A stretch of 44,453 bases of DNA from a virus: the IMG/VR virus record IMGVR_UViG_3300035698_002642, positions 1 through 44,453 of that record, one strand, 5' to 3'. Of this stretch, positions 1 through 44,453 are shown in pieces. The notes beneath the pieces are model-generated. The model was not told the DNA's origin. It did not search any database and saw only the letters and a list, made by a program, of their open reading frames with translations. The position numbers were made by a program, and so were the translations under genes. Numbering within the stretch: the first letter of the stretch is position 1; every line of letters starts with the position of its first letter.

Positions 1-73
1 CGTAGCCAGTGCCGTCCATCGACTCTACAGCGTCTTGATCATTAGCTGTGAGTGCTATGTTCTGACTAGCCAT
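1..73 (-). CDS. Partial CDS at window edge, probable tail/baseplate-region protein
   Basis: Only the first 24 codons are in the window (MASQNIALTAND...); the gene continues past the left edge. The start is supported by a strong ribosome-binding site, GGAGGTGA, eight bases before the ATG. It overlaps the 3' end of the preceding gene by a few bases, as is typical of this operon. No function can be assigned from so short a fragment. It follows the tail-fibre genes in transcription order, so a structural or late role is likely. Confidence 0.7.
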   Translation of the reverse strand, partial: MASQNIALTANDQDAVESMDGTGY

Positions 74-566
74 GGACGATCACCTCCCATTGCCACTCGG
101 AATCCGGACCCTCCCTGAAGAATCTAAGTGACCACTCCACGTCATCGTATTGTTCGTAGTTGTTAGCCACAACGTCGAACGGTCCTTCCTGCTCCATGTG
201 AAGAGCGAAGAACTCGCGCACTACCCAACCAGGAACTCCGGTATCTATGTGGAAGTCCATACCTTCAGATTCAAAGTACTCAGCCCACTGATACATTCCG
301 GCAATCGCATCGTTGTGAATCGGTCCCCAATTTGTACGCAACTTGTATACATCTTTGAACAGTGATGCAGCGATGAAGCTATCACCTTCGTAACGCGCCA
401 TGATTGAGTACTTTGGATCACTGAGCCATGCCTGGAACGTGGATAGTCCTGGGAAGGGGGCATCAGCCGGTATCGAACATATCTTGGCCTCTTCCACGTA
501 GCCGTACGCCGCAGCTAGGTCGCTATACAGATCTTCAATGTTGTCGATTGTGAATGATCGTATCAT
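66..566 (-). CDS. Hypothetical protein, 166 aa
   Basis: Not recognised. It is acidic and aromatic-rich, with many Trp/Tyr/Phe in the C-terminal half, and has no signal peptide or membrane segment. The ATG follows AAGGAGAG at four bases. The start overlaps the stop of the upstream gene as ATGA, so the two are probably translationally coupled. It is the second-last gene in the tail-fibre end of the late operon. A cytoplasmic accessory or tail-fibre-assembly role is possible, but nothing in the sequence shows it. Confidence 0.75.
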   Translation of the reverse strand: MIRSFTIDNIEDLYSDLAAAYGYVEEAKICSIPADAPFPGLSTFQAWLSDPKYSIMARYEGDSFIAASLFKDVYKLRTNWGPIHNDAIAGMYQWAEYFESEGMDFHIDTGVPGWVVREFFALHMEQEGPFDVVANNYEQYDDVEWSLRFFREGPDSEWQWEVIVHG

Positions 567-1075
567 ACTACTCTCCTTGATCTTGGGAGGCGTAGTTCTC
601 GTTCCCTAACACGACTTCGCGCATTGAGATCGTCTTCAGTGTCGGTGACAACCATATTATGAAGTCTACCAGCAACCTGCTTCAACGCTCGGTGCTCTGG
701 GGAGTGCCTCTGTGGGATTGTCTGCTTGGGAGAACCGGTGAGGCCCTTTGCGTCCACTTGCTTTCCGTAACGGAGAATCATTCGGATGGCGCGATCTACA
801 AACTGCTCGACATGTTGGAAGTTGGAACGCTGTTCTCCTTGAACCCCGTTCGATACCCACTCACCATTGATGTTGTCAACAGTGGGAATCCACTCGCCGC
901 CTACCTTAACTCGACTAAACTCATCCCTAATCGTCTGCACACGCGGAATATCCACGCGCATGGCGTGGTCCGAGACGTGAAATGGTTCGCTAAAGGAATT
1001 GAGACGCCATTCAACCAACAGGAACAAATCTCCGTTGGGGAGTTCTCCAACTTCAGCAATTGTAGGGACAGCCAC
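563..1075 (-). CDS. Hypothetical protein, 170 aa, basic C-terminus
   Basis: Not recognised. Starts at GTG behind AAGGAGGGG. The N-terminal half looks globular (MAVPTIAEVGELPNG...), with beta-rich alternation. The last third is basic and ends in RERELRLPRSRRVV, which would suit nucleic-acid or acidic-surface contact. No membrane helix. It sits between a small tail protein (1094-1477) and a coupled hypothetical gene, in the fibre end of the tail operon. Confidence 0.75.
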   Translation of the reverse strand: MAVPTIAEVGELPNGDLFLLVEWRLNSFSEPFHVSDHAMRVDIPRVQTIRDEFSRVKVGGEWIPTVDNINGEWVSNGVQGEQRSNFQHVEQFVDRAIRMILRYGKQVDAKGLTGSPKQTIPQRHSPEHRALKQVAGRLHNMVVTDTEDDLNARSRVRERELRLPRSRRVV

Positions 1076-1093
1076 GGCCCCTCCTTAGGAGGG

Positions 1094-1477
1094 TTAGGCA
1101 GCTACAGCGAAGGAGATAGTGAGTCCACCGGACAGGATGGAGAACGAGTCACCGGCAGCCTCAACTTGGTTAGCCGTGAGCGTTCCGGAAGCACCAAACG
1201 TGCCAGCCGTGGAAGCGGTCCACATGGAGAAGTGAGAATACGTCTCCTGCGAGTCAACTTCGCCATCGGTCCAGTCGATATCACCGTTCGTTGCCTTAGA
1301 GCCTGCGGAAGCAGCAGCCCAAGCAGACGACGTGTCCTTGCGGGTAGCGTTACCAGCAATAGAAGTCGTACCGGCAGATCCAGGATCAGCAGTGTGTAGC
1401 TGGATCCACGGATAATCCGTAGCAGCGAAAGTGTCTAGAAGAGAGTTTGCCTCGGTGGCAGAGAGTCCTACAGCCAT
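1094..1477 (-). CDS. Small tail-fibre-region protein, 127 aa
   Basis: The ATG follows AAAGGA at six bases. The protein is small, Ala/Ser/Thr/Gly-rich and Lys-poor. The pattern LLDTF..TDYPWIQLHTADPG near the N-terminus followed by alternating beta segments resembles small phage minor-tail proteins commonly found beside tail fibres. The exact role is unknown; a short trimeric decoration or fibre adaptor is plausible. A recurrent AT-rich motif (ACTATACTAGAATG) lies about 45 bases upstream and may be a phage promoter. Confidence 0.7.
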   Translation of the reverse strand: MAVGLSATEANSLLDTFAATDYPWIQLHTADPGSAGTTSIAGNATRKDTSSAWAAASAGSKATNGDIDWTDGEVDSQETYSHFSMWTASTAGTFGASGTLTANQVEAAGDSFSILSGGLTISFAVAA

Positions 1478-1563
1478 GATATGTCCTTTGATCGTCCCAT
1501 GGGCGCATAGCCCTTGCGTCTACATTCTAGTATAGTCGCTAACGTTCCGGCGCTAGGCGCACG

Positions 1564-1916
1564 TTAGCGAGTGACTTCCTTGTCAAGGACAAACTTGCCC
1601 TCAAGAATCTTCAGAGCATCTCCCGTCGCTCCAACCTGTATGAATAGATCGTACACTCCAGAGCTGGACAAACTGGCTGTGTCAGCAGCACTAACAGATA
1701 GTTCAATCAATCTGAGCTTGGATCAATCGTGATTTCACCAGATGCAGTTGACCACTGCACAAACGTACTCAGTGCGCCGGAATAGTACCGCTTCACGCCC
1801 AGATGGGCTGAGAGACCCCACAAGCCTTGTATGCCACCGTTAGGCACCTTTATGGCCCACGAGACCTCTAAATCAGTGCCCTGCTTACAGGCGATGTCAT
1901 AGCGTCCAGCGAGCAC
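1564..1916 (-). pseudogene. Small beta-rich tail/baseplate protein interrupted by a -1 frame break
   Basis: The first frame starts at GTG 1916 (coupled to the upstream stop as TAATGTG) and stops at 1707 after ...SGEITIDPSSD. The frame one base back is open from the same spot to a stop at 1564 and reads ...LRLIELSVSAADTASL... then LEGKFVLDKEVTR. Together they make about 117 aa. The joined product has the layout of small Ig-like proteins encoded next to phage fibres: an N-terminal 'tDlevsw' segment, a central 'G.ItID' strand and a C-terminal 'LeG.F.l..eVTR'. The switch must fall inside about 15 nt near 1712-1726. No canonical slippery heptamer is visible, so a mutation or sequencing error is as likely as programmed frameshifting. 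Confidence 0.65.
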
Positions 1917-1917
1917 A

Positions 1918-3417
1918 TTACAATCCGGCCGCTAGGAGACGACTGTTCAAGTTCTGAAGCGCAGCAATTGCAGGAAGAATGGCCTCGGTCGGGTAGATCA
2001 CATGAACCCCACCCTCAAGCCGTTCGTCGTCATCGTTAAGCCCAGACATCCACTCTGGAGCATCCTGGGCGATAACGTTGCAAGACTGTCGCGAGCGACC
2101 ATCTAACCAGTCGTGATCTACTAGTTCCATGCCGAATACGTCTCCGGCGATAGCATCTACATCCGTGGGAGCAATGTTGTCCTTGAGCCTTCTGTCAGAA
2201 CCGAGAGTAGCGTAGGCGTCCTGAATTTCGAAACGGGTGTTACCCCCGTGGAACCTCCAGTAACTTCTCAGAGAAGCCAATCCGTTGTCATTCTCAATCT
2301 TACAGTTAACAAAGGTCTCGTAATCGGTTATAGCAGCTAAGGATCCGTTCATTCTTGCATACATATCAAGCCCGCCAGTACTCGAACCCTCAATCCAAGC
2401 AGCGCTAATGACAGCGTTAGGGACGTTCATGTTAGAAATGTTATCTGTGTAACGGTTACCAGCATTGATGTAAATTTCGTCCGCTAGCTCTGCTGTGCCC
2501 ACAGAGCCATTGATAATCTCATTGCTACCAACAGCGTTCGTTTGTATCTTTCCAGAAGAAACTGAATTGGACGCTAAGTGAACGTTATCAATGGACCCAT
2601 CAGCATAGTGCTCAGAGTTGATCTGATTATCACCAATGTGAGCATTCAGAATGGAACCGTTAGCGTAGTGTTCGGATCCGATAGCGTCGTCAGCGATGTG
2701 GGGGTTACCAATCGAGCCGTCTACGTAATGGTTCGACGTAACTCCATTACTGGCGATCTTGGTGGCATCGATGATGCCGTTCGCCAAGTGAACGCGATCA
2801 ATAGACAGATCCGTGTAATGCTCAGAGTTGATGGCATCGTTGGCAATCTTTGAACCATCAACCGCGTCGTTCGCAAGCTTACCGTTTGTAATAGCAAGAT
2901 CAGCCACGTTGGCAGTCTGAACGGCATCATTGCCAAGACCGGCAGATTCGATAGCGCCGGGAGCGAGCATGTCGGCGGTGATAGTGTCATCTGCAATCGA
3001 ATGCTTGTGATCCGCTCTCGAAAACGTTAATTCAGACCCGTTGGCCAAAGTACCATCGACCTCAATTGCGGAACCAAACGCCGGAAGACCGTGGGAGTGA
3101 TCGGAGCGGGAGAGCGTCGTGGCGGAGCCGTTATCGGCAGCGTCACCAACGGCCACTGTGACAGCGTTACCGAACTCGGTGAGGCTGATCCACGCCGATC
3201 CATCACAGTACGACAGTACGCCAGGGGTGGTATTAGTGTCTAGGAACAAGAAACCCTTGTACGCAGCGCTGGCCGCAGGGCGCGTTGCGTCCTGAAGATG
3301 ACCAACAACCAGCAACTCAATGTTCTGGTGACTCGTCTGAAGCTGTGAACGATTAAACGCATCACTGCCCAGCGGCCATAGTGTCAGACTTAATCTTGTA
3401 GATGAACCAACAGCCAT
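1918..3417 (-). CDS. Tail fibre/appendage protein with C-terminal S74 intramolecular chaperone
   Basis: 499 aa, ATG with GGAG five bases upstream. Residues 1-130 look like a fibre attachment region (ending near LPAFGSAIEVDGTL). Residues 130-330 are built of degenerate repeats of the type (I)NSEHYADGSI.N.HIA.N, a collagen-free beta-helical shaft signature. The C-terminus contains SDRRLKDNIAP, the conserved Ser and Lys region of endosialidase-type (peptidase S74) chaperones, followed by helical ALQNLNSRLLA. In that family the chaperone trimerises the fibre and then cleaves itself off before the Ser. Likely the receptor-binding fibre or its distal part. Confidence 0.85.
   Translation of the reverse strand: MAVGSSTRLSLTLWPLGSDAFNRSQLQTSHQNIELLVVGHLQDATRPAASAAYKGFLFLDTNTTPGVLSYCDGSAWISLTEFGNAVTVAVGDAADNGSATTLSRSDHSHGLPAFGSAIEVDGTLANGSELTFSRADHKHSIADDTITADMLAPGAIESAGLGNDAVQTANVADLAITNGKLANDAVDGSKIANDAINSEHYTDLSIDRVHLANGIIDATKIASNGVTSNHYVDGSIGNPHIADDAIGSEHYANGSILNAHIGDNQINSEHYADGSIDNVHLASNSVSSGKIQTNAVGSNEIINGSVGTAELADEIYINAGNRYTDNISNMNVPNAVISAAWIEGSSTGGLDMYARMNGSLAAITDYETFVNCKIENDNGLASLRSYWRFHGGNTRFEIQDAYATLGSDRRLKDNIAPTDVDAIAGDVFGMELVDHDWLDGRSRQSCNVIAQDAPEWMSGLNDDDERLEGGVHVIYPTEAILPAIAALQNLNSRLLAAGL
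2560..2860 (-). repeat. Degenerate ~60-bp internal repeats in the fibre shaft
   Basis: Four to five imperfect copies of a unit of roughly 60 bp encode SEHY..(G/L)SI...H(I/L)A segments. Copies are recognisable on the plus strand by tagtgctc(a/g)g and tgttcggatcc-type variants. The copies have diverged, so this is old expansion of a fibre shaft rather than a recent tandem array. Such repeats allow shaft length variation by recombination. Confidence 0.7.
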
Positions 3418-3451
3418 GTGAACTCCGTCCCTTACACGCTATAGCTCTAGT

Positions 3452-6400
3452 TTACACGATACCCATCTCGTCCGAGAGTGCGAGGCACTCTGCGTCCGAG
3501 AGATATCGATCGTATACGCCAAAGAAAGCGTAGGCTCCATCAAGATCATCGGACGCCGCCCCAAGTTTGATTTCGTTTGAATCCGCCAGCAACGGAACAC
3601 TCAAGGTTAATTCTGAAATCGCAGAACTTACTCCGTTCAGGTTTATAGAAAATCCGATAGCCGGGTCATGTCTAACAATGATAAGGTTCCACTTGCCTAT
3701 CCGATCACCAACACCCAGGAGAGCTAGCGCTGTATCGGTGTTAGTTCCATCAGTGCCTCCAGCAAGAAGAGCACCAAAGAAGTGATTCGCTGAGATGCCG
3801 TTACCTGCGGAATCCATATGATCAAACAAAAGAGGATTGCTGGAAGCCGCTGGGTTACGATAGACCATGGCGTAGCTGATTCTACTGTTGATCGATATGG
3901 GAGAGACATTGCGAATGACGATCTGACCGTCTTGAGAATGGACAAAATCCCTATCAACCAACTGGCTAGGGAGGTATTCATTCGACAAGTCCCACGAGCG
4001 ATCCAATTCCCAGGTTACAGGCCCAAGAGTAGCGCCATCTGCGCCAGAAACGACCAAAGCGGCCGTATCCAGATTGCCGTAATCGTCCACAAGCGTGTCA
4101 GGCAAAAACATAGCCTCATCATTGCTAGAGTCAAACACACCACTAGACGACAACACAACTTCAATTTGAGTTATGCAACGATCGCCATAGTCATCAGCAT
4201 CCCAAACAATGCCCGTTCCTCCCGATGCCACAACCGAAGTCACCGTCTCCGTAGTCACAGAGTCATCAGCCGTGTCAATGTAACTCATCTTCCAATCATA
4301 CGTAGCATTAGCCACCAGAGCCGTAAGAGTGTCACCAGCGTTATCAGGGTTACCCCCATCGAACTGATCAGGGGACTTACCGAAATAGAAGGAGTCGCCA
4401 TTACCAGACAGTAGCATGACATGGGCGTTAGCCGCATTGCCGCTCCCATTGTCATTGACAGTTATTGCTATGTTGTTTACCGAAGACTCGTTGAACGACG
4501 TATCGTAAGTTCCCCCCGGATCATCGTGGAAATTGATATCCAATTGAGCGCCCGTGTAGTCGTGACTACTGTCAGCGCCAGCCGCCCAACCTCCGTTCCC
4601 CATCGTGCCCGTGAACAGCATGAATCGGTGAACAATGCAGGCGGGAGACATCAGATAAGCGTTTGTTCCAGGGTCATCGTCTTCCAGAACCTTAACATAC
4701 GATGAGGCCCCAGTAGTGTTCATCGTGTCGTTAGCTGAAGTCAGCGCCAAATCTGTACCGATCTGATTATCAGCCCAGTCATCATACAAGTCTGTTTGGG
4801 CATAGAAACGGATAGCTTCGTCAGTCTTCTCGACGCGAATCCACACGATAGAGCTACCGGAGTTAGCAGCGAACTCGTACGAAGCAGAAGACGTTACCGT
4901 GTCCAGCGCCCCCACGCCGTCAAACACAAACTTCAACGTTTCCGTCTTAGTCAGATGTAGAGACCAGTTGTTGCCAGAAGCGATTATGCGAGCATCCGTT
5001 CCGGACTCATTACCAACACCCGCTCCTGAAGCGTCCGTGGGTACCACGATGTGAGAGAGTCCCACAATAATGTCAAAGTCGGCCACAGGGTCCAGCGCTG
5101 CATTCGTAGCGGTTTCTGCCGATACTCGATATCCGCTAAACAGCGCATATCCGTTAGCAAAGGGAGCCTCAGCTATAACACCGCCATACCCTCCGTCATC
5201 ATTGTTAGGAACAGCGATCAACATAGACGCTGCATCAGCTCCACCTTCATCGTTAGTAAACCCCTGTAATGGCCACTCAGCAGCGCCCCCATCAATACCG
5301 GCACCCCGCCGAAGGTTAGCGCTACCAAAGAAGCTGGACGACGCTGAATCAGCAACAGGAAGTAAGCTGCTGTTTACAACACTAGACACGCCAGCGGGTA
5401 ATCCTGAAATCAAGATGTTCTGAACTAGCGTACCGCCAGGATCAGGATCAACTGATTCGTCAATCTCCAACTCGACCAGCCACGGGCTATCACGGTGACG
5501 CTTACGCAAGTTTACATGCTCAGCGTCCGGATTAGCAACGTTGAGCAGAGTACGAACAAACGACTTAATCGTATCAGGGCGACCGGCGTGGATGCCGGAA
5601 AACCCTGTGCGGATCTGGTCGCGATAAGTTTGAATAGGATCCGTGAAGCCAACACCATATGCTTCCAGAGAGATCCAGTCCGTATCATTACCAGAACCTC
5701 CAGCAACGATGTCTTCCTCAAACTCAGTCCACGTGTCAATTCCTGCCGCTTCAAACGCCGACCACGGTGTGAAGTTAGAAGAACCAGTACTGAGGTTCAC
5801 GCCGACTAGCGCCGCTAGCCATGAAATGGCACCAGCAGCGATCGTGTCTGGATCGGTCAGCGCCGACTTCACTGCGACACCATCAATCGAGTCAGTTGCT
5901 CGCGTGTACGCAAACGAAGCCGCTAGGTCAGAAATGTCACCATGGCGTTGCGTGAGAGCCGCCGTGAAACGCTGAAGCGGGAGACTCATACTCTCCACCT
6001 CAGCATCATCCTGGCGCATGAATTCCGGTAAAATACCGTATGTCGTATCGGCATACCCTGAAACAAACGTGGACAGGTCAGTGACCGTCGGGTCGTAGAT
6101 GGCCCATCGATCAGTGGCATCTGTTCCGGAATCCAGGGCACTAGAAGAGCATTCCAGCAGCGCCTTACCGGTGATAGCTCCAACAGGGCAGGCATCAAAC
6201 GTGTATACCATGTACCACGACGATCCTGATACGGAAGTGTCGGCAGCGTTAGTGAGATCCGCTTCAGTGGTCGGGCCACTCACAGACGCCACCGGCACGC
6301 CGCCAACGCCGTACCAAAGAATAGACGTGACTATGAATCCATCGCGCAGCGCCGAATATAGTGAAGTAGAGGCATGAACGGCTAGACCGTACGTGTTGCC

Positions 6401-6622
6401 CGGTGTAGTGTCAAACTCTTCGGATAGTGCAGAAGTGACGCCCACCCCGTCCGACGAAATCACCATGATGTTACCGAGCACACCAGCGTTAGCACCGGCA
6501 AAGGATCTACTGTATGGTCCCCGCTCTAGCAGGCGCTTAGCCGTGCCGTTAGTCAGTGTCCATTCAGAAACTCCAGTGTCAAACGTGTTTGAGTTACCCT
6601 CTATTAAGTTAGCGAACGTCAT
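3452..6622 (-). CDS. Baseplate protein: P2 gpI-like domain fused to glycan-binding-like domains
   Basis: 1056 aa. Start ATG overlaps the stop of the baseplate J gene (TAATG). Residues ~1-190 are Thr/Ser/Gly-rich and beta-like (carbohydrate-module character). Residues ~195-430 match the layout of P2 gpI/PBSX XkdT-neighbour proteins: a helical LPLQRFTAAL segment, then QTYRDQIRTG and H.GRPDTIKSFVRTLL. The long remainder is beta-rich, and the last ~190 residues have concanavalin/LamG character (LLFDHMDSAGN..., FSINLNGVSS, AYAFFGVYDRYLSDAE). Gene order J - I - fibre matches P2-like baseplates, so this should link the wedge to the fibre. The C-terminal lectin-like part may contact the cell surface. 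Confidence 0.8.
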   Translation of the reverse strand: MTFANLIEGNSNTFDTGVSEWTLTNGTAKRLLERGPYSRSFAGANAGVLGNIMVISSDGVGVTSALSEEFDTTPGNTYGLAVHASTSLYSALRDGFIVTSILWYGVGGVPVASVSGPTTEADLTNAADTSVSGSSWYMVYTFDACPVGAITGKALLECSSSALDSGTDATDRWAIYDPTVTDLSTFVSGYADTTYGILPEFMRQDDAEVESMSLPLQRFTAALTQRHGDISDLAASFAYTRATDSIDGVAVKSALTDPDTIAAGAISWLAALVGVNLSTGSSNFTPWSAFEAAGIDTWTEFEEDIVAGGSGNDTDWISLEAYGVGFTDPIQTYRDQIRTGFSGIHAGRPDTIKSFVRTLLNVANPDAEHVNLRKRHRDSPWLVELEIDESVDPDPGGTLVQNILISGLPAGVSSVVNSSLLPVADSASSSFFGSANLRRGAGIDGGAAEWPLQGFTNDEGGADAASMLIAVPNNDDGGYGGVIAEAPFANGYALFSGYRVSAETATNAALDPVADFDIIVGLSHIVVPTDASGAGVGNESGTDARIIASGNNWSLHLTKTETLKFVFDGVGALDTVTSSASYEFAANSGSSIVWIRVEKTDEAIRFYAQTDLYDDWADNQIGTDLALTSANDTMNTTGASSYVKVLEDDDPGTNAYLMSPACIVHRFMLFTGTMGNGGWAAGADSSHDYTGAQLDINFHDDPGGTYDTSFNESSVNNIAITVNDNGSGNAANAHVMLLSGNGDSFYFGKSPDQFDGGNPDNAGDTLTALVANATYDWKMSYIDTADDSVTTETVTSVVASGGTGIVWDADDYGDRCITQIEVVLSSSGVFDSSNDEAMFLPDTLVDDYGNLDTAALVVSGADGATLGPVTWELDRSWDLSNEYLPSQLVDRDFVHSQDGQIVIRNVSPISINSRISYAMVYRNPAASSNPLLFDHMDSAGNGISANHFFGALLAGGTDGTNTDTALALLGVGDRIGKWNLIIVRHDPAIGFSINLNGVSSAISELTLSVPLLADSNEIKLGAASDDLDGAYAFFGVYDRYLSDAECLALSDEMGIV

Positions 6623-7833
6623 TAGGAAGCCGTTCCCGCCAAGACGTGAGTTCCGCCAACAACCAAAGTTCCAAGGTTATGAAGCTGAATGTCTCCCGAA
6701 TCTGTGAAGTTGCTCGTTCCAATTTCAGCAGCGGCATCCAAAGTGACAGTCTCCACGAAATCAACGCCCGCAACCCTATCAATGATAGAAATGATCTCGT
6801 TGACGCGAACAAACTGCTTAGTCCAATCCCACGTGTTAGGATCCAGGTAAGCATCTAGTGCCGCATCCACACTGGCAACGGTATCACTCACATCGTAACC
6901 CGACAACACATTGAAATCGGAAGTAACGTCCACAGAGACAAGCTCCGCCGACATCACATCAGCAATAAGCCCAGCAGGAGCGCGCTCCTCAATGGAGGCA
7001 TCGATTGAAGACATGGCCGAAGGGGCCACCGTTATGTCACTTGTGTCAGACTGCAAAGCATTCTGTCCTGCAACCGCCACAAGCACGTAGCCCAAATGCT
7101 CACCGTAGCCAGTAGATGTCGTATCGCGATCTCGGTATCGTCGCTTGTTGAACACAGCGCAACGATAAGCTGCGGCATAGTTAGCAAGAACGTACGCTTG
7201 GATCTGGGAAGCCGTAACAATGGCCGAAGAGTAAGACGCCAACAGGTTCGTAGCTCTTGTAAAGTAATCAGCATCCGTCTCTGCTACGGATCCTCCAGTG
7301 GGAGAGGACGAGAAGACCGACGTGGACACATACGGGATGTTCGCTAGCACTTGAAGCGCTGCCCCATTGGTAGCGATGTTGTATCCTGTTCCGATTTGCT
7401 GAGCCGTGACAGCCACGGTACCGGTTGTGGTACCATTAGCGACCACCAAGTCAGTATCCGTGTAGTAAACGTAAGCTATGCCACTTGCGGCAAAATAGGA
7501 CAGCGGAGTTTCAGCAGCCAGCGTGTAACCGACGTTATCAACCATAGTCACGAGTACGTTAGCTGTCGCCTTAGCTCCATCGCCTCGCGTGATAGCGAAT
7601 AGCTGCAACAGCACCTCAGCGGTGGCGTCAGGGATTCGATTGATATACGCTGCCAGATCTGCGGCAGACAAAGCAATTGCCTCAGCCAGAACTACCTCAA
7701 TGTTTCCAGCCTCAGGCTGCCACGAAGGCAATAGCCCGCGGGCCGTCGTAAGTATGTCGTTCAGGATAACGTTGGCGTCTGTGTCAAACAGCGTCAAATC
7801 AACGTAGCCAGAGAAATCAATTGAAGCAGCCAT
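6622..7833 (-). CDS. Baseplate J-like protein
   Basis: 403 aa, ATG with AAGGA upstream. The N-terminus (LTLFDTDANVILNDILTTARGLLPSW), the central NIATNGAALQVLANIPYV segment and the G.. ETDADYFTRA..L motif are characteristic of the baseplate J/gp47 family, whose members form the wedge ring of contractile tails. Length and order (gp25-like, J, I) agree with that family. It probably binds the gp25-like protein encoded just upstream. Confidence 0.9.
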   Translation of the reverse strand: MAASIDFSGYVDLTLFDTDANVILNDILTTARGLLPSWQPEAGNIEVVLAEAIALSAADLAAYINRIPDATAEVLLQLFAITRGDGAKATANVLVTMVDNVGYTLAAETPLSYFAASGIAYVYYTDTDLVVANGTTTGTVAVTAQQIGTGYNIATNGAALQVLANIPYVSTSVFSSSPTGGSVAETDADYFTRATNLLASYSSAIVTASQIQAYVLANYAAAYRCAVFNKRRYRDRDTTSTGYGEHLGYVLVAVAGQNALQSDTSDITVAPSAMSSIDASIEERAPAGLIADVMSAELVSVDVTSDFNVLSGYDVSDTVASVDAALDAYLDPNTWDWTKQFVRVNEIISIIDRVAGVDFVETVTLDAAAEIGTSNFTDSGDIQLHNLGTLVVGGTHVLAGTAS

Positions 7834-7845
7834 TTTTACGTGTCC

Positions 7846-8145
7846 TTACGTGAAAGAAACATTGATCTCGGACACGGCCCCACCTGTATCCACGATTTCG
7901 ATGTCTTTGAGAACGATACTAGTATCATAGAACGATTGAAACTTCTCGGCAAACGCTTCAGCATCAAAGTCATCAAAAGCGGGATCTTGGATGCCAAAAT
8001 CTGGCATAACAGAGCGCTCGTTCTTGCGCGTCCGCACAAACCCCATAATCTGGTGGCCCTTATAGAGGTCAGTGCCTTGCTCTACCTTGCCGAAAGAGCC
8101 ATCAGCAGAAGGAGCGAATGGGTAAGCTAAAACAAGTTGTGCCAT
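7846..8145 (-). CDS. gp25-like baseplate wedge protein
   Basis: 99 aa, ATG preceded by GGAG at five bases. Has the GPW/gp25 pattern: an N-terminal strand, G.F..VEQG.DLYKGHQIMGFVRTRKNERSVMPDFGI in the middle, and a C-terminal V.EINVSFT strand. In T4 and P2 this small protein connects the inner baseplate to the sheath and primes sheath contraction. The 85-base gap upstream contains GATAGACTAGAATACAG, similar to motifs before other late genes here. Confidence 0.9.
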   Translation of the reverse strand: MAQLVLAYPFAPSADGSFGKVEQGTDLYKGHQIMGFVRTRKNERSVMPDFGIQDPAFDDFDAEAFAEKFQSFYDTSIVLKDIEIVDTGGAVSEINVSFT

Positions 8146-8231
8146 GGTATCTCCGTCAATAACCGTCTACTCCCTGTATTCTAGTCTATCGTCCGAACTA
8201 AAGGCCAGAGACTCAGCACATGTGTATCCGA

Positions 8232-9293
8232 TCAACTTTTTTGAACTACCGTCATCCATCCCTGGAATACGCATGTGAACGCAGGCAGAAAATCTGATCC
8301 GTTCTGCAACTCAAGATCAACACCTGAGTCTTGATACACTTCAATCATCACATACAGTGGAGTATTAGTCTCTAACGTATCTCTACCGTATCCTGGCTGA
8401 AAATAATCATTAACGGTTTGAACCCCGCCAATGCCCGTATTACCGCTGATAACATTACCCCAAAACGCAGGGTAGAGAACATCGTTCGTGCCCGCTTCAG
8501 ACAGATCAACCCAATTAGTGAAACGAGAACACCTAACACCGTCAGCGTTACCAGTCCATCCTACAGTAGTTTCAGTGTTAGCAAGATACCAACGATTCCT
8601 CAAAGCAGTATTTATGTCATCCGGATCGACCAGCCACGGAGAAGCCTGACGAACGTTCCATCGCGTTCCTGCTGTCAGTGATATGTTGCCCAGCGAAACA
8701 CCCGTGATTTCATCATTGCCTCCAGCACCAGTACCGACAGAAGTTCCCGTGTACCTCACTACCTGACAAGTATCGTCTGTGGTGTCCTCAATTACCAGAT
8801 ACGCTTTTCTATCGTCCCGTAACGCAAGAGTAGCCAATCCGCCAGACTGCACCTCAATCGTATGCGAACCGCCGATCGTTAACGCTACAGCATTAGCCAC
8901 ATCTTCACTATTGACACCCTCAACAGGTCTCCCCACCGTCGTGTCTTCAAACTCGGTGAGATGAAGAGGAACCCACACCCCCGAAGGCACTACCTGCTCT
9001 CTAGTAACCCCACCCACAGTATTTCCTATCAGCCACTGAAACGGAGCACTGATGTTATCCGGAACGCATAACGGACGACCCGAATGACCCTCAATGAAGA
9101 AACACCACACCTCGTCACCCACCGAAGGAGTCGCTCCAGTGAACGATGCATTATCAATAGATGAATTAGGCAACAGCCTAGGCACGTGCACTGCCACTTT
9201 ACCATTATCAAGAATATCCGTTATGATCCCTCTATAAGGACCGACAGTCATGCGTTCGGTGGTTGAATACCCACCCGTTTCTAGATCTTCCAA
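8232..9293 (-). CDS. Baseplate spike/puncturing-type protein with N-terminal OB fold
   Basis: 353 aa if read from TTG 9293; the first ATG in frame is at 9251 and neither has a clear Shine-Dalgarno site, so the start is uncertain. Residues ~15-90 (YRGIITDILDNGKVAVHVP, VGDEVWCFFIEGHSGRPLCV) have the gp5/gpV OB-domain pattern that caps the tail tube. The rest is beta-rich with no lysozyme motif and no obvious HxH spike tip. Position between the hub (gpD-like) and gp25-like genes supports a central baseplate/spike role. Confidence 0.7.
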   Translation of the reverse strand: MEDLETGGYSTTERMTVGPYRGIITDILDNGKVAVHVPRLLPNSSIDNASFTGATPSVGDEVWCFFIEGHSGRPLCVPDNISAPFQWLIGNTVGGVTREQVVPSGVWVPLHLTEFEDTTVGRPVEGVNSEDVANAVALTIGGSHTIEVQSGGLATLALRDDRKAYLVIEDTTDDTCQVVRYTGTSVGTGAGGNDEITGVSLGNISLTAGTRWNVRQASPWLVDPDDINTALRNRWYLANTETTVGWTGNADGVRCSRFTNWVDLSEAGTNDVLYPAFWGNVISGNTGIGGVQTVNDYFQPGYGRDTLETNTPLYVMIEVYQDSGVDLELQNGSDFLPAFTCVFQGWMTVVQKS

Positions 9294-9299
9294 TAGCCA

Positions 9300-10442
9300 T
9301 TAGGTCATCGCCTCTATAGCAGCCCACGTAACAGGGCCGACTTGCCCTGTCTGAGTAATGCCATTCTCTTCTTGAAACTCCATCACCTTGCTCTCTGTGT
9401 AAGGGCCGAACTCGGCAGTTTCCTGCACGCCCAACGCCTTCTGAATGCGTGCCACACAGAACCCGCGATCACCTATACCAAACGTATCTCTTGTACAATA
9501 CGCCTCCAACGGCTCATCAGTACTTCGGGCGCTCACCCGCACCAAACTAGAATCTCTACCGTTGAACTCTACGTTCTCAACCATCAACGGAAGTGCATCA
9601 AACTTGGGACCCAGCCCCAGTACCTGCACAGCTACGCCAGGGAACAAAGAAGTAGAGGCGGCATTCTTCATCAGTTGAAGATCCACGCGCCCGCCAAACT
9701 CATCCTCCACGGACGCCTGCCCTGTAGCACTAGATACCTGATACTCGTCAGTACTGGGAGACGGAGCATTAACCACGATTCTGGGCTGTGAAGAAATGAT
9801 ATCGGTATCCGACGCAAAGAACAATTGATCGTTAGCTTCAAACACACTGAAACCTTCAGCCTTAGCAAGCGCAGTCAATACGTCCCACGTGGACTCGTCG
9901 ATATTGTCTTCCTGCCGCCGCACAATGGGGTCCCCAACGGCGGAAGCTTCGCCATAGAAGCGCATGCCAAACTCGGCTGCTTTTTGTGCCGCAAACTGCG
10001 TGGGAGATATAGATCCGAAGCTAGCAGCGCCTTTGTCTTCCATCAGCTTCAACGCCTTAACGGGCCTGCCCGTGACGCGCACTACCTGAATGCCCTTGAA
10101 ATCAACAGTAACGGCAGTTGTCTTGAAAAACAATCCGTTGTACATGAACACCCTATCAAGGATAAACACGTCCTTCTTAATCAATGCGAATCCCGGATCA
10201 AACACCTCAAATTCGCACGTCGAGATATCATTAGCTGAGAGCCGCATGGACAGTGAAGTAATTGACTCGCGAACAGAAATGTTCTTCTCACCGATCTCTC
10301 CCACATACAGCGAAGCCTTGCCGTAAGCCACAACATCTACGAACGCGTTGGATGCAGCATCCCACCTGACCAGACTTCCGTCTGCCTGACGCAAAGGATT
10401 GCCGGTCTCTGAAGCCCATTTGATAAAATCGAGTACACCCAT
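9300..10442 (-). CDS. g pD/gp27-like tail hub protein with C-terminal peptidoglycan-binding domain
   Basis: 380 aa, ATG with AGGA upstream. The body (SLSMRLSANDISTCEFEVFD..., VTGRPVKALKLMEDKGA..., STWDVLTALAKAEGFSVFE) follows the late-control-D/gp27 hub pattern. Residues ~318-380 (GIGDRGFCVARIQKALG, FGPYTESKVMEFQ, GQVGPVTWAAI) form a typical peptidoglycan-binding type 1 domain with its three-helix repeat. The fusion probably anchors the hub to the cell wall during injection. Confidence 0.85.
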   Translation of the reverse strand: MGVLDFIKWASETGNPLRQADGSLVRWDAASNAFVDVVAYGKASLYVGEIGEKNISVRESITSLSMRLSANDISTCEFEVFDPGFALIKKDVFILDRVFMYNGLFFKTTAVTVDFKGIQVVRVTGRPVKALKLMEDKGAASFGSISPTQFAAQKAAEFGMRFYGEASAVGDPIVRRQEDNIDESTWDVLTALAKAEGFSVFEANDQLFFASDTDIISSQPRIVVNAPSPSTDEYQVSSATGQASVEDEFGGRVDLQLMKNAASTSLFPGVAVQVLGLGPKFDALPLMVENVEFNGRDSSLVRVSARSTDEPLEAYCTRDTFGIGDRGFCVARIQKALGVQETAEFGPYTESKVMEFQEENGITQTGQVGPVTWAAIEAMT

Positions 10443-10456
10443 ACTAGAATCCTATA

Positions 10457-11167
10457 TCAGATGCCCTGATCGGCCCAGAAACGATACTGCTCTTCTTCCG
10501 TAGAGTCAATAACGTTCTTAAGTACCTTAGCAAGATCGCACTGGACGCTCACATCATCCAAGAAGCATCCGACGTGATTGCCGGTAGTGGAATCAGGAGT
10601 AGGAGTAGGAGCTGACTCACCAGATGATGGCGCAGATGGAACTGGTGGAGGCGTCTTCGTAACAGCCGTAAGCGCCGTCACTACCTGATTCACTTCAACC
10701 CGCTCAGTCAACTGCATGCTAGCGTTAGCGCGAACAATGTTACCGTCCACGTTGCGCCAAGCAGATGCATACGAGAGCTGCGTTATGCGGACACTGTAAT
10801 CAAGGGCAACCAGACCATACCTGAATGTACAGTCCACGTCTTCACTAGCCATCGTTTCCAAGTCATCCAACATCTTCTGAACCGACACCTTGCCGCCAGT
10901 GTCCTTGTCAGCAATAAGAGCAGAGAAGGCCACGGTGCGTAGGCTGCTGGACTCCCCAACCAGAATAGGCTTATCGTTCGGGCGAGACACTTCCTGGTAA
11001 TTTATGCCCAGGTTCTGGAAATCCACCTTCGATGGTCCGAAGGGGAAACTCACTGATAGCTCGGATCCGCCGTTCTGCGCCAACACAACTCGTCGGGGCG
11101 CGGTGGTACGATTTACCACTTTCTGTCTTGTTGTTGGCACTGGCCATGATATTGATGCTGTAGGCAT
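10457..11167 (-). CDS. Tail hub/tape-measure-adjacent protein, 236 aa
   Basis: ATG with AAAGG upstream. Lies between the tape measure and the gpD-like hub, where contractile phages encode gp53/XkdP-type adaptor proteins. The first ~170 residues look like a beta-barrel adaptor (SVSFPFGPSKVDFQNLGINY, VAFSALIADKDTGGKVS). A Pro/Ser/Thr-rich linker follows (residues ~180-210), then a small C-terminal segment with two Cys. No LysM motif is visible, although LysM is frequent at this position. Confidence 0.7.
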   Translation of the reverse strand: MPTASISWPVPTTRQKVVNRTTAPRRVVLAQNGGSELSVSFPFGPSKVDFQNLGINYQEVSRPNDKPILVGESSSLRTVAFSALIADKDTGGKVSVQKMLDDLETMASEDVDCTFRYGLVALDYSVRITQLSYASAWRNVDGNIVRANASMQLTERVEVNQVVTALTAVTKTPPPVPSAPSSGESAPTPTPDSTTGNHVGCFLDDVSVQCDLAKVLKNVIDSTEEEQYRFWADQGI

Positions 11168-11228
11168 CTATTTACCTTTGCTGGTAGTTATAGGTTCATT
11201 CGGAAGCTACTTTTCGGTAGCTATAGAT

Positions 11229-14200
11229 TCATTTGCTAGGAGATAGGACTTCATCTATGTATTTTTGGCTAGGAGTCCATCCATACATGTTTTCGAATTG
11301 CTCTCCAGGACTAAGTGTTTCCGTAGCTCTGATCTGAGATCCATTATCTCTGAAAGCGCCGCTGACAACATCTGTCGTAACCTTGACACCAGCAGCACGA
11401 ACAGCCTCAACAACCGCAGTCAGTGTTGTCGGATCAATCAAACCACTGAAGTACATAGGAACCGTGGTGCTAGCAAGAGGGCTATTGATCTCGTTCACGA
11501 CGCCACCAATAGCGTTGGCCGTTGCCCTGCCACCCATAGCCTGAATTCCGCCCGCTGCCCCAGGACCGAACATGGCAGACATCTCGCCCGGATTCATGCC
11601 CAGATTCACTTGATCAGGGTTCTTCATTATGTCTTCTAGCATGCTTAGCTTGGTAATAAGCTCAAGGCCCTCCATCTGACCAATGAACACATCAAAGATG
11701 TCAGCCAAAGGCTGGAACTTCTCTCTGATAACCTCAGCTTCGCTGGTAGTCTGATCCGAAATGAACCTGTCCATGCCCTTAACATTGCCAAACGCATCCT
11801 GGCCCAACGTGGCCATCAAGTTCTGGAAGATCAACGACTCATCCAAATTGCCACCCAGATCGCTTCTACCAAATGTAGTAGCAGCGCTCAACATGTCATG
11901 CAAAAACTCTTCACCGAAGTTACCAATATCGCCATCAGCGATAATCTGGTTCAACATGTTGTTGAGCGTATCCTTGGCTCCTAGAGCGTTCTGGTTGCGC
12001 ACGTGGTTAGAGTTAGAGATGGCGTCATGTCCGAACCCGGCACCGCGCATATCCGGGATGATTGTATCCAAAATAGCCATAGCATCGCCAAAGCTGACAA
12101 GGCTGCTGACTAGGCCCCTGTCCAAGTTGTTGGCAATGTTAATGACTTCTTCGTTAGTCAATCCCAGAGAAGCGGTGAGCCATTCTAGGTTGGAGTTCAG
12201 GTTACCGGAAAGGACATCTTCCGTAGCCTGAAGCTCGTCTCGGCCAGCTTCTAAAGACTTCTTGAACTGAGTTATGTCAACGTCGGCACCCTGAGCGGCC
12301 TCAGCCAAAGCTTGCTCACTGGCCAGCAGCGCATCCAAGTCGGCCGTAAGATCCGGCACTACGGTAAGCGCGCGGTCAATACCATCCGTAATCATATCAC
12401 CAATGACTTCTTCAGCGAAACGACGAGCGTTATCCTGACGCTGGTTCTTACGCCACATACCGATACCCATCGTGATGACGCCACCAAGCGCAGCACCCGC
12501 TAAGATTCCCAACGGGCCAGCTCCGGATCCAATCAACATCGTGGCTGCCAGGATCCCGCCACCCGCAGCGCCTTGAGCAGTGTTCATAATGCCGGTGTTA
12601 CCCGTGTTGTACGAGTCCATGACGCCGCCACCTAGCATAGCGCCACCAAGTATTCCGCCAGCCGCCATCCGATGCCTACCAATGAACGACCCGGCACTAC
12701 TAGCGCCACTACCAAATCGCTGCGCTCCGGCACGCATACCGCGTCCCTTTCCGAGCTTACTAAGCAACATTCCGCCACCAACGGCACCTGCAACTCCGTA
12801 AGAGCCTACGGAGCTGCCAGAAGCGAGGCTAAGCGCCCCAATTAGAGGACCAGCCATCTGTAGAAACGCTTGCAAGACATCGATAATTGGAGGCAACACA
12901 TCCAACATGATCTGATGAATGTCATTAGAGATAGCAAACAAGGGAGGGAGGAGATCGGTGCGGACCTGATCGAATATACCAGTCAATCCTTCAACCATAT
13001 TCGTAAGAGCTTCACCTGTGCCGCCAGTCACGAGAGCGCTCAGCAGGTTACCAATAGACTCACCGAACGCAGTAAACGTATCCGCATTAGTAACAAGCAG
13101 CTCATTCAAACTACCAAGTAGTCCATTGCCGAACAGGCCACCACCGGCAGCGCCAAGCATCTTCATAAGGACTTCAGCGCCCTTCTCCAGAGGACCCATC
13201 TTATCGGCCATCTCTCCAAAGAAATCACGAACGTTCTGCCAGTATCCAGCGAACTTCTCGCCCATGTTGGTGAGCTTAGGAAGGTTATCCTTCATAACGG
13301 TTTCAAAGAAGTTAGCAATCTTCTCGGTAGCCGAAACTAGAGAAGGCGCAAACGAATCGATACCGAACTTGGAAATCAACCCTCCAGTGTTATCCACGAA
13401 CTGCCGAATAATGACGCCCATGCTCATAAATGAACGACGGAACGGCTCAATCATGTTGGCACCAAGATCAGCGAACACATTAAACAGTCCAGCGAACTGA
13501 GTCTTCATCGTACCAATGAGTGTGGATCCTAGGGAATCAGAGAACCCCTGGAAAGCTTCTGGCGTCAACTGCCCACCGACAAGCTGTTCAATGATCTGAT
13601 CGCGGTTTAGACCACTAGTCTTATCAGCAATACCAACGCCCTGGGGGCCAATACCAAGTAGCGCTTCCTCAAATCCGGATGCGTCTCCAGATAGCCCTGT
13701 GATGAGTGACGAAATTCCCTTCGTGTCACCAGCGCTGATGTTGAACAACTGCGTCAAGGCTGCACGGGACTGATTAGCGTTCAAGCCAATCTTTCCCAAC
13801 TGCCCAGATAGCGCAGACGCTTCACCGTTACCTAACAAACCCTGGACTTGTGGATTGATACCGCGCATGAACGTGGCTGCTTGAGCGTTACCTCCCACGA
13901 AGGGAGCTAGTTGCGCCTCGCCAAACTGACGGACGGCTGCCGCCGCTACAGCAACAGCAGACGCGACAGCAGTAGCGGTGCCCGCAACGCCCTTTAGAGC
14001 AATCTGATAGGCACTAGCGGCCACACGGCCGGTAGCCATGGCCAGCTTAGCCCCTAGGAGCGCCGTAGAGAGCACGCCGACCTCTAGAGCCATTCCGATG
14101 AAGGAGAACTTGCCAAGCGTCTTGAAGAAGCCCAGGAACGTCTTACCGAGAGATGAAGTAGTGCGATTCAGCCTACCCATTGAGTGCTCAACACGGCCCG

Positions 14201-14345
14201 TGGACTTCTCAACTGAGCGGGATTCCTTGTCTAGCCGCTTATAGCGGTCCTCAAGTCCCTTAATACGCGCTTCAATGGCCTTTAGATCGCCGCTAATGTC
14301 GGCGTCAATATCGACCTTAATAACAACGCGTTCCTCAACGGCCAT
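11229..14345 (-). CDS. Tail tape measure protein
   Basis: 1038 aa, the longest gene of the tail module, ATG behind AAGGGG. Residues 1-75 form a charged coiled coil (IEARIKGLEDRYKRLDKES). Ala/Gly-rich stretches occur at ~90-140, and a strongly hydrophobic Gly/Ala region at ~550-650 (GILAGAALGGVITMGIGMW) would be the membrane-interacting part. Length predicts a tail of roughly 150 nm using the usual 1.5 A per residue rule (inference). It follows the frameshifted chaperone pair as expected. Confidence 0.92.
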   Translation of the reverse strand: MAVEERVVIKVDIDADISGDLKAIEARIKGLEDRYKRLDKESRSVEKSTGRVEHSMGRLNRTTSSLGKTFLGFFKTLGKFSFIGMALEVGVLSTALLGAKLAMATGRVAASAYQIALKGVAGTATAVASAVAVAAAAVRQFGEAQLAPFVGGNAQAATFMRGINPQVQGLLGNGEASALSGQLGKIGLNANQSRAALTQLFNISAGDTKGISSLITGLSGDASGFEEALLGIGPQGVGIADKTSGLNRDQIIEQLVGGQLTPEAFQGFSDSLGSTLIGTMKTQFAGLFNVFADLGANMIEPFRRSFMSMGVIIRQFVDNTGGLISKFGIDSFAPSLVSATEKIANFFETVMKDNLPKLTNMGEKFAGYWQNVRDFFGEMADKMGPLEKGAEVLMKMLGAAGGGLFGNGLLGSLNELLVTNADTFTAFGESIGNLLSALVTGGTGEALTNMVEGLTGIFDQVRTDLLPPLFAISNDIHQIMLDVLPPIIDVLQAFLQMAGPLIGALSLASGSSVGSYGVAGAVGGGMLLSKLGKGRGMRAGAQRFGSGASSAGSFIGRHRMAAGGILGGAMLGGGVMDSYNTGNTGIMNTAQGAAGGGILAATMLIGSGAGPLGILAGAALGGVITMGIGMWRKNQRQDNARRFAEEVIGDMITDGIDRALTVVPDLTADLDALLASEQALAEAAQGADVDITQFKKSLEAGRDELQATEDVLSGNLNSNLEWLTASLGLTNEEVINIANNLDRGLVSSLVSFGDAMAILDTIIPDMRGAGFGHDAISNSNHVRNQNALGAKDTLNNMLNQIIADGDIGNFGEEFLHDMLSAATTFGRSDLGGNLDESLIFQNLMATLGQDAFGNVKGMDRFISDQTTSEAEVIREKFQPLADIFDVFIGQMEGLELITKLSMLEDIMKNPDQVNLGMNPGEMSAMFGPGAAGGIQAMGGRATANAIGGVVNEINSPLASTTVPMYFSGLIDPTTLTAVVEAVRAAGVKVTTDVVSGAFRDNGSQIRATETLSPGEQFENMYGWTPSQKYIDEVLSPSK

Positions 14346-14368
14346 TAGAACCCCTTACCATGTAGAAA

Positions 14369-14607
14369 TTAGTAGCCCTCGTCGTGTACCTGAAGATTGG
14401 GATTAGCAGCGCCTTTACGATCCCGCGCTTCAGCACGCTCTTCACTTACTACTTTAGCACACGCTATCCTTATCAACCACTCCTCTTGGGTGCAGTCGAG
14501 CAGCGCAATGGGATCAGTGCCCCACAATTCTCCTAGACGCGCTGCGGCTATAATTCGGCCATCACTGGCCAAATCCTCTAGGAGCTGTGCGTAGGGTCCT
14601 CGACTTC
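14369..14607 (-). CDS. -1 frameshift extension of tail assembly chaperone (GT-type)
   Basis: An open frame in the -1 phase continues from the 3' end of the upstream chaperone gene (…AQLLEDLASDGRIIAAARLGELWG…) to a stop at 14369. It has no good start of its own (TTG only, no ribosome-binding site). The -1 phase has a stop just upstream, so slippage must occur between about 14607 and 14578; a CCT codon in GACCCTA is a candidate slip site. This is the conserved G/GT arrangement directly before the tape measure, in which the extended product chaperones tape-measure assembly. Confidence 0.75.
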
Positions 14608-15108
14608 AATGTCCTCCCCGTAGCCAGCCTTATCCAAAATGGCCAAAGCGGTACCTTCCAGGTGAGCATCTACGCCGAAGAATTCCTTAATGCCGAACGG
14701 CACAATTTCACTCATGTCAACGTCCATCATGTCAGCAAACGCTTGAGAGTTGAATATAACTGGCTGATCGCCTTCGTCCACTACAGGTTCACCGTTAAGG
14801 GATAGACCCTCGCACGTGGCAACGATAACCGTGCCGGAGAACTTGATGTTGTCCAACTCACCGGTCTTGTTGTTAGTCGCCTTCGTGCGCCACCTCTTCA
14901 AGTCCTTGCTCTCAATGTTCGGAGAGTACTGCACCGAAATGCCCTCTCTCTGAATCACGGCAATCGAAATAGAATCAATCGCAACTTCTTCCTGAACAAT
15001 TGCTGTGAGTTGCTCAAGGATAGAAAGCTTGGGTTCATGCGAAACTACGGACCCATCGGGGTCCGTAGAATCATCATCGGTCAAGTTAAACTCGCTGTTT
15101 TCAGTCAT
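14578..15108 (-). CDS. Tail assembly chaperone (G-type)
   Basis: 176 aa from ATG 15108 (AGGA nine bases upstream); the frame opens at a GTG at 15132 but the ATG is better placed. Acidic protein with an N-terminal disordered patch (NLTDDDSTDPDGS), a beta-rich middle and a helical C-terminus. It is followed by an overlapping -1 frame open to 14369, the hallmark of tail-assembly chaperones between the tail tube and the tape measure. Confidence 0.8.
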   Translation of the reverse strand: MTENSEFNLTDDDSTDPDGSVVSHEPKLSILEQLTAIVQEEVAIDSISIAVIQREGISVQYSPNIESKDLKRWRTKATNNKTGELDNIKFSGTVIVATCEGLSLNGEPVVDEGDQPVIFNSQAFADMMDVDMSEIVPFGIKEFFGVDAHLEGTALAILDKAGYGEDIEVEDPTHSS

Positions 15109-15164
15109 GTGACGTATCCTAGTTAAGGACACACCTCATACGCAAGAACTGCGAGAATAATATG

Positions 15165-15611
15165 TTAGATGGCAGCGATGCTGCCGATACTGAACGTCAT
15201 GCTGAACGAAGCAGGAGCGCCAGAAGAAGAATCACCTTCCGGCTCAGAGAGACCTACCAGAAGCGCCTTAGCGTATACACGATCAGTGCCGGAAGTCTCA
15301 AGATCGCAGTTCAGTACGAAGATGCTCACGTTGTAGTAAGCACGACCCACTAGCTGACGGACCTTACGGATTGACGCACCATCGCGATCCTTGTCGTAAT
15401 GACGGGTAATCGTAATGTCGCCAACCTCGGATGGAGCACATAGAACCTCGGGGAACTTTGCGCCACCGTCGTAAACCTTCTCTACGGCCGCGGTGATCTC
15501 GCCGCCTGATACCTGCGCCCACTTGTCTGCGAAGCGAGGACCTCGCTTCTGACCTGTTATCTTCGTAGGGGCAATCTGGGCAACAATTTGCCTTGCTGAT
15601 GCCTTAGCCAT
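15165..15611 (-). CDS. Tail tube protein
   Basis: 148 aa, ATG behind AAGGAG. Contains DITITRHYDKDRDGASIRKVRQLVGRAYYNVSI-type alternation (quoted in parts) and a C-terminal strand SFSMTFSIGSI, as in myophage tube proteins of this size. It immediately follows the sheath gene and precedes the chaperones, the standard order. Expected to form the inner tube of the contractile tail. Confidence 0.85.
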   Translation of the reverse strand: MAKASARQIVAQIAPTKITGQKRGPRFADKWAQVSGGEITAAVEKVYDGGAKFPEVLCAPSEVGDITITRHYDKDRDGASIRKVRQLVGRAYYNVSIFVLNCDLETSGTDRVYAKALLVGLSEPEGDSSSGAPASFSMTFSIGSIAAI

Positions 15612-15627
15612 TGTCAGTCACTCCTTC

Positions 15628-17094
15628 TCAGACAACCGAAGCTGTCAAATTGCTCTTGGTGATGGTAAGCTGGATCTGGTCGCCAATACTAGAGAAGCGA
15701 ACTCCTACTTCAGCGTTAACTCGTCCCTGAGCTAGCTGGGCCACCGGATTGATCTCATCGTTCACAACTACAGAGTAGCCGGGATCGAGTCGCTCACCGT
15801 TATTATCAAATGCTTCGTACAGACCGCCCTGGATACGAATCGGATCCAAGATAGCTACGAGCGCAGCTTCAATGCTGCTGAATAATCCACCACGAGAATC
15901 GACCGTGGAGAACACGAAGTCCTCAAGTCGCTCTTCGGCCTCCACAACCACGTAGTTGATGGAGTCCTGGAAAGTGATGTATCGCCAGTTGTTCTCGTCG
16001 TTAGAGACCGAACGGGCACCGTACACACGAACCTCGCCGCCAATGGAGCGGAGAGCGTTAACGCGTGCTTCGTCCAGTAGGTCGCCTGCCGTACGATCAA
16101 CCGCTGTGACAAGGCTCTGAACGTATCCGGTAGAGGCAGACACAATTCCTGCGCCCGCTCTCCATGGGCCTCCAGCAGCCTGAATGGCCTTAGTACGGCC
16201 AGCAGCAGCAAAGGTCTCAGGTGAGATATTAATCGTCAGGCCAGACTCAGCCGGATCGGTGATCTTCACGAATGGGTAGTAGAACGCCATAGACTTGGCG
16301 TCAGCGTCAGCGTAGTAAGCAGAAGCAGCAGACTTAGCCGTAGCAGCGCTATCGCCTTCAGCGAAGGCACACAGCGCAATGCGACTGTATGCAGATGCAT
16401 GGTCTCGCAAGCCTTCCCAGATGTCACTACCAGTGACGCCAGGAGCAGCAACTGCACCAGAGCCGTAGTCGTAGTCGAATAGAGCGTCAAGTCCAGTAAC
16501 GAACTCGGAGTCATCACCAGCGAGGGTTCCGTCAGAACCAGTAGACAGCGCCGTACGCGCTAGCGTGTCTGGGTCGAGAACAGAACCACCAAGGTTGCTT
16601 GCCACGATAAGGTGGGAAACAGACGAAGTGTTGATAACCGTAACAGCGTCAGCAACACTTACAAGATCTCGGGTCGCTAGCTGAATCACGTCGTTCAAGT
16701 AAATCGAAAGCTTGAACCCTGCAACATCAGCCGTCACAACCTGAATCTCAACGTTAGCAGACCAATCACCGGGGTTAGCGGCGGTGATTCGCATCGTAGC
16801 CGTAGCTCCCGAATCATCTAGGTCAAGGACACCGGCCGAAGAACCGGCACCGACCACGCGGCCGATGTAGCAGCGAGATCCACCTTCTTCGTAATAAGCC
16901 TTGACAGGAGCATACAAGTTACCTGCCTCGTAGTTACCGTAGTACTCTACGAACTCACTAAAGGAACGGGTAAGCGTGGCCTCATCAATAGGGCCTCGCT
17001 CCGCCTCTCCTACTACAAACAACTGACCAGCCTGAATGTCGCCTTCGCCACTAGGGCCAGATCGAACGGCTGTGGTTACTACAACACCGGGCAT
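15628..17094 (-). CDS. Tail sheath protein
   Basis: 488 aa, ATG behind CGGAGG. N-terminus PGVVVTT, the QLFVVGEAERGP strand, FVEYYGNYEAGNLYAPVKAYYEEGG and C-terminal segments RITFQDSINYVV-like and NDEINPVAQLAQGRVNAEVGV are typical of contractile sheath proteins. The 76-base leader holds a GGGGC-AAA-GCCCC hairpin (17128-17140) and a TAGACTATAGTG motif near 17150 that may be a late promoter. The sheath makes this phage a myovirus. Confidence 0.95.
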   Translation of the reverse strand: MPGVVVTTAVRSGPSGEGDIQAGQLFVVGEAERGPIDEATLTRSFSEFVEYYGNYEAGNLYAPVKAYYEEGGSRCYIGRVVGAGSSAGVLDLDDSGATATMRITAANPGDWSANVEIQVVTADVAGFKLSIYLNDVIQLATRDLVSVADAVTVINTSSVSHLIVASNLGGSVLDPDTLARTALSTGSDGTLAGDDSEFVTGLDALFDYDYGSGAVAAPGVTGSDIWEGLRDHASAYSRIALCAFAEGDSAATAKSAASAYYADADAKSMAFYYPFVKITDPAESGLTINISPETFAAAGRTKAIQAAGGPWRAGAGIVSASTGYVQSLVTAVDRTAGDLLDEARVNALRSIGGEVRVYGARSVSNDENNWRYITFQDSINYVVVEAEERLEDFVFSTVDSRGGLFSSIEAALVAILDPIRIQGGLYEAFDNNGERLDPGYSVVVNDEINPVAQLAQGRVNAEVGVRFSSIGDQIQLTITKSNLTASVV

Positions 17095-17170
17095 GGTTGC
17101 CTCCGTTTACTAAATGCCTACGAGATCGGGGCAAAGCCCCTTCATCACTATAGTCTACCTGATCGTGCAG

Positions 17171-18037
17171 TTAAGCGAGAGTAACTACATTCGATGAAGC
17201 AGATGAAGCGCCAGTTCCTTCAGACGTAAATCCAGCCACACGGAAGACATACGTCTCTCCAACAACCAATCCAGTGACCGTAGCTTCGCCCTCGCGAGAA
17301 CCAGTATCAGCCACCACAGTCGTCCAAGTTGTGCCACTATCAGACGACGATTCGACCTTATAGCCGCTAAGGTAGACCTTTCCGCCCTCCCACGTAGATT
17401 CCTGCCACGTGATATCCACGGACCCAGAACCAGTGTCTGCGACGCGAACTCGGGTAGGAGCGTTAGGGACAGGATCAATCAAATCTACTGTCAAAGTAAC
17501 TCCCTGAATTCCAATAATTCCTAGAACATCTCTCTCTAAAGTCTCGTTAGATCGCACATCGTACGCCAAAAACGCCCCAGCCATGAGTCTATCGCCCTTG
17601 ACAGAAGTAATATCCGAGAACTCCTCACGCATAGAATCTCCGTCAACGAAATATGCACAATCGCCCGAATCGAGAGATGGATGATCCAACAAGACATCGC
17701 GCACCACCGTCGTTAAATCATCTCGCATGTCAGTCACAGCGTTAGATCCCGCAGCCTTAGCCCACACGTAGGTTCGCATCTCATACATCACATCGTACAC
17801 CGGATCTCCCAAAGACGAATCAGTGTCTCTCTCAATCGAACGAGTGTTCAAACAAACCGTGATAATGGTAGGCCACTTGTCGATAGCAAACGGCTCAGTA
17901 GCCATGTACTTGGCAGGATCAGGCAATTCATCCTTGCTCTTATTCCATTCATTACGGTAAGCAACCGATCGTGCCGGAACGCGATCAGCCAAGAACTCAG
18001 TAACGGCATGGCGTGCTTGTCTTGGACCCTTCATCAT
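17171..18037 (-). CDS. Tail terminator/neck protein with C-terminal fibronectin III domain
   Basis: 288 aa; starts overlap the upstream stop (ATGATGA), so coupling is likely. Residues 1-190 (RHAVTEFLADRVPARSVAYR..., WPTIITVCLNTRSIERD) have the look of a tail-terminator protein. Residues ~195-288 are a fibronectin type III domain: APTRVRVADTGSGSVDITW, GYKVESSSDSGTTWTTV, LVVGETYVFRV. FN3 domains are frequent add-ons in phage virion proteins and may aid weak surface binding. Confidence 0.75.
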   Translation of the reverse strand: MMKGPRQARHAVTEFLADRVPARSVAYRNEWNKSKDELPDPAKYMATEPFAIDKWPTIITVCLNTRSIERDTDSSLGDPVYDVMYEMRTYVWAKAAGSNAVTDMRDDLTTVVRDVLLDHPSLDSGDCAYFVDGDSMREEFSDITSVKGDRLMAGAFLAYDVRSNETLERDVLGIIGIQGVTLTVDLIDPVPNAPTRVRVADTGSGSVDITWQESTWEGGKVYLSGYKVESSSDSGTTWTTVVADTGSREGEATVTGLVVGETYVFRVAGFTSEGTGASSASSNVVTLA

Positions 18038-18546
18038 GTCGGGAACAGTCCTCTCTTCAAGTGGTGATACGTAGAACCAATGTCTCCACCGTATACTATG
18101 TGCTCGGCTACAGCCTGAGCGGTTAGGTAGGAAAATGTACGTGGAGTGAACACAACGGGCCGCTTGGCCATCTTGGTTGTGCCGTACTGGTGGAATCCCG
18201 CTATAGGGAGACTAGACCCGAACGTGGCACCGGTTCGGCCGACCTCGCGGACAGCTCCACGAGAATTCCAATCAGTTAGACTGCTTTGCAAATCTCCCGA
18301 TCGTATAAGGATCCCATCTGATCCGTAATTAGCCAACTTCCATGCAGCGTATCCTGCGTCAAGCGGCTTCCACCTCTGACCAGCGAACGCTCCCTGTGAT
18401 TCAAAGTTCTTAGCGTGAGCCTTCTCTAGCTCGCGCAGCGCCCACCGAAACACGGGAGCGAAATTGGAAGCACGGAGACTCATCTGCAAGAAGCGACGAC
18501 GGAGCCTGCGAGTGTCAACTTTCCTGATTGTAACGCGGACAGCCAT
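18034..18546 (-). CDS. Virion morphogenesis/tail completion protein (Mu gpG/P2 gpS-like)
   Basis: 170 aa, ATG overlapping the upstream stop (TAATG). Basic N-terminus; motif order GQRWKPL, ILIRSGDLQSSL, ATFGSSLPIAGFHQYGT and AKRPVVF matches the phage virion morphogenesis family (G.RW..L, L..TG.L..S, Y...HQ.G, RP). These proteins complete the neck or tail top. Neighbouring connector and terminator genes agree. Confidence 0.82.
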   Translation of the reverse strand: MAVRVTIRKVDTRRLRRRFLQMSLRASNFAPVFRWALRELEKAHAKNFESQGAFAGQRWKPLDAGYAAWKLANYGSDGILIRSGDLQSSLTDWNSRGAVREVGRTGATFGSSLPIAGFHQYGTTKMAKRPVVFTPRTFSYLTAQAVAEHIVYGGDIGSTYHHLKRGLFPT

Positions 18547-19199
18547 TAGCCAAGCCCAACGCCGACGCGGTTTCTCCTGTGACGCTTCACGCTGCGCATC
18601 TCGGCATCAGTGAAACTCGTTTCCAACGGAGCAACGTTTCTGGTCTCCAAATCCTTAAGACCTATAACGTCGTCGTGCATATTCTGAAGCTCTCTTGTTG
18701 CTGCGCGAAGAATGACGAGCTTGAAACTGGGAATCAGTGTGCCGTCTACGCCAGCCACATAAGTCACATCAATAATGTCGTTAGCGCTAGCAGTGGGGAT
18801 ATCCAGCCCAGTCTTTCGCACATAGAAATCGTCGGCCTCCACAAGAGTAAGTGGAGTGGCAGTTGACCCCTGCGAAGTAATCGTAACCGTAGTAATACTA
18901 ACAACAGGACTATGCTTCAGGAACAGAACGTAATCGTTGAGCATTACAACATCTGACTGCTGGCCAGTCGTGTTGAATCCAGAGTTTCTGAAATTTGGGC
19001 CGGTACGCGAACCGACATGAGCTGCCGGTACAACATATTGCTCCGTGAAAGACCGCTCAGTAACTGGGCGTCCAAGATAAGATTCTAACTCATCCTCAAG
19101 ACCATCAATGACCATCTGCGCAGCGTCCTCTTGACGATTGCTAAAGTCAATGTCCATGTACGTGAGTACATCTTCCACCGTAACTAGGTTAGCGGCCAC
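18546..19199 (-). CDS. Head-tail connector protein
   Basis: 217 aa, GTG start behind GGAGG. Residues 1-45 (LVTVEDVLTYMDIDFSNRQE..., GLEDELESYLGRPV) have the helical pattern of gp6/gp15-type connectors, which form the ring below the portal. The C-terminus is basic (KRHRRNRVG). It is first in the neck-tail run that leads to the sheath. Confidence 0.75.
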   Translation of the reverse strand: MAANLVTVEDVLTYMDIDFSNRQEDAAQMVIDGLEDELESYLGRPVTERSFTEQYVVPAAHVGSRTGPNFRNSGFNTTGQQSDVVMLNDYVLFLKHSPVVSITTVTITSQGSTATPLTLVEADDFYVRKTGLDIPTASANDIIDVTYVAGVDGTLIPSFKLVILRAATRELQNMHDDVIGLKDLETRNVAPLETSFTDAEMRSVKRHRRNRVGVGLG

Positions 19200-19210
19200 G
19201 GTATTCCTCC

Positions 19211-19495
19211 TCAGCCGCCGAAGCGACGAAGAATGTTAGCGATGCCGTTACGTGCCCTACCTACGATACCACCACGGCCTCTACCGGCTCCACGATTACC
19301 GCGGCCTCTACCGCCACGTGATGCGGCAGTTCCGGAAGCGTTTCGTGCATTTCGTCCACGATTAGCGTTACCGCGACCGCCACGACGCCCGCCACGCCCA
19401 CGACCGGCGTTACGGCCAGCAGACCTCTCTGTAATACGACGAGAACGCTCACTAGCGCTAATTTCCTCGTCCGACAAACTTGTTGGGACTGGCAT
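19211..19495 (-). CDS. Arg/Gly-rich (RGG-like) small protein
   Basis: 94 aa from ATG 19495, seven bases after AGGAGG; a TTG two codons upstream is less likely. Residues 1-25 are acidic/Ser-rich (SLSDEEISASERSRR). Residues 26-80 are almost only Arg, Gly, Asn and Ala with repeated RGRGG and GRGN units. The tail is hydrophobic-basic (NGIANILRRFGG). No known fold; RGG segments usually bind RNA or DNA. It lies between the dNMP kinase and the head-tail connector. Confidence 0.75.
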   Translation of the reverse strand: MPVPTSLSDEEISASERSRRITERSAGRNAGRGRGGRRGGRGNANRGRNARNASGTAASRGGRGRGNRGAGRGRGGIVGRARNGIANILRRFGG

Positions 19496-19539
19496 GTCCA
19501 AACCTCCTGAATTGACCCTACACTATAGGATACCGTGAA

Positions 19540-20169
19540 TCAGGGGGAGGTGGGCTGTACTACCAGCTCGTTGAACGCCTCTTCGGCCTCAATGCGCAGA
19601 TCTTCCATGTTTCCAGCGTTCACCAGCAGTCGATCCGGAACAAGGTCTAACCATGCCGTCTCAGATGCGTGCCCGTCCTTATTGACACCAAGGCTAGGTC
19701 GATCGATCCGAATAATGGTGCTGTCAGGCAAGCTACGTAAGGCTTCGTACTCATTCGGGAATCGTAGATCCGTTACTAGTACTAAGTCAACCTCGGTGGT
19801 AGCGACTCGTGCTCGGAGGAAATCAACCCACGTGGAGTCGCCTAGAATTCCACGAATGACTTCCGTGCCGAAGTATTGCAGAAGGCGACGAACTTCATCA
19901 TTCTCTTTGGCATTGTCATACCCAACGGTGTCGATCAAGTCAGCATATCTAACACCAGTCACGCCGGGTTGACCATTCTCGTCACCAAACGTACGCTCCT
20001 TGCGGAAGTCTACGTAAGGATTTAGCAAATACACCATGGCACGCAGTGGATCAGCGAACGCCATGCGCTCGGTGGTCATCCCGGCGTGCTCAGCGTACAC
20101 CTCAAACAACTCTGCTGCCGTGTCTTTACCAGAACGCTTAGCGCCCATAAAGCCGATAACACGTGCCAT
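19540..20169 (-). CDS. Deoxynucleoside monophosphate kinase (T4 gp1-like)
   Basis: 209 aa, ATG with AGGA upstream. The P-loop GAKRSGKDT is at residues ~9-17, followed by a Phe-Ala-Asp-Pro-Leu segment (MAFADPLRAM), LLQYFGTEVIRG and VLVTDLRFPNEYEAL, a pattern of phage dNMP kinases. It would phosphorylate dNMPs to dNDPs in the cytoplasm, in the same nucleotide-supply pathway as the class II reductase encoded nearby. It is set among structural genes, just before the neck module. Confidence 0.88.
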   Translation of the reverse strand: MARVIGFMGAKRSGKDTAAELFEVYAEHAGMTTERMAFADPLRAMVYLLNPYVDFRKERTFGDENGQPGVTGVRYADLIDTVGYDNAKENDEVRRLLQYFGTEVIRGILGDSTWVDFLRARVATTEVDLVLVTDLRFPNEYEALRSLPDSTIIRIDRPSLGVNKDGHASETAWLDLVPDRLLVNAGNMEDLRIEAEEAFNELVVQPTSP

Positions 20170-20176
20170 AACTATC

Positions 20177-20557
20177 CTACGTTCGTTCTAGTCGCCATTG
20201 AGTTCTCACAATCTGATGTACCCGCTGTCGGGTAAGTCCGAATTTATCGCCAATCTGGGCAAGACTTAATCCGGATTCCGCCAATGCGTAAATCTTAGTG
20301 TCACGCTCTTTAAGAGTCAAATCTTCGCGAGGCCCAGGAGCCAATGGCCCCCACTTCCAGCCAGCGTAGCCCTCAAGCAACGACACACGCCAAGCGGCAA
20401 GCTTCTCCTGACGATACCGGGTCCGCTGATAGCTAACCCACGTGCCAAGACTCACCTTGCCCTCCATATGACCTATAGGCACTAAAGCATCTCCCACGCG
20501 CTGAACGTATTTATCCAGTGCACGAATATTGAGATCCCAACGAGCAGATTGATCCAT
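20177..20557 (-). CDS. Helicase-associated (HA) domain plus sigma-region-4-type HTH protein
   Basis: 126 aa. Residues ~5-72 carry the helicase-associated pattern (W..N...L..YV...GDALVP..H, LGTWVSYQRTRYR, LEGYAGWKWG). Residues ~85-124 are a helix-turn-helix resembling sigma-70 region 4 (LSLAQIGDKFGLTRQRVHQIV). HA domains occur in tandem in actinobacterial and phage DNA-binding proteins. The pair suggests a sequence-specific DNA-binding regulator. The start lies six bases after a -10 box, so the message is probably leaderless. Confidence 0.85.
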   Translation of the reverse strand: MDQSARWDLNIRALDKYVQRVGDALVPIGHMEGKVSLGTWVSYQRTRYRQEKLAAWRVSLLEGYAGWKWGPLAPGPREDLTLKERDTKIYALAESGLSLAQIGDKFGLTRQRVHQIVRTQWRLERT

Positions 20558-20563
20558 ACCACC

Positions 20564-20592
20564 ATACTAGTGAACGGTCAAGTCTGTGTCAA
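20564..20592 (-). promoter_or_regulatory. Sigma-70-type promoter for the HA/HTH gene
   Basis: TTGACA at 20592-20587 and TAGTAT at 20569-20564 with a 17-base spacer. Only six bases separate the -10 box from the ATG at 20557, so transcription would begin at about the start codon (leaderless). The -35 box overlaps the stop codon of the upstream gene. Confidence 0.75.
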
Positions 20593-20942
20593 CCAATCTC
20601 CACGATGTCTGCCACGTTCCGGAGAAACGCCTGCGGCTGATCGGCGGATACCCATTTCTCATTCAACTCCACAAGATCCATACCACCAGCAGCTTCCAGA
20701 AGATCCCAAATCATAGCGAACTGCAAAGCGCACCCGCACGGAACCGCCAACTGCATCGACCAGTAATCCTCTGAGAGATAAGACTGATTCACGCCGCACA
20801 CCAATCCAACAGCAGCAGGCAAGCTCACGCCGTCCTCCGCCACCAACACAAATCGTGCCCAGCCAACATCACGCAACAGCCGAGCCACCTCGCGCACGTC
20901 CCTATCCAGATTCATAAAGTGTGCCTCGGAAAGCATCATCAT
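20589..20942 (-). CDS. Hypothetical protein, 117 aa
   Basis: Not recognised. Opens with three Met codons (ATGATGATG) behind GAGGGTGG; a further ATG at 20915 is also possible. Contains DRDVREVARLLRDVGWARFVLVAEDG, then two Cys-Gly pairs (VCGV, PCGCA), and ends acidic. It overlaps the upstream gene by about 40 bases, so the two are probably one unit. No membrane helix or enzyme motif. Confidence 0.65.
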   Translation of the reverse strand: MMMLSEAHFMNLDRDVREVARLLRDVGWARFVLVAEDGVSLPAAVGLVCGVNQSYLSEDYWSMQLAVPCGCALQFAMIWDLLEAAGGMDLVELNEKWVSADQPQAFLRNVADIVEIG

Positions 20943-21153
20943 CCACCCTCATCGTTGTACTTATCAAGCACGCACCACACACGTTAACTTGGCGAGACGC
21001 GTCAATGAGATCTCTGTGAGTCTCGTACACGTCGTCGTCAGTGCCGCAACACTGACATCGCAAATTAGAATGCCAAACCAAACCCTTATCTTCCAGCACA
21101 TGCAGCGCCTTCACAATGCCAGTCATAGTCACTTTAGTTGAATACTCTTGCAT
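20902..21153 (-). CDS. Small protein with two CxxC pairs (zinc-ribbon-like)
   Basis: 83 aa from ATG 21153. A longer frame to 21192 exists but would run through the terminator hairpin at 21179-21202, so the internal ATG is preferred. CQCC and CGAC pairs about 28 residues apart could bind one zinc. The N-terminal helix (GIVKALHVLEDKGLVWH) has winged-helix character. First gene after the terminator, with TAGACT seven bases before the ATG, so it may also be leaderless. Confidence 0.65.
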   Translation of the reverse strand: MQEYSTKVTMTGIVKALHVLEDKGLVWHSNLRCQCCGTDDDVYETHRDLIDASRQVNVCGACLISTTMRVDDDAFRGTLYESG

Positions 21154-21175
21154 GTGATAAAGTCTAGTAAACCAG

Positions 21176-21202
21176 AAAGGCCCGACACGCAAGTGCCGGA
21201 CC
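21176..21202 (-). terminator. Rho-independent terminator after the ribonucleotide reductase gene
   Basis: On the minus strand GGTCCGGCAC-TTGC-GTGTCGGGCC is a 10-bp stem with a 4-base loop, followed by TTT. It separates the reductase transcript from the following small-gene operon. Confidence 0.75.
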
Positions 21203-21477
21203 TATCCTTCGCCTTCTCGTAGACCCCCGACCATACAGGGTCAGTCAGAAAAGGGTCACCTCCTGTCAATTTGCGTTGGCCGGAATACCGGTCTCAACCC
21301 AAAGTGATGAGATTACAAACATACGCGCTTTGGCGCTTAAACGTGGAAATAGTATGAGATGTCATAAGATTCTTCCTTCGTCCGTCTGCTGAGTTCACAC
21401 TTCTAGCTTACCTCACTTGCGCTATCCATTCCGCTACCTTATCCAGGTCAACACGGCGATTGTATCTGCGGCAACTG

Positions 21478-23508
21478 CTACCTAACTGGGCAGCTTCCTG
21501 ATGCACATTCATCTTCCAGATCCAGGTCAGCCGTAGATCCTAGGATGCGTTCGCCCACGCCCTGCACCGAAGTGCTCAAGTCAATGAATTCCCTCTCAGT
21601 GATCTCGCGCATTGGAGCCTGCTCAAAACCATGATCGTCGTGGAGTAGGAAGCTAACAGACTTCATAGCGTGCCAATGTTCCTTTAAGTAAGCACGAATC
21701 TCATCAAGCTCTTCTGCCCTGTAGTAGACAGTTACAGACACGGCGTTGTCGGCCCACACCCTTTGGAGCAGGCGAACGATGTCCATTTGTGCCACAGCCG
21801 TGATGTCTTCAGCCAGCAGAGTATCCGATGGGAACTCGCAAGGGAAGTCCACGATCATTGTACGGTCGTCGTCAGTGCCGTCAAACTTCTTCAACGGGTA
21901 CACGTGGTAGCCGCGCTGCTTGCAGTACGGGATGAGCATGTGGTTAGAAGCGATACGCATGCCCTTGACCCAGAATCGCGAGAACCCTGGATGGACGCCC
22001 GGTGTGCAACCGAATAGGAGACTTAGCGTCCCTGAAGGCTTAACGCAGGTAAGGCGAACTGACTCTGGCCATCCGCGGAATGCGGACCACAATGCGTCTG
22101 TTTCACGTAGATGCAGATAGGTAGCGTCGAGCCAGTCGATCTTGTCAACGGCCTGAGCAATTCCAGTGACGCCCAATCCCAATCTCATGTTGCGAGAAGT
22201 GATGTCGTCAGATTGACGGTCCAAATACGGCATAGCTGCGATTGCCTTCTGTACCTTGTACAGCAGAACAGATACGTCCTTCAGTTCTTCCTCAGAGGCC
22301 ATCCTAGGCAGATTAATCTCAGCTAAGTTACAAGACTCGCGATCGGCCAACGGGATCTCAGCACAAGGATTGACGCCGACAATAGTCATATCAGGACGGC
22401 TCTCCCCGGTACGGCCAAACAACTGCGACTGGTCAAGATTGAAGAAGCCATAAGGCTCCCCCTTGCCCTCAAACCCGGCCCACAGATTCTGTGAGAACGC
22501 CTCATCAACATCCGTCGTAACCTTCGTCATCTGCGCAGCCGTCATGTACACGCTGTTGTTAGACATAGCACGTTCGTTAGGAATATTGCCCGTGTCCCAA
22601 CGCTTTGCCCACATGTAGTCAGCATCATCCAAATCGCCCAAAGCTATCTCAGCCGAACGACGGACATTACCGGCCACCACAATCGACCCAATGATGTTCA
22701 TAATGTCGAGAACTTCAACCGACTTAAGATGGCGGTTCTCAGCCCTATCAAGCAAAGCGCAGATCTTTGTCACTCCCTCAATGAGAATGCCCGGACCGGA
22801 AGCAGTACCGCCAAATCCGTGAATAAGGGTGCCCTTATCGCGAACAAGCTGCGTGGAGTAAGAAAGAGTATTTGGGTCGTCCTTGCCGCCCAAGTAAGCA
22901 CTAATGATGCGGAAGATAAGATCTCCCCACCCTTCACGCTTGTCAGGGACAATGAAATCAGAATCACTCATGTCGCGGTGCACGACCGTAGCTTTGCGAA
23001 CTACGCCAAGACGTTCCGGCTTATCACAGGAAAACCCGACACCGCCACCCAACATCAAACGCTCAATAGACCATTGGAAGTCGGACACGCGCCCAACATC
23101 AACAAACCAGCAGTTGACAAGCGAATCGCCGCCCAGTCGCTCATTGTTCACAGTGCCAAGCTGCCAAAGTGCTCTGCCGGACGGCAGACCCTTCAGATAG
23201 AACATGTAGTCGTAGAGCCGTCTAAGCTCAGACATGCTCAACTCGGCACCGACGTTCTGCGCACCGTTGACAACGCGCTGCACGGTCTCGTGCCACTCCT
23301 CAGTGCGTTCCACGATTGCTTCGCCCCACTCGTTCAGGATAGGGTCACCGTTGAACTGTGTAGCGTACACCGGGCGAGCATACGTGCGCTTAAACGTCAC
23401 GTATCCTAGGCCACCAAACCCCCAGTCAGGAACCAAGTCTGCATATCTAGCTGCTTCCGCATCCGAGATAATTGCGTGTGTGCGAGTGGTTGATTCCACC
23501 AATGTCAT
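21478..23508 (-). CDS. nrdJ: Class II (adenosylcobalamin-dependent) ribonucleotide reductase
   Basis: 676 aa, ATG behind AAGGAG. Resembles the monomeric triphosphate reductase of Lactobacillus leichmannii (739 aa). Visible features: SLVNCWF (half of the active-site Cys pair), GGGVGFS and GNVRRSAEI substrate/effector regions, NPCAEIPL near residue 380 (catalytic Cys and Glu), VKPSGTLSLLFG, and a C-terminal CASGSCPVR redox pair. It would reduce ribonucleotides to deoxyribonucleotides using coenzyme B12 from the host. No partner small subunit is needed. A 275-base gap follows, then a terminator, so it is a separate unit from the neck genes. Confidence 0.9.
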   Translation of the reverse strand: MTLVESTTRTHAIISDAEAARYADLVPDWGFGGLGYVTFKRTYARPVYATQFNGDPILNEWGEAIVERTEEWHETVQRVVNGAQNVGAELSMSELRRLYDYMFYLKGLPSGRALWQLGTVNNERLGGDSLVNCWFVDVGRVSDFQWSIERLMLGGGVGFSCDKPERLGVVRKATVVHRDMSDSDFIVPDKREGWGDLIFRIISAYLGGKDDPNTLSYSTQLVRDKGTLIHGFGGTASGPGILIEGVTKICALLDRAENRHLKSVEVLDIMNIIGSIVVAGNVRRSAEIALGDLDDADYMWAKRWDTGNIPNERAMSNNSVYMTAAQMTKVTTDVDEAFSQNLWAGFEGKGEPYGFFNLDQSQLFGRTGESRPDMTIVGVNPCAEIPLADRESCNLAEINLPRMASEEELKDVSVLLYKVQKAIAAMPYLDRQSDDITSRNMRLGLGVTGIAQAVDKIDWLDATYLHLRETDALWSAFRGWPESVRLTCVKPSGTLSLLFGCTPGVHPGFSRFWVKGMRIASNHMLIPYCKQRGYHVYPLKKFDGTDDDRTMIVDFPCEFPSDTLLAEDITAVAQMDIVRLLQRVWADNAVSVTVYYRAEELDEIRAYLKEHWHAMKSVSFLLHDDHGFEQAPMREITEREFIDLSTSVQGVGERILGSTADLDLEDECASGSCPVR

Positions 23509-23589
23509 TATGTTCTCCTTGAGAGCTTTAAGCGGTCGTGAATGAGGGGTGGGTTGCTATCTTAGAACACGTAAGACGTATTGAAAGTG

Positions 23590-23907
23590 TTAAGCTAACC
23601 CTAAATTTCGTGCCTTCGCCTCAGTAATCCACGAACCCCTCGCTGCCGCAACAACTCTCGTCTTCCGCTTCGGTGTTATCCACCGATCCTCGAAAACATC
23701 ATCAGTTACATAGAACGTCTTTGGGCTAGTATCCTCAACGGCACCCCAGTTAACACGAGGCGTTCCGTCATGTGAATCACCTGTGCAGTTACCCGTGGGG
23801 TCTCCGCATACGATACACGCGCCTTCTGCTCTTAGAATTTCTACACGCCCTGAAAGGATGTGTTGCCTAGGACGGTCATGTCCGCGGTTCTGTGAGTAGA
23901 AGACCAT
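23590..23907 (-). CDS. Hypothetical protein with CxxC motif, 105 aa
   Basis: Not recognised. Residues ~28-40 carry CIVCGDPTGNC, a possible zinc knuckle. The C-terminal half is basic (RWITPKRKTRVVAAARGSW) and ends ITEAKARNLGLA. No Shine-Dalgarno site is visible; a TATGAT box lies five bases before the ATG. It is the first gene after the terminator that closes the tRNA block. Confidence 0.7.
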   Translation of the reverse strand: MVFYSQNRGHDRPRQHILSGRVEILRAEGACIVCGDPTGNCTGDSHDGTPRVNWGAVEDTSPKTFYVTDDVFEDRWITPKRKTRVVAAARGSWITEAKARNLGLA

Positions 23908-23912
23908 GATCT

Positions 23913-23942
23913 ATCATAGCTCGCCGCAACCTAGTGAGGCAA
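23913..23942 (-). promoter_or_regulatory. Probable promoter for the gene at 23590-23907
   Basis: TTGCCT at 23942-23937 and TATGAT at 23918-23913 with an 18-base spacer. The -10 box is five bases from the ATG, implying a leaderless transcript. It sits just after the tRNA-block terminator. Confidence 0.6.
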
Positions 23943-23954
23943 GAGATTGACACC

Positions 23955-23988
23955 AAAAATGCAACAACCGTCCCATAAAGGACGGTTG
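23955..23988 (-). terminator. Terminator closing the tRNA block
   Basis: A 9-bp stem (CAACCGTCC / GGACGGTTG on either strand) with a 6-base loop, followed on the minus strand by TTGCATTTTT. It lies eight bases beyond the last tRNA. Confidence 0.75.
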
Positions 23989-23996
23989 CGCTTAGA

Positions 23997-24084
23997 TGGA
24001 GGAAGGTAGGAGAGTTGAACTCCTAGAACCTTTTACAGTTCAACTGCTTTCAAGGCAGTCTGCGTCACCAATTGCCGACCTTCC
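23997..24084 (-). tRNA. tRNA-Ser(TGA)
   Basis: 88 nt including encoded CCA. Acceptor GGAAGGT/ACCTTCC pairs fully; anticodon stem ACTGC/GCAGT with loop CTTGAAA; long variable arm as expected for Ser; T-loop TTCAACT. The discriminator is T, unusual for serine. Confidence 0.9.
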
Positions 24085-24149
24085 GAGTGTGCCCTTGTCT
24101 CTAATAGGGAGGAACACGTGCCCGTAGGTTCGACATTAGAACCATGACG

Positions 24150-24234
24150 CGGATAGTGAGGGAGTCGAACCCCCAGAGGAGCTTATCCCTCAACTGTTTT
24201 CGAAACAGTGTGCGTCGCCAATTGCCGACTATCC
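24150..24234 (-). tRNA. tRNA-Ser(CGA)
   Basis: 85 nt, no encoded CCA. Acceptor GGATAGT/ACTATCC; anticodon stem ACTGT/ACAGT with loop TTCGAAA; long variable arm; discriminator G, the usual serine identity base. It shares the GGCAATTGG D-region with the neighbouring Ser gene, so the two are likely paralogues. Confidence 0.9.
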
Positions 24235-24241
24235 AATATAG

Positions 24242-24321
24242 CGCCCCCGGAGGGAATCGAACCCCCACGCTTCCATTTCCCGACAAAGCACGGCTTAGAA
24301 AACCGCTGGGCATACGGAGGC
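24242..24321 (-). tRNA. Atypical tRNA lacking a normal D arm, anticodon probably TCT
   Basis: 80 nt. Acceptor GCCTCCG/CGGGGGC pairs at all seven positions (one wobble) and the T arm GGGGG-TTCGATT-CCCTC is normal. Only about eight bases (TATGCCCA) separate the acceptor from the apparent anticodon stem GCGGT/GCCGT (loop TTTCTAA), so there is no room for a D arm. A 5-bp long variable arm (GCTTT/GAAGC) is present. Could be a D-armless class II-like tRNA, a decayed gene, or mis-registered. Identity as Arg is uncertain. Confidence 0.5.
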
Positions 24322-24360
24322 TTGTGTCTCTAGAGTAGCACTCTTAGAGACTCCTGTCAA

Positions 24361-24621
24361 TTAAGCAGGTACTGAAGACGACTTAGCCTTGGACTTTGCC
24401 TTAGCCTTCTTAGGAGCTTCAGCGACCGTATGCTGGTGGAAGCACTCGACTTCCTTGTCCTGAATAGCTAGACGCTTACGATTAGAAACGTTAACGCCAC
24501 CCATGTCCATAAACAGGCAGTACAGATATCCGTCCGCAATCTCGCGCACAGTGTACTTCTCGTTGGATCCGAAGGAGAACTCATCCCCGATATTCAAATC
24601 ACTCATCTTGCATCGCACCAT
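24361..24621 (-). CDS. Small hypothetical protein, 86 aa, Lys/Ala tail
   Basis: Starts at ATG 24621, six bases after AGGGAG. The same frame is open much further upstream but would run through the tRNA-Arg gene at 24671-24740, so the internal start is chosen. Begins MVRCKMSDLNIGDEF, a short beta-rich core (KYTVREIADGYLYCLFMDMG), and ends in an AKAKSKAKS tail that could bind nucleic acid. Function unknown. It sits between two tRNA genes. Confidence 0.7.
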   Translation of the reverse strand: MVRCKMSDLNIGDEFSFGSNEKYTVREIADGYLYCLFMDMGGVNVSNRKRLAIQDKEVECFHQHTVAEAPKKAKAKSKAKSSSVPA

Positions 24622-24670
24622 AGTAAACTCCCTCATCGAACGTTCCACTATGTAGTATAGGGCAAACTCG

Positions 24671-24740
24671 CACCCCTGGCAGGAATCGAACCTGCACGAC
24701 CGGATTAGGAATCCAGAATCCAGTATCCACTGGCAGGGGT
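24671..24740 (-). tRNA. tRNA-Arg(CCT)
   Basis: 70 nt, no encoded CCA. Acceptor ACCCCTG/CAGGGGT; anticodon stem CTGGA/TCCGG with loop TTCCTAA; T arm GCAGG-TTCGATT-CCTGC. The D region is short. Discriminator G. It starts six bases after the stop of the DUF1353 gene. Confidence 0.85.
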
Positions 24741-24745
24741 CTGTA

Positions 24746-25201
24746 TTAGCGCAGCATCCTCCAGGAAGGATTAGCCGCATATGACTTTTGACTAGATCGG
24801 AACGCAACCCAACCGCCGACACGGAGCGCAGCCCACATCAACCATCTCTGGGTCGCCCTACGAGGACCGCGGCCAACCATCGCCATAACGTCCTTAAACG
24901 CATCGTCAGCCTCTTTACGGCTGTACTGGGCAGTTCCAGAGTACATGTAGTCGTGGAAGTACGCACCGACTCTCTGAGGGCCTGTGGAGCCTGTCTGCCA
25001 CCAACGGAAGATCCAGGGGATCGAAGCGAAGTCCGTCATAAACCCGTTAGGCACGTTGATCCTGCGCACACCGTCACAGTAAGAAGCGGTTCCTTCTATA
25101 ACCCATGTCCTCCACTCGTGATCGGAAGGAATCCGACCATCTAGAATGGCTAGCTCGGCTAGCGGAGTGAGGCTCTTTGGTGGCTTAAGTACGGATCCCA
25201 T
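24746..25201 (-). CDS. DUF1353 family protein
   Basis: 151 aa. Contains the DUF1353 signature: a V(P)NGFMTDFASIPW segment, then YFHDYMY, then R.EADDAFKDVMA. In other phages the family is small, of unknown biochemical role, and usually found near lysis or tail genes. Here it lies between the RNase P RNA and tRNA-Arg. No clear Shine-Dalgarno; TAGGCT six bases before the ATG could be a leaderless promoter. Confidence 0.85.
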   Translation of the reverse strand: MGSVLKPPKSLTPLAELAILDGRIPSDHEWRTWVIEGTASYCDGVRRINVPNGFMTDFASIPWIFRWWQTGSTGPQRVGAYFHDYMYSGTAQYSRKEADDAFKDVMAMVGRGPRRATQRWLMWAALRVGGWVAFRSSQKSYAANPSWRMLR

Positions 25202-25240
25202 ACTTATAGCCTACAGCCTGTAACTGAAGACGAAGATTAA

Positions 25241-25606
25241 GTGATAGATGAGATGACGTATACCCAGGATTCTGTCCAAGGACTCGTTACCAAGTATCCA
25301 ATGTGTGACCATCTATCTATGCCCCCTACCCGTGCCGTTATGACCTAGCCGGTCCGACACTGCTTGAGGTTGCTACTGGTAGTGCAGGCAGCCACCCATG
25401 TCGCCATGGATGCTGAGAGTCTCTTACACTCTCTTTCTCACCCTTACCTCCCCGCATAGGCCGAAGCCCTTAAAGCCGGAGGCGGTCATTCTCTTCCCTG
25501 CATTCGTGACCTCGCGACCACCCGGCTATCGCCGGTACCATGCTATGAGTAGTCCTGAGGTTCCTCAGCGTTCCCGCCGCAGCCACCCCGACTTCTCATC
25601 TATCAC
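25241..25606 (-). ncRNA. rnpB: RNase P RNA (bacterial type A-like), phage-encoded
   Basis: 366 nt on the minus strand. The ends form a perfect 13-bp P1 helix (25606-25594 with 25253-25241). Conserved elements appear in the correct order: GAGGAA..TCAGGAC (CR-I, about 25568-25552); AGGTAAGGGTGAGAAAG (25449-25433), close to the universal AGGUAAGGGUGAAA element; GTAAGAG (25427-25421) in the P12 region; a CCATG-GCGA-CATGG hairpin; AGATGG; and ACAGAATCCTGG near the 3' end (CR-V). The P4 strands CTCAGGA (25559-25553) and TCCTGGG (25269-25263) pair over 7 bp although differing from E. coli, a compensatory pattern. The function is endonucleolytic maturation of tRNA 5' ends. It begins six bases after tRNA-Arg(TCG), so tRNA processing probably also releases its 5' end. 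Confidence 0.88.
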
Positions 25607-25611
25607 TTTAG

Positions 25612-25684
25612 TACCCTCGGAGAGATTTGAACTCCCGACACCCGCGTCCGAAGCGCGGTGCTCTGTCCCCTGAGCTACGAAGGC
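25612..25684 (-). tRNA. tRNA-Arg(TCG)
   Basis: 73 nt, no CCA. Acceptor GCCTTCG/CGAGGGT, D arm GCTC/GAGC, anticodon stem CCGCG/CGCGG with loop CTTCGGA, T-loop TTCAAAT. Discriminator A followed by CTAA, then the RNase P RNA. Confidence 0.95.
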
Positions 25685-25696
25685 TTGACTAGACCG

Positions 25697-25960
25697 CTAC
25701 TCTACATCGATGAAGATGCACTCACCAGGGCATTCCTCAGCCGCTTCGATGACAGCCTCAATGTCACTATCAATGACACGTGCTGTGCCATCAGACATCG
25801 CCGGGTTGTTGATACCATCGAACAGCTTCTCAGTGCCGAAGTTCTTCTCAGACTCCTTCACGTAGAACAAGCCGTTGTCCATGCCGAAGAAGACAGCGGG
25901 AACAATCTCCTCGCAGAGACCGTCGCCAGTACACAAATCCTGATCAATCCAAACCTTCAT
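25697..25960 (-). CDS. Small ferredoxin
   Basis: 87 aa from the second ATG (25960), four bases after AAAGGA; the first ATG is almost on the ribosome-binding site. The layout CTGDGLCEEIVPAVF near the N-terminus and AEECPGECIFI near the C-terminus is that of the short 3Fe-4S/4Fe-4S ferredoxins common in actinobacteria. It would be a soluble electron carrier. A link to the class II reductase two kilobases downstream is possible but not shown. Confidence 0.8.
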   Translation of the reverse strand: MKVWIDQDLCTGDGLCEEIVPAVFFGMDNGLFYVKESEKNFGTEKLFDGINNPAMSDGTARVIDSDIEAVIEAAEECPGECIFIDVE

Positions 25961-25974
25961 CATGTCCTTTCATT

Positions 25975-26051
25975 TGGAGTAGCGAGCGGGATTCGAACCC
26001 GCGAATACTAGTTTTGCAGACCAGTGCCTTGGGCCACTCGGCCACCGCTAC
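25975..26051 (-). tRNA. tRNA-Cys(GCA)
   Basis: 77 nt with encoded CCA. Acceptor GTAGCGG/TCGCTAC, anticodon stem CTGGT/ACTAG with loop CTGCAAA, T arm GCGGG-TTCGAAT-CCCGC. The 5' end overlaps the HNH stop codon by four bases. Confidence 0.93.
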
Positions 26052-26656
26052 GTGTTGTTAGTATATCGATATTTCCGACCACCATTCTTATTTAGCCTAC
26101 CCCAATTATCGGTCAGCGTATGACACGTGGGGCATAGCAATCTCAAGTTGTGGGGCCTATTATTGCTGTAGTCTCCGTCAATGTGATCGAGTTGTACCGT
26201 CACGGTGCCATCAGAGACTCTCTCTTCTGACCACGTGCACTTCCAACACATGGGTCCGTACTTATCGTCTACCCACGACCTAACGTGGTCAGACACTTCC
26301 CCATTAGTCTGCGATCCGGTTAACTCACCCGCTAGCCACTCACGAATGTAAGAGGCATGAAGAGCATCACTGTGGCAACTCTGACTACAGTGATCAGCAT
26401 CCTTGCGCTTAACAGGTTTATCACAATGATCACATTTCGGCAGCAATGACTTTCTGCCGCTATTACTGACCGTTGCTGAGCAGGACTGCGAACAGAACTT
26501 GTTCCTACTCTCAGCCACCTCTTTACCGCAAGCTAAACACGCTGGTCGCTCTTTCCGATTGCCGCGAGTCTCGTTAGCCCGCTGTTGGTTAGCGCAACCT
26601 AACGAACAGAATCTCTTATTCCCCGTAGCGATCTCACATAGCTCACAATTTACCAT
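26048..26656 (-). CDS. HNH endonuclease with three N-terminal Cys pairs
   Basis: 202 aa. The N-terminal half has three zinc-knuckle-like units (CELC..CSLGC, CLACGK..CSQSC, CDHCDK..CSQSC), presumably for DNA binding. The C-terminal half has the HNH core: CWKC, VQLDHIDGDYSNNRPHNLRLLCPTCH, where the DH, N and H residues form the nuclease site. Such genes are usually selfish homing nucleases. A TACAAT box six bases before the ATG suggests its own leaderless promoter. Its stop overlaps tRNA-Cys. Confidence 0.88.
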   Translation of the reverse strand: MVNCELCEIATGNKRFCSLGCANQQRANETRGNRKERPACLACGKEVAESRNKFCSQSCSATVSNSGRKSLLPKCDHCDKPVKRKDADHCSQSCHSDALHASYIREWLAGELTGSQTNGEVSDHVRSWVDDKYGPMCWKCTWSEERVSDGTVTVQLDHIDGDYSNNRPHNLRLLCPTCHTLTDNWGRLNKNGGRKYRYTNNT

Positions 26657-26700
26657 GCTACCATTGTAGTGGATATCGCGACTTGAGTCTAGAGTTAACT

Positions 26701-26775
26701 TGGAGTTGATAAACGGATTCGAACCGATCCCACAACCTTGGCAAGGTTATATGCTGCCGCTAACACCATATCAAC
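26701..26775 (-). tRNA. tRNA-Gly(GCC)
   Basis: 75 nt with encoded CCA. Acceptor GTTGATA/TATCAAC, anticodon stem TAACC/GGTTG with loop TTGCCAA, T-loop TTCGAAT (one mismatch in the T stem). Discriminator T. Confidence 0.9.
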
Positions 26776-26843
26776 AGGACGGCACGTTTATAGACCCGAT
26801 CCCCTACTGGGGCAATTATTTCACGTACCGAAGGTCTTATTAG

Positions 26844-26915
26844 AGCGCTGACGGAGAATCGAACTCCGTTATCAAGCTTGGAAGGCTTGCACATCGCCAG
26901 CAATGTTTCCAGCAC
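26844..26915 (-). tRNA. tRNA-Gly(TCC)
   Basis: 72 nt, no CCA. Acceptor GTGCTGG/TCAGCGC with two wobble pairs, D arm ACAT/ATGT, anticodon stem CAAGC/GCTTG with loop CTTCCAA, T arm CGGAG-TTCGATT-CTCCG. Discriminator T followed by CTAA. Confidence 0.9.
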
Positions 26916-26921
26916 CTGGCA

Positions 26922-27127
26922 TTACTCTAGGAACGCATACCAATTCCCGCGCTCCGCTGTTCGTAGTGTATGGCAATTAGCACAGACCACATCGCACTTC
27001 GCTACTTCCGCCCACAGCGCCGAACGTGAACCGTGGGGGACGCAAACGTTGAATGTTCGCAATTCCCACACGCATTGTGCTTGACATATCCAATGTCTCG
27101 CAGTGTCTGTGCCTTGTTCTCATCCAC
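26922..27127 (-). pseudogene. Frameshifted HNH-type endonuclease remnant
   Basis: A 41-codon frame starts at GTG 27127 behind GGAGGT (MDENKAQTLRDIGYVKHNAC-GNC...) and stops at 27002. A different frame, open from 27119 to a stop at 26922, ends LWAEVAKCDVVCANCHTLRT..., which is the classic C-terminal half of small phage HNH nucleases. The two parts look like the CxxC start and VCANCH end of one gene broken by a frame change, with the central D-H segment missing or scrambled. Probably a decayed selfish nuclease between tRNA genes. Confidence 0.7.
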
Positions 27128-27189
27128 GATACACCTCCATAATGTTCAAGAATCGTTAATGTTCAGTGTGGCACTGAAGTATTGAAGTA

Positions 27190-27321
27190 TTACTCAGGCG
27201 TCTCAGATGGGTCGTTGATCCGATTCAGGATTTCAAGTTCCGTAGCCTGAGCGTTGAGCAGACGAGTCTGCGCTTTCACATGAGCAATCTGTGCTTGAGT
27301 AATTGCGTCCCCTACTGTCAT
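27190..27321 (-). CDS. Small helical protein, 43 aa
   Basis: ATG five bases after AAGGAGAT, an excellent ribosome-binding site. The product (MTVGDAITQAQIAHVKAQTR...) is predicted as one amphipathic helix with regular Leu/Ile/Ala spacing and an acidic end (SETPE). Small coiled-coil proteins of this kind are often oligomeric, but no function is evident. It lies among tRNA genes, just upstream of the HNH remnant in transcription order. Confidence 0.75.
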   Translation of the reverse strand: MTVGDAITQAQIAHVKAQTRLLNAQATELEILNRINDPSETPE

Positions 27322-27433
27322 ATTACATCTCCTTCGTAACCGTGACATCTATTGCCACAGCCTTACCCTATTCGGGATAGGATCAGAAGTCAAGAATTGC
27401 CAGCGCATTCCCCGTTATGCTACCTCCCCTGAC

Positions 27434-27510
27434 TGGCGGGGAGGGTGGGCCTTGAACCCACGTCTCTGGACTTAGATAGGGGAGTGTGTTGCCAGCTACA
27501 CCAGATAGTC
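27434..27510 (-). tRNA. Degenerate or chimeric tRNA (D and T arms intact, other stems unpaired)
   Basis: 77 nt, exactly tRNA-sized with terminal G-CCA. D arm GTGT-AGCTGGCA-ACAC and T arm GTGGG-TTCAAGG-CCCAC are perfect. But the 5' acceptor strand GACTATC does not pair with the 3' strand CCTCCCC, and no 7-base anticodon loop can be closed. It looks like the 5' half of one tRNA joined to the 3' half of another. No identity assigned. Confidence 0.45.
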
Positions 27511-27565
27511 ATCATATGTTCCTAGTCGGGAGCTACCCAACCTTCGTTCGCTGTACACACGAAAG

Positions 27566-27603
27566 AACTTCTGCACGGTTTCGAACCGACCTACTCCGTT
27601 TAG
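27566..27603 (-). other. tRNA 3'-half-like fragment after tRNA-Glu(TTC)
   Basis: Directly follows tRNA-Glu(TTC). Contains CTAA, then an anticodon-stem-like GGAG, then CGG-TTCGAAA-CCG (T arm) and an acceptor-like tail. No matching 5' half adjoins it. Similar fragments follow the other two tRNA-Glu genes. Confidence 0.5.
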
Positions 27604-27675
27604 TACCCCCTACGGGTTTCGATCCCGTTGCCCAACCTTGAAAGGGTTGTGTGCTAGCCAGTACACTGAGGGGGC
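27604..27675 (-). tRNA. tRNA-Glu(TTC)
   Basis: 72 nt, no CCA. Acceptor GCCCCCT/AGGGGGT, D arm GTGT/GCAC, anticodon stem CAACC/GGTTG with loop CTTTCAA, T arm ACGGG-ATCGAAA-CCCGT. Discriminator A followed by CTAA. Confidence 0.92.
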
Positions 27676-28517
27676 TAGTACCTCTAGAAGTTTTTGCCAT
27701 CATTAAAGGTGGTGGATGGGATCGAGAATCAGCTACCTATTATACCCCAGAAGTCGTTACTCTTCTGGTATGATCACTGATTCCCTGTAACGATTAGTGG
27801 CAGTTTGAGAACCCCCGCTCCTTCCAACCGATGCGCTTCCCCATACCGTGCTATAGCACGTGGCGCATAGACCATCGATTGTAGTGTTCGGCTTTTCCTA
27901 CCCAGGTTCGTTGCACAGTCGGACATCCCGCTCAGCGTCTCACCGCTTGCGGACCTAGACTGTGCCTGTGAGAAACAACCATGAGCGTCAACATTAACGA
28001 CCTTTGCTCTTACCTCCCGGAACGGTCAAGCGGGCGGCTCATGGGTCTGCACTACTTTGATGACAGGGGGAGTGCATGCCGCCCCCGCCCACAGTTAAGT
28101 GGGATGTGACTCCCTGCCAAGTCGCTACTCATGGACCTCCCGACTCATACGCCGGGTGTGCGCTTCGCACTCAAGGGTGATAGAGAGAAGTTCACCGGCA
28201 ACGTTACCTCCAGTGCTTGAGGGTAATTACTCCCCTGCCCCCCATCTCACAGGGCAACCATCCTTTCTCGGTTCGCGCTCTAGCCAGTTGAGCTACCGGA
28301 GACTCTCGTTCCCAGGCGGGAATCGAACCCGCATCTCCCCCTACCTAGGGACAGTCAGTAAATCAGAAGTGCCTAGAGTTACCAGGCCCAGTCCTTGCAG
28401 TCGTCACCACTTCCACCGCGGATGGAGAGTCGCTCGTTGCTACAAGCTTAAGCGTAATACATACTAAGATCTCCGGTCATCTACCGGTGCTCTAATCTCT
28501 TAAGCTACACTTCTTAG
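27676..28517 (-). other. Gene-free stretch with tRNA half-fragments and hairpins
   Basis: No protein gene with a ribosome-binding site and no complete tRNA is seen in these 840 bases. Present are: a CCAGAAG/CTTCTGG hairpin near 27757-27778; GGCACAGTC/GACTGTGC around 27912-27968; a lone T arm GCGGG-TTCGATT-CCCGC at 28316-28332; a 5' tRNA half with a good D arm at 28262-28302; and an Ile(GAT)-like 5' half with D and anticodon arms at 28468-28515. The stretch may be decayed tRNA sequence or part of a structured RNA. Confidence 0.4.
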
Positions 28518-28591
28518 CTCCAATAGAAGGACTTGCACCCTCAACTTCACGGTTAACAGCCGTGCACCCCTGCTTATAGGGTCCTACTGGA
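28518..28591 (-). tRNA. tRNA-Asn(GTT), copy 1, variant T-loop
   Basis: 74 nt, no CCA. Acceptor TCCAGTA/TATTGGA, anticodon stem CACGG/CCGTG with loop CTGTTAA. The T arm is GAGGG-TGCAAGT-CCTTC: position 55 is G instead of the nearly universal T, with 54, 56 and 58 kept. Discriminator G followed by CTAA. Confidence 0.88.
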
Positions 28592-29627
28592 ATGTCTGTC
28601 GGTCTCTCCCGTACTCGTCACGCCTGCTTGTTTCGTGGAGGGCGTCCTCCTAAGACCCGAGCCTTTTAGTCGGGCTGATGCTCAGGCCCAGTCCATCGAT
28701 TAACGCACACAGGTAGTCTTTACTCTCCGGTACCATCGATGATCTTTGTAAAGAAAAGTCCGTCTCTCCGGAGCGTCAAGCCTGCTTAGGGGGGCTTTCC
28801 CTGCAACTGCCCCATGGGATTCATTCCATTTGTCGCCCGGTTCAGGCTGGAACTAGGGGCACGGGGACCCCTAAGAAAGTGAGCATTTTGTAATGGGTAG
28901 GCTTTTTAGTCCCATCAGATTGCGTGAACTTTACCGGCCTGCTAGGGCCTCACACGCTTTAATCACACTTGCCTGCCCTTCGGCTGACTTTTTTCTAGGC
29001 ACTATGCGGTACCTTTATCCGGAAGTCGCTTCTTGGCATCTTCCCTGGCCGGGGAATCATACCAGACCGGGCGGTTATTCCCAGTCCCCTGTTTACATGC
29101 TACCCGGCTCATTGGGTAACCATTCAGGAGTGACTCTACGCTTCTTCCTTAACCACGCTTTACCATTTAGCAGTTTTACATACTGTTGGTTCCCATGACT
29201 AGCGCGTGATTGGCCTTGACACATTACCCTCGCAGGCAATAAGTTGTACCACTCGTCTTTACCACTCGTCTTAGCAGACGTGCTCTAACATCCTCGCAAT
29301 TCGGTGCTAACCGACTCACTCAGCCCCCATCCCCATCTTTTTAACTTGATGCCCGCTAAGACACCGTTCCGGTTCAGTTTGTGGAGTTTTGGACTTGCGC
29401 CCCGAAGCCCCCTGGGAGGAGACCCCGTATCCAGCCTTGCGGCCGTATCATGTACTCCATGACATGAATTACTTTACCACACTCCACAGTCGCCTGTCAA
29501 GTGTTTCTTCAACATTTCTAGATGGTGACGCCGATAGGGATCTCACCTACGTACCCTCCCCCTCTGGGGAGGTGCTTTACAGGATACTGCCGGTACCGGC
29601 ATCCCCTTACAAGCTACAGCATCATAG
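28592..29627 (-). ncRNA. ~1-kb gene-free structured stretch; candidate large non-coding RNA
   Basis: No minus-strand protein gene or tRNA is visible in 1036 bases between two tRNA-Asn genes. Structure is abundant: CCTCCCC/GGGGAGG with a 4-base loop (29555-29572), the palindrome TGCCGGTACCGGCA (29588-29601), a perfect 13-bp tandem repeat (29247-29272), and an imperfect ~28-bp repeat at 28602-28632 and 28760-28790 sharing GTCTCTCC...CGTCA.GCCTGCTT. Large ornate RNAs of the GOLLD and ROOL classes are known from phages and lie beside tRNA genes; whether this is one cannot be decided by eye. Alternatively it is decayed DNA. Confidence 0.4.
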
Positions 29628-29699
29628 CTCCGGAGGTAGGGATCGAACCTACGACAAGCGCATTAACAGTGCGCTGCTCTGCCGCTGAGCTACTCCGGA
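29628..29699 (-). tRNA. tRNA-Asn(GTT), copy 2
   Basis: 72 nt, no CCA. Acceptor TCCGGAG/CTCCGGA, D arm GCTC/GAGC, anticodon stem GCGCA/TGCGC with loop CTGTTAA, T arm GTAGG-TTCGATC-CCTAC. Fully canonical, unlike copy 1, so the two are not recent duplicates. Discriminator G, followed by CTAT. Confidence 0.95.
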
Positions 29700-30028
29700 A
29701 TGTGTCGCCACTGTGTTGCTTATCAAGCTTAACACACACTCGACTCTAAACCTTAACCGTGGCCACGGTCAGATTCAGCCTATCCTGTCTCTCCAGGATG
29801 TCACGACTGTTCGCTAGCTATAGCTCTCCGCGTCGTTCTGGAGATAGGGAGAGCAACTGTACCTTACGATACAGCCCTGAACCACAATGACGTGGCCATG
29901 CTGGCGGGTATCTAATCCGCGGTCTCCACTTCAATGGGCTACTTTGCCCCACGCTGGCGGATGTGCTGCCCTTACACCAGTACGCCTTTTACAGCGCCCG
30001 CCGAGTCGAACGGCTCCTTCCGCTTTAG
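29700..30028 (-). other. Spacer with tRNA half-fragments
   Basis: No gene. A 3'-half-like fragment (29992-30028: CTAA, GCGGA, GCCG-TTCGACT-CGGC) directly follows tRNA-Glu(CTC). It is succeeded by a 5'-half-like piece with D arm GTGT-AAGGGCA-GCAC and TCCGC (about 29958-29987). The GCGGA and TCCGC strands are complementary, but the acceptor strands do not pair. The rest (29700-29950) shows no feature. Confidence 0.45.
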
Positions 30029-30103
30029 TACTCCCAACGGGATTCGAACCCGTAACCTTTGCCTTGAGAGGGCAACGTCCACAACCAATTAGACCGTAGG
30101 AGC
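30029..30103 (-). tRNA. tRNA-Glu(CTC), copy 1
   Basis: 75 nt, no CCA. Acceptor GCTCCTA/TGGGAGT, anticodon stem TTGCC/GGCAA with loop CTCTCAA, T arm ACGGG-TTCGAAT-CCCGT. Discriminator A followed by CTAA. Confidence 0.93.
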
Positions 30104-30232
30104 TTATTCAATACGAGCAGACGTGTTTTCCAATTACACCACCTCCCACCACGTAAGTTAACTTCAGTGGATCGGCTGAGACTCGTACGTTTGTCCCCGC
30201 TAGCCGGATTCGAACCGGTATCTTCTGCTTAG
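30104..30232 (-). other. tRNA half-fragments between two tRNA-Glu genes
   Basis: 30192-30232 is a 3'-half-like piece directly after the second tRNA-Glu (CTAA, GCAGA, CCGG-TTCGAAT-CCGG, acceptor-like TAGCGGGG). 30110-30150 is a 5'-half-like piece with D arm GTGT/ACAC followed by TCTGC. The GCAGA and TCTGC strands are complementary; the acceptor strands are not. No intact tRNA can be folded here. Confidence 0.45.
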
Positions 30233-30303
30233 TACCCTCTTCCGGTAATGATCCGGAACCTCAACTCTGAGAAAGTTGCGTACTGCCATTGTACCAAGAG
30301 GAT
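30233..30303 (-). tRNA. tRNA-Glu(CTC), copy 2, abnormal T-loop
   Basis: 71 nt, no CCA. Acceptor ATCCTCT/AGAGGGT, D arm GTAC/GTAC, anticodon stem CAACT/AGTTG with loop TTCTCAG. The T arm is TCCGG-ATCATTA-CCGGA: the stem is perfect, but the loop has A54 and T58 instead of T54/A58. Discriminator A followed by CTAA. Confidence 0.8.
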
Positions 30304-30706
30304 TTGCGACCGTGGTGGCCCTTTCGGAGCCATCCCACGACCGTCCGCCGTCCTTGAGCGCCGCATCTTCGCTACGCTCAAGGACAACGATTAACGTCAC
30401 TGAGAGGCCACTAACCGTACCTAAACGGGGACATCAGCGACAGAAGCCCGCAGCAGCCCTAATTAGGAGCCGCCACGTTGCGATCGATTCGTCTTTCTGT
30501 TTCCAGGAAAGCCACATGACCGACCCTTTACGAGTCGAAGGGGGTGCTTATTGTCCCCAGTTCCTCAATCACTAACTTACGGCCCACTGTCCTTGCTACT
30601 GCAAAGGATCACCCTCACGTGTAGGGGCCTCGCAATCGATGAGTCGTACCCATCGATCACTAGATTTCATATTTGTCGTCTTCAGTTTTCAAGTATCCGA
30701 GACACA
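30304..30706 (-). ncRNA. Candidate structured non-coding RNA upstream of tRNA-Glu
   Basis: About 400 bases without a protein gene, preceded by a good promoter. Stems seen: ATCGATG/CATCGAT (30635-30657); a branched element closed by GGCCC/GGGCC (30581-30629) containing TCCTTTGC/GCAAGGA; a 7-bp GGGGACA/TGTCCCC pair closing 30427-30558; and an 11-bp hairpin GTCCTTGAGCG/CGCTCAAGGAC (30350-30385). The density of long perfect stems argues for an RNA function. No known family is recognised. Confidence 0.5.
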
Positions 30707-30735
30707 TTCTTACCACACGGCTGACTATGCGTCAA
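30707..30735 (-). promoter_or_regulatory. Promoter before the structured RNA/tRNA-Glu segment
   Basis: TTGACG at 30735-30730 and TAAGAA at 30712-30707 with a 17-base spacer, immediately downstream of tRNA-Gln(TTG). It would restart transcription inside the tRNA block. Confidence 0.55.
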
Positions 30736-30745
30736 GTCTATTTCG

Positions 30746-30816
30746 TGGGGATACTAGGAATCGAACCCAGGTTAGTGGCCCCAAAAACCACCGCATTACC
30801 ATTATGCTACATCCCT
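30746..30816 (-). tRNA. tRNA-Gln(TTG)
   Basis: 71 nt, no CCA. D arm GCAT/ATGC, anticodon stem GTGGT/GCCAC with loop TTTTGGG, T arm CTGGG-TTCGATT-CCTAG. The acceptor AGGGATG/TATCCCC has a terminal A-C mismatch. Discriminator A. Confidence 0.88.
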
Positions 30817-30824
30817 ATGTTTAG

Positions 30825-30896
30825 TTGGCATAGCGAGACTCGAACTCACACCCCAGGATTCAGAGTCCTGTGTCCTACCAGTTGGACTATACGCCA
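30825..30896 (-). tRNA. tRNA-Gln(CTG)
   Basis: 72 nt, no CCA. Acceptor TGGCGTA/TATGCCA, anticodon stem CAGGA/TCCTG with loop CTCTGAA, T arm GTGAG-TTCGAGT-CTCGC. Discriminator A followed by CTAA; eight bases separate it from tRNA-Gln(TTG). Confidence 0.93.
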
Positions 30897-31095
30897 TCAT
30901 TCCGATCGAGTTGCTACCGCACGGGCAGCGTCGGCTCACGCCTGATTACGCTGAGCCTGATTACGAGAAGGCTCAACGCTTTGGCATGTCCCTTGACCGG
31001 ATTCATTCTTCATAGCGGAGCCTCCCTTCGCAGACAATATTGCGTTCCGATATTCTCAGCCGCAATGGCTCGTATCTACTACTGTAGCAGAACCC

Positions 31096-31347
31096 TTAGC
31101 CCGACGCAAGTACTTTCCTGGAGATTTGGATAACCCACGAATTCTTTGTGGTGTATCGCTCAGCGAACTGGTCAGCTTCCTCGTGAGACTCAAAGTTCTT
31201 GGTCTCTATAGGAAACAGCAAACCAGCCACTCCATCAACCAACGTCGAAATTAGGGCACCGTCAGGTACCTGAGACATTGGGGACGGCTGTCCTAGTCCA
31301 GTCTTGATCTTTATGCGCGTGCCGCGCCTGTATGTTAGTTCAATCAT
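31096..31347 (-). CDS. Hypothetical protein, 83 aa
   Basis: ATG eight bases after AAGGA. The product begins MIELTYRRGTRIKIKTGLG and has a charged helical C-terminus (ESHEEADQFAERYTTKNSW). No motif recognised; an SH3-like or small beta-barrel N-terminus is possible. It follows tRNA-Lys(TTT) in transcription order. The 199 bases downstream to tRNA-Gln(CTG) contain no gene, only two copies of CCTGATTACG. Confidence 0.7.
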   Translation of the reverse strand: MIELTYRRGTRIKIKTGLGQPSPMSQVPDGALISTLVDGVAGLLFPIETKNFESHEEADQFAERYTTKNSWVIQISRKVLASG

Positions 31348-31366
31348 TTTCTCTATCCTTGTTTAG

Positions 31367-31438
31367 TGCGCCCCCTGGGATTCGAACCCAGACCGATCCG
31401 GTTAAAAGCCGGACACGCTACCATTACGCCAGAGACGC
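31367..31438 (-). tRNA. tRNA-Lys(TTT)
   Basis: 72 nt, no CCA. Acceptor GCGTCTC/GGGGCGC, anticodon stem TCCGG/CCGGA with loop CTTTTAA, T arm CTGGG-TTCGAAT-CCCAG. Discriminator A followed by CTAA. The 5' end overlaps the last codons of the HNH gene by 15 bases. Confidence 0.95.
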
Positions 31439-31804
31439 TAATTTCTGCTTGTTGCGGTATTCAACACAAACTGCCTTGTTAGTGTCCGAGCAGGAGTTGC
31501 AACGACATCCCTGCCAATATCTGTTTATAGATCCGTGAGGATTGTGCACTCCGTGATGACCCACGTGACAAGCACTGCACAAGAGATAACACTTGTCTAC
31601 CTCAGCATCCCATCGTACTTGGGATAGAGAAGATCCTTTAGCTATCGTAAATAGCTTGGTTTCTGGGTCTCGGTGATGAAAGTGGAGATCATCTTCCGAT
31701 TTGCATTCTTCACATCTACCTCCCAATTTCTCAATCGCTAAAAGTCGTCTTTTGCGATACCGATCACGCATATATTTGCGCATGTATTCATTGTTACTCG
31801 CCAT
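31424..31804 (-). CDS. HNH homing-type endonuclease
   Basis: 126 aa. A basic N-terminus (YMRKYMRDRYRKRRLLAIEKLGG) is followed by CEECKSEDDLHFHHRDPETK (H-H of the HNH core), WDAEVDKCYLLCSACHVGHHG (Cys pair and catalytic His) and a second Cys cluster (GCRCNSCSD). It sits exactly between the two tRNA-Lys genes: its ATG lies within the CTAAATGG trailer of tRNA-Lys(CTT), and its end overlaps tRNA-Lys(TTT). That position is typical of a selfish nuclease that entered a tRNA pair. No Shine-Dalgarno site is visible. Confidence 0.88.
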   Translation of the reverse strand: MASNNEYMRKYMRDRYRKRRLLAIEKLGGRCEECKSEDDLHFHHRDPETKLFTIAKGSSLSQVRWDAEVDKCYLLCSACHVGHHGVHNPHGSINRYWQGCRCNSCSDTNKAVCVEYRNKQKLASLA

Positions 31805-31808
31805 TTAG

Positions 31809-31880
31809 TGGGCCTTGAGAGAATCGAACTCTCGCCTTCGGGGTAAGAACCCGACACGCTACCACTAACGCCAAAGACCC
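31809..31880 (-). tRNA. tRNA-Lys(CTT)
   Basis: 72 nt, no CCA. Acceptor GGGTCTT/AAGGCCC, anticodon stem TCGGG/CCCGA with loop TTCTTAC, T arm GAGAG-TTCGATT-CTCTC. Discriminator A followed by CTAA, whose last A begins the HNH start codon context. Confidence 0.94.
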
Positions 31881-31900
31881 AGATCCGACCACAAGTATAA

Positions 31901-31973
31901 GCTCGTCTGTGGGAATTGAACCCACTCTCCCGGCGTTATATGACCGGCGCTCTATCCAATGAGCTAAGACTCT
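31901..31973 (-). tRNA. tRNA-like gene, possibly Ile(TAT), poorly paired
   Basis: 73 nt. D arm GCTC/GAGC and T arm GTGGG-TTCAATT-CCCAC are perfect. Only the inner four pairs of the acceptor form (AGAGTCT with AGACGAG). The anticodon stem CCGGT/GCCGG closes an 8-base loop CATATAAC, one base too large. It is the first tRNA after the block promoter. May be decayed or need modification; the identity is a guess. Confidence 0.45.
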
Positions 31974-32063
31974 TGCAGTCTATCCACAGCCGGACCTTCG
32001 CGTTTCCTAAGATTGCGTTGCAGCGCTCACGTCGGAAACAGATCTCACTGCTTCAGTGACACT

Positions 32064-32093
32064 ACCCTATCACACTCTAGGGGGATCCGTCAA
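32064..32093 (-). promoter_or_regulatory. Promoter of the tRNA block
   Basis: TTGACG at 32093-32088 and TAGGGT at 32069-32064 with an 18-base spacer. The -35 box overlaps the stop codon of the preceding gene. The ~90-base leader to the first tRNA holds a TCACTG/CAGTGA hairpin and a GTTTCC/GGAAAC stem. Confidence 0.6.
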
Positions 32094-32845
32094 CCCTGAT
32101 TTGCTAATTTCTTCAAAAGGGACACATCGTCAATGCCCGTTAAGAAGACAGCAGCCGTGTCCTGCTCCACGTGGATCTTACCGGATGCTTGTCTTACTAG
32201 GCCCAAACTAGTCATGCGTTCCAGTGCCTGCGCAAATCCATCGTCAGTGCCAAAGTGGTCCATTAGCGCACGGTCGCCAGAGGCCGTGAGAAGCTCTGCA
32301 AAACGCATCAGCACAGATTCATGGGAAAGGGGGACTTCTGTGTCTGGAATGGCCGCAGCGAGCATTAGACGGGCCACTGTGCTCCAGTTGCCAAACAAGC
32401 CGTAGCTAGATGATCCCAATTCGGTCGGACGGTTGCTCAAAGTCATAGCGACCTTCATGCCAAGTTCGTAATCGCCCCACACTGACATCAAGAACGGAAT
32501 AGCGTGCGGGCTGATCTCTGCCAAATGAATCTCGCCAGTATTCTCATGGCGCTTCATGTCAAAGATGTTGAACTCTGAACCGTACGCAATGCAGCCCATC
32601 GCCCCATTCATGGAGTACTGATCAGCATCGGGGTAGTTAACGATTTCGTGGAAGACGTGAGTAAGATCACGTGAGTCGTCGTACACAATACCGGAGTCAT
32701 ACTCGGCTAAGAACATCACAATGCGGTAGATCCCGTAGTGGAACCCTTCCGGTATGAGACGGACCATCAACGCATTATCAAGCTCGCGCTTTGCCTTCTT
32801 TGCGTCCCAGTTTAGTTCATGCACCTGTTCATCATCCACATCCAT
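32090..32845 (-). CDS. Hypothetical protein, 251 aa
   Basis: Not recognised. Acidic N-terminus (MDVDDEQVHELNWDAKKAKRE), a mixed alpha/beta middle rich in Tyr/His/Met, and a C-terminal part with winged-helix character (RMTSLGLVRQASGKIHVEQD) ending SLLKKLANQG. Soluble, no signal peptide. It has its own promoter after the capsid terminator and precedes the tRNA block, so it may be expressed independently of the late genes. Confidence 0.75.
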   Translation of the reverse strand: MDVDDEQVHELNWDAKKAKRELDNALMVRLIPEGFHYGIYRIVMFLAEYDSGIVYDDSRDLTHVFHEIVNYPDADQYSMNGAMGCIAYGSEFNIFDMKRHENTGEIHLAEISPHAIPFLMSVWGDYELGMKVAMTLSNRPTELGSSSYGLFGNWSTVARLMLAAAIPDTEVPLSHESVLMRFAELLTASGDRALMDHFGTDDGFAQALERMTSLGLVRQASGKIHVEQDTAAVFLTGIDDVSLLKKLANQG

Positions 32846-32883
32846 AGTCTATCCCATCAAAATACATTAAGCGGTTAGCCTCT

Positions 32884-32913
32884 AGTCTAGAACGCCCTTA
32901 TCACCAATGTCAA
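32884..32913 (-). promoter_or_regulatory. Promoter for the 251-aa gene, with doubled TTGACA
   Basis: TTGACA at 32913-32908 and TAGACT at 32889-32884, spacer 18. A second TTGACA lies at 32922-32917, nine bases further upstream. Located just after the capsid terminator. Confidence 0.6.
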
Positions 32914-32930
32914 CCTTGTCAAACAACTAG

Positions 32931-32957
32931 AAAGGCTCCCCGCCGAAGCGAGGAGCC
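32931..32957 (-). terminator. Rho-independent terminator after the major capsid gene
   Basis: GGCTCC.TCGCTTCGGCG.GGGAGCC stem-loop on the minus strand followed by TTTCT. A second perfect hairpin (GTAACAGGGC type, 32972-32997) lies between it and the capsid stop codon. Confidence 0.82.
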
Positions 32958-33000
32958 GATCATTTGTTCTTTGTAACAGGGCTAATGCCCTGTGTTACGC

Positions 33001-34311
33001 TCAGCTAGGCTCAGCGTCGAAGGTGACATCAACGAATGCCTCTGGGCGCTTGACGGCTAGCGCTAGGCGCTGCTCAGCCAAGACCACAACGGCGTTTCGG
33101 ACGAAGAAGTCAGAGTGCTGCTCAGCAACACGGATCGTAGGAGCTTCACGGTCGTAAAGCTGTGCGCCGGTACCAAAGGCACCAACCAGAGCGGTACCCT
33201 CAGGCATTGCTGGAGTATCGATGACAGGTAGTCGCCATACGCGAGCCTGTGCACCCTGCTGAATGTTGACAGCCATCAAGTACTGACCGTTAGAATCCTT
33301 GGTCAATTCAATGTCTTCCCAGTCGTTCGGGTGAACGACGACGCCCGTTGGCTCGTAGAAAGCCAAGAAGGAGAGGGTAAGGGCACGACGGATTGCGTCT
33401 GCCTTATTGTCAGCAACCGGAGTGGTTGCACCAGCGGACCAGGAGTAGGTCTGACGATCAGAGTTAGTCAGGATTCCTGCGAGGTCTTCGCCGGTACCTG
33501 TACCCTGTAGGATCTGGTAATCTTCGTGGAGACGAAGGCCGTACAGAAGCTCGTTGTCAATGATAGACGAAAGCTGTGGCTCGTCGGCTAGCACGTTACG
33601 GTGAGCTGCTTCCCAGTGAGCGATGGTGCGGACCGGAGCCTGCTCGCCAACGAAGGTCATCGTGCTCTGTGGCTTGAGACCGAAGTTTCCGCCCTCACGC
33701 TCAGGAACAACAGAAGCGTTGTTCGTGAAACCAGTCTGCTTGAAGTACTCAATCACAGCAGCGTTAGTCTGGCGTGCTGGGAATAGATCGCGGACGCGCT
33801 GCGTACGCTTTGGAGGCTGAACGAGAGGCTCGCGCTGTACGCCACCAAACTCGCCAGGATCACCAGTCGGCATATCGGAATATACGTCCTTCACGGACAT
33901 ACCAGCAGAAGCAAGATCGAAGGACTTCGTCATCGTGAGGCCATTGGCTCCACCGGCTAGGGACTTGAACTCCTCAGACTTAACGAAAGCCTCACCAATG
34001 GAACCGTAGCGACGCTCAGAAGCGGTGCTAAAGTCGGCGGACTTTGCGGCTAGCTGTGCAGCGACGGACTCGCGTGCGGCCTCTGCTGCTTCAGGATCAA
34101 AGTTAGCAACTTCGTCCATAACGATAAGATCGTCACGAAGGCTCTTGATCTCGCGGATTTCAGCCATGTTCTTCTGGAACTCAGCCATGTGGTCATCGCC
34201 TACAATGAGAGTGTTGTCTTCGAACGGAATAGCGTTAGCAATTTCCTTGTTCTCGTCAACCTTCACCTTGAGTGCGGTATCTAGCTCTACGAGCCGACTC
34301 GTATCAGTCAT
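33001..34311 (-). CDS. Major capsid protein (HK97 fold)
   Basis: 436 aa, ATG behind AAAGGGG. Residues 1-110 are helical and charged (delta-domain/scaffold-like, LVELDTALKVKVDENKEI...). Then follow typical HK97 segments: VQPPKRTQRVRDLFPARQTN, IEYFKQTGFTNNA, LSSIIDNELLYGLRLHEDYQILQGTGTG (quoted in parts), PTGVVVHPNDWEDIEL, LVGAFGTGAQLYDRE and FFVRNAVVVLAEQRLALAVKRPEAFVDV at the end. It is followed by a strong terminator, as expected of a highly expressed gene, and a TATAAA box lies in the 129-base gap upstream. Confidence 0.93.
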   Translation of the reverse strand: MTDTSRLVELDTALKVKVDENKEIANAIPFEDNTLIVGDDHMAEFQKNMAEIREIKSLRDDLIVMDEVANFDPEAAEAARESVAAQLAAKSADFSTASERRYGSIGEAFVKSEEFKSLAGGANGLTMTKSFDLASAGMSVKDVYSDMPTGDPGEFGGVQREPLVQPPKRTQRVRDLFPARQTNAAVIEYFKQTGFTNNASVVPEREGGNFGLKPQSTMTFVGEQAPVRTIAHWEAAHRNVLADEPQLSSIIDNELLYGLRLHEDYQILQGTGTGEDLAGILTNSDRQTYSWSAGATTPVADNKADAIRRALTLSFLAFYEPTGVVVHPNDWEDIELTKDSNGQYLMAVNIQQGAQARVWRLPVIDTPAMPEGTALVGAFGTGAQLYDREAPTIRVAEQHSDFFVRNAVVVLAEQRLALAVKRPEAFVDVTFDAEPS

Positions 34312-34440
34312 TACGTTTACCCCTTTGAGTAATAGTCGTCGGCCCTTACGGTCCGAGCACTGTCACTTTATAGAGTAAGTGAGCGCCTACTGATTGAAAG
34401 GAACAAACGGGTAATTTGTCCTCATATGTATATCACGCGT

Positions 34441-34977
34441 TTAGGCTTTGTCCTTGGCAGATACAAGTCCGCCGCCCGAAATATTCTCCACGCCACGGTT
34501 CATTGGGCGCAAGCGAGAAAGCTTCTTGGGGCGACGCTTAGCCGCTCTAAGCGCTCTAGTTACGCGGTTCTTGGTGCCACGATGAGCATTCAAATCCTCA
34601 TCAGTTATACATGGCGACCAGAATCCCAAACCTACCTGATGCGCTCCAGAACACCCAACTTCTTCAGCACGCTTCTCGGCGCGGTCACGAGAAGAAAATC
34701 TCTCCTTCGCCCGCACAGACTTAGCATTAGCGTCCAAACTTGGACGTGGGCCAGTCTGAGAACTAAACTCCATGGACGACTTCTTACCGCGTCGGCTCTT
34801 CAGCCACTCACGATACGACGGTGATCCATTCTCAATCAGATAGTTGAGATGCTCTTGAGAGGGACAAGGCCCCCATGCGTCACCTTCACGGTGCGCTCCT
34901 TGGCAGCCTAGGCTCCTCGATAGGCGCTCCGCCAGTTCCCTCGTCGGAACTGTCTGGCCCTGGATCGGATCCTTCAT
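34441..34977 (-). CDS. Basic protein with duplicated GCxGAH...PC motif, 178 aa
   Basis: ATG eight bases after GGAGGTG, starting inside the preceding gene. Two copies of A..LGC(Q/S)GAH..G..(A/F)W(G/S)PC...E(H/D)LN are present, at residues ~16-45 and ~100-135. The Cys pairs suggest small redox or metal knots. The C-terminus is very basic (RALRAAKRRPKKLSRLRP). Such Cys motifs recur in actinophage head-region proteins. It lies just before the capsid gene; a capsid-interior, DNA-binding role is a guess. Confidence 0.75.
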   Translation of the reverse strand: MKDPIQGQTVPTRELAERLSRSLGCQGAHREGDAWGPCPSQEHLNYLIENGSPSYREWLKSRRGKKSSMEFSSQTGPRPSLDANAKSVRAKERFSSRDRAEKRAEEVGCSGAHQVGLGFWSPCITDEDLNAHRGTKNRVTRALRAAKRRPKKLSRLRPMNRGVENISGGGLVSAKDKA

Positions 34978-35269
34978 CGTCTAGCACCTCCTGCGTAACA
35001 TCTACTTCGGTTTCTACTTCTTCCTCTACTTCAGCTACCAACGCAGCTTCGGCCTCTTCTTTGGTCACCACGTCGATGTCCCAGTACGAAAATCCGCTCT
35101 TCACTAACTCGTCGATCGTCTTGATATCGTCCCTGTCAACCGTGGACTGCATAGCTTTCTTGACTTGAGGCTCCGATTCGCGGGAACGGACAACCAGCTT
35201 CTCACCGGACGTTTGATCAATCACAAACACCGTAGCTCCCATTTCGAATTTGAAATACTCAGTAGCCAT
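34886..35269 (-). CDS. Acidic capsid-region protein, 127 aa
   Basis: ATG with AAGGAG upstream. The N-terminal half is a small domain (YFKFEMGATVFVIDQTSGEK). The C-terminal half is very acidic (EEAEAALVAEVEEEVETEVD), then Pro/Gly-rich. It overlaps the next gene by 92 bases in another frame. Composition and position suggest a scaffolding or head-decoration partner for the basic neighbour; not shown. Confidence 0.72.
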   Translation of the reverse strand: MATEYFKFEMGATVFVIDQTSGEKLVVRSRESEPQVKKAMQSTVDRDDIKTIDELVKSGFSYWDIDVVTKEEAEAALVAEVEEEVETEVDVTQEVLDDEGSDPGPDSSDEGTGGAPIEEPRLPRSAP

Positions 35270-35280
35270 CAGAAATCTCC

Positions 35281-38200
35281 TTAGCGTGACGATACCATAG
35301 CATCGTACACCTCATCTGGGGTGGCGTCAAGTAGCCAATCGTATCTGTCCTGCGCTGCGCGCGTAGCGTTGTTCCATCCGTCAGAGAATAGAGGCTGTGA
35401 TTCTGCCAGTTCTTCAATTTCAGAAATAGCGGAACCGAACGACAGCTTTTTGTCAGAAGCTCGCATAGCTTCCTGAACCAGCTCAATCTGCTCGACCATC
35501 TTATCCTTACCGCCAAGCTTACCCTTCTGGATAGTGTATAGAATATCATTCTGGATGCCGCCCAAGCCGCCCCACCTCTTAAACTGCTCAGGAATTTCCA
35601 AGCCATCGAGACCATGGTAGTTTCCATCTTCTCTGCGGCCTTGTAGTCCCAAACCATTATCAATGGAATAGAAACGCTTAACACCGGGGTTTGCGGGATC
35701 TTCATAGAAGAAGTAGTTACCTGAATGGCGATCAGACTGAGCTTGAACAAAGTCAAGCAAAGTAGCTCTGACAGCATCCCCAGGGTCCATCTCATTAGCA
35801 TCAAATGGAGACTTAAGTATATCCCTCTGATCCTTGTCCACTCCCTCAGCACGCGGAATAACATTCTGCCCTAAGTCTACCACGATCAACGGAGTAGCAT
35901 TGAATTGATGGCCACTATCGACACGCTTAGTGTCCCTCTTGTTCTTAGGACCATCGAAACGAATCTGACCCTGAAGAAGGCCCATACGCTCACCCAAGTG
36001 AGCACCAATGACCTCCGCAAACGCCTCGTTGTATCCGTAAGCGGCACCGTCCTTACCAGTGCTACTGAACTTGACACCAACCATGTTCTTCTCATCGCCA
36101 TTAGTATCAACAAAGCGAGCCATGCCGTTGATGCCGCCCTCGGAACCCATAAGCTTAAATCGTGGAGTGTCGCCACGTGAATTACCGATAATGGCGCGCC
36201 CAAGGAATGTATCCGGAACGCTAGCTAGATCTCCGCCGTCCTTCAAGTAAGTGATAGCATCATCAACCTTTTCTATGCCCGCATTTCCTACTTCAACTCG
36301 TGGGGCGTAGATGAACCCATGCTCGTTACGCTTGCCAAGAAGATCGCCCTTGTAACGACTATCTGGACTCACAGCAACTGGGTGGATAGCGTCGCTATCA
36401 GGCTTAGCCTTCGGCTTCTTGTTGCCACCAAGCGCTCGCCTCACAGCCTCACGGCGACGATTCTTACGATCGTCCTTATCAACAGCAAGCTTCTCAATTT
36501 CTGCTTCCGCCTGGATCTCGCGAGCCAAACGTGCCTGACGCTCACGCTCACGCGTGCCAGACAAGTTCAGATCGGCTGTACGCATAATGCCTTCACGGCG
36601 CGACGGAGCAAGACGCCCAAGAATGTCTTCAAAGTCCGTATCCTCTTCAGGATCCGATCCTGCATGCAACTCAGCCCAGTCGTCACGCTGACGCTCAAAC
36701 TTGCGAAGCTCACGCTTCTTCTTCGGGTTACCCTTCAACTTGCTAATGTAATCGTTGATCTCAGCAAACGTGAAATCCTCGCCAGCTACAGCACCAAGTC
36801 GGTTTGCCCACAACTCATCAAGCTCTTCGAACTCTTCCAACATGGCACGGCGCACACGTTCCTGCTTACCGGCATCCAAATTGGCAGCCTCAGGAACAGG
36901 CACAAGATCTCGTCGGCCATCATCCGCACGAACGTTAGCGGTACGGTCACGGAGACGTGGCTTGTCTCGCGTGTCAGGATCAACAGGGTTGCCGTCACCC
37001 TGCTGGAACGCATCAGCAGCACGGTTGAATACTCGCTGACGACGATTAGGACCTTCAGGCGTTTCGTTTCCGTTCTTCTTCTTGCTAGGAGCAGCAACGC
37101 GGTCGATCAAACGACCCAAAGCATTGTCGATCTGCCCACGTACACGGAGACCTTCACGGTTTCGCGCTGGTACAGCTTCCTGTCGCCCAGCCTCAAGAGT
37201 AGCAGCCTTCTCAATATCGTGGTATAGCTCGCGCGCAAGTTCAATTGGAGCCTCATCGTACAACGGCTCATCAAGCAAATCCGCAAATCCGTTAAGAGAC
37301 TCGGCAAACTCGCGACCATTCAACGCACTCGTCTGTTCCGGAGAAAGACTCACACGCTCCTGACGATCACCTAAGGTAGCGCCAATACGCCCACGCTTGC
37401 CCTTGCCCTTCTTAGCAGCATCGACAGCACCGCCCAACTTACCCATGACCTGCTTCAGATTCTCACGAATCTGACCGACATCGTGACCAGCCTGAGTCAT
37501 CGACTCAACGAACTGTCGAGAATCTCCACCGCCCGTGGATGGCTTGTCACCGGGAACGTTAGGCTTCCCATCAGGGGCAGATGCCGGATCAAGACGAGCC
37601 GCAGGACGGTCAACGCCAGCATCACGGCCAGCCTTGAACAGTCGTTCAATTAGCTTGCCACTGATAGACGCACCACAATTACGTGCGAAACGATCTGTGA
37701 TCTGTCCACCACCGGAAGTACCGGCAGGGCAACGGAATCGCTCAATGTTAGGATCCCACCAGCCTCGCGCACGGCCGATCTTCTCTTCCGTGGAAAGACG
37801 AACTAGATCACTTGTACGCATCTTGACTGCACCAAAGTACGGTGCGTAGAATTCCATAGGATCACTAACAACAGTGACCTGTGACTTGATAGCGAACATG
37901 GACATGGCCTTCTCTTCAGCCGTATCCTCACCCACCGTTGTGTATGGAGTCTGCCCCTCGGGACGACGTGGAGCCTCAGCGGACAAGTAAGTGTTGAACA
38001 CCCAGCGAGGGACGCTGATCTTGCGCTTACCGCGCTGAACAGTGATAAGCTCCCTATCCACAGCCTCTTCGCCTAGATTCTGATCAAGCTTGTAACGATC
38101 ATCGGAGTCCGCAATAAACTTACGAATAGCGGCAGTTGGGTCGTCGTTCTTGCCGATCGAACTTAGAGCCGCTGCCCAAGACCTGCCGATGGAAGAGCGA

Positions 38201-39930
38201 TCTACTGGCTTCAGATCTCCGCCCTCTCGACGGATAGACAACGAGCCAGCCTTAGGGACGTGGAACACGGTGGCCCTGAGACCAGTAACCATAGCCGGAA
38301 CTTCGTCGCGACCGATCTGTGCTCCAGTCTCACGAAGATCATCGCTCACTACAAGAACACCATCGTTCATGTCGTCAAATTCACCAAGCTCGTTCAATAC
38401 TGACAAGCTCACAGCGGGCCTAAGAATGATACCGTCACGTCGCACGAAGCGAGACTCAGTAACGTCCTTGCCGCCGTCGAAAGCATCCACGATGAGGTCA
38501 ACAGAAGACTGACGAGCCTTCGTGTTCACTGCCTTAGGAGCAGCCGGAATCTGTGCTGCACGAACAATGTCGAAAGCACTTCGGTTCTGACGAAGATCAC
38601 CAATAGACCTAACAAGGCTAGCGTCTTCGGCCAGTCGCTTAATTCGCTTCAAAGCAACCTCGGATAAAGAGCCTGGGCCTTCCAATGGGATGTCCAGAAT
38701 CTGGCGACCACAAGTAGAGAAGCTAGAATTAGTGAACGTTCCGCCCTCTTCAAAGCCGGGAGGGCAACGGAACTTGTTCTTAACGGCATCATCGCCGCCG
38801 ATCTTAGGCAAACCAGCACGACGCCCGCGCTTGCCGCCGCCTCCACCGGGAGTCAATGTTTCGAAGATTGTAGAACGAACAGGGTGCCTAATATCGCCCA
38901 AATCACCAGGAGTGACCAAAGAGCCAGCGCTCTGAAGACCGCGACCCACGCGAGTGCGGCTAGTAACAAATCCAACCTTGACAGATTCCTGCTCCGCCAG
39001 CATGGCGCGGTACAGAGAAGCCTTGAAGTCCACCACGTTATTCCTACCACCGATAGGCTGCGTAAGGATACCCCCACGCTCTCGTGAATCTCGCTTAACG
39101 TTTGTCACGTCCATCATCTCCGTCTTCTTGCCTCTGCGTCGGCGCACTCTTCGCTTACCGGCACTAGGCTTCTTGCTTCTACGGTTGCCTTCGTTGGGCC
39201 ACTTGCCAGTCGTTTCGTGGTGGAGCCAAGCACACATGGGTTCCAGGGGGTATAGCTCGGGGTGGTCAGCCAAGATGACCAAGCATCGTCTGAACCCACC
39301 CGGCTTCTTCATAATTGGTCGCCAGTAATCAAGCAGGGCTTCCAGGTTGCCACGACGCGGACCACGGCCTCTAGTGATAGAGGTCAAACGTTCCTGAGGA
39401 ACGGCGTCAATAGGATCCACCTTAGCGGATACTGTGGCTAAACTCACTTCAGTCCAATCTGGTCCTGCGACAACCCAAACGCTGCCAACGTCGAATTCTT
39501 CCATAGCGGCTTCCGGCAACGGAGGCAACTTTGTGAAAGGCTTCTCACTATAGGATAGCGTAGCGTGAGGCGTGAACCCGTTGACATGGTTGATCTTTAC
39601 GCCTGAGAACTCCAAAGCTGCCCTCAGAGACACGTGGGCGTCTTCTAGGCCGGGAATGTTGACCGATGCCCAGAGCACTTTGCTGTTGGGATTATCGAAC
39701 GTTCCGATGCCAGCGAGGCGTCCAGCCATCGTCGGATTGGAGCTTGCCCACCCGCGCACCACAGCCATGACGTGAGGAACATCGTAATCTACGGCGTTGC
39801 CAAGGTAAATAAGCGTGACATGAAGCTCTTCTTCATCCTCAGTGGTCAATGGGTACTCCATAAGAGCACGCTTCACTCGCTTAGGTAGCTTCAGGGCGAT
39901 CATTAGGCCACTGCGTTGCGTCTCGTTCAC
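35281..39930 (-). CDS. Giant multidomain head protein: 2H phosphoesterase ... kinase-like domain
   Basis: 1549 aa, GTG start overlapping the upstream stop (GTGA); ATG 39903 is an alternative. Residues ~1-165 are a 2H phosphoesterase with both H-x-T motifs (LHVTLIYLG, FTPHATLSY), the fold of RNA 2'-5' ligases and cyclic-phosphate phosphodiesterases. Two RCP.G...GG.(F/I)T.......CG motifs lie near residues 383 and 729. Residues ~740-1220 are highly charged and Arg-rich. Residues ~1230-1530 carry a kinase-like core: GVKFSS, QAQSDRHSGNYFF (~1400) and RFYSIDNGLGL, as in HipA/PI3-4-kinase-like phages' proteins. It lies upstream of the capsid gene, where MuF-type internal proteins are common, so it may be packaged and injected. 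Confidence 0.75.
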   Translation of the reverse strand: MNETQRSGLMIALKLPKRVKRALMEYPLTTEDEEELHVTLIYLGNAVDYDVPHVMAVVRGWASSNPTMAGRLAGIGTFDNPNSKVLWASVNIPGLEDAHVSLRAALEFSGVKINHVNGFTPHATLSYSEKPFTKLPPLPEAAMEEFDVGSVWVVAGPDWTEVSLATVSAKVDPIDAVPQERLTSITRGRGPRRGNLEALLDYWRPIMKKPGGFRRCLVILADHPELYPLEPMCAWLHHETTGKWPNEGNRRSKKPSAGKRRVRRRRGKKTEMMDVTNVKRDSRERGGILTQPIGGRNNVVDFKASLYRAMLAEQESVKVGFVTSRTRVGRGLQSAGSLVTPGDLGDIRHPVRSTIFETLTPGGGGGKRGRRAGLPKIGGDDAVKNKFRCPPGFEEGGTFTNSSFSTCGRQILDIPLEGPGSLSEVALKRIKRLAEDASLVRSIGDLRQNRSAFDIVRAAQIPAAPKAVNTKARQSSVDLIVDAFDGGKDVTESRFVRRDGIILRPAVSLSVLNELGEFDDMNDGVLVVSDDLRETGAQIGRDEVPAMVTGLRATVFHVPKAGSLSIRREGGDLKPVDRSSIGRSWAAALSSIGKNDDPTAAIRKFIADSDDRYKLDQNLGEEAVDRELITVQRGKRKISVPRWVFNTYLSAEAPRRPEGQTPYTTVGEDTAEEKAMSMFAIKSQVTVVSDPMEFYAPYFGAVKMRTSDLVRLSTEEKIGRARGWWDPNIERFRCPAGTSGGGQITDRFARNCGASISGKLIERLFKAGRDAGVDRPAARLDPASAPDGKPNVPGDKPSTGGGDSRQFVESMTQAGHDVGQIRENLKQVMGKLGGAVDAAKKGKGKRGRIGATLGDRQERVSLSPEQTSALNGREFAESLNGFADLLDEPLYDEAPIELARELYHDIEKAATLEAGRQEAVPARNREGLRVRGQIDNALGRLIDRVAAPSKKKNGNETPEGPNRRQRVFNRAADAFQQGDGNPVDPDTRDKPRLRDRTANVRADDGRRDLVPVPEAANLDAGKQERVRRAMLEEFEELDELWANRLGAVAGEDFTFAEINDYISKLKGNPKKKRELRKFERQRDDWAELHAGSDPEEDTDFEDILGRLAPSRREGIMRTADLNLSGTRERERQARLAREIQAEAEIEKLAVDKDDRKNRRREAVRRALGGNKKPKAKPDSDAIHPVAVSPDSRYKGDLLGKRNEHGFIYAPRVEVGNAGIEKVDDAITYLKDGGDLASVPDTFLGRAIIGNSRGDTPRFKLMGSEGGINGMARFVDTNGDEKNMVGVKFSSTGKDGAAYGYNEAFAEVIGAHLGERMGLLQGQIRFDGPKNKRDTKRVDSGHQFNATPLIVVDLGQNVIPRAEGVDKDQRDILKSPFDANEMDPGDAVRATLLDFVQAQSDRHSGNYFFYEDPANPGVKRFYSIDNGLGLQGRREDGNYHGLDGLEIPEQFKRWGGLGGIQNDILYTIQKGKLGGKDKMVEQIELVQEAMRASDKKLSFGSAISEIEELAESQPLFSDGWNNATRAAQDRYDWLLDATPDEVYDAMVSSR

Positions 39931-40283
39931 TTTACGGCCCCAATGGCTCTAGCGCGAATAGCTGCGGCACGGATAAGCACCGCATCCGCTGACTTCTGAT
40001 AGGTACCCTTAGATGAAACTGGGAACCTGCGTCGGTATTCCTTCTCGTTAACAGCAGTAAGTTTGCCGAATTCCTTACGGTAGTATGTGTACCCGCGTAA
40101 TCCCTTACGTAGCGTGAAACCTGATCCAGCAGTGTCTAGCTCGCGTTCCAACTGCTTAGCAGCGTCGATGGCGGTGCTATCGGCACCCAGCACTTCTAAC
40201 TGCTCTCCATCGAACATGGCAACGAAAGTCGTGGGCTTCTTGGTGCCCATCGGCCCTTCAACGAGTACGAATGTCTTTTCCAT
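39927..40283 (-). CDS. Hypothetical basic protein, 118 aa
   Basis: Not recognised. A beta-rich N-terminus (FVLVEGPMGTKKPTTFVAMF) is followed by helical DSTAIDAAKQLERELD, GYTYYRKEFGKL and a basic, Ala/Arg-rich C-terminus (AVLIRAAAIRARAIGAVK). It sits between the two giant genes and is coupled to the downstream one by a GTGA overlap, so it may assist or bind one of them. Confidence 0.7.
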   Translation of the reverse strand: MEKTFVLVEGPMGTKKPTTFVAMFDGEQLEVLGADSTAIDAAKQLERELDTAGSGFTLRKGLRGYTYYRKEFGKLTAVNEKEYRRRFPVSSKGTYQKSADAVLIRAAAIRARAIGAVK

Positions 40284-40287
40284 AGTC

Positions 40288-43200
40288 CTAGCCTACCTGA
40301 TTTTCTTCAGCAAGTCGCTGTTCAGCGAAACGGGCTGCTTCTTCACGGTTGGCAGCAACTACAATGTCCTTCGGATTACCGGGAAGGAAGAACTCTTCAA
40401 ACTCAGGATCAAAGTAATCATCCGTGAACGCACGAGCCTTACCGGCATCATCATCGTAGTGCTCAAGGGCTGCCGCCAAGATCTGTAATGGGGTAGCCTC
40501 ATCTCCAGCAATGTTCGTGATCTCTATCGTGTCACCGGGCTTAATAAAGCTCAGATCCGGTTCCGGGGGATCTAGAAGCGACGCAAACGCCTCAGACTCA
40601 GCAGCGTTCAAAGCGCGACCGATCTCAGGACCCTCAAGGCCCTGTGCAATAGCCGCCGCTGAAGACATAGCCGGAGGTGCATCAGCGAACTCCACGAATG
40701 ATTCCAATTGCGCCTTAGACATGCCAACAGACTCAGCAAACGCCTCAAGATCATTAGTGTCCAAATCACGATTACGCAAAGCCTTCTTCAAAGCAGGAGC
40801 AGACTCAGCGTCGATGTTAGCGAGACGCTGAAGGAATACAACGTCAGAGATCTCGTCATTCGTGTACTTCATACTCTTAAGTACAGCCTCTACGTCCTTA
40901 GCGTCGTTGCTGTTCAAGATCGAAGCAATCATCACAGACGGATTACTGGAGTTGGCCACGTTGGCGATATCTACCTTCAATTCATCACCAGAATCGGTCC
41001 GGAAGATCTGTGGGAACATCCCCATATCCTCCACCAGCTTCAAGAACGCCTCAGGATCCTTAGCAGACTTCAGCCCAGACAAGAACTCATCGTGGATACG
41101 CTCATTAGAGACAAGAGACAGATCGTTGTCTTCTAGAATCGCCTTCTTGGTTTCCTCATCCAAGTCGAATCCTGTGCGGCCAGAGAACCTCAGCGCACGT
41201 AAGATCCGCAACTTGTCCTCACGGAACCTGTCCGCAGGGTCGCCAACGGCACGAACTACGCCATTATCAATGTCTTCCATGCCGCCTACGTAATCGATGA
41301 CCTCTCGGCTATCGAGATCGTAGTACATGGCGTTGATGGTCAAGTCTCTACGGACCACATCGTCGTCTATAGAGCCAGCAACGCTAGTAGCATCAGCGCC
41401 CTCACCAACGTCGCGGCGGAACGTAGCAATCTCGTATTCGATACCGTCCGTAGTCTTAACCCTTACAACAGGGAAGTCCTCACCGGTTAGCTCAATATTC
41501 AAAGTAGGATCAGACCTCTTCAACATGTCCATGACTTCATCCGACGTAGCATCCGTAGCGAGATCAAAGTCCTTTGGCTCTCTGCCCAATAGGGTGTCGC
41601 GAACAGCGCCACCGACGAGCAGTAGCTTCTTGTCGTTCTCCTTGAATACATCGTGGATAGGAACAAGATCGTCAGGGGTCTTCAAATCTAGTGCTCTACG
41701 CTCGGGAACAGCAGCTACGCCTTCAGGAGTATTCTTCTGCTTATTCTTCTTGAACGGATTGCGACGAACACGACGGTGCTTCACATCGCCGTGGAACCTG
41801 AGACCCTTAGGAGTCCTAGTCAGCATGCCGCCCTTAAGGTCTTCGGTACGTACTTCAGCGATACCAGGGCGCGGCGCATCGGCAGCCGCCACGAAGTCAT
41901 CGTGACGGTGCGATAGCTCTGGAATTGGCTCTCCGGTCTTCCCTGCGCGTGCCATGAAATACAGGTTAGCAAGAACCAGGGGCTTTTGTCCATCCCAAAA
42001 TTCTTGCATCCTCTCATACGACCCAACGCCGTCAAGCTCCAGTCGCTTAGCTTCACGCTCAAGCATGCCAAATGCGGCATCGAAATCGTCGTCCTTCCAA
42101 GCCTGAGACAGATCTCGATAGAAGTTCATGTCCTCAAGGATACGGTTAGCATCCTCTTCAGATTCGGCCAAACCTACATAGCCAACGTGCAAGCCGTCAG
42201 TGTCCGGCTTCAGAATCCCACCACTGCGGGTATCCTCATCAATCGATTCAATGCTGTACACACGATCGTTGGTTAGATCGTTGTACGACAACGGGTTACC
42301 GCGAACAAGAAGTCCGTTAGGCTGACGAATACCGTGCTGCCAATCTTCCATGCCGTACACAGAAGTATCGTCTGGAACAACAACGCCAGGCTTGTAGTAA
42401 GCAACGTCAGTTCCGAGAAGCTCAGATCCTGCCTTCGTAGACTCGCCCGACTGAATACGGTCAAGCATGTTGCTGAAGTCCTTGCGGGAAATACCCGAAA
42501 TGTCATCGATACGACGACGAAGCATTTCTCGCTTCTGACTGAAATCATCCATGCGATAACCGTCTGGGAGCATTACCTGCATTTCGCTATCCAGATCGTC
42601 AACGCCTAAGTTACCGATACGCTCGCGAGCACTCTCTAGGCCATCAAGGATTTCGTCTCTCGTGGCGAAGTTGTTACGCTCCTGGTCAACAAGAACAAAC
42701 GCAAACCCAGCACTGAGCATGCCCTTCCTATCGTCGTGGGTAGCCCACATGAGAAGGTCTCGCGCACCGGCAGGGTCATCCTTAGCAGGGTCAAGAGAGA
42801 ACCCGTGATCGATAGGCACCACGTGAACGCGACCGTTACTGTCCCTAGTCAAGAACATGTTACCAGCATGACGATCACCGTTACCCACAACCCAATCGAA
42901 CAGCATCATAGTAGAGAGATTGTCCACATCGAATGCTTGAGGGGTACCGAACGTGGACTCAGCGTCAAACACAGAGTCAGCGTCCTGATGAGGCTTGAAC
43001 AAGTCACCGTTAACGTAACCGCCCACGTGCGTCTGTAGAGTTAGAAGCTCTTCGTGGTTCTCGCCGTCGTTAGCGATTCGAAATTCGCCCACGGGCAAAC
43101 CGAGAGCGTTTGCTACTAGATGAGACAAGATCTCAGAAGCGGGAGCCTCGTGCGCCTGAACATCGCCCTTGACAAACATCTGCTGCCCGGTTTCCTTGTC

Positions 43201-43791
43201 CGTAATCATCGCAACCTGATTGATACCAGATTCGATCTCGTTACCGGCCTGATCAACAGCGGAATCCACGTCATCTAAACGAATCATCTCAAAACGATCG
43301 TTGCCGGAATCCATAGAAGTGACAATGCCTGCCCACAAGAACTCGTCAGGGACAGCATCCAGCGGCAGGCCGTCGTTCAATCGGTCTGCCCAGTAAGCGT
43401 TAGCATCAGGTCCCCCAGATGGCGTGTCAGGACCCTTCTTGGTCTTGCGGGTAGGACGATACCTAGCCTTCAGATTACGGAGCCTACGCATACTGTCGGG
43501 AAGATCAGCTAGCTTTCGGATAGTATTGCGGGCGACGCCCTCTACGGCGTTAAGCGCACAATTGCTTCCTTGAGCGTCAGTGAACTCGCCAGCCTGATCG
43601 CCAGACGTGGGCGGGCATCTTAGTCGATCGTTAGAATCAACAACTAGCCCGATAGACCGCGCTGCCGCAGCGCCTATATTGTGGGCGTTTCGCCCAATCT
43701 TGGGGCCTAGGTGATTCCCGCCCTTTTCCTTGATAGAATCAAGTGCTACGGCAAGCAACACCACCCTAGCCGATGCTTCGGAGGGCCTCAT
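40288..43791 (-). CDS. Giant head protein: kinase-like domain fused to a CCA-adding tRNA nucleotidyltransferase
   Basis: 1167 aa, ATG with a purine-rich upstream stretch. Residues ~55-85 hold a degenerate RCPP...GEFTD...NC motif. Residues ~160-420 form a kinase-like domain: QQMFVKGD, then VVGNGDRHAGNMFL (~300) and VVPIDHGFSL. Residues ~705-1085 are a complete class II nucleotidyltransferase: VGGAVRDTLLGREPKDFDLAT (catalytic DFD), VVRRDLTINAM, AVGDPADRFREDKLRILRA, SNERIHDEF and the C-terminal GPEIGRALNAAE. These are the signature motifs of bacterial CCA-adding enzymes, which build the tRNA 3' CCA from CTP and ATP. Fusion to a head-region kinase-like protein is very unusual. It could act after injection or during late infection. 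Confidence 0.85.
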   Translation of the reverse strand: MRPSEASARVVLLAVALDSIKEKGGNHLGPKIGRNAHNIGAAAARSIGLVVDSNDRLRCPPTSGDQAGEFTDAQGSNCALNAVEGVARNTIRKLADLPDSMRRLRNLKARYRPTRKTKKGPDTPSGGPDANAYWADRLNDGLPLDAVPDEFLWAGIVTSMDSGNDRFEMIRLDDVDSAVDQAGNEIESGINQVAMITDKETGQQMFVKGDVQAHEAPASEILSHLVANALGLPVGEFRIANDGENHEELLTLQTHVGGYVNGDLFKPHQDADSVFDAESTFGTPQAFDVDNLSTMMLFDWVVGNGDRHAGNMFLTRDSNGRVHVVPIDHGFSLDPAKDDPAGARDLLMWATHDDRKGMLSAGFAFVLVDQERNNFATRDEILDGLESARERIGNLGVDDLDSEMQVMLPDGYRMDDFSQKREMLRRRIDDISGISRKDFSNMLDRIQSGESTKAGSELLGTDVAYYKPGVVVPDDTSVYGMEDWQHGIRQPNGLLVRGNPLSYNDLTNDRVYSIESIDEDTRSGGILKPDTDGLHVGYVGLAESEEDANRILEDMNFYRDLSQAWKDDDFDAAFGMLEREAKRLELDGVGSYERMQEFWDGQKPLVLANLYFMARAGKTGEPIPELSHRHDDFVAAADAPRPGIAEVRTEDLKGGMLTRTPKGLRFHGDVKHRRVRRNPFKKNKQKNTPEGVAAVPERRALDLKTPDDLVPIHDVFKENDKKLLLVGGAVRDTLLGREPKDFDLATDATSDEVMDMLKRSDPTLNIELTGEDFPVVRVKTTDGIEYEIATFRRDVGEGADATSVAGSIDDDVVRRDLTINAMYYDLDSREVIDYVGGMEDIDNGVVRAVGDPADRFREDKLRILRALRFSGRTGFDLDEETKKAILEDNDLSLVSNERIHDEFLSGLKSAKDPEAFLKLVEDMGMFPQIFRTDSGDELKVDIANVANSSNPSVMIASILNSNDAKDVEAVLKSMKYTNDEISDVVFLQRLANIDAESAPALKKALRNRDLDTNDLEAFAESVGMSKAQLESFVEFADAPPAMSSAAAIAQGLEGPEIGRALNAAESEAFASLLDPPEPDLSFIKPGDTIEITNIAGDEATPLQILAAALEHYDDDAGKARAFTDDYFDPEFEEFFLPGNPKDIVVAANREEAARFAEQRLAEENQVG

Positions 43792-43804
43792 GTGTTCCCC
43801 CCGA

Positions 43805-44453
43805 TCAGGACAAGTTTAGTTCGTCAGATAGCGTGTTGAACTCGGCTAGGACATCAGCGAAGGACTTGCCCGCTACTACTTCTTCCTCATCCGGAACAAC
43901 GGCCTCAGCATCTACTTCAGCTTCTGGTGCTTCTTCTGCGACAGGAGCTTCCTCACTGATGGGCGCTTCCTCTGGGGCCTCAATATCACCCTCTGGGTCC
44001 TCTTCATTCCCGATCTCAGCATCAACTTCTTCGCCCTTCTCGTCACCCTCAGGCAACCACTCTTCTGGTAGCGAATCCGTAAGCTCTAGAGCCTCAGCGC
44101 GCTTGATGATGTGAATCTTGGTGCCATCTGCGTCAGACGCACGACCGTGTGCCATCACAGCGGCCTCTAGATCGGCTCCATCAACAATTGGGAAGGAACC
44201 GTCCTTCATGGCTTCGCCAGACTCTGCAAGCTCCTCACGACGCTCACGGGAGTACATGCGCTTCAACTGAAGCTCAGCCTCATCAGTCTTGATCTCAGCA
44301 AGTTCAGCGTCCGTGAAAGACTCATCCGTAGGCGAGAACTCGTCATAGGCCAAAGCATCGCCATCCGTGGAAACGTACACGTCATACGACTTGCCGTCCG
44401 GGCCGTCAATCTCGACCACGTAAACGTCTTCGTCTTCGTAGTATCCAGCCTCA
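43805..44453 (-). CDS. Acidic capsid-morphogenesis protein, 5' end outside window
   Basis: The frame is open to the right edge (a GTG at 44419 exists but the codons above it continue in frame), so the N-terminus is missing. A domain of the form SRERREELAESGEAMKDGSFPI, then DLEAAVMAHGRA and IHIIKRAEALELTDSLPEEW, is widespread in actinophage head genes and prohead-protease tails (quoted in parts). The C-terminal ~70 residues are a run of Glu/Ala/Pro (EEAPISEEAPVAEEAPEAE), scaffold-like. It may be the C-terminus of a protease/scaffold fusion. Confidence 0.75.
   Translation of the reverse strand, partial: EAGYYEDEDVYVVEIDGPDGKSYDVYVSTDGDALAYDEFSPTDESFTDAELAEIKTDEAELQLKRMYSRERREELAESGEAMKDGSFPIVDGADLEAAVMAHGRASDADGTKIHIIKRAEALELTDSLPEEWLPEGDEKGEEVDAEIGNEEDPEGDIEAPEEAPISEEAPVAEEAPEAEVDAEAVVPDEEEVVAGKSFADVLAEFNTLSDELNLS

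Follow-up and report, generated by a model that had tools for sequence, protein, structure and literature searches.

A giant head-locus protein of an actinophage-like virus carries a complete class II tRNA nucleotidyltransferase behind a kinase domain

The 1167-residue protein P0001, encoded in the head locus of an uncultivated, actinophage-like virus, carries a complete class II tRNA nucleotidyltransferase (CCA-adding enzyme) behind a kinase domain. The window analyzed here is the whole 44,453-nucleotide stretch of IMG/VR record IMGVR_UViG_3300035698_002642, and its relevant features are collected in Table 1. A CCA enzyme in a phage is not unusual in itself; the novelty lies in its being joined to a kinase within a polyvalent protein of the head locus, and among open-licence papers we found none on a CCA enzyme fused within a phage head-locus protein and none reporting experiments on the proteins described here. 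We put a probability of about 0.58 on the reading that P0001 is a head-locus polyvalent protein that is packaged, injected, and adds CCA, with its kinase acting on host proteins.

Table 1. Features of the head locus and the tRNA region, with positions in the window.
Feature	Position	Strand	Basis
P0001 fusion protein, 1167 aa: RCPP module, kinase, linker, CCA-adding enzyme, tail	40288..43791	-	ORF and profile searches
RCPPTSGDQAGEFTDAQGSNC module, aa 57-80 of P0001	43552..43623	-	regex scan and sequence
Predicted kinase core, aa 190-345 of P0001 (catalytic Lys208, GDRHAGN 305-311, IDHG 327-330)	42757..43224	-	Pfam, PDB profile, AF2
Class II CCA-adding enzyme, aa 695-1072 of P0001 (head, neck, body, tail)	40576..41709	-	profiles; AF2 and Foldseek
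Catalytic DxD (D741, D743)	41563..41571	-	invariant in 51 aligned sequences
Motif B RRD (aa 814-816)	41344..41352	-	invariant in 51 aligned sequences
Nucleotide-templating EDxxR (E858, D859, R862)	41206..41220	-	invariant or nearly so in 51 aligned sequences
Protein upstream of P0001, C-terminal fragment cut by contig end	43805..44452	-	L048 homologue follows prohead protease
ORF between the two giant proteins, 118 aa	39927..40283	-	no family match above cut-off
Second giant protein, 1549 aa: N-terminal 2H phosphoesterase, two RCPP-like modules, C-terminal kinase	35281..39930	-	
2H phosphoesterase domain, aa 30-135 of second giant protein (HVTL at 37, HATL at 122)	39526..39843	-	PF13563 8.5e-10; motifs HVT/HAT
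Second kinase domain, aa 1226-1549 of second giant protein	35284..36255	-	alignment; homologous to P0001 kinase
178-aa protein, two GCxGAH..PC repeats (DUF3721)	34441..34977	-	resembles N-terminal part of larger head-locus protein of relatives
Major capsid protein, HK97 type	33001..34311	-	PF05065 2.6e-44
tRNA gene cluster (candidate substrates of the CCA enzyme), at least 17 genes; CCA not encoded in 14 of 17	23997..31970	-	
Bacterial class A RNase P RNA	25245..25598	-	Rfam RF00010, 138.5 bits (cut-off 100), model 1-367 of 367

The frame of P0001 begins at an ATG preceded by a ribosome-binding-like GGGGGG stretch and lies on the minus strand; frame 1 of the plus strand over 40288-43791 has many stops. 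There is also a candidate internal start at residue 656, from which a CCA-only product is possible. The two enzyme domains, a kinase and a nucleotidyltransferase, are of disparate activity and share one polypeptide, and for both of them the profile matches are far beyond chance. They were folded separately, since in a whole-protein alignment by MAFFT pieces of kinase sequence were set against the CCA domain.

The nucleotidyltransferase is described consistently by Pfam, PHROGs, and AlphaFold2 with Foldseek, all of which assign residues of approximately 695-1072 to a CCA enzyme. Each of the class II signatures that the earlier note had listed was located: GGAVRDTLLGREPKDFD at residues 727-743, which holds the GGxVRD...DxD pattern of the head domain, followed by RRDLTIN (814-820), EDKLRILRA (858-866), ERIHDE (897-902), and GPEIG (1054-1058); DYVGGMED lies at 833-840. 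The profile search that it had proposed matched the domain to tRNA nucleotidyltransferase families, with E-values of 4.9e-31 for the PolyA_pol head domain (PF01743), 5.5e-5 for the RNA-binding domain, and 4e-58 for the PHROGs tRNA nucleotidyltransferase family phrog_2244. The domain also aligns over its full length, tail motif GPEIG included, with stand-alone phage CCA enzymes. In an alignment of 51 sequences, D741, D743, R814, R815, D816, and R862 never vary and E858 and D859 hardly vary, and P0001 retains all of them. The AlphaFold2 model (pLDDT of at least 90 over 320 residues) keeps the catalytic DxD and the template residues, the loss of which the earlier note had named as the outcome that would speak against an enzyme, and shows the full head-neck-body-tail fold of full-length CCA-adding enzymes, which are its best PDB matches in Foldseek (E 4e-14, TM by target up to 0.73). 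By sequence and by predicted fold the CCA enzyme of P0001 is full-length, and it apparently works.

The kinase-like core behind which the enzyme had been said to lie is likewise matched by profiles, namely PI3_PI4_kinase (PF00454, 3.7e-11) and HipA_2 (PF20613, 2.5e-8) in Pfam. Its motifs are intact, with K208, a glutamate at the aligned alpha-C position, the DRHxxN loop as GDRHAGN, and DxG as IDHG. A profile built from 13 kinase homologues matched actin-fragmin kinase (4.7e-7) and CtkA (4.3e-5) in the PDB, and the AlphaFold2 model, which is of moderate confidence (pTM 0.78, mean pLDDT only 72), found CtkA as its top Foldseek match (8e-6, with a modest TM), followed by PI4K-II-alpha and HipA. 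Residues of approximately 190-345 are predicted on these grounds to be an AFK/CtkA/HipA-like kinase with intact catalytic residues. The fold and catalytic motifs are those of CtkA of Helicobacter pylori, HipA, and the actin-fragmin kinases, whereas the identity to them is 12-18%, a CCA enzyme is fused, and no antitoxin-like partner is seen. PADLOC returned only weak matches of this kinase to PDC-M03A.

Across 80 related contigs, approximately 19 ORFs for giant proteins that precede the capsid gene contain homologues of the kinase, some of them with degraded catalytic loops. Among GenBank phages, a tblastn search with residues 1-666 of P0001 gave a single match (E 0.01), the kinase homologue gp82 of Microbacterium phage Pumpernickel, which lies two genes downstream of the portal gene. 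In four contigs (L009, L013, L017, and L019) the ORF after the first giant protein encodes a kinase homologue with PSRSPLD or a similar sequence in place of the DRHxxN loop, and these are likely pseudokinases, by their sequence, in the same head locus.

The location in the head region, which had been noticed earlier, holds as well. Along the minus strand the order is the C-terminus of the upstream protein, P0001, the 118-aa ORF, the 1549-aa giant protein, two small proteins, and the major capsid protein (MCP), after which come the tRNA cluster and the tail genes; P0001 is thus encoded beside late virion genes. The kinase of the second giant protein has the motifs DRHSGN..IDNG. Neither the C-terminal third of this protein (tblastn) nor its RCPP-bearing stretch matched GenBank phages, and the HExxH protease motif is absent from both giant proteins. 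A B12-dependent ribonucleotide reductase (21478-23508, minus strand) and a dNMP kinase (19540-20169, minus strand) are encoded beside the tRNA and tail genes.

A short module, RCPP..GG.FT..C, which lies near the N-terminus of P0001 and reads RCPP..GEFT..C there, is common by regex scan to P0001, the adjacent second giant protein, and the giant head-locus proteins of relatives; of the two modules in the second giant protein one was found by regex and the other (ERFRCPAGTSGGGQITDRFARNCG) was read by eye. P0001 contains no packaging signal known from experiment, and the module, which is only a correlate, is our candidate for an element that packages or anchors the protein.

By MCP, Gordonia and Brevibacterium phages are the closest relatives in cultivation (45-47% identity); their portal-MCP interval encodes a 2H-type protein annotated as "RNA ligase" and a giant protein, approximately 1000 aa long, in which there is a zincin-like HExxH motif. 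In Hanem the interval encodes a VIP2-like ADP-ribosyltransferase (ART), and across relatives of the same capsid type it holds ART, 2H, HNH-like, zincin (HExxH), NUDIX, and kinase domains. The related contig L048 has approximately the same layout as the window, with a prohead protease, a giant protein with a kinase, the capsid gene, and tRNAs, and lacks the CCA protein, so that the arrangement looks conserved and P0001 like an optional addition to it.

This repertoire and gene position are similar to those of the polyvalent proteins, which Iyer et al. (2017; PMC5512222) describe as large, multidomain proteins with disparate enzymes (2H, kinase, NTase, zincin), encoded beside virion genes, and for which they predict entry into the host together with the DNA. 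The polyvalent proteins treated in the relevant parts of that account differ in having another group of kinase and only a minimal Pol-beta NTase, and a full CCA-adding enzyme goes unmentioned there. The logic is also like that of MuF-effector fusions and T4 Alt, effectors that are packaged in the head and injected, where the enzyme is joined to head proteins or shares their locus (PMC9503650, PMC5512222), whereas in P0001 no MuF domain was matched in Pfam at E-values up to 0.1.

We infer packaging and injection of P0001 from its gene position, from the module that it has in common with its neighbor and with relatives, and by analogy with the published polyvalent class (PMC5512222). P0001 would be made late, together with the capsid proteins, would probably be built into the prohead with the RCPP module as the candidate packaging or anchoring element, and would be delivered with the DNA at infection. 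Once in the cell, we infer, the CCA enzyme would complete or restore the 3' CCA of the phage's own tRNAs and of tRNAs trimmed in the host, while the kinase would phosphorylate host proteins, perhaps translation factors.

The strongest competing explanation is that P0001 is an ordinary tRNA-maturation enzyme, a fusion that is made late and is unpackaged (or for which packaging is irrelevant) and that adds CCA to the phage's CCA-less tRNAs. Plain maturation is favored by the large share of tRNA genes in the window that lack an encoded CCA; three of the 17 encode it, and many of the others read CTA after the discriminator base. The tRNA genes and P0001 lie in one minus-strand block, and since this is the same late block, late expression alone would serve maturation. 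It is also consistent with ordinary maturation that many phages encode CCA enzymes as stand-alone proteins. The earlier note had taken CCA enzymes to be normally stand-alone host proteins, which is wrong because the stand-alone phage enzymes are common: 461 GenBank phage records match the enzyme of P0001 by tblastn, many of them annotated as stand-alone tRNA nucleotidyltransferases. Those of Mycobacterium phage Phabba (gp32), of Caulobacter phages, and of huge phages are of the same family with the same motifs (approximately 30-49% identity), and differ from P0001 in being separate genes without the kinase or the head-locus module.

An RNase P RNA gene in the window, just downstream of a tRNA-Arg, fits plain maturation too. 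No match to it was found by blastn in GenBank phages, none of 50 related records contains one, and no paper on a phage-encoded RNase P RNA was found among those with an open licence. Given at least 17 mostly CCA-less tRNA genes together with the RNase P RNA gene, the likely theme of this phage is tRNA repair or maturation.

Against ordinary maturation, the fusion to a kinase and the module common to the head-locus giants are left unexplained. Moreover, three relatives bear tRNA clusters that are mostly CCA-less (CCA is encoded in 2 of 14 genes in L048, 2 of 7 in L037, and 2 of 9 in L040), yet no CCA gene was found in their records, which are possibly fragments. Because of these three cases the host CCA enzyme normally seems to suffice, and the enzyme of P0001 seems an optional extra. 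We therefore consider ordinary maturation a serious contender, though an unlikely one.

Several further observations concern the tRNA region itself. Two stretches on the minus strand (27405-27480 and 28277-28335), read by eye, hold tRNA-like halves in permuted order, with the T arm and acceptor 3' strand ahead of the D arm and acceptor 5' strand. A match to YrlA that falls below the threshold (Y RNA-like, 32.9 bits) overlaps the second stretch, and the halves are possibly Y RNAs or permuted tRNAs. Between 27700 and 29950 (minus strand) there are gaps of several hundred bases between tRNA genes with no credible ORFs on the coding strand, and near 29920 a segment, GGATTAGATACCC, resembles a conserved stretch of 16S rRNA, possibly by chance. 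An ORF for an HNH endonuclease (26048-26656, minus strand) lies within the cluster.

It is also important to consider whether the fold has been repurposed, either as another nucleotidyltransferase (for poly(A) tailing or a toxin-like tRNA modification) or as a tRNA-binding element. NCBIfam CCA models match P0001 down to 6e-48, with the PcnB and CCA models scoring about equally and the curated cut-offs not reached, and the flexible loop of the domain is without the usual GRRP stretch. A precedent for repurposing comes from L031, the only other CCA-family match among the 50 related records, where a 930-aa head-locus protein (L031:2-2791, cut at its 5' end) has a CCA fold upstream of the capsid gene; this fold has VYQ where DxD should stand and a disrupted EDxxR motif. 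Since this fold looks catalytically dead from its sequence, a CCA fold can persist in this slot without activity. In P0001, by contrast, every catalytic and templating residue is intact, the structural matches are to CCA enzymes along the whole length, and the nearest sequence relatives are 47-49% identical over almost the full domain. The 46 PDB matches at E-values of 0.001 or below appear to be of the tRNA nucleotidyltransferase type, some being titled only "bacterial protein" or "tRNA processing enzyme." The identity of a poly(A) polymerase is disfavored by these structural matches and by the missing poly(A) polymerase signature, which was sought with one regular expression. Specificity for CCA rather than poly(A) is likely, and is not proven because the family models fail to separate CCA from PcnB; repurposing overall seems to us improbable.

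That the gene is an assembly chimera of a CCA gene with a head-locus gene is very hard to credit: it comes from a single metagenomic contig, and the search of viral contigs gave neither a close relative of the whole of P0001 nor a second copy of its exact architecture, but the frame is one and open, its GC is uniform (0.51-0.56), its codon usage is like that of the phage structural genes (correlation 0.89 for the CCA part), and in L031 a divergent CCA fold occupies the same slot.

CCA enzymes within large viral proteins are found more widely. The closest viral CCA domains are generally full-length, and of the 80 that were retrieved approximately 24 belong to ORFs more than 200 residues longer than the domain, several of which are near terminase and portal genes and have HD or other partners, not a kinase of the P0001 type. 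As in P0001, the CCA enzyme of L125, L160, and L165 lies in an ORF of more than 1000 aa close to packaging genes, whereas its partners there are HD, cytidylyltransferase-like, and other domains. Large ORFs with a CCA enzyme, some with HD and cytidylyltransferase-like domains, were seen in L167, L168, and L172 as well, and the genes downstream are terminase and portal where tested (L125 and L165).

Returning to P0001 as a packaged and injected protein, it could plausibly serve against host defense, given that tRNAs lose their CCA tails to cleavage in some infected bacteria, as described for Cas12a3 (PMC12851939); the link from P0001 to Cas12a3-type cleavage is our own. A more speculative extension, to which we give a low probability, is an injected tRNA-repair kit in which the packaged CCA enzyme and kinase, a second packaged 2H/kinase protein, the tRNAs, and the RNase P RNA would together undo immune cleavage of tRNA tails (e.g., by Cas12a3, PMC12851939) or of anticodons from the first minutes of infection. 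If P0001 is indeed borne in the virion, its CCA enzyme would be a very direct counter to the cutting of tRNA tails, ready before any phage gene is expressed, and tRNA repair would join the activities carried by polyvalent proteins. Together with the phage's own RNase P RNA, P0001 would then point to an unusual independence of this virus in tRNA maturation.
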